Below are positions 1 through 22,516 of a stretch of 22,516 bases of DNA, piece after piece. The position numbers and the translations under genes are program-made. Numbering within the stretch: position 1 is the first letter of the stretch; each line of letters starts with the position of its first letter. The notes beneath the pieces were generated by a model. That model made no database searches and was not told where the DNA came from. It worked only from the letters and a program-made list of their open reading frames with translations. Source of the stretch: a virus. The stretch lies in the IMG/VR virus record IMGVR_UViG_3300042691_020318, positions 1-22,516 of that record. One strand, given 5' to 3'.

Positions 1-1
1 G

Positions 2-2530
2 TCTGGTGAGCTAGAATTTAGCATTATAGATGGTGGTTTTGGATATACTCTAAATGCTATTGTTTCTGTGACTGGCGGCGGCGGAACCGGAGGCGATTTT
101 AGAGTCGGCACTTTATCTAATGTTCAGTTTGTTGATGTTTATACTGATATCGTTAATAGTTATGCGACAGTTGCTCTAGCAACATATTCATCAGCTCAAA
201 CAGGTACAGTAGCTATAACTTCTGGTCAGACAAATGTTATTGGCACTGGCACACTCTTAGATACTGAGTACGCCGCGGATGATATTATTAAAATTGGTAC
301 AGGTGTTGTTCGCTCTGTAGTATCTGTTACAAACTCTACACATCTAGTAGTAAATCAAGCATTCACCTCATCTTTGACTGCGCAGTCTCACTATAAAGAT
401 ATATCGAACTACGGGTTTCCTTCAACGCAGACCACCCGCGAGTATTTAAATACACCAGTTATTTCTGCACTATCTATTGAAACGCTTGAAGTAGGTACTA
501 TTAGATCACTAGCGAATGTTAATCCTGGCCAGGACTACACATCTGAACCTACAATCACTGTAACAGAACCTACAATCATAGGATTAGGTATTACATCTAC
601 TGGTAATAGTGTATGGGGTAATGATGCTGTTATTACTGCAACAGCTGGTGTTTCGCAAGGTATTGTTTCTGCAGTTGATATTATTGATTCCGGGTTTGGA
701 TTTAATCAGCATTCAGTATTAACGATGCAACGTGATGGTAATGATAATATTGTTACTGGTAGTGGTTTAGTTAATGGTATCGGTCGCGATGCAGGTAAGT
801 TTGTTGACACTAAGAGCTTTCTTGATAACAATAAAAAATTACAGGATATGTACTATTATCAGGAATTCTCATACGAAATCCAGTCATCGTACAGCCCTTC
901 TGTGTATGAAGCTATCGTATATAATGTTATGCACCAGGCTGGCACCAAAATGTTTGGTAAGCCTGTATTAGTTGCTCAATATCTGCAGACTAACAACTAT
1001 ATCAATCTCGCAACTACTCAGACAAACACATTTTCTCGTGCATCGTCAGCGACTTATTTTGGTGCTGATGGTACATTACAGATTGCTGCAAATAACGAGC
1101 AGAGATTTACATATAATTTAAACGATCGCTATACTTACAATTTTGCACGTAGCTCTAATGCATATTATATTAATCCTAATAGAGTTCTAGCACTGGCTAA
1201 TACAGATGAATTAAGATACACGCGATATGATGATTATGGTGCTCCGCAGGTTCTAATTGAGCCTGCTAGTAACAACTGGGTAACAAACCCACAAGCATAC
1301 CATGCATCAAATAGTTACCCTACAGATTGGGGATATTATGCTGCCAATCCTGGTACACTAACAATGTCAGAATATACACGTGGTACTGAAGATGGTATTC
1401 CATATATTGATATTAGATTTGCCGGTACAACATCAGCTGCTGGTTCTGCATTATTATATTTTAACCCTAATAATAATGCAAATGGTGTAGCTGTTACAGG
1501 AACTCATTGGACTGGAACAGTTTTTATAAAACATGTAGGTGGTACATGGAATAATATTTCAGGTGGCCAATTACAAATGGAAGAATCTGACGACGGTGTA
1601 TGGCAAAATTGGGGTGTACGCCCTTGGATGCCAAACTCTACCGCACGTCTAGTTGATCAGCGCGGCGAATATGTATACACAATCCAGACTGCCGGTTCAA
1701 ATCAGGTTGTTTTTGAGTATGCAATAACATGGGCAGGTGCTGTTGCAATCGATATAACGCTTAGATTTGCATTACCTCAATTAGAATTTGGCACTCTTTC
1801 CACATCTCCAATGTTTAATAGTAATTCAACAATTGGGATGACTTCTAGAGCTGCAGATATACTAACTATTGATGGTATTGAGCGTACACCGATTACAGAA
1901 AGTACTGAAGTTGTAAACTATATTCGAAATCCACGCGCGGATGGTTCTAATCCAGCTGAGCCAATTAATACTGTGGTTGGAGCTTATGTGCATCCAATAT
2001 ATTGGGCTGATGGTGGTGGTTACGATAACGTTACAAGCTTCTTAGTAGTTGCAGGTAAAGGCGTTGAAGATGGTATACCTTATGTTGATTATCGCTTCTT
2101 TGGCGCCGCGGGTTATTTCTGGTTATTTTTTGACTCTGATATAACATCAGTTATTGGTGACACGTGGACAGCATCTGTATATTGTCGTATTATAGCTGGT
2201 AACATGGAAGGGTTTTCAAACCCTCTCCGTCTACAAATTAATGAGCGAAATGGTGCGTTTGCATTTATCGATGGAGGCGCTTCATATAATTTTGCTCCTA
2301 CAACTGATCCATTAAAATCTCAGCGCTACTCTGTAACACACACATGTACAAACAATAGTACAAATAGTGTAATGTTTTCAATTGCAGCAAATATCACACC
2401 AAGTGCAAATGTTGATATAACATTACGTTTTGGTATACCAAATGTGACAAAAACATCATCTGTTGTTCTTCCAATTTTACCTGCGGTGGGTACAGTAGGA
2501 ATACAGACGCGCGCAGCTGATATCGTGTAA
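2..2530 (+). CDS. Large baseplate/tail structural protein, 5'-truncated, with sugar-binding-like modules
   Basis: The frame is open from base 2, so the gene begins upstream; the GTG at 68 is internal, because upstream codons continue the same Gly/Thr-rich beta sequence. At least 842 residues are present. A segment reading YYYQEFSYEIQ near window residue 284, followed by a helix ending in AGTKMFGKPV, is typical of large virion proteins of marine T4-like phages. From about residue 343 comes a fibre-type module (FSRASSATYF, then LIEPASNNW), which in other phages precedes a beta-sandwich carbohydrate-binding-like domain closed by TSRAADILTI. Here the beta-sandwich occurs twice: EDGIPYIDIRF and EDGIPYVDYRF lie 226 codons apart, and the protein stops just after a second TRAADIV. 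Its place directly before a gp8-like gene would fit T4 gp7, but I see no motif proving that. Role: virion protein, possibly glycan-binding. Confidence 0.8.
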   Translation, partial: SGELEFSIIDGGFGYTLNAIVSVTGGGGTGGDFRVGTLSNVQFVDVYTDIVNSYATVALATYSSAQTGTVAITSGQTNVIGTGTLLDTEYAADDIIKIGTGVVRSVVSVTNSTHLVVNQAFTSSLTAQSHYKDISNYGFPSTQTTREYLNTPVISALSIETLEVGTIRSLANVNPGQDYTSEPTITVTEPTIIGLGITSTGNSVWGNDAVITATAGVSQGIVSAVDIIDSGFGFNQHSVLTMQRDGNDNIVTGSGLVNGIGRDAGKFVDTKSFLDNNKKLQDMYYYQEFSYEIQSSYSPSVYEAIVYNVMHQAGTKMFGKPVLVAQYLQTNNYINLATTQTNTFSRASSATYFGADGTLQIAANNEQRFTYNLNDRYTYNFARSSNAYYINPNRVLALANTDELRYTRYDDYGAPQVLIEPASNNWVTNPQAYHASNSYPTDWGYYAANPGTLTMSEYTRGTEDGIPYIDIRFAGTTSAAGSALLYFNPNNNANGVAVTGTHWTGTVFIKHVGGTWNNISGGQLQMEESDDGVWQNWGVRPWMPNSTARLVDQRGEYVYTIQTAGSNQVVFEYAITWAGAVAIDITLRFALPQLEFGTLSTSPMFNSNSTIGMTSRAADILTIDGIERTPITESTEVVNYIRNPRADGSNPAEPINTVVGAYVHPIYWADGGGYDNVTSFLVVAGKGVEDGIPYVDYRFFGAAGYFWLFFDSDITSVIGDTWTASVYCRIIAGNMEGFSNPLRLQINERNGAFAFIDGGASYNFAPTTDPLKSQRYSVTHTCTNNSTNSVMFSIAANITPSANVDITLRFGIPNVTKTSSVVLPILPAVGTVGIQTRAADIV
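197..400 (+). repeat. Beta-module copy 1 of 3 (GTVAITSGQTNV type)
   Basis: A segment of about 68 residues with the pattern G-T-V-x-(I/V)-T-x-G-Q-T-N-V-x-G-T-x-T, then a hydrophobic D-x-I core, then V-(T/S)-N-(S/N)-T-x-L. Versions occur in the next two genes (near 3586 and 7366). Here it reads GTVAITSGQTNVIGTGT and then VVSVTNSTHLVV. It is probably a small beta domain used as a building block; function unknown. Confidence 0.6.
1028..1280 (+). repeat. Doubled fibre-type RASSATY/LIEP head module
   Basis: FSRASSATYF with an Asp-Gly turn and RFTYNL is followed at once by a second, diverged version, FARSSNAYYI ... ELRYTRYDDYGAPQVLIEP. In the familiar form of this module one such stretch leads directly to the LIE motif, so this looks like a short tandem duplication in which only the second copy keeps LIEP. 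This is a pattern judgement by eye. Confidence 0.45.
1382..2530 (+). repeat. Two tandem beta-sandwich (carbohydrate-binding-like) domains
   Basis: The domain opening in G-(T/V)-E-D-G-I-P-Y-(I/V)-D occurs at 1382 and 2060, 678 bases apart; the closing R-A-A-D-I motif has its Arg codon at 1847 and 2510, 663 bases apart. Each domain is about 220 residues and contains a W-T-(G/A)-(T/S)-V strand and a VDITLRFGIP-like strand near the end. The DNA of the copies differs much more than the motifs do, which points to an old duplication. Confidence 0.65.
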
Positions 2531-2536
2531 AAGTAT

Positions 2537-2544
2537 AATAAATA
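2537..2544 (+). promoter_or_regulatory. Possible T4-type late promoter core (AATAAATA)
   Basis: The largest gap in the window (2531-2566) is AT-rich and holds AATAAATA, one mismatch from the T4 late promoter core TATAAATA, 22 bases before the ATG at 2567. One-mismatch octamers are expected by chance many times in a sequence of this size and composition, so the position in a gap is the main support. Confidence 0.25.
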
Positions 2545-2566
2545 ATTAAAAATTCCGGAAAAGTAA

Positions 2567-5500
2567 ATGCTAACTGATTTCAAAGAATATTTAAGAAATA
2601 ACACTAAACAGTTATTTTATGTTTTTGCAGGTAAGTCAAGCGCTTGGGCTAATGAAGCAAGTCCAACAGCTGCTAATGTATCTCTGCAAGCGCTGCAGAA
2701 TGATGTGTATCATAACCTACTTTTTGGTAAGCGTTTAACAGATTCTGATGTAGCATATGCGCTTCCTAGAGTTACATACAACGTATCTGCACAAACAGTA
2801 TACTCAAATTACGATATAACTGCTAATAATAATTTAGGCAGCTACACTATCACTTCAAACAATCATGTGTTTAAGTGTATTGATAATGCAAATGGTGCGC
2901 CGTCTACTGTAGAGCCTTCATTCCCTTCTACCATTCCTTTCAAAACAAGCGATGGTTATACTTGGCGTTACCTTTATACAATCGGTACAAACGATTCAAA
3001 TAAATTTAGCACTGCTACATTTGTACCTATCACAACAAACAATAGTATTGCAAACTCTGCAGTGCCCGGTCCGGTCGAATTTATTAGTGTATCAAATGGC
3101 GGTAGCTCTTACAGCGCATATCATACAAGCAATATCGTAAGTGTTATTAACAGCACAGCAATAGTTATTGCAAATACAGCCTCAAATACTACAAACATCT
3201 ATAAAGATTCTTCAATCTATATTCGTGGTAATTATGGTACATCACAAGTCGTTAAAATTGCTAGTTATGACGGCGCCGCAAAAATTGTAAGTTTAACATC
3301 TCCATTAGCGCTAAGACTTCAACTCGATATTAATGCAAACACATACAGTGGTATAATTGCAGCCGGTAACAGACTAACTCAAGAGACATTAGTTGGTACA
3401 ATTGCAACGCACATAGGTGAGCCGTCTGCAGGTGATACGATTGTATTTTACGATAATGATGGTAACTATTCAAACGCTACTATAGTTGATGCATCTACTA
3501 CTACCATTCGTATGAATCGAGTGCCAGAAGCAAACGGCGCAGCATTTGATAGCGACTATGCTTGGCGTATTGGAGCGGGCGTTGCGCAGAGCGGTACAGT
3601 AAGTGTTGCAAACGCTACCACCTTAAACGTAACCGGCACTAGCACTACATTTACAACTGCAGTTTCTGTTGGAAACTATATTCGTATTAGTAATAGAGTA
3701 CGTCGTGTAGCGTCAATTACAAACAACACATTACTAGCAACTGATATCGCTTTTGGTAATGCTTTTACTTCAAACGCGTGGATTAAAGAGACTTCAGCTG
3801 GTTATTTCTCTAACGTTGAAGTTCAAACTGCGAATGCGACTGTTGAAGCAGCAGATATTAATTCATACTTAATTACATTAGGGTCTATTACCGGCAGCTT
3901 CACGACAGGTGAGCAGGTAATGCAGACTAACAATACTTCTGTAACTGCATACGGTACAGTAACCTACGCAAACACAACAAAGCTTTATGTATCTAATACA
4001 CAGGGCTCGTTTGTGTCTACTGTAAATGTTGTAGGTAGTTCATCAAATGCAACAGCAACTATTGCTACAAACGGCAATGGTTATGTTTATATCGAATCAA
4101 CTCCTCGTATTATTGCAAATAGCGCGACAGGTAACTGGTACAGTGGTAAAGCATTTACCTATGACGGTAATGTAGCAGTAGGTAATGTAACTGTTGTAAC
4201 ATTTAAGAATTTCCCGGACCAGACATTTGCGTATTCTATCTCACCTACAGTAGTTATTACGGGTGACGGTAGTGGTGCAGCTGCATATTCTGTAATTAAC
4301 ACATCTTCAAATTCTGTGTATTCTGTAGTAGTCACAAATTCAGGTAGCAATTATACCTTTGCAAATGCTACAATTTTAGCTAATACATTATACGGCAGCA
4401 ACGCTTCACTTTCTGTAAGACTTGGACCTCTGAGTGGATCAGGTGTAGATGTAGCTCGCGAGCTGGGCACTAATGCCTACATTATTACTGCAACATTTGG
4501 TAATGGTTATAATGAAGGTTATGCTTTCCCTATTAATGGTTCGTACAGAACTGTGGGTATTATTTCAGACCCTAGCTTTGCAAATCTATCATTTACTATC
4601 AGCTCATTCTTGCGTAAGAGACTTACACTAACTAATCTTAGCGGTAGCTTTACTCTAAATGAGATAGTATATCAGCCAAACACAGCAGCTGCTGGTATTG
4701 TAGTATCATCAAACACAACTACAGTTGATATTGATAGAATCTCGGGTACGTTTATCTCAAGTACTGCTAATGACAATATTAAGGGTATGATTAGCAGTGT
4801 TACCGCTAATGTTACAGCTGTAACTAATGTGGTCTTTAGCGTAAGTAATACTTCACAGGTAATTGCGCAGGATGTAACTGATGCAACTGCAACTCCAACC
4901 GCGGCAAACACAACAGTTCTAACTGTAACAAATGTGCATGGACTATTCCTAAGCAGTAATTCTACCCTAACAGCAAATGATATTGCTGCTGGTGCAAGAG
5001 CTGCAGTTTATGATTCAACTACAAACACTTATGCACTAATCTCAAGCATTGGATCTTCACGTCGCCCAACAAACTTTACGCCTAATTCGTTTACTCAATT
5101 AGCTCGTATTACACTGACTGGTGTTGTTGGAACCTTTACTAATAATGAAATGGTAACACAGGCTAGCCAAACAGGTAATGGTTACGTTTATAATACGCTT
5201 GATCGCGACCTGCAGATTAGCTCTGTTAGTGGCACCTTTGTGATTGGTGATAAGATTATACAGAATACATCATCTGCAAATGCGGTTGTTATAAGTTCAA
5301 ATTCTACTCACCTTAAATTAACAGATGTTAACGGTACATTCCAGGTTGGTAATACTATCGCTACAGTAGGAGGATCAGGTGCATCCGCAAACGTTGCAAA
5401 TATATTTAATGTACTACAGCTGTACAATGTTAGCGGCAACTTCGTGGTCGGCTCTGACGTTATCACAGGCGCCACGTCAAATGCGACAGGTACTCCAAGC

Positions 5501-5629
5501 TTGGCCAACACTGTTTTCATGCCAGAGTTAGTGCGAGATTCAGGCGAGGTGTTATATATACAGAACAGTACTGCAATCACTCGCACTGCAAACAATCAAG
5601 AACAAATTAAATTCATAATTGAAGTTTAA
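2567..5629 (+). CDS. T4 gp8-like baseplate wedge protein with long repeat-rich C-terminal extension
   Basis: A 1020-residue protein; ATG at 2567 with a weak GGA seven bases upstream. The first ~150 residues follow the layout I recall for T4 gp8: an aromatic strand with FAGKSSAW (about 17-27), a helix, then ALPR, a VFKCIDNANGAPSTVEP segment, and DGYTWRYLYTIG (about 129-140), comparable to gp8 VYRCLD and DGYVWEYLFEI. Many marine T4-like phages have this kind of protein, usually annotated only as a virion structural protein. T4 gp8 is about 334 residues and forms part of the baseplate wedge; here some 850 further residues follow, rich in Val, Thr, Ser, Asn and Gly and containing short beta repeats with a V-x-G-(T/S)-F core. 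It lies between another baseplate-type gene and the DUF4815 gene, which fits a wedge role. The homology call is from memory of gp8, not from an alignment. Confidence 0.75.
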   Translation: MLTDFKEYLRNNTKQLFYVFAGKSSAWANEASPTAANVSLQALQNDVYHNLLFGKRLTDSDVAYALPRVTYNVSAQTVYSNYDITANNNLGSYTITSNNHVFKCIDNANGAPSTVEPSFPSTIPFKTSDGYTWRYLYTIGTNDSNKFSTATFVPITTNNSIANSAVPGPVEFISVSNGGSSYSAYHTSNIVSVINSTAIVIANTASNTTNIYKDSSIYIRGNYGTSQVVKIASYDGAAKIVSLTSPLALRLQLDINANTYSGIIAAGNRLTQETLVGTIATHIGEPSAGDTIVFYDNDGNYSNATIVDASTTTIRMNRVPEANGAAFDSDYAWRIGAGVAQSGTVSVANATTLNVTGTSTTFTTAVSVGNYIRISNRVRRVASITNNTLLATDIAFGNAFTSNAWIKETSAGYFSNVEVQTANATVEAADINSYLITLGSITGSFTTGEQVMQTNNTSVTAYGTVTYANTTKLYVSNTQGSFVSTVNVVGSSSNATATIATNGNGYVYIESTPRIIANSATGNWYSGKAFTYDGNVAVGNVTVVTFKNFPDQTFAYSISPTVVITGDGSGAAAYSVINTSSNSVYSVVVTNSGSNYTFANATILANTLYGSNASLSVRLGPLSGSGVDVARELGTNAYIITATFGNGYNEGYAFPINGSYRTVGIISDPSFANLSFTISSFLRKRLTLTNLSGSFTLNEIVYQPNTAAAGIVVSSNTTTVDIDRISGTFISSTANDNIKGMISSVTANVTAVTNVVFSVSNTSQVIAQDVTDATATPTAANTTVLTVTNVHGLFLSSNSTLTANDIAAGARAAVYDSTTNTYALISSIGSSRRPTNFTPNSFTQLARITLTGVVGTFTNNEMVTQASQTGNGYVYNTLDRDLQISSVSGTFVIGDKIIQNTSSANAVVISSNSTHLKLTDVNGTFQVGNTIATVGGSGASANVANIFNVLQLYNVSGNFVVGSDVITGATSNATGTPSLANTVFMPELVRDSGEVLYIQNSTAITRTANNQEQIKFIIEV
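3586..3792 (+). repeat. Beta-module copy 2 of 3 (GTVSVANATTLNV type)
   Basis: This segment of the gp8-like protein reads SGTVSVANATTLNVTGT, then TTFTTAVSVGNYIRI, then VASITNNTLLA. It matches the modules at 197-400 and 7366-7600 in order and spacing of the conserved Gly, Thr and Asn residues. Confidence 0.6.
3893..5470 (+). repeat. Recurrent V-x-G-(T/S)-F beta repeats, spacing often exactly 34 codons
   Basis: The motif (V/I/L)-x-G-(T/S/N)-F-x-x-x-(G/N)-(E/D) recurs. Its Gly codon begins at 3893, 4004, 4643, 4745, 4940, 5129, 5231, 5333 and 5435. The steps 4643-4745, 5129-5231, 5231-5333 and 5333-5435 are each exactly 102 bases. Between motifs a Val/Ser-rich strand and an S-N-(S/T)-T turn recur. 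The regular period suggests a stack of small beta domains. A single related copy (MGTFYMGESVYQ) is in the next gene near 10267. Confidence 0.7.
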
Positions 5630-5635
5630 GGTAAA

Positions 5636-8600
5636 ATGGGCTTAGATACTAATTTAAACACGCCACCTTTCTATGACGACTTTAACGCTAATGATAATTT
5701 TTATCGTGTGTTGTTTCGTCCTTCTGTGGCAGTACAGACTCGCGAGCTCAATCAAGCCCAGTCTATTCTACAAGATCAGGTCGAAAAGTTTGGCCGTCAT
5801 GTCTTTAGAGACGGGTCTGTAGTCGAAGGTTGCGCTTTATCCTTTGATTCAGATTACTCTTACTGTAAACTACAGGATGCATACTCAAACGGAGTATCAC
5901 TAACTGTATCAGATCTTATGGGTAAGCGTATTGTAAACTCTTCAAATCTAGTTAGTATTGTTGTTAATTATGCTGACGGTCTAGTATCACAGTCACCTGA
6001 TCTTAAAACAATCTTTGTCAAGTATCTTAATACAGGTACATACGGCAATGGTTCTCCACAATCAGCATATACCGCAAATGATGTATTAACAATTCAGTCA
6101 AACACTGCACCTTACATTAACCTAGGCACTGTATCTGTATACACCACTAATGATTCTATCGGTACTGGTTATGCTCTCTCTACTTCAGAGGGTGTTGTAT
6201 TCCAGAAAGGTTTCTTTGTTCGTGTAGAGCCTCATACTACTATCGTTTCAAAATATTCTAATCAACCAAATGGTATTTTTGTTGGGTTTAAAACATCTGA
6301 ACAGATTATCACTTCTGATATCGATCAATCTCTACTTGATAATGCTGCAGATGCACCAGGCGCAGGAGCTCCGGGTGCGCATAGACTGAAGTTGACTGCA
6401 AATCTTGTTATTCGTTACGCAAATACAACTACTTCAAATACTGACAACTTCTTCTCTATCGTTGATTTTTATGATGGTGGCCCTTCAGCTATCAGATCTG
6501 ACCCAGCCTACGCAGCGCTTGGCCGTGAGCTCGCTCGCCGTACGTATGAAGAGTCTGGCAACTATATAATCAATCCTTTCATTATAACTTCAAACTCTTC
6601 GACATCAAATACTCAGCAGCTTAATGTAAATATCGATGGCGGTCTGGGTTATATTATGGGCTACCGTGTTGAACAGCGCGGCCGCCGAAGCATCAGTGTA
6701 TCAAAAGGTATTGATGTCAACTACGTTAATAACGAAATCGTAACTGCTACTGGCGGCAACTATTTACTAGTCAACGAAATTGGTGGTAAGTTTAATTTTA
6801 AGAATCTCGTTAACATTTCACTACGTTCAGCGTATGCAAATGGTGTTGATTCAGCAGCAAATACATCTAACCTAATTGCTATTTCTGCACCTGGTTCTGA
6901 AATCGGTACAGCTACTATTAAGTCTATTGAGCACGATAGTGGAACATATGGTGATGCAAACGCCGTATTTAAGCTATACCTAACTAATATCAAAATGACT
7001 TCTGGCCAATCATTTGCAAACGTTAAATCAGTTTATACTAGCACCGGTGGTATTGGATTTGCTGATGTTACAGCTGCGTCTGATAATACGGTTCTGTCAG
7101 ATAGTAACTTTGGTAAGCTAGTCTTCAAACTAGGTCGTACAGCTATTCGCGATCTACGTGACGTTGCTAATAATAACCTATCTACTTTTGTGTATAAAGC
7201 ACAGAAAGATATTACTTTCCAGACTAACGGCACTGCAACATTCTCACCAGATGCTGGCGCTACAGGTGGTACAGAAACATTCCCGTATTCGGTTGGTGCT
7301 CTTTCTTCTGCTCAGAAGCAAGAAGATTGGATCGCGGTCGCGACTGCAACTGGTCGATCAGCAAATCTAACCGGTACAATTGCGATTACAGCTGGCCAGA
7401 CAAACGTAACAGGTACAAGCACAACATTCGCGTCTGATTTTTCAGTAGGTGATTGGATTCTGGCTAGCCAGTCAGTAACACCTGCAGAAGAAGAATATAG
7501 ACGTATCGTATCTATTACTAATAACACATTCCTTACAGTATCAGCAGCATTCACATATGCGCACGCTGCAGGTAATACATACGCTCAATATATTCCAAAC
7601 GGTGCTTGGTTTAATCTGCATTCGCGTTCAAACACCACTGTTAATATAACATCTTCAACCGCTGCTAGAATTGATCTAAACAAAACATACACTGGTACTA
7701 TACCAGCTACTGTTTATTTCCCACTACAGCGTGCAGCTGCTTCGCCGCGCACAAAGACAGTTAACAAGACTCGTTACGTAAAGATTGATTGCTCTAATAA
7801 TGCAGCAAACTCAGTAGGTCCGTGGTGCCTTGGTCTACCAGACGTTTATAATGTAGCTGGCGTCTACGTTGGTAATTCTGTCACAGGTTACGTAGAAACA
7901 AATACAGATAGAACATCAGCTTTTGAGCTTGATCCAGGTATGAAAGATGATTATTATGATCTTTCATACCTTAGAATTAAGCCTGGCTCAGGCCTGACTC
8001 TCAATTCCGTCTCGCGCGTGCTTGTAAAGCTTAACCACTTCACACATTCAACAGCGACGGGTGCAGGATTCTTTGACGTTGAATCGTATCCAGTAGACGA
8101 TGCTAATACAGCTAACGTTTCTGCTATTACTACTCAAGAAATTCCTATCTTTAGATCACCTTCAACTACAGAAGTTGTTGATTTAAGAGATGCAATCGAC
8201 TTTAGACCTACAGCTGCAAACACAGCTGTATCAACTAACGTTATCGCATCTGCTACTATTAACCCATCGACTACAACAACGTTTACAGTAGATTCGTTTG
8301 GTTCTTACGTACCACGCCCTGATACAAACTTCTCAACAGCATTTTCATACTACCTAGGTAGAAAGATGAAGTTGTACATTGATTCACAAGGCGTTGTTTC
8401 GACATCAAATGGCGTACCAGGATCAGTTACACCTCCGGCAGAACGTGAAGGTTCGCTAACCATTGCGACACTAACACTACCCCCTTACCCAACTCTGTCT
8501 CAGACAGAAGCTCGTACGTACAGTAGACCAGATTACTCTATTAATATTGATATTCCAAAGAACCGTCGCTTCACAATGCGTGATATTGGCGTGATTGATG

Positions 8601-11494
8601 ATCGTGTTAATAGACTTGAATACTACACCAGCCTATCTCTTCTCGAAAAGACTGCTGCTGATCTATTGATTGTTAATGCGTCTGGTGCTGAGCGATTCAA
8701 GAATGGATTCTTGGTAGATCCGTTTACTGGGTTTGATATCTCTGATACTGATAATTCAGAGTTTAATATATCTATTGATAAGAATAAAACAGAAATTCGT
8801 CCTGTTACACGCAGAACATATGTCGACATGGTGTACTCAAATACGCTGTCAACAAATACTCAGCTGACAGGCGAGATGGTAACACTACCATACACTTCTA
8901 ATTCTTACATTAATCAACCGTTTGCGTCAAAGGCACGCAACTGCGTTGAAAACATCATCTGGCAGTGGAAGGGTAACGTAATACTTGATCCTTCTTCTGA
9001 TACCACACCTGATGTTCTAATTGGCGCTGATGTTATTGTTGCTAACCCAGGGTTAGCTAACTGGACTTCAAACACTATTGCTAATACATGGGCAACAGCA
9101 TGGGGTGATTGGCGTGTAACATCAACGGGTCTGTTTGGTAATCCTAATGGATTTACACCAAACACTACTACATCTGATGTTGCAACTAGATCTTCTGTGT
9201 CAGAACAGCTTAGAAACAGTACAGCTCTAAGCAGCCAGGCTGTGTTTACTGACGGTGAGTTTATAGATGATATCTCGATTCAGCCGTTCGTGCGTGCACG
9301 TCTAGTGCGCTTCCATGGTGTCTCGATGAAGCCTAACACGCGCGTATATCCATTCTTTGATGGTGTTAATGTATCTGTATACTGCACACCGACAAATTCA
9401 AGTTACGTAGCAACTGGCTCAATTAATGGTACACTTACAACTGATTCAAGCGGTAACGTTTACGGAACCTTTATGATTCCTGCCAATACATTCAAGAGTG
9501 GCACTCGCCTGTTTGTATTAGCGGACGTTACAGATATTAGCGCTAGTGTACCTACAACCGTATGCTCAGCACAATATATCGCATCTAACCAGCTAATCAC
9601 TCGTCACAGAATTCGTGTACCTGAGGTAGCACAAACTACAACAAATCCACCTGTGGAAGAATTCACAGACCTTGGAGGTAATGGTAGTGGTGATGGTGGA
9701 GGAGGTGATGGTGGCGGTGGCGGTGATGACCCAATCTGTCAGTCATTCTTCATTAATGAAATGCCTGGTGTAATTTCAGGTGTACATATTTCAAAGATCG
9801 ATGTATTCTTCCAGGCAAAAGACGACGTCTTTGGTGTAGAAATGCAAGTACGTGAAGTAGAGAACGGGTTCCCTACAACACGTATCGTACCGTTCGGTAG
9901 AAAGCTTCTACAGCCATCTGAAGTAAATATCTCTGCAGATGCATCAGCAGCTACAACCTTTGAATTTGATTCTCCTCTCTTTCTTTCTTCAGACAAAGAA
10001 TATTGCTTTGTTGTAAAGCCGGTTGGTAATTGCCCGAACTATTGGATCTGGGTTGGTGAGCTCGGTCAGCCAGACGTAGCATCTGGTGTGCCAATTTACG
10101 ATAACAACTCAACTGGTGTTCTATTTACATCATCAACAAATCGTGTATGGACTCCATTCCAGACAGAAGATATCAAGTTTAACATCTACCGCGCAACAAT
10201 GTCATCTGCAGTAGGTAATGTTGTCTATACCAACCGCGATGCGGAATACCTAACCGTTGCTAACACAATGGGTACATTCTACATGGGTGAGAGTGTATAT
10301 CAGTCTAATAACGTAGTTAGCCCTAATGCAACATCAACCAACACATCTACAATTGTTGCGGTTGGTAATGCATCAGCTAATGCACAGACAGCATTTAGCA
10401 CAAACACTTATGTCTATCTGATTGGTTCAAACACAGCCAAGGTTAAGGTCGTATCATCTGTACCAAACACAACGCACATTGTTCTAACAACCAACGCAGA
10501 AGTAAATTCATCTAATGATGGTATGCTAGGTGTGTTGCGTGGTAATGGTAATCTAACCGCGAAGTTTGATTACATTGATACCTCAAACACTAAGGTAAAT
10601 CTTATCGATACAACAGCAAACAGCACTGTAACATTTACTACTGGTACATACCTAATTGGTGGTACGTCTGGTGCATATGCAAACATCTCTTCTATTGATA
10701 ATATTACATATTCTGTTGTTGTACCTCAATTTGGAGAACTTCTACCTGCGCAGGCACAAATTGCATGGAACATGAAGGGTTACTCAAACAGTGGCACGCA
10801 GGATAGTGCATGGCGTAGAGTAACACTAGATAATGAATCAGAACTATATGATTACATGCGTCTTGTATATTCACGCTCGAATGAGCTTAATTCACTAAGC
10901 GGTAATAAGTCACTACAGATTCGTGGTGACATGTATACAAGCAACGTAAAAGTTTCACCAATCGTTGATAATGTTAGATCTACAGTCCTGGTTATTGAGA
11001 ATCTGATTACTACATCTTCAAATACAACCGGTGAAGACACAACTACTGGTACAGCAATTTCAAAGTATATTTCTAAGAAAGTTGTACTAGCTGACGGTCA
11101 GGATGCAGAAGATCTTAAAGTCTACATCGCAGCATATCAGCCTTCTGGTACAGCTGTGCGCGTATTCTGTAAGCTACTTCATAACGATGATCCAGAAGCA
11201 TTTGATAATAAGGCTTGGACAGAGATGACCAATCTGTCGACAGGAATTTACTCTTCTGTTACAGATCCAACAGATCTAAGAGAATTTGAGTATGGTCTAC
11301 CATCAACAAATGCTACTGCAACATCAGCATTCCTTAATGCTACAAATTCAAATATTGTAAAGTATACAAGCGCTGATGGTTCAGTATATAATGGTTACAA
11401 GACGTTTGCGATTAAGTTAGTTCTTCAGTCAGATACAGGACCTCATATCGTACCTCGCGTTGGTGATCTACGAGCAATCGCCGTTCAGGTGTAA
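5636..11494 (+). CDS. DUF4815-type giant virion structural protein (baseplate/tail)
   Basis: A 1952-residue protein starting at ATG 5636, six bases after the previous stop, with a short TAAGG just upstream. The N-terminus (NFYRVLFRPSVAVQTREL, then QSILQDQVEKFGRHVFRDGSVV) is the hallmark of the DUF4815 family in marine T4-like phages. Other family landmarks follow in order: RFTMRDIGVIDDRVNRLEYY at about 975-1000, KPNTRVYPFFDGVNV at about 1235-1255, a Gly/Asp-rich linker at about 1347-1365, a CQSFFINE...IDVFFQAKDD domain after it, and a C-terminal domain with KYISKKVVLADG near 1810. It carries one GTIAITAGQTNV module near residue 577 and one GTF-type repeat near 1545. The family's exact position in the virion is unknown to me; the gene order suggests a baseplate or fibre-attachment part. 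It is longer than most family members I recall. Confidence 0.88.
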   Translation: MGLDTNLNTPPFYDDFNANDNFYRVLFRPSVAVQTRELNQAQSILQDQVEKFGRHVFRDGSVVEGCALSFDSDYSYCKLQDAYSNGVSLTVSDLMGKRIVNSSNLVSIVVNYADGLVSQSPDLKTIFVKYLNTGTYGNGSPQSAYTANDVLTIQSNTAPYINLGTVSVYTTNDSIGTGYALSTSEGVVFQKGFFVRVEPHTTIVSKYSNQPNGIFVGFKTSEQIITSDIDQSLLDNAADAPGAGAPGAHRLKLTANLVIRYANTTTSNTDNFFSIVDFYDGGPSAIRSDPAYAALGRELARRTYEESGNYIINPFIITSNSSTSNTQQLNVNIDGGLGYIMGYRVEQRGRRSISVSKGIDVNYVNNEIVTATGGNYLLVNEIGGKFNFKNLVNISLRSAYANGVDSAANTSNLIAISAPGSEIGTATIKSIEHDSGTYGDANAVFKLYLTNIKMTSGQSFANVKSVYTSTGGIGFADVTAASDNTVLSDSNFGKLVFKLGRTAIRDLRDVANNNLSTFVYKAQKDITFQTNGTATFSPDAGATGGTETFPYSVGALSSAQKQEDWIAVATATGRSANLTGTIAITAGQTNVTGTSTTFASDFSVGDWILASQSVTPAEEEYRRIVSITNNTFLTVSAAFTYAHAAGNTYAQYIPNGAWFNLHSRSNTTVNITSSTAARIDLNKTYTGTIPATVYFPLQRAAASPRTKTVNKTRYVKIDCSNNAANSVGPWCLGLPDVYNVAGVYVGNSVTGYVETNTDRTSAFELDPGMKDDYYDLSYLRIKPGSGLTLNSVSRVLVKLNHFTHSTATGAGFFDVESYPVDDANTANVSAITTQEIPIFRSPSTTEVVDLRDAIDFRPTAANTAVSTNVIASATINPSTTTTFTVDSFGSYVPRPDTNFSTAFSYYLGRKMKLYIDSQGVVSTSNGVPGSVTPPAEREGSLTIATLTLPPYPTLSQTEARTYSRPDYSINIDIPKNRRFTMRDIGVIDDRVNRLEYYTSLSLLEKTAADLLIVNASGAERFKNGFLVDPFTGFDISDTDNSEFNISIDKNKTEIRPVTRRTYVDMVYSNTLSTNTQLTGEMVTLPYTSNSYINQPFASKARNCVENIIWQWKGNVILDPSSDTTPDVLIGADVIVANPGLANWTSNTIANTWATAWGDWRVTSTGLFGNPNGFTPNTTTSDVATRSSVSEQLRNSTALSSQAVFTDGEFIDDISIQPFVRARLVRFHGVSMKPNTRVYPFFDGVNVSVYCTPTNSSYVATGSINGTLTTDSSGNVYGTFMIPANTFKSGTRLFVLADVTDISASVPTTVCSAQYIASNQLITRHRIRVPEVAQTTTNPPVEEFTDLGGNGSGDGGGGDGGGGGDDPICQSFFINEMPGVISGVHISKIDVFFQAKDDVFGVEMQVREVENGFPTTRIVPFGRKLLQPSEVNISADASAATTFEFDSPLFLSSDKEYCFVVKPVGNCPNYWIWVGELGQPDVASGVPIYDNNSTGVLFTSSTNRVWTPFQTEDIKFNIYRATMSSAVGNVVYTNRDAEYLTVANTMGTFYMGESVYQSNNVVSPNATSTNTSTIVAVGNASANAQTAFSTNTYVYLIGSNTAKVKVVSSVPNTTHIVLTTNAEVNSSNDGMLGVLRGNGNLTAKFDYIDTSNTKVNLIDTTANSTVTFTTGTYLIGGTSGAYANISSIDNITYSVVVPQFGELLPAQAQIAWNMKGYSNSGTQDSAWRRVTLDNESELYDYMRLVYSRSNELNSLSGNKSLQIRGDMYTSNVKVSPIVDNVRSTVLVIENLITTSSNTTGEDTTTGTAISKYISKKVVLADGQDAEDLKVYIAAYQPSGTAVRVFCKLLHNDDPEAFDNKAWTEMTNLSTGIYSSVTDPTDLREFEYGLPSTNATATSAFLNATNSNIVKYTSADGSVYNGYKTFAIKLVLQSDTGPHIVPRVGDLRAIAVQV
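7366..7600 (+). repeat. Beta-module copy 3 of 3 (GTIAITAGQTNV type)
   Basis: Within the DUF4815 protein: LTGTIAITAGQTNVTGTS, then TTFASDFSVGDWILA, then VSITNNTFLTVSAAFT. It is the closest of the three to copy 1, sharing AIT-x-GQTNV. See the entries at 197 and 3586. Confidence 0.65.
9675..9731 (+). other. Gly/Asp-rich interdomain linker
   Basis: About 19 codons almost entirely Gly with some Asp, Asn and Ser, lying between the fibre-like middle part and the CQSFF domain of the DUF4815 protein. It probably acts as a flexible hinge. At DNA level it is a short GGT/GGA/GGC run and so prone to length change. Confidence 0.6.
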
Positions 11495-11497
11495 TAA

Positions 11498-11695
11498 ATG
11501 CTAAAAGTAAAGGACACTCAAGACTTATTAAGAGATCCAAATAGCCGCGCTATACTAAATAGTAACGATAGCGCGCTACAAGCTTACAGAGCAAAACGTA
11601 ATCGTGAACAGAAAATTACTGTTGTTTTGCAAGAATGGGAAGATCTAAAGAAGCGTGTTGAAGTGTTGGAACAAATGTTGAGCTCAGGAAAATAA
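11498..11695 (+). CDS. Small coiled-coil phage protein (65 aa)
   Basis: ATG at 11498, three bases after the previous stop, with AGG at 11487-11489 inside the end of the preceding gene. The first half (DLLRDPNSRAILNSNDSALQ) matches a small protein widespread beside structural genes of T4-like phages, pattern L-x-R-D-x-x-S-x-A-I-L-N-x-(N/D)-x-x-A-L-x-x-Y. The second half is a predicted helix with heptad-like hydrophobics (VVLQEWEDLKKRVEVLEQML), so it probably oligomerises. Exact role unknown; the position suggests a small virion or assembly component. Confidence 0.75.
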   Translation: MLKVKDTQDLLRDPNSRAILNSNDSALQAYRAKRNREQKITVVLQEWEDLKKRVEVLEQMLSSGK

Positions 11696-11700
11696 TATAA

Positions 11701-12858
11701 ATGTCCGTTGTAATTACCCCGATTGATGTTAGTAATACATCGTTTACTTTCGGCTCTTGGGTTGCAAAAACAAACACTATTATCGATTTCATATCATCTA
11801 ACGCTGTATCGCTAGATTCAACTTCTGGTGGTTCTGTTACAACAGGTAATGGTGTAGTTAATGGAGTCTTCTCTATTACTACATTAGGTGTTTCTACCCT
11901 GCGTGGCGGTAACGTATCAGCTTCTGCGCCGATGAATGTAACCACTAATACAGTGTTTATTAACGGTGCAAATACAACACTATCTGTTAATAATGATGTA
12001 GTTACTAGTAACGTCGCGACCAGAATTAACAGCACACTAACAGTAACATCGGTTGCTAATCTACAATCTACTTTAAATGTTAATGGTGCAGTTAATGTTA
12101 CAAACAGCGTAACTGTTAATGGCACACTAACTGGTAATGGCGCAGTAACATTTACTACTACACTAGCAGTTAATACTTCTGTTACTGTCGGTAATTCTAC
12201 CGGTAACGTAGTTATTAATAGCACTGCTATCAACATTGGCGGTAATATTATCAACAGCACATCTTCTGGTTCTTCTGCAGATATTTCTGCAAACTCGATT
12301 ACAGTTGGTGCTAACGTCAATATGAATACGACGTCTACGCGCGTCGGCAATTCAACAATAATTGGCGATAGAGTTACTGTTGGTAATTCTACTGTTAACA
12401 GCTTTGTCACTCAAACTAGTTTAGTTACTGGTAATACAACAGCTAACCTTACTATCAATTCAACTACATTGCGCGTAGGTAATTCAAGCGTTAACACTGC
12501 TATTAATACATCGTCAATTACAACCTCTTCGGTTATTGACGGTATTGGTAATGTAAGAGATATTCCACAAAATCCACAGACAACAAGCTATTCATTACTT
12601 GTTACTGATGCTGGCAAACACATCTCTATTACAACTGGCGGTGTAACTGTACCAGCTAGCGTATTCTCTGTCGGACAAACAATATCAATTTATAATAACT
12701 CCGGTAGTGATCAGACTATCACTCAAGGTGGAAGCGTTACTTTAAGATTTGCTGGTACAGCAAACACAGGTAACAGAACATTAGCACAATATGGTTTAGC
12801 TACTGTTCTATGTGTTGGAAGCAATATATTTGTGATTTCTGGAGCAGGTCTATCTTAA
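11701..12858 (+). CDS. Tail fibre protein with VGNST repeats and a conserved C-terminal domain
   Basis: A 385-residue protein; ATG at 11701 with AGGA at 11686-11689. The N-terminus (MSVVITPIDVSNTSFTFGSW, then KTNTIIDFIS) is a fibre start seen in related phages and probably attaches to the baseplate or another fibre. The middle (about 80-285) is Asn/Thr/Val/Ser-rich, with VGNST, INST and ANV motifs spaced as in a triple-stranded beta fibre. The last ~100 residues, from RDIPQNPQTTSYSLLVTDAG, resemble a fibre-end domain seen in several phages (PQ-(N/S)-x(4)-Y-x-L-x-x-x-D-A-G-K-H-I and, near the end, GNRTLAQYGLATVL). The gp38-like adhesin gene follows directly, so this may be the fibre that carries the adhesin. 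The repeats are close kin of those in the giant fibre at 16759. Confidence 0.78.
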   Translation: MSVVITPIDVSNTSFTFGSWVAKTNTIIDFISSNAVSLDSTSGGSVTTGNGVVNGVFSITTLGVSTLRGGNVSASAPMNVTTNTVFINGANTTLSVNNDVVTSNVATRINSTLTVTSVANLQSTLNVNGAVNVTNSVTVNGTLTGNGAVTFTTTLAVNTSVTVGNSTGNVVINSTAINIGGNIINSTSSGSSADISANSITVGANVNMNTTSTRVGNSTIIGDRVTVGNSTVNSFVTQTSLVTGNTTANLTINSTTLRVGNSSVNTAINTSSITTSSVIDGIGNVRDIPQNPQTTSYSLLVTDAGKHISITTGGVTVPASVFSVGQTISIYNNSGSDQTITQGGSVTLRFAGTANTGNRTLAQYGLATVLCVGSNIFVISGAGLS

Positions 12859-12859
12859 T

Positions 12860-13639
12860 ATGAGTATCATGCAGATGATGCTCGCGGGTAGCTACAGACG
12901 CATCAATTTAACAGTTGCTGCAAATACTCGCGATTACAATATTTTTACACAAGCAGGATCTCCCGCTACTGATGTTGATGTTTACGTAACAGTCAACTCT
13001 GGTATTATAATTGGTTCAACCTCAACAGCTACTCCTGCACTAACGACAGGCAGTGGTTGGACACAACGTTCACGCATCTTTCTAATTAACAATGGCACTA
13101 TCATGGGACGTGGTGGTGCTGGTGGTATCGGTGGTTCTAATGGTAACGGTTTTGGTGGCAGCGCTGGCGGTACAGCTATAGATCTAACCAAAGACATTAC
13201 TATCACTAATAACTCTGCAATTTACGGCGGCGGTGGCGGTGGTGGCGGAGGCGGTGCAAGCGGTTCAAACGCCGGCGGTGGTGGTGGTGGCGGTGGAGCT
13301 GGTGATATTGGAGGTACAGGCGCCGCTGGAGGAACACCAAGCGGAAATGCCGGCGCAGCAGGTACAAGTTCAGGCCCCGGCAACGGTGGAGCGGGTCTTT
13401 CATGGTCGCAATCTAGTGGTGGTAAAAATCCAGTAACTACGTCGGGTGTTTCTGGTGCTGGTGGTAATGGTGGTAGCTTTGGCGCCGCAGGTAGTTCAGG
13501 TACTGCAGCTACAGGTGATGGTACTCTTTTTTCTGGTTCTGGTGGTGGTGCTGCTGGTAAGGCTATTAATTTAAACGGTTACACTGCTACATTTACAACT
13601 GGTGGTACTAACCCTAATGTACTAGGAGCGATCTCGTAA
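12860..13639 (+). CDS. Glycine-rich receptor-binding adhesin, T2/S16 gp38-like
   Basis: A 259-residue protein; ATG at 12860, one base after the previous stop, with a distant AGG. An alternative ATG lies three codons in. After ~70 N-terminal residues comes IFLINNGTIMGRGGAGG, then a Gly-rich block with runs of ten (123-132) and eight (139-146) Gly residues, and a C-terminus reading GGAAGKAINLNGY ... VLGAIS. T2-type gp38 has, as I recall it, LNIGNVTMYGRGGNGG, then RINNGGAIAGGGGGG, then GGAAGAAVIG ... NVGAIY, and is about 260 residues, so order, motifs and length agree. In that family the Gly-rich part forms a polyglycine-II helix bundle whose loops bind outer-membrane receptors. The N-terminus does not look like T2 gp38, so it may dock on a different fibre. 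Confidence 0.78.
   Translation: MSIMQMMLAGSYRRINLTVAANTRDYNIFTQAGSPATDVDVYVTVNSGIIIGSTSTATPALTTGSGWTQRSRIFLINNGTIMGRGGAGGIGGSNGNGFGGSAGGTAIDLTKDITITNNSAIYGGGGGGGGGGASGSNAGGGGGGGGAGDIGGTGAAGGTPSGNAGAAGTSSGPGNGGAGLSWSQSSGGKNPVTTSGVSGAGGNGGSFGAAGSSGTAATGDGTLFSGSGGGAAGKAINLNGYTATFTTGGTNPNVLGAIS
13226..13560 (+). repeat. Polyglycine-II-like Gly-rich block
   Basis: Codons for long Gly runs broken by short Ala/Ser/Asn/Pro loops (SGSNA, TPSGNAG, SWSQSSGGKNP, FGAAGSSG). In gp38-type adhesins the loops between Gly runs are the variable receptor-contact segments. The run of GGT/GGC/GGA triplets also creates long open frames in other phases that are not genes. Confidence 0.65.
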
Positions 13640-13646
13640 TTATACT

Positions 13647-14087
13647 ATGAATATTCGTTATGAAAAATTTCATCCTATTGAAGATACACCCGCTGAGTAT
13701 TTGTATAATATAGTATGGGCTGAGATATTACAAAAAGAGCCCACAATTGAGAATATTAGAGTGATTACTTCGACTATGGAGGCGTGGGTTGCTTTTATTG
13801 ATAAGAAGCCTGTAGCAATTCAAGTAGTAGAACCAGTAGCAAATACTGCCAGAGTTAATCAAATAATCTCGTGGACTACACCTTATATGAGAGGTCAGGG
13901 TCTATTCAAAAAATTAAATGCTGTTGTTGATAGAGATTTATCCGCGCGCGGTTATACGCATTATATCTCATATATAATCAGCACAGAGAAAGAAATGTTA
14001 CAGGCTGTTTTAAACCGTGGCGGTAGAATAACAGAGTATAAATGTGTTAGACCGATCTATACTCCGGAGCAAATTAGTAATGAGTAA
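13647..14087 (+). CDS. GNAT-family N-acyltransferase-like protein
   Basis: A 146-residue protein; ATG at 13647, seven bases after the adhesin stop. The nearest Shine-Dalgarno-like sequence (AGGAG, 13624-13628) is too far to be convincing, so coupling to upstream translation is likely. Residues 79-97 read PYMRGQGLFKKLNAVVDRD: the R-G-Q-G core (82-85) is the acetyl-CoA pyrophosphate-binding motif A of GNAT enzymes, followed by its helix. The preceding strand VNQIISWTTP, the later HYISYIIS strand and an R-G-G-R-I-T segment fit the rest of the fold. The substrate is unknown. Being between a fibre adhesin and other enzymes it could acylate a fibre, a host surface sugar or a small molecule; nothing in the sequence decides this. 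Its stop overlaps the next start. Confidence 0.72.
   Translation: MNIRYEKFHPIEDTPAEYLYNIVWAEILQKEPTIENIRVITSTMEAWVAFIDKKPVAIQVVEPVANTARVNQIISWTTPYMRGQGLFKKLNAVVDRDLSARGYTHYISYIISTEKEMLQAVLNRGGRITEYKCVRPIYTPEQISNE
14066..14069 (+). promoter_or_regulatory. GGAG ribosome binding site deciding the start at 14080
   Basis: GGAG lies 10 bases before the ATG at 14080, within ACTCCGGAG. It favours this start over the in-frame ATG at 14044, which would overlap the GNAT gene by 44 bases and has no such site. The same ACTCCGGAG precedes the giant fibre start at 16759. Confidence 0.6.
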
Positions 14088-14682
14088 TATAGTATATACA
14101 CCCCCTTCAGCTCATGATCCTAACTTAATCATGGCTATTAATGATAAGTGTGAATATCTGGGATGGGTTGATAAGACTTCTCCTGCAGTTTATAAGCAAG
14201 TATTTGTATCTCCACCTAATGAGGACGAATGGAGATATGATGAGGTTCGCCACTGCTGGTACCGCGTATGGCCTGTCGATAAAGATGGTAACATAACAAC
14301 TGTAAATCATGCAGTTGATCTAGTTGATGTTCCGCCACCTGCAGGTAATATGAAATGGAATTCTGAGATTTCGCAGTGGGAAGATATTATACCTATTGAG
14401 CGTCAAAAAATAGAATATCGCCGCGAAGCAGCACGTATGGTTGATTTTATTTTGAGAATGGAATGCGACTCAGATGAAGATTTTCATAATGAAGTTGTTC
14501 TGATGCGCAAACATCTAGAGCAGTATTGGGCTGAAAGAGGTAAAATTAACACATCTAAAGCAAGTAAGCAATGTGCGTTGTACCTAGAATCACTAAACGA
14601 CGAAGCCAATATTATTAGTGATGACCTTAAAGCTGCTCGTATTCAATTTCTGGTTAATATTAAAGATATAGAAAAAATCTAA
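14080..14682 (+). CDS. Trp-rich phage protein, possible tail-fibre assembly chaperone
   Basis: A 200-residue protein. I choose ATG 14080 (MSNIVYTPP...), overlapping the GNAT stop in ATGAGTAA. The N-terminal half is beta-like and has two similar pieces, DEWRYDEVRHCWYRVWPVD and MKWNSEISQWEDI, in which Trp residues alternate with acidic ones; such W-x-x-x-x-x-x-W elements are common in small proteins next to phage fibres. The C-terminal half from about residue 105 is helical and highly charged, ending in KDIEKI. I do not recognise a named family. Small proteins of this kind near fibre genes are often fibre assembly factors, hence the suggestion, but it could equally be a virion part. The four bases at its end lead straight into the next gene's ribosome site. 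Confidence 0.6.
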   Translation: MSNIVYTPPSAHDPNLIMAINDKCEYLGWVDKTSPAVYKQVFVSPPNEDEWRYDEVRHCWYRVWPVDKDGNITTVNHAVDLVDVPPPAGNMKWNSEISQWEDIIPIERQKIEYRREAARMVDFILRMECDSDEDFHNEVVLMRKHLEQYWAERGKINTSKASKQCALYLESLNDEANIISDDLKAARIQFLVNIKDIEKI

Positions 14683-14685
14683 AGG
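14681..14685 (+). promoter_or_regulatory. AAAGG ribosome binding site for a TTG start
   Basis: AAAGG overlaps the preceding stop and sits six bases before TTG at 14692. No in-frame ATG or GTG lies nearby; the GTGs at 14686 and 14696 are out of frame. This supports TTG as the real start of the asparagine-synthetase-like gene. Confidence 0.6.
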
Positions 14686-14691
14686 TGAACT

Positions 14692-15780
14692 TTGCGTGTA
14701 ATTGATTACGCAGCTACAAAAGTTGCAGAAATTGGTTTTGATTTAAAATTAATTGATGATAATGAGTTGTTATTTTTAAAAAATACCGCTCATCAATTCT
14801 CACAGATTGATCGCACATTAAGTTTTAATATAGGACCTAACGCGACACCTTTGACAAAACTACCAACAGGTGTTGAGAAGCGCTCTTTGGAAGAAATATG
14901 TAATGAAGCTGCGCGCGACCTAATATCCTTAAACGACAATCTAAGCGTATACTGGAGTGGAGGAATAGACTCCACGTTAGTATTGATATCTCTGCTAAAA
15001 AATAACATAGATATCAATAAGTTAACAGTCGTGTTATCATCGTTCTCAATAGCAGAATACCCAGATTTCTACAATGAATTTATACGAGATAAGCTTAAGG
15101 TTCGTAAAGTAGGAGCTTCTATATTCTCGCATATGAATCCTGAAGAGATTATAGTAACCGGAGAGCATGGCGATCAGATTTTCGGCTCAGATAATATATT
15201 TCTATATGAAGATTTAAATCGTTTCAAAGACGTCTATACAGATTCGTGGGAAGATGGCATTATTTTACGTACAGGTGTTAAGAAATCTGTTGAATATATT
15301 GAACCATTAATTCGAAATGCACCGTTTAAGATTAAGAACGCATTTGATTTGTACTGGTGGTATAATATTACATGCAAATGGCAGCATGTACAGCTTAGAA
15401 TGTCATCACATTACACAAAAGAACAAATGCCTTTATATTTTAAAAACGTCAAACATTTTTATAATACAGATGCTTTTCAGCGGTGGTCATTAAATGAAGA
15501 TAACCACCGTAATTTAAAATGTCGTGATACTATAACCTCCTATAAATTTGAAGCAAAACGTATCATTCGTGAATTCACTAAAGATACTGCATACGAACAG
15601 AATAAACTTAAACTAGGATCATTACCTACGCATGTGGGTAAACCTTATCTTGTTCTTCTTGAAGATTATACGCGAATTTTATGCGATGCAGATAAGTATC
15701 GACATAATTTCTCAGCTGAAAAATTCAGAGAAGAGAACGGGTTCGAGTTTAAGGATTTATTCAATCGTGATAGTAAATAA
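14692..15780 (+). CDS. Asparagine-synthetase-like ATP pyrophosphatase lacking the glutaminase domain
   Basis: A 362-residue protein starting at TTG. Residues 89-95 (SGGIDST) are the PP-loop that binds the ATP pyrophosphate, and residues 156-167 (TGEHGDQIFGSD) match the S-G-E-G-x-D-E-(L/I)-F-G motif of the AsnB synthetase domain. In that family this domain adenylates a carboxylate, and ammonia, or another amine in relatives such as beta-lactam synthetase and lasso-peptide cyclase, then forms an amide. The N-terminal Cys-nucleophile glutaminase domain (normally ~200 residues) is absent: only ~70 unrelated residues precede the synthetase core. The enzyme would thus need free ammonia, a partner, or a different amine. 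The C-terminal part is rich in aromatic and basic residues (FDLYWWYNITCKWQHVQLRM) and may define the substrate. Its 3' end overlaps the cupin gene by 14 bases, so the two are probably translated together. Confidence 0.8.
   Translation: MRVIDYAATKVAEIGFDLKLIDDNELLFLKNTAHQFSQIDRTLSFNIGPNATPLTKLPTGVEKRSLEEICNEAARDLISLNDNLSVYWSGGIDSTLVLISLLKNNIDINKLTVVLSSFSIAEYPDFYNEFIRDKLKVRKVGASIFSHMNPEEIIVTGEHGDQIFGSDNIFLYEDLNRFKDVYTDSWEDGIILRTGVKKSVEYIEPLIRNAPFKIKNAFDLYWWYNITCKWQHVQLRMSSHYTKEQMPLYFKNVKHFYNTDAFQRWSLNEDNHRNLKCRDTITSYKFEAKRIIREFTKDTAYEQNKLKLGSLPTHVGKPYLVLLEDYTRILCDADKYRHNFSAEKFREENGFEFKDLFNRDSK
15751..15755 (+). promoter_or_regulatory. AAGGA ribosome binding site for a GTG start
   Basis: AAGGA lies 11 bases before GTG 15767 inside the end of the synthetase gene. 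The in-frame ATGs further up (15632, 15686) would overlap that gene by 95-149 bases and have no clear site, so GTG 15767 is preferred. Confidence 0.5.
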
Positions 15781-16405
15781 TGATGAAAAGTACTTTTTAA
15801 ACGGGCATGCATGCGAAAAGATTAATCGCACTAGAAGTATTAAAGGTCCATGCACTGCTTTTGGTGTGGTCTTAAACGATAAAGCGATTATTAACGATCG
15901 TAAAATAGTATCTCCTAATGAGTATTTCTGCATAGGAGTATCAGAAGGTGAAGAGCTTTTAATTACTACATGGCCAACAACTATAGTAGCACTCTTTACA
16001 GTTAGAAACTACGTTAGAAAAAATAATGTGCTAGCTGGTACCTGGAATGAGCTCAGGGGTGATCAGCTTTATATTGACGGTTGTACTGATACACTTCTAA
16101 TCTGCCCATCTAAGCTTGGTGATCCGTGTCTTAATGCGTTGTATGTTGAGCCAAACACAACTCAGACAGAACATACGCACCCTTCATTACGCTTTGGAGT
16201 GATTGTAGCAGGTGCAGGCTCTATGTTTAAAGAAGGTGTAGAATATAGTCTGCTGCCCGGAACTGTATGGGTTATAGAACCCAATACTAAGCACTATTTT
16301 AAAACAGCTGATAAAATGTTAACTACCATAGCTTATCACCCAGATAGTGATTGGGGCCCGACAGATCAAGTACACCCCATGCTAAATAAAACAAATATCA
16401 TATGA
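15767..16405 (+). CDS. Cupin-fold protein
   Basis: A 212-residue protein if started at GTG 15767 (14-base overlap with the upstream gene); longer versions from ATG 15686 or 15632 are possible. Residues ~128-180 form a cupin: EHTHPSLRFGVIVAGAG (metal-type His at 136 and 138) and LLPGTVWVIEPNTKHYF (third His at 176). In the usual motif H-x-H-x(3)-E-x(6)-G the Glu is replaced by Arg here, so metal binding would use three His residues or be lost. The first ~110 residues (SPNEYFCIGVSEGEELLITT) could be a diverged first barrel, making a bicupin; this is a weak inference. Cupins range from sugar epimerases to oxygenases and binding proteins, so the reaction cannot be named. Coupling to the synthetase suggests a shared pathway. 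Confidence 0.72.
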   Translation: MIVNNDEKYFLNGHACEKINRTRSIKGPCTAFGVVLNDKAIINDRKIVSPNEYFCIGVSEGEELLITTWPTTIVALFTVRNYVRKNNVLAGTWNELRGDQLYIDGCTDTLLICPSKLGDPCLNALYVEPNTTQTEHTHPSLRFGVIVAGAGSMFKEGVEYSLLPGTVWVIEPNTKHYFKTADKMLTTIAYHPDSDWGPTDQVHPMLNKTNII

Positions 16406-16425
16406 AATAATTAAGGGTAAAGTAA

Positions 16426-16758
16426 GTGGCTGTTAAACTAAACATCACTATTGATCAGGGTTCAGACTTCTCTGTTAACCTAGATCTCACTAATGAAACA
16501 ACTGAACAACCTATTGACTTAACAGGTTACACTGGACGAGCACAGTTTAGAAAGAGTGTATACTCAACAAACTCAACTAGTTTTGGAGTAAATCTCGGTG
16601 GTAACACTGGCGTGCTTACACTATCTTTACCAGCAGCATCAAGCTCAAACGTGTATCCAGGTCGATATCTTTATGATATTGAAATAGTATCTCCATCAAA
16701 CACTGTAACACGTGTGGTTGAAGGTATAGTAACAATTACTCCGGAGATTACCAAATAA
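16426..16758 (+). CDS. Small BppU-like virion structural protein (110 aa)
   Basis: GTG start at 16426 with a strong AAGGG at 16413-16417, eight bases away. The sequence (KLNITIDQGSDFSVNLDL, then PIDLTGYTGRAQFRKS, then YPGRYLYDIEIVSPSN and a final VEGIVTITPEITK) is a single beta-sandwich typical of a small protein found beside fibres in many tailed phages; the fold resembles the N-terminal domain of BppU/DUF2479 baseplate proteins. It is probably a virion component linking a fibre to the baseplate. It ends directly before the giant fibre gene (TAAATG), so the two are co-translated and may act together. Confidence 0.72.
   Translation: MAVKLNITIDQGSDFSVNLDLTNETTEQPIDLTGYTGRAQFRKSVYSTNSTSFGVNLGGNTGVLTLSLPAASSSNVYPGRYLYDIEIVSPSNTVTRVVEGIVTITPEITK
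16743..16747 (+). promoter_or_regulatory. GGAGA ribosome binding site for the giant fibre
   Basis: GGAGA, again within ACTCCGGAG, lies 11 bases before ATG 16759. Both genes preceded by ACTCCGGAG begin ATGAGTAAT. Confidence 0.55.
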
Positions 16759-19700
16759 ATGAGTAATACGAATATTCGTGTAACATTATCTTCTCCGACT
16801 CCAATCGCGATTAAGTCATCAGGTGGCGTTGTAACCCTCTCTCAGCTGAATGATGTTAATGTTGCCTCAAAGACAGACGGTCAAGTTCTAACCTATTCAA
16901 ATGGAATGTGGGTTGCTGCAGATGTAGGGTCATTCTCTATCAATACAGCAGCTGCTATTGCTGTCAGTAACGGACTTTCAAAAGCTGATTCTGGTTCTAA
17001 CACTACAATCTCGATTAATGACACTACTGTTACACCAAATAGCTACGGTAACTCTACTCATTTTCCTACGTTTACGGTTAATCAGCGCGGCCAGTTAACT
17101 GCTGCTGGCACCCAAGCTGTACCAAATACTGGTACAACGTATGTTATTGGCACATCATCAAATACTTCTAGCGCGAACGTCCGCTTAACTGACGCAGCAA
17201 ATACGAATACTGATGTTAAGTTTATTGGTGCTGGTGGCACAACTGTTACATCGAACGGTACAGTCATCACTATTGAATCGCAAACAACGAGCGATAATAA
17301 TACAATTTACGATCTATCTGTATCCGCTAACGATACGATAGCTAATATTACATTAACCGGTAACGATAGCACAACAGATGTAGTTAGAGTGACTGGTAAT
17401 GGTGCTGTAAATGTTAGCTCAAATGCTACGCATATTATCGTAACAGCCCCTGTCGTAACAGATACAGATACAACTTACACTATTAACACTCCTGCGAATA
17501 CAACTGCAGGCGCTAATGTAAGATTAACATCTTCTGGTAATGCTAATACAGATGTAAAAATTATCGGTGCAGGAACTGTAAACGTACAATCAAACGGTTC
17601 AGTAATTACTGTCACGGGAACTGGTGGTACTGGAACTACTTATGATTTTGCGCTGGGTGCTGCAAACACCACAACCGCTAACTTAGCATTAATTGGTTCT
17701 GATGCATCTAATGATGTGATCCGTATTACTGGTAATGGTATTGTTAACGTTAGCTCTAATGCGACACATATCGTTGTATCTGCACCAGCGCCAACCGACA
17801 ATAATACGACTTATGATTTAACACTTGGCGCTGCTAACACAACAGTAGCAAACATCGCTCTATCTGGATCTGATTCTTCCAACGATGTAATTAGATTTAC
17901 AGGTAATGGCGCTGTAAACGTCATCTCGAATGCTACACACGTCATTGTATCTGCTCCAGTAGTTGTAGATACCGATACAACATATACACTCGGATTTACA
18001 CAGAATAATACTAGTGCAAACGTACGTCTGACTTCGTCTGGTAATGCTAATACAGATGTAAAGTTTGTCGGCACTGGTCTAGCAACTGTTAATTCTAACA
18101 GCTCTGTAGTTGCTGTACATGTACCAGCACCAGCTGATAATAATACAACATATGATCTAACGCTTGGCGCTGCGAACACAACTGTCGCTAATTTAACATT
18201 AGTAGGCTCAGATGCAACAAATGATCTGGTAAGATTTACTGGCAATGGTGCTGTAAATGTTATTTCAAATGCTACGCATGTTATCGTATCTGCTCCCGTT
18301 GTAACAGATACCGACACAACGTATACAATTTCTGCAGTCACTACAACCGGCGGTGCAAACGTACGCCTGACTTCATCTGGTAATGCAAACGACGATCTAA
18401 AGTTTACTGGCACTGGTACAGTAACAGTAACTCGTACAGATGTAGATACAATTACTATTGACGGCGCGGCGGCAGTCTCTGCTCCTGGCGGTGCAAACAC
18501 GAATATTCAGTATAATGATTCTGGTGCACTTCAAGGTGCTGCAGGATTTACATTTGATGAAACTACAAATAACGTAACTCTTGCAAATACATTTACAGCT
18601 GCAACTATTAATGCTACACTAGGCGCCAACGTTGGCGCTAACGTATTAATTAATACTTCTAGTATTTTTGTTGGCAACTCAACAGCTAATCTAACTACAA
18701 ATTCTGGTTCAGTCGTAGTAGCAAATAGCACTAATACTGCAACTCTAAATCCTGTTAGCTTGACTATCGGTACAACTGTAGCTAATACAACTGTTGTACA
18801 GGCAGCTAATATTAACTCTACCGGTAATATTAACGGCGTATCGGCTATAATGACGACTAGCGCTAATGTGGGAGCTAACGTCTCTCTTTCAACAAGCGCG
18901 CTTAATATCGGTAATTCTACAGCGAACGCTGTTACTCAAAGCACATCTATTACTGTTGCAAACACAACAAACACTGTTACAATTAACCCTATCAGCGTCA
19001 CTATTGGTACTACAGTAGCTAACACAACAGTTGTTCAGTCAGCAAACATCAACTCAACAGGTAACGTAAACGGCGTGCAGGGTGTATTCACTACAGCTGC
19101 TAACGTCGGCGCTAACGTTTCTCTATCTACATCTAGAGCATTTGTAGGAAACTCAACTGCTAACGCTGTTGTTCAATCTACATCAATTGCAGTCGCAAAC
19201 AGCACTAATACAGCAACCCTGAATCCTATTAGTTTAACTATCGGTACTACAGTTGCAAACACTACTGTAGTGCAGGCAGCAAATATCAATTCGACAGGCA
19301 ACGTTAACGGTGTCAGTGTTACAGCTACTACTTCAGCAAATGTCGGTGCCAACGTAAATCTCTCAACATCTCAACTGTTTATTGGTAACAGCACTGTTAA
19401 CGCAGTTGTTACTCAATCAACTGGAGCGTGGACCAACAGCACAGTTAATACGCAGGTTACTATTGGTTCTGTAGCAGTTGCTAACTCTACTCTAGCATCT
19501 AATCTACAAAACGGCCAGTTAAATATTGGTGCTAATAGCATAATCAATACAACAGCTGTTTATGAGGGTAACTCAACAGTCAACGCTGTCATGAGACAAG
19601 CGGGTCTTGTAGTTGCTAACAGCACTATCTCCACTAATGTACAGACAGGCGCTATTAATATTGGCGCTAACAATAATCTAAATGCGACTGCACACTTTAT

Positions 19701-22516
19701 TGGTAACTCAACTGTAAATACTAATATTTCTGCGACAAGCATTGCTGTTGCAAATAGCACTAATACAGCTACCTTAAATCCTGTCAGCTTGACTATTGGT
19801 ACTACTGTAGCCAACACAACTGTTGTACAATCTGCGAATATTAACTCAACAGGCAATGTTAACGGTGTATCTGCAGTTATGACGACTAGCGCAAATGTCG
19901 GCGCTAACGTCAGCCTAAGCACAAGCCAGTTAAACATTGGCAATTCAACTGTTAATTCAGTAACTACACAGTCAAGTGGCGCGTGGACTAACTCTACCAC
20001 AAATACTCAAGTTGCTATTGGCTCTGTTGCTGTAACTAACTCAACCGTATCTGCAAATATGCAGATTGGTCTGGTTAACGTTGGTAATTCAACAGTTAAT
20101 GTTGTTGTCAATAGCAGCGCAGTAGCCATTAATACGATTAATGCCGCTACAGTCGCAAACCGCACTCAGGTAGCAAATAATAATACACTGGTTGGCACAC
20201 GTGGTAGATTAAATCTAATTCAAGGTACTAATATTACACTTGAAGCTTCTGACGATTCTACTGGTGGTCAGATAAACGTAATTATTAATAGTTCAGGTGG
20301 TGCGTCAGTCGGCGGCTCCAACACACAATTACAGTTTAATGATTCTGGTGTAGCAAATGGCTCAGCTGGGTTTACATTTGATAAGACAACTAACAATGCT
20401 ACCGTAGGTAACACTCTAACAGTTCCAGTAATGAACGCAACTACTGGTGCAAATGTTGGTGCAAATGTTAATATTACAACCTCTGCTGTTCAAATTGGCA
20501 ACAGCACTGTTAATACTAACATTTCGGCAACAAGCCTGGCTGTAGCAAATTCGACAAATACTGTTACGATCAATCCAGTTAGTGTTACTATCGGAACAAC
20601 CGTTGCTAATACGACTGTTGTTCAATCTGCTAATATCAATTCGACAGGCAATGTTAATGGTGTTAGCGTTCTGGCAACAACTTCTGCTAACGTTGGTGCA
20701 AACGTAAGCCTATCAACTAGTGCATTAAATGTAGGTAATTCAACTGCAAATGCAGTCCTGCAATCGACTTCAATGACGGTTGCAAACACAACTAATACAG
20801 TCACGATTAATCCAATCAGTGTTACTGTTGGCACTAGCGTAGTTAATACGACTGTAGTACAAGCTGCAAATCTTAACTCGACTGGTAACGTTAATGGTGT
20901 TAGTGTTGTCGCGACAACTTCTGCTAATATTGGCGCCAACGTAAATCTTAGCACATCAGCTCTATTCATTGGCAACTCAACAGTTAACGCTGTAGTTAAT
21001 CAAACAACAGGCGCTTGGACTAATTCAACTGCAAACACTCAAGTAACTATCGGTTCTGTTGCAGTCGCTAACTCTACAGTTGCGTCTAACCTACAAATTG
21101 GTCAGCTAAACGTCGGCGCAAATTCTGTTATTAATACAACAGCAGTCTACGAAGGTAACTCAACAGTTAATACTGTTATGAGGCAGGCGGGTCTTGTAGT
21201 TGCTAACAGCACTATATCTACTAACGTACAAACAGGCGCTATTAATATTGGTGCAAATAACAGTCTGAATGCTACAGCACATTTCCTTGGTAATTCGACT
21301 GTAAATACAAATATTCTTTCGACGAGTATTGAGGTTGCAAACAGCACTAACACTGCGACACTGAACCCAACTAGTCTGACAGTAGGTACGACTGTAGTTA
21401 ATACTACTGCAGTTCAGTCTGCAAATATTAACTCTACTGGTAATGTTAACGGTGTTTCTGCAAACTGGACTACTAGCTCACTAGTTGGCGCAAACGTTAT
21501 TGCAAATACAACAGCAGTGTTTGTCGGCAATTCTACAGTTAACGCTGTAGTTAATCAGACAACTATTACGATTGCTAACAGCACGATTACTAGCAACCTG
21601 CAAACAGGCCAGCTGAATATTGGTGCAAATTCCGCGGTTAACTCTACTGCTGTATTTACAGGTAACAGTACAGTTAATGCTATACATAATCAGGCTGGTA
21701 TCGTTGTAGCAAATTCAACGATTTCTACAAACGTACAAACAGGTGCGATTAACGTCGGCGCTAATAATAATCTAAACTCTACAGCACATTTCATCGGCAA
21801 CTCATCTGTAAATACTATTACATCTCAAGCAGGTTTGGTGGTTGCTAACTCAACTGTGCAAACCAACGTACAGATTGGTCTAGTTAACGTTGGTAATTCA
21901 ACAGTTAATGTTGTTGTTAATAGCTCAAGTGTTTCAATTAATGGTACAAACGCTGCAACTCTAAGCAATAGAGATTCAGTTGCAAATAACAACACTCTGA
22001 TCGGAACACGCGGCCGAATCAACTTTATTCAGGGAACAAATATTACTCTGAATGTATCAGATGATTCTGGTGGCGGACAGGTTAATGTTCAAATTAGTGC
22101 TTCTGGAGGTGGAACTCCTGGAGGAGCGAATACGCAAATCCAGTATAACGATAGCGGAACATTTAATGGTTCGGCAGGCTTCACTTACGATGAAGTTTCC
22201 AATAATGTTACTGTTGGAAACACATTAACTGCTGCGATTGTTAACGCTACAACTGGTGCTAACGTTGGTGCTAACGTATTACTAACAACATCGCAAGTAT
22301 TTGTCGGTAACTCTACCGCAAATGCGGTTCTGCAAAGTACTTCCTTTGCAGTTGCAAATTCAACAAATACAGTAACAATCAACCCAATTAGTGTCACTGT
22401 CGGAGCATCGGTAGTTAATACTACTATTATTGCAGTTGGTGCTAATAATCAGTTGAATGCAACTGCACATCTTATTGGTAACTCGACTGTTAATACAGTT
22501 ATTAACAGTACTTCGA
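16759..22516 (+). CDS. Giant repeat-built tail fibre protein, 3'-truncated by the window
   Basis: ATG 16759 directly follows the previous stop. I read this frame without a stop to the last base, so at least 1919 residues are encoded and the end lies outside. Residues 1-125 form a fibre head: LSQLNDVNVASKTDGQVLTY and NSYGNSTHFPTFTVNQRGQL are patterns common at the start of phage fibres. Next come eight ~56-residue units (17134-18483), then super-repeats from 18487, 20311 and 22120, each starting GG-(A/S)-NT-x-(I/L)-Q-(Y/F)-NDSG; the two complete ones end GTRGR(L/I)N(L/F)IQGTNIT plus a Ser-Asp-Asp-Ser segment. The super-repeats contain no Cys and few charged residues, and are dominated by Asn, Thr, Ser, Val and Ala, as expected for a trimeric beta-helical shaft. 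Probably a long host-recognition fibre whose receptor-binding tip lies beyond the window. Repeats related to its own occur in the fibre at 11701. Confidence 0.88.
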   Translation, partial: MSNTNIRVTLSSPTPIAIKSSGGVVTLSQLNDVNVASKTDGQVLTYSNGMWVAADVGSFSINTAAAIAVSNGLSKADSGSNTTISINDTTVTPNSYGNSTHFPTFTVNQRGQLTAAGTQAVPNTGTTYVIGTSSNTSSANVRLTDAANTNTDVKFIGAGGTTVTSNGTVITIESQTTSDNNTIYDLSVSANDTIANITLTGNDSTTDVVRVTGNGAVNVSSNATHIIVTAPVVTDTDTTYTINTPANTTAGANVRLTSSGNANTDVKIIGAGTVNVQSNGSVITVTGTGGTGTTYDFALGAANTTTANLALIGSDASNDVIRITGNGIVNVSSNATHIVVSAPAPTDNNTTYDLTLGAANTTVANIALSGSDSSNDVIRFTGNGAVNVISNATHVIVSAPVVVDTDTTYTLGFTQNNTSANVRLTSSGNANTDVKFVGTGLATVNSNSSVVAVHVPAPADNNTTYDLTLGAANTTVANLTLVGSDATNDLVRFTGNGAVNVISNATHVIVSAPVVTDTDTTYTISAVTTTGGANVRLTSSGNANDDLKFTGTGTVTVTRTDVDTITIDGAAAVSAPGGANTNIQYNDSGALQGAAGFTFDETTNNVTLANTFTAATINATLGANVGANVLINTSSIFVGNSTANLTTNSGSVVVANSTNTATLNPVSLTIGTTVANTTVVQAANINSTGNINGVSAIMTTSANVGANVSLSTSALNIGNSTANAVTQSTSITVANTTNTVTINPISVTIGTTVANTTVVQSANINSTGNVNGVQGVFTTAANVGANVSLSTSRAFVGNSTANAVVQSTSIAVANSTNTATLNPISLTIGTTVANTTVVQAANINSTGNVNGVSVTATTSANVGANVNLSTSQLFIGNSTVNAVVTQSTGAWTNSTVNTQVTIGSVAVANSTLASNLQNGQLNIGANSIINTTAVYEGNSTVNAVMRQAGLVVANSTISTNVQTGAINIGANNNLNATAHFIGNSTVNTNISATSIAVANSTNTATLNPVSLTIGTTVANTTVVQSANINSTGNVNGVSAVMTTSANVGANVSLSTSQLNIGNSTVNSVTTQSSGAWTNSTTNTQVAIGSVAVTNSTVSANMQIGLVNVGNSTVNVVVNSSAVAINTINAATVANRTQVANNNTLVGTRGRLNLIQGTNITLEASDDSTGGQINVIINSSGGASVGGSNTQLQFNDSGVANGSAGFTFDKTTNNATVGNTLTVPVMNATTGANVGANVNITTSAVQIGNSTVNTNISATSLAVANSTNTVTINPVSVTIGTTVANTTVVQSANINSTGNVNGVSVLATTSANVGANVSLSTSALNVGNSTANAVLQSTSMTVANTTNTVTINPISVTVGTSVVNTTVVQAANLNSTGNVNGVSVVATTSANIGANVNLSTSALFIGNSTVNAVVNQTTGAWTNSTANTQVTIGSVAVANSTVASNLQIGQLNVGANSVINTTAVYEGNSTVNTVMRQAGLVVANSTISTNVQTGAINIGANNSLNATAHFLGNSTVNTNILSTSIEVANSTNTATLNPTSLTVGTTVVNTTAVQSANINSTGNVNGVSANWTTSSLVGANVIANTTAVFVGNSTVNAVVNQTTITIANSTITSNLQTGQLNIGANSAVNSTAVFTGNSTVNAIHNQAGIVVANSTISTNVQTGAINVGANNNLNSTAHFIGNSSVNTITSQAGLVVANSTVQTNVQIGLVNVGNSTVNVVVNSSSVSINGTNAATLSNRDSVANNNTLIGTRGRINFIQGTNITLNVSDDSGGGQVNVQISASGGGTPGGANTQIQYNDSGTFNGSAGFTYDEVSNNVTVGNTLTAAIVNATTGANVGANVLLTTSQVFVGNSTANAVLQSTSFAVANSTNTVTINPISVTVGASVVNTTIIAVGANNQLNATAHLIGNSTVNTVINSTS
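17134..18483 (+). repeat. Eight tandem ~56-residue beta units of two types
   Basis: Units begin at the TTY/TIY codons at 17134, 17302, 17470, 17635, 17806, 17977, 18145 and 18316, with a spacing of 165-171 bases. Type A (units 1, 3, 6, 8) has ANVRLT...N-(T/D)-D-(V/L)-K-(F/I). Type B (units 2, 4, 5, 7) has YDL...D-(V/L)-(V/I)-R and VNV-(S/I)-SNATH. The order is A B A B B A B A. The TTY...ANVRL...D-V pattern is known from fibres of other T4-like phages. Confidence 0.75.
18487..20310 (+). repeat. Fibre super-repeat 1 (608 codons)
   Basis: Starts GGANTNIQYNDSG, contains four 79-residue-type units (VAN(S/T)TNT... anchors at 18721, 18958, 19195, 19750; the first steps are exactly 237 bases), two GAWTNST units and shorter VGNST pieces, and ends with GTRGRLNLIQGTNIT at about 20194-20238. 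Confidence 0.75.
20311..22119 (+). repeat. Fibre super-repeat 2 (603 codons)
   Basis: Starts GGSNTQLQFNDSG and ends like super-repeat 1, but its interior differs: 79-residue-type anchors at 20545, 20782 (237 bases apart) and 21337, only one GAWTNST unit, and extra QTGQLNIGANS / AGIVVANST pieces near 21600-21850. The near equal length therefore hides a different module count. Confidence 0.75.
22120..22516 (+). repeat. Fibre super-repeat 3 (start only)
   Basis: Starts GGANTQIQYNDSG, then GFTYDEVSNNVTVGNTL as in the other two, one VANSTNTVTINP anchor at 22354, and is cut by the window edge. After that anchor it moves to GANNQLNATAHLIGN sooner than super-repeats 1 and 2 do. Confidence 0.7.

Follow-up and report, generated by a model that had tools for sequence, protein, structure and literature searches.

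The closest described relatives of the enzymes reported here are asparagine synthetase AsnB and beta-lactam synthetase (domain PF00733), together with RiPP maturation enzymes of the same superfamily, namely lasso cyclase McjC, TsrC, ScdTA, and PesC. The substrates of the latter are carboxylates in ribosomal peptides; in some cases Asp beta-hydroxylation goes along with their action, and for PesC it comes first (PMC13060819). A combination of GNAT and cupin occurs in the ectoine pathway (EctA and EctC), and phage-borne "asparagine synthases" of uncultured phages are annotated in BFVD. As to genomic position, the "host recognition cluster" of pelagimyophages is a hypervariable island from VrlC to gp14, and enzyme genes inside it have already been published. 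LPS and radical SAM genes are stressed among its contents, and a synthetase-cupin pair is not described in the available part of that source (PMC7029224).

The window analysed, i.e., the whole stretch of 22,516 nt, has in common with this cluster the slot after VrlC and the mixture of fibre and enzyme genes, as far as the cluster is covered in the available part of the publication (PMC7029224). The left border of the slot is VrlC (39.5% identical to that of Cr30 and 35.7% to that of a Rhizobium phage), followed by a gp65-type gene and then by fibres; the contig ends within a giant fibre ORF, before any gp14 right border. The phage is of marine type. The features are as follows.

5636–11494, + strand: VrlC baseplate protein (phrog_358, E = 0), bounding the host recognition cluster on the left
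11701–12858, + strand: fibre protein of 385 aa upstream of the adhesin, in the region homologous to that after VrlC-gp65 in relatives
12860–13639, + strand: Gly-rich GP38-like adhesin or receptor-binding tail fibre protein (PHROG matches), candidate substrate
13647–14087, + strand: putative GNAT-type acyltransferase of 146 aa, from the motif RGQGLF only
14080–14682, + strand: Trp-rich protein of 200 aa with 7 Trp (motifs KWNSEISQWED and EWRYDEVRHCWY), possible fibre-assembly chaperone
14692–15780, + strand: PP-loop synthetase with the C-terminal fold of asparagine/beta-lactam synthetases, without glutaminase domain (AF2 model, VIA, relatives)
15767–16405, + strand: cupin of 212 aa with GTG start and metal ligands H136, H138, and H176 (Cupin_2, relatives, Shine-Dalgarno sequence)
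16426–16758, + strand: L-shaped tail fibre assembly or BppU-like beta-sandwich protein (PHROG), right flank of the insertion
16759–22515, + strand: giant fibre-like ORF of at least 1919 aa, open to the contig end (open frame, composition)

The four cassette ORFs, of 146–362 aa each, lie on the same strand as a tightly packed operon: the first and second overlap by 8 bp, the second and third are 9 bp apart, and the third and fourth overlap by 14 bp. The cassette starts 7 bp downstream of the adhesin gene and ends 20 bp upstream of the fibre-assembly gene. The adhesin matched phrog_10745 (3.6e-21), phrog_11439 "tail fiber protein" (5e-19), and phrog_2056 "host specificity" (6.9e-8), and Pfam GP38 under the cut-off (0.0048). 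The fibre-assembly gene matched phrog_1084 (4.7e-28) and phrog_3304 (6e-23), and it lies directly 3' of the fibre gene in many relatives without the cassette. These coordinates and PHROG-identified flanks bear out the preliminary description, in which four co-oriented, near-overlapping genes interrupt the fibre genes. Given the ORF sizes, the tight operon, and the adjacency of synthetase and cupin in 52 loci, the arrangement exceeds chance.

The product of 14692–15780 is a member of the asparagine/beta-lactam synthetase superfamily with catalytic residues kept. Its gene starts with TTG at 14692, preceded by AAGGTG. As in AsnB and beta-lactam synthetase, the synthetase-domain fold (aa 52–313) carries the SGGxDS ATP motif (SGGIDS, aa 89–94), the GE..D motif (GEHGD, aa 157–161), and the essential-lysine position (K307). 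In the AF2 model (pLDDT 84.7), the best structural match in VIA was beta-lactam synthetase 1mc1 (Z 14.1, 197 residues, 3.2 Å), followed by TsnB9 (Z 13.1) and ASNS (Z 12.6); Foldseek alone gave misleadingly poor superpositions. LarE, GMP synthetase, and NAD synthetase were rejected as identities, with weaker structural matches (VIA, Z about 8–9). By the offset of the structural alignment, K307 coincides with the catalytic lysines K449 of AsnB and K443 of beta-lactam synthetase, and 116 of 120 relatives have K at this position. The SGGxDS residues are likewise conserved among 131 relatives (S 127, G 129, G 128, D 128, S 127). Unlike AsnB and beta-lactam synthetase, the enzyme lacks the N-terminal Ntn glutaminase domain and its catalytic Cys, only about 50 residues preceding the synthetase domain (start MRVIDYAAT); it has a cupin partner, and its PF00733 score of 11.6 bits is under the gathering cut-off of 21, so that Pfam alone misses the family. 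Single-sequence scans of IMG/VR with the synthetase or a VrlC segment returned zero relatives, and alignments were required. The phage "asparagine synthase" of BFVD matched the window synthetase structurally with E 3.9e-18; such phage proteins, in which the glutaminase domain is missing, are probably not asparagine synthetases of the glutamine-dependent kind.

The cupin most plausibly starts with GTG at 15767 behind AAGGA rather than at 15632, as its length of 212 aa then matches that of its relatives. It scored 30.8 bits against Cupin_2 (cut-off 27.2), and its His triad H136, H138, and H176, an HxH...H metal site, is invariant in 99 of 99 relatives. Its match to ectoine synthase was under the cut-off (PF06339, 14.7 bits vs. 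cut-off 27, E 0.037), and a relative of the cupin reached 21.3 bits against Ectoine_synth, also under the cut-off of 27. The window resembles the ectoine pathway in the combination of cupin and GNAT, the latter putative here, but differs from it in the lack of EctB and in the additional synthetase.

For the other two ORFs, homology searches were mostly negative. The putative GNAT had no GNAT family match in Pfam or NCBIfam up to E 1, no relevant PHROG, and zero homologues in phages or, by single-sequence scan, in IMG/VR; in a phmmer search of PDB, a GNAT appeared only at E 0.75, ranked below gamma-glutamyltranspeptidase entries. Its single-sequence AF2 model (pLDDT 45.6) was too poor for a structure search. 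The DNA pattern of the GNAT motif had two matches. The Trp-rich gene, whose start is corrected to ATG at 14080 from 14044, hit no family in Pfam or NCBIfam and no PHROG of relevance, also none of known Tfa type, and had zero IMG/VR homologues in a single-sequence scan. Judged by eye from its Trp motifs, the protein may be a fibre chaperone. It was rejected as a member of the partner family (C4) found adjacent to synthetase genes elsewhere: an iterated profile did not recruit it among 57 members, and its hhalign score of 12.3 is inside the shuffle range (max 16.2). Of the three enzyme-type motif genes proposed initially, the synthetase is confirmed by relatives and AlphaFold model and the cupin by Cupin_2; the GNAT is not confirmed.

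A non-redundant set of 52 loci, 27 viral and 25 from bacterial genome assemblies, has synthetase and cupin genes side by side, and the trees of the two correlate (Mantel r 0.24, 0/2000 permutations; phage-only 0.31, 1/2000). Tree correlation of this kind can also come from shared carriers. The pair is a genuine recurrent coupled unit, and to this extent the proposed small pathway of acyltransferase, amide-forming enzyme, and cupin is upheld; as a four-gene pathway it is not established. The exact set was present in none of about 280 other loci examined, and a literature search for asparagine synthetase, cupin, and phage tail fiber found no described phage system with it, as the preliminary description had stated. 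Also, none of the four genes was present in the sampled DNA of 80 near relatives chosen by VrlC. In part, the scattering of genes that the preliminary description had named as refuting its proposal is seen: there are synthetases without cupin, cupins lack a synthetase in 19 of 36 judgeable loci, and each of the two is also present at a distance from fibre genes and on bacterial chromosomes.

In very different phages, synthetase genes adjoin adhesin, fibre, baseplate, or tail genes, and other copies lie elsewhere. The order in the T4-like locus L029 is adhesin, 115-aa ORF, cupin, synthetase, gp8, and VrlC. Loci L061–L076 have the order VrlC, gp65, fibre, radical SAM, DctP, synthetase, and BppU, a slot identical to that of the window. 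Further such positions were found in pelagic podovirus-type contigs (L020–L044), after central fibre J (L030), by tail fibres (L060, L074), in a baseplate J-type phage (L013/L018), and before a neck gene (L016). The cultured Pseudomonas phage Cygsa01 has two synthetase genes downstream of an adhesin; their annotation as MnmA is unsupported (NCBIfam MnmA, E 0.2 only). Gly-rich adhesin-type proteins adjoin synthetase genes in other lineages too, and genes of Asp/Asn beta-hydroxylase type lie near the pair in L050 and L072/L073.

We tentatively favour, with a probability of about 0.4, a carboxylate-activating maturation unit recruited beside receptor-binding proteins and probably modifying the adhesin in the manner of RiPPs. 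Judging by its homologues, the synthetase would adenylylate a carboxylate using ATP, and because it has no glutaminase domain, the activated carboxylate would be transferred to ammonia or a substrate amine, giving an amide, a lactam, or a ligation. The metal cupin would catalyse an associated reaction of this substrate. The unit, accompanied by what may be an acyltransferase and a fibre chaperone, would have been inserted into the variable host-recognition slot of a T4-like phage between the adhesin and fibre-assembly genes. We infer the substrate solely from gene position: most likely it would be the polypeptide of the adhesin or fibre next to the unit, with a maturation like that of ribosomal peptides by the asparagine-synthetase-like lasso cyclases, TsrC, ScdTA, and PesC (PMC13060819). 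Unlike in RiPP systems, no precursor peptide or leader-binding domain was recognised in the window, and the setting is that of phage fibres. The adhesin does not need the enzymes, since Gly-rich adhesins with similar C-termini exist in relatives without them (L277, L284). A special C-terminus as modification site was rejected: the end GA[TIV]S is frequent in synthetase-linked adhesins, but the GxAI...G tail is common to relatives without the synthetase. The occurrence of the pair on bacterial chromosomes lacking a fibre gene in the vicinity, and of many phage copies beside replication, PhoH, IscU/IscA, or FabF-like genes instead of tails, counts against adhesin maturation. It is conceivable, with more doubt, that the adhesins by which phages bind receptors undergo RiPP-like maturation in several unrelated phage types, and that recognition hinges on residues converted to amides, lactams, or conjugates, which the sequence does not show. 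The toolkit for this would comprise the glutaminase-free asparagine-synthetase-type ligase and metal cupin, joined in other places by 2OG, radical SAM, and Asp-hydroxylase-type enzymes. If the adhesin is modified, fibre sequence alone would be an incomplete predictor of host range, and post-translational chemistry would be a new layer of receptor binding.

Nearly as likely as adhesin maturation, though doubtful in itself, is an auxiliary metabolic unit in which the pair makes a small molecule, e.g., a metabolite with an amide or a lactam, that serves the host in metabolism, signalling, or stress, the place among fibre genes being an insertion hotspot only. The slot is indeed a known hotspot of enzyme genes, according to the available part of the pelagimyophage study (PMC7029224). 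The pair stands alone, with varied neighbours, on chromosomes of Tenacibaculum, Aquimarina, Lewinella, Planctomycetes, and others. In phage loci L040 and L051, it is accompanied by 2OG oxygenase, glyoxalase-type genes, and further synthetase paralogues, resembling a small biosynthetic cluster. However, this leaves unexplained the many copies abutting adhesin or fibre genes in unrelated phages, and no complete route to a known metabolite is recognisable. If a small molecule is made, an uncharacterised enzyme pair is common to environmental phages and several bacterial phyla.

Modification of the host surface, with the cassette acylating or amidating envelope sugars and so blocking superinfection like other genes of the pelagimyophage cluster, is unlikely. 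LPS-related genes are frequent in the slot of SAR11 phages, according to the available part of PMC7029224, and Mosig has an epimerase, an aminotransferase, and related genes there, but glycosyltransferase, sugar-nucleotide, and transporter genes are absent from the window. Among the structural matches listed, the synthetase fold is nearest to enzymes activating amino-acid carboxylates, and WbpG-type sugar N-amidotransferases did not figure there. PP-loop enzymes are frequent tRNA modifiers, and relatives of the cupin lie between ParB-like and PAPS-reductase-like PP-loop genes in other phages (L096, L097, L099, L145), but action of synthetase and cupin on tRNA or DNA is improbable, as the asparagine/beta-lactam synthetase match is well above those of other PP-loop enzymes and an RNA- or DNA-binding domain was not seen.

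As a pair, the two enzymes are clearly delimited and accessible to experiment: both have clear catalytic residues, relatives offer a conserved partner family, and the cultured phage Cygsa01 has its two synthetases.

The 22.5-kb viral fragment originates from a T4-like myovirus. Among annotated phages, those nearest to it in the baseplate genes gp8 and VrlC (2567-11494) are Caulobacter phage Cr30, Rhizobium phage RHph_I1_18, and Ochrobactrum phage OC, followed by pelagiphages. At 1020 aa, the gp8-type protein (2567-5629) is roughly double the normal length for phrog_438 and carries a repetitive extension at its C-terminus. The genes 3' of VrlC are arranged as follows.

Gene order 3' of VrlC in the window, with corrected starts
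Directly 3' of VrlC: 65-aa virion protein
Next: 385-aa fibre protein
12860-13639: Gly-rich adhesin, 5' of the cassette
13647-16405: four-gene cassette of putative GNAT, Trp-rich protein (ATG 14080), PP-loop synthetase (TTG 14692), and cupin (GTG 15767)
16426-16758: fibre-assembly gene (BppU-like), 3' of the cassette
16759-22515: giant fibre-like ORF, continuing past the contig end

Recurring modules TGNGAVNV.SNATH were seen in the giant ORF. As the preliminary description had it, the four cassette genes are co-oriented and overlap or nearly so among fibre genes, with spacings of -8, +9, and -14 bp. The G+C content of the cassette is 0.362 versus 0.405 in the rest; GC3 is equal, and recent acquisition from a foreign source is thus not strongly indicated. 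The same four genes were to be sought in other phage genomes, and no relative of synthetase, cupin, GNAT, or Trp-rich protein was found in the sampled DNA of 80 IMG/VR contigs, many of them short, picked by VrlC similarity. Many of these have the order VrlC-gp65-fibre-BppU with nothing separating fibre and BppU, and the cassette is therefore most readily understood as having been inserted into a variable slot. This slot matches the 'host recognition cluster' of pelagimyophages, placed between VrlC and gp14 (PMC7029224).

The synthetase scored 11.6 bits against Pfam Asn_synthase, under the cut-off of 21. Its AlphaFold model, computed from a 42-sequence alignment, is good (pLDDT 84.7, pTM 0.88), and residues 52-313 match beta-lactam synthetase with Z 14.1 (197 residues, 3.2 A), followed by TsnB9 hydroxyamidotransferase at 13.1, human asparagine synthetase at 12.6, and carbapenam synthetase at 12.4; scores for GMP synthetase, LarE, and NAD synthetase are lower, about 8-9. 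SGGIDS (89-94), E158, D161, and K307 are conserved over 131 relatives. According to alignment offsets (448 to 306 in 1ct9; 448 to 312 in 1mc1), K307 corresponds to the catalytic lysines K449 of AsnB and K443 of beta-lactam synthetase. The fold and these residues agree with the ATP-dependent amide-forming type proposed earlier, and, as the protein offers no space for a glutaminase domain, family chemistry suggests a carboxylate-activating enzyme using ammonia or another amine.

The cupin, scoring above the Cupin_2 cut-off, was identified correctly from the start. H136, H138, and H176 are invariant in 99/99 relatives and Y102, C106, R142, H191, and H203 nearly so; the protein is thus likely to act as a metal enzyme or as a metal-dependent binding protein. 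With an alignment of 12 sequences, 477 relatives were recovered from IMG/VR. A synthetase partner was absent from 19 loci, present in 17, and unjudgeable in 13; in four loci read closely (L096, L097, L099, L145), the cupin is followed by a PAPS-reductase-like PP-loop protein, and a ParB-like protein flanks the two on either side, the names being given by inspection.

The GNAT assignment stands on the RGQGLF motif and its surroundings; HMM searches gave no match, and the predicted structure is too poor to use. A partner acyltransferase is plausible, though unproven, since in loci L072/L073 a protein with a match (6e-6) to the C-terminal domain of malonyl-CoA decarboxylase, a domain of GNAT-like fold, lies upstream of cupin, C4 (a third family, below), and synthetase. 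The small Trp-rich protein has repeated W-x(n)-W motifs, similar to those in a protein adjoining a Gly-rich adhesin of relative L267; a fibre chaperone is a guess.

The synthetase-cupin pair is a real unit. A search with the window synthetase and two copies from Pseudomonas phage Cygsa01, the sole annotated phage relative, gave 153 IMG/VR relatives, and 80 loci were retained. In 73 loci, 52 of them non-redundant (27 viral, the window included, and 25 from genome assemblies), both genes share a strand and lie at most two genes apart, with frequent overlaps of 1 or 4 bp. The two gene trees are correlated (Mantel r 0.24, 0/2000 permutations; phage only, r 0.31, 1/2000), which shared carriers could cause. 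Bacterial carriers are Tenacibaculum, Aquimarina, Lewinella relatives, Planctomycetes, Verrucomicrobia, and a Xanthomonadaceae MAG, with unrelated neighbours. In the chromosomal operons (L170-L214), a conserved 127-aa protein often lies between both genes in Flavobacteriia and relatives. C4, of 200-240 aa, is a frequent synthetase partner: a profile grown from phage members found 57 proteins, 49 directly adjoining a synthetase gene (background 9%). C4 genes (L048, L054, L057, L072, and the 57-member family) often overlap the synthetase by 4 bp. No Pfam match was found for the one C4 protein checked, and the window Trp-rich protein is not detectably a member.

Tail settings, besides the window, include T4-like L029 (adhesin, 115 aa, cupin, synthetase, gp8, VrlC), the pelagic podovirus-type group L020-L044 (one or two Gly-rich adhesins, in many cases a cupin, and a synthetase lengthened by 200 aa at its N-terminus), L183, and Cygsa01, whose two copies, annotated MnmA, lie directly 3' of a Gly-rich adhesin. 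The L030 synthetase is directly 3' of central tail fibre J; L060 and L074 have long tail fibres, L013/L018 and the Xanthomonas loci L194/L206 a baseplate J-type setting, and L016 a position between DctP-like and neck genes. In L061/L065/L067/L068/L071/L076 the synthetase occupies the same slot as in the window (VrlC-gp65-fibre-x-radical SAM-c6-DctP-like-synthetase-BppU). Non-tail settings are about as frequent, by sorting done partly by sequence reading with PHROG checks for L013, L016, L017, L030, L060, L074, and L183; they lie beside exonuclease and PhoH, DNA polymerase, IscU/IscA, or FabF-like genes, or in small clusters where a glyoxalase-type protein and a 2OG oxygenase accompany several synthetase paralogues. 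The slot, each enzyme family, and phage 'asparagine synthase' database genes are already known; in the literature searched, no description turned up of the pair, the C4 family, or the recurrent position next to adhesins.

The best reading, held at a probability of about 0.4, is that synthetase and cupin modify the neighbouring adhesin or fibre. The synthetase would activate a side-chain or C-terminal carboxylate and link it to an amine, the cupin would work on the same site, and acyltransferase and chaperone, if real, would act on the same substrate. The arguments are the gene location, seen in several lineages of unrelated phages, and the precedent of asparagine-synthetase-like enzymes acting on ribosomal peptides by amidation, cyclisation, or nitrile formation, in the case of PesC only once Asp is hydroxylated (PMC13060819); Asp/Asn beta-hydroxylase-type genes near the pair in L050 and L072/L073 add support. 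The chromosomal and non-tail copies count against it and fit a small-molecule pathway, which we consider only a little less likely than the best reading. Less likely still are modification of the host surface, an improbable role, and of nucleic acid, a very improbable one.

Some loci carry further elements. L040:3704-11435 and L051:4926-11458 encode four synthetase paralogues and a divergent one in which the SGGxDS motif is missing; a cupin, a C4 partner, and a glyoxalase-type protein accompany them. In L063:3-1814, a collagen-like GPTG repeat stretch lies in frame 5' of the synthetase ORF, which may thus be fused to a fibre-like segment. Directly 5' of the synthetase in T4-like L061:7004-7948, L065:6807-7754, L076:6990-7937, and L080:5981-6964 lies a TRAP solute-binding protein of DctP-like type (PF03480, 7e-50) that seems to lack a signal peptide; before it come the small conserved c6 and, in some of these phages, a radical SAM enzyme.

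Follow-up and report, generated by a model that had tools for sequence, protein, structure and literature searches.

The window, the whole stretch of 22,516 nucleotides that was analysed, is by its gene content a fragment of a T4-superfamily myovirus genome. On the plus strand, a reading frame that opens at ATG 16759 continues to 22515 and holds 1919 codons with no stop up to the window end, in agreement with the unfinished open frame described in the initial annotation of this DNA. Because the source record in IMG/VR is 22,516 bp in full, and the contig end falls inside this frame, the giant gene is truncated, and its product, of at least 1,919 amino acids, is missing its C-terminus. The genes around it, and the start of the frame itself, are:

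5636 to 11494, plus strand: VrlC/DUF4815-type baseplate protein of 1952 aa (PF16075, E=1.4e-52; phrog_358), the left border of the fibre/host-recognition cluster
11701 to 12858: fibre-like protein of 385 aa with GNST motifs
12860 to 13639: glycine-rich GP38/adhesin-like protein of 259 aa (phrog_2056 and phrog_11439, adhesin/host-specificity; weak match to PF05268, GP38)
16426 to 16758, plus strand: phrog_1084/phrog_3304 gene of 110 aa, L-shaped tail fibre protein assembly-like (phrog_1084, E=4.7e-28; phrog_3304, E=6.1e-23; 117 phage records)
16759 to 16926, plus strand: fibre head, residues 1-56 of the giant frame, a small protein in fused form (profile match; phrog_13853, E=0.003)

Gene order and the fibre head

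As in other fibre clusters of the T4 superfamily, a VrlC/DUF4815 gene stands on the left. With the VrlC protein as query, tblastn found 1518 phage records, and the best matches were to Rhizobium, Ochrobactrum, Caulobacter Cr30, Sinorhizobium phiM12, Pelagibacter HTVC008M and Melnitz phages. The tail fibres of pelagi- and cyanomyophages are encoded in a hypervariable host-recognition cluster, which is bounded by VrlC and the neck genes (PMC7029224). A matching gene order was found in the cultured Melnitz phages, HTVC008M, S-T4 and DSL-LC03, and this order continues, via tail-fibre genes or directly, to the neck genes in cultured phages that include Melnitz-3. Judged by this order, the giant frame, 3' of the baseplate gene VrlC, stands where fibre genes are placed, and the phrog_1084/phrog_3304 gene, which adjoins the fibre in such clusters, lies directly upstream of the frame. 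The neck gene (gp13/gp14) that borders such clusters on the right would fall beyond the end of the contig. The genes at 11701-12858 and 12860-13639 are likely a separate fibre-plus-adhesin pair. No T4 late-promoter core (TATAAATA) was found in the window. Metabolic-looking genes are also present within the fibre cluster, at 14692-16405: a cupin-domain protein at 15632-16405 (PF07883, E=2.4e-7) is overlapped by a protein of 362 aa whose SGGIDS motif looks, on inspection, PP-loop/asparagine-synthetase-like, and whose one PHROG match, QueC-like, is weak.

In most relatives, the phrog_1084 gene is followed by a small separate protein of about 65-120 aa, typically ending in [DE]GG[TEH][FY], and then by the fibre, usually with an IKR...GELAYS head. 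In the window there is no such separate gene with this ending, and the frame continues into the fibre. A profile was built from 22 stand-alone small proteins, with 500 shuffles as the control. The profile matched the head alone with 26.3 bits (E=2.2e-7) and the full frame with E=1.2e-5, and the best of the shuffles reached 11.5 bits. Since the profile built from these proteins matches the start of the frame, the giant fibre starts with the small protein in fused form; the weak phrog_13853 match agrees with this assignment, and the same profile also matches fused starts in the cultured phages DSL-LC03 of Synechococcus and HTVC008M of Pelagibacter.

Because gene context, composition, head homology and relatives agree, the giant, unfinished fibre gene proposed initially is well supported, and the product of this incomplete gene is very probably a long fibre on the virion of a T4-superfamily myovirus, with a tail fibre as the most likely type. 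A long fibre of the same shaft construction placed on the head, neck or whiskers would fit the partial homologue of residues 41-175 (the region of the head and the 56-residue units), a phage S-CBS2 protein annotated as a 'head decoration protein', and would also fit the border that the fibre cluster shares with neck genes in cultured relatives. However, the gene directly upstream is assigned to a family that resembles tail-fibre assembly proteins, and it is tail fibres that occupy this slot in the group (PMC7029224), whereas the S-CBS2 label is annotation alone and the neighbours of that gene are other structural proteins, with no T4-type fibre cluster, making a location other than the tail unlikely.

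Repeat anatomy of the giant protein

Self-matches of the giant protein were scored against 30 shuffles. The top self-match score was 235, compared with a maximum of 9 among the shuffles, so that the protein self-alignment places the repeats far beyond chance. The best self-matches were at an offset of 529 over 353 aa (83% identical), 608 over 229 aa, 79 over 183 aa, and 603 over 193 aa. Beyond the head, the protein is divided as follows:

17131 to 18477, plus strand: eight ~56-residue TTYxL units (residues ~125-573), read from the sequence, with self-matches at offsets 113, 57, 170 and 282
18487 to 18621, plus strand: first, half linker (residues 577-621, GGANTNIQYNDSG...), corresponding to the second half of the 121-residue linker
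18622 to 20082, plus strand: rung array 1 (residues 622-1108), with 79-residue units at 626-704, 705-783 and 784-862, a 45-residue unit at 937-981, and other rungs
20083 to 20445, plus strand: 121-residue linker 1 (residues 1109-1229), its first 16 residues being a rung; 62% identical in the relative L082
20446 to 21891, plus strand: rung array 2 (residues 1230-1711), with 79-residue units at 1234-1312 and 1313-1391, 45-residue units at 1466-1510 and 1635-1679, and other rungs
21892 to 22254, plus strand: 121-residue linker 2 (residues 1712-1832), with 72% identity to linker 1
22255 to 22515, plus strand: rung array 3 (residues 1833-1919), incomplete at the contig end

The eight ~56-residue units had been recognized in the initial annotation, and they start at residues ~126, 182, 238, 293, 349, 407, 463 and 519. 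These units alternate between two types, which results in a stronger period of ~113. The 79-residue units and VGNST pieces described at the same time were also recovered, both of them downstream of the ~56-residue units. When this downstream part was split at recurrent motifs, the elementary unit was a rung of 13-19 residues (mode 16), and most rungs had 13, 15, 16 or 19 residues. Five rungs, GANVxLxTSxxxI (a, 13 residues), GNSTVNxxxxxxSIxV (b, 16 residues), ANSTNTxTxNPxSxTI (c, 16 residues), GTTVANTTVVQSANI (d, 15 residues) and NSTGNVNGVxxxxTTSANV (e, 19 residues), make up the 79-residue unit in the order a+b+c+d+e (13+16+16+15+19), and the 45-residue unit is 16+16+13. T, N and S account for 44% of the residues in the rung sequence. 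The giant frame is thus one of the fibres with arrays of 13-19-residue GNST/GAN/ANST rungs, referred to below as GNST-rung fibres.

The 121-residue linker has the pattern GTRGRxNxIQGTNIT ... GGxNTQxQxNDSG ..., and anchors of the form GG[AS]NTxxQ[YF]NDSG are found at residues 577, 1185 and 1788, with spacings of 608 and 603. Super-repeats of ~605 residues had been proposed for this protein, and the recurrences 603-608 residues apart are real, but they do not represent one long unit, and the period is the spacing between linkers. Block A (577-1184) contains three consecutive 79-residue units, while block B (1185-1787) contains two, plus extra rungs near its end, and alignment of A with B requires a 79-residue gap in one direction and several gaps in the other. 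The block lengths remain similar, at ~605 residues, because these insertions and deletions compensate. Block C, which is cut off after 132 aa, diverges from both A and B beyond a few rungs. A super-repeat that is a single domain or one long unit was therefore rejected, on the basis of the rung mapping and the gapped A/B alignment, and the ~605-residue blocks are mosaics of small rungs, in which arrays of unlike composition are separated by copies of a 121-residue linker. It is misleading to call repeats of about 600 residues much longer than those of usual shafts, as was done earlier, since the repeating unit is ~16 residues long. A whole 79-residue unit and several rungs distinguish the arrays, and yet the linker distances (608 and 603) are near-equal; selection might act on segment length, although we regard this as unlikely. 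In that case, linkers might, for example, be hinges or docking points, evenly spaced along a fibre made of segments, and rung units might be exchangeable as long as total length stays constant.

Proposed architecture of the fibre

The shaft was compared with known families and structures. No match with a meaningful score was obtained for the shaft in Pfam, PHROGs or PDB, and sequence searches of PDB with the protein and with profiles also gave nothing meaningful. With the truncated product as query, Pfam (E<=1) and PDB (E<=0.1) gave no match to relatives of the T4 long tail fibre (gp34-gp37), and YadA head and stalk families were not detected in the Pfam scan at E<=1. AlphaFold2 monomer models of linker-plus-rungs and of the 56-residue units were poor (pLDDT 52-53), and Foldseek with the 56-residue-unit model returned no match at E<=0.001. 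Nothing specific on such repeats in phage fibres was found in the literature. Triple beta-spiral shafts of the adenovirus/reovirus type are built from 15-residue repeats. A short, beta-prone repeat of similar length is common to these shafts and the giant fibre, and they could work alike, although the PDB searches found no sequence relation, and the comparison is one of repeat length, not fold.

We propose that the N-terminal ~56 residues (the fused small protein) dock the fibre on the virion, and that the 56-residue units, followed by arrays of ~16-residue beta-prone rungs, would build a shaft that is long, thin and probably homotrimeric. The 121-residue linkers would break this shaft into segments, and its length would be set by the number of rung units. 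Contact with the host might be made by the missing C-terminus or by a separate adhesin; the presence of the GP38/adhesin-like neighbour at 12860-13639 means that the giant fibre need not carry a tip adhesin.

The same neighbour (phrog_2056, weak PF05268), together with rungs in which T, N and S are so frequent, would also suit a multivalent adhesin, in which the repeats are the binding surface and rungs and linkers touch host glycans lengthwise, instead of serving as a passive spacer. This arrangement seems rather unlikely, since many fibres whose heads and ends differ have retained the rung pattern, as expected for a structural module, and a shaft built from rungs is the reading we prefer. 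Without a Pfam or PDB match for the shaft at the sensitivity used, the structure of a few rungs and one linker would explain many unannotated genes.

Divergence between copies and relatives of the fibre

To compare the copies at the DNA level, we examined codon use in the repeated segments. The 353-residue pair is 71.6% identical in DNA and 41.6% identical at third positions, and the same codon is used at 123 of the 294 identical residues, compared with 118 expected from the codon usage of the gene (z 0.56). Codon agreement was similar for the other large pairs, and two smaller pairs were at z about 2. The blocks are 69% identical in DNA, the longest exact DNA repeat in the gene is 35 nt, and Tandem Repeats Finder reported just two 12-bp pairs at the DNA level. 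Exact 20-mer pairs numbered 39 in the gene, compared with a mean of 4.8 in synonymous shuffles. Active codon scrambling to avoid DNA repeats was rejected, since exact 20-mer pairs are commoner, not rarer, than in these shuffles; their excess indicates that patches of residual homology remain. These values would be consistent with synonymous sites diverging after unit gain or loss, while purifying selection keeps the protein pattern.

The same comparison bears on the concern, raised in the initial annotation, that the super-repeats are an assembly artefact, with one block duplicated during contig building. A metagenomic fragment that ends within a repeat gene is where such an error might be suspected, but a duplicate would be near-identical in DNA, whereas the blocks differ by whole units, have the low DNA identity given above, and have synonymous codons at chance level in the main pair. 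Identical or related giant rung fibres were also found on other contigs from other metagenomes. Assembly duplication was rejected on the codon evidence, the synonymous sites being saturated between copies, and we consider it extremely improbable.

A scan with block A identified 52 matching loci in IMG/VR. Rung fibres closed by a stop codon in relatives had lengths of 1935, 1725, 1951, 1665, 1490 and 2348 aa, and in the locus L058, a 2146-aa frame lies directly 3' of phrog_1084. Long-range internal repeats were 405 residues apart in L021, 612 in L024, 417 in L043, and 1225 in L058. The GNST-rung fibres of uncultured T4-type myoviruses in IMG/VR (L021, L024, L026, L047 and L065) resemble the giant frame in their rung motifs (GANVxLxTS, GNSTVN...), their T/N/V/A/S-rich composition, their giant size (1665-2348 aa) and their long-range internal repeats, and several have VrlC or phrog_1084 nearby. 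They differ in having other heads and units of 40, 52 or 57 residues, compared with 79 and 45 here, and several retain more synonymous identity between copies, so that they look younger. The same linker, with 62% identity, was found in L082 inside a complete 596-aa fibre after phrog_1084 and a small protein; this fibre shares rungs and gene slot with the giant frame, but it is short, with one linker and an IKR...GELAYS head, and its small protein is separate and not fused. Tail fibres of the VrlC-neck cluster in HTVC008M, Melnitz and DSL-LC03 share the cluster and gene order, and a fused head of the same family is present in HTVC008M and DSL-LC03, whereas the cultured members examined are without a GNST-rung shaft and have few GNST motifs. 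The tblastn search with the shaft against cultured phages gave no match, although the low-complexity filter possibly masks the shaft, so that absence there does not follow.

L024 and L026 are close over most of their length and differ by two 120-residue blocks, each of 3x40 residues, plus smaller changes. Differences of whole units between such close relatives illustrate how phages may alter fibre length, and we suggest that fibre length evolves by recombinational gain and loss of whole rung units of about 40-120 residues. By sequence comparison, many related viruses use the same small building block for giant fibres, and a 600-residue repeat is not exceptional. Taken as a single finding, the gene is ordinary phage biology, and the useful parts are the rung-level anatomy and the head fusion; the anatomy, in which one short rung is built up into units, arrays and segments, is a clear one for a widespread, unnamed class of giant T4-type phage fibres.

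A scan of GTDB gave three weak matches in MAG contigs, L092-L094 (Uhrbacteria, Caenarcanum and Paceibacterota), to the end portion of the encoded fibre, chiefly near the linker; the module may have spread more widely, or phage contigs may have been binned with the MAGs. Two further genes were noted in the fibre clusters of related phages. L082 has, after its fibres, a 1794-aa frame (5487-10871) with RCC1-like 'WGxNxxGQLGxxxxxxRSSPVQ' repeats, which is unusual for a phage fibre cluster, and L008 encodes a DctP-type extracellular solute-binding protein (7850-8836; PF03480, E=1.3e-40) inside its fibre cluster.
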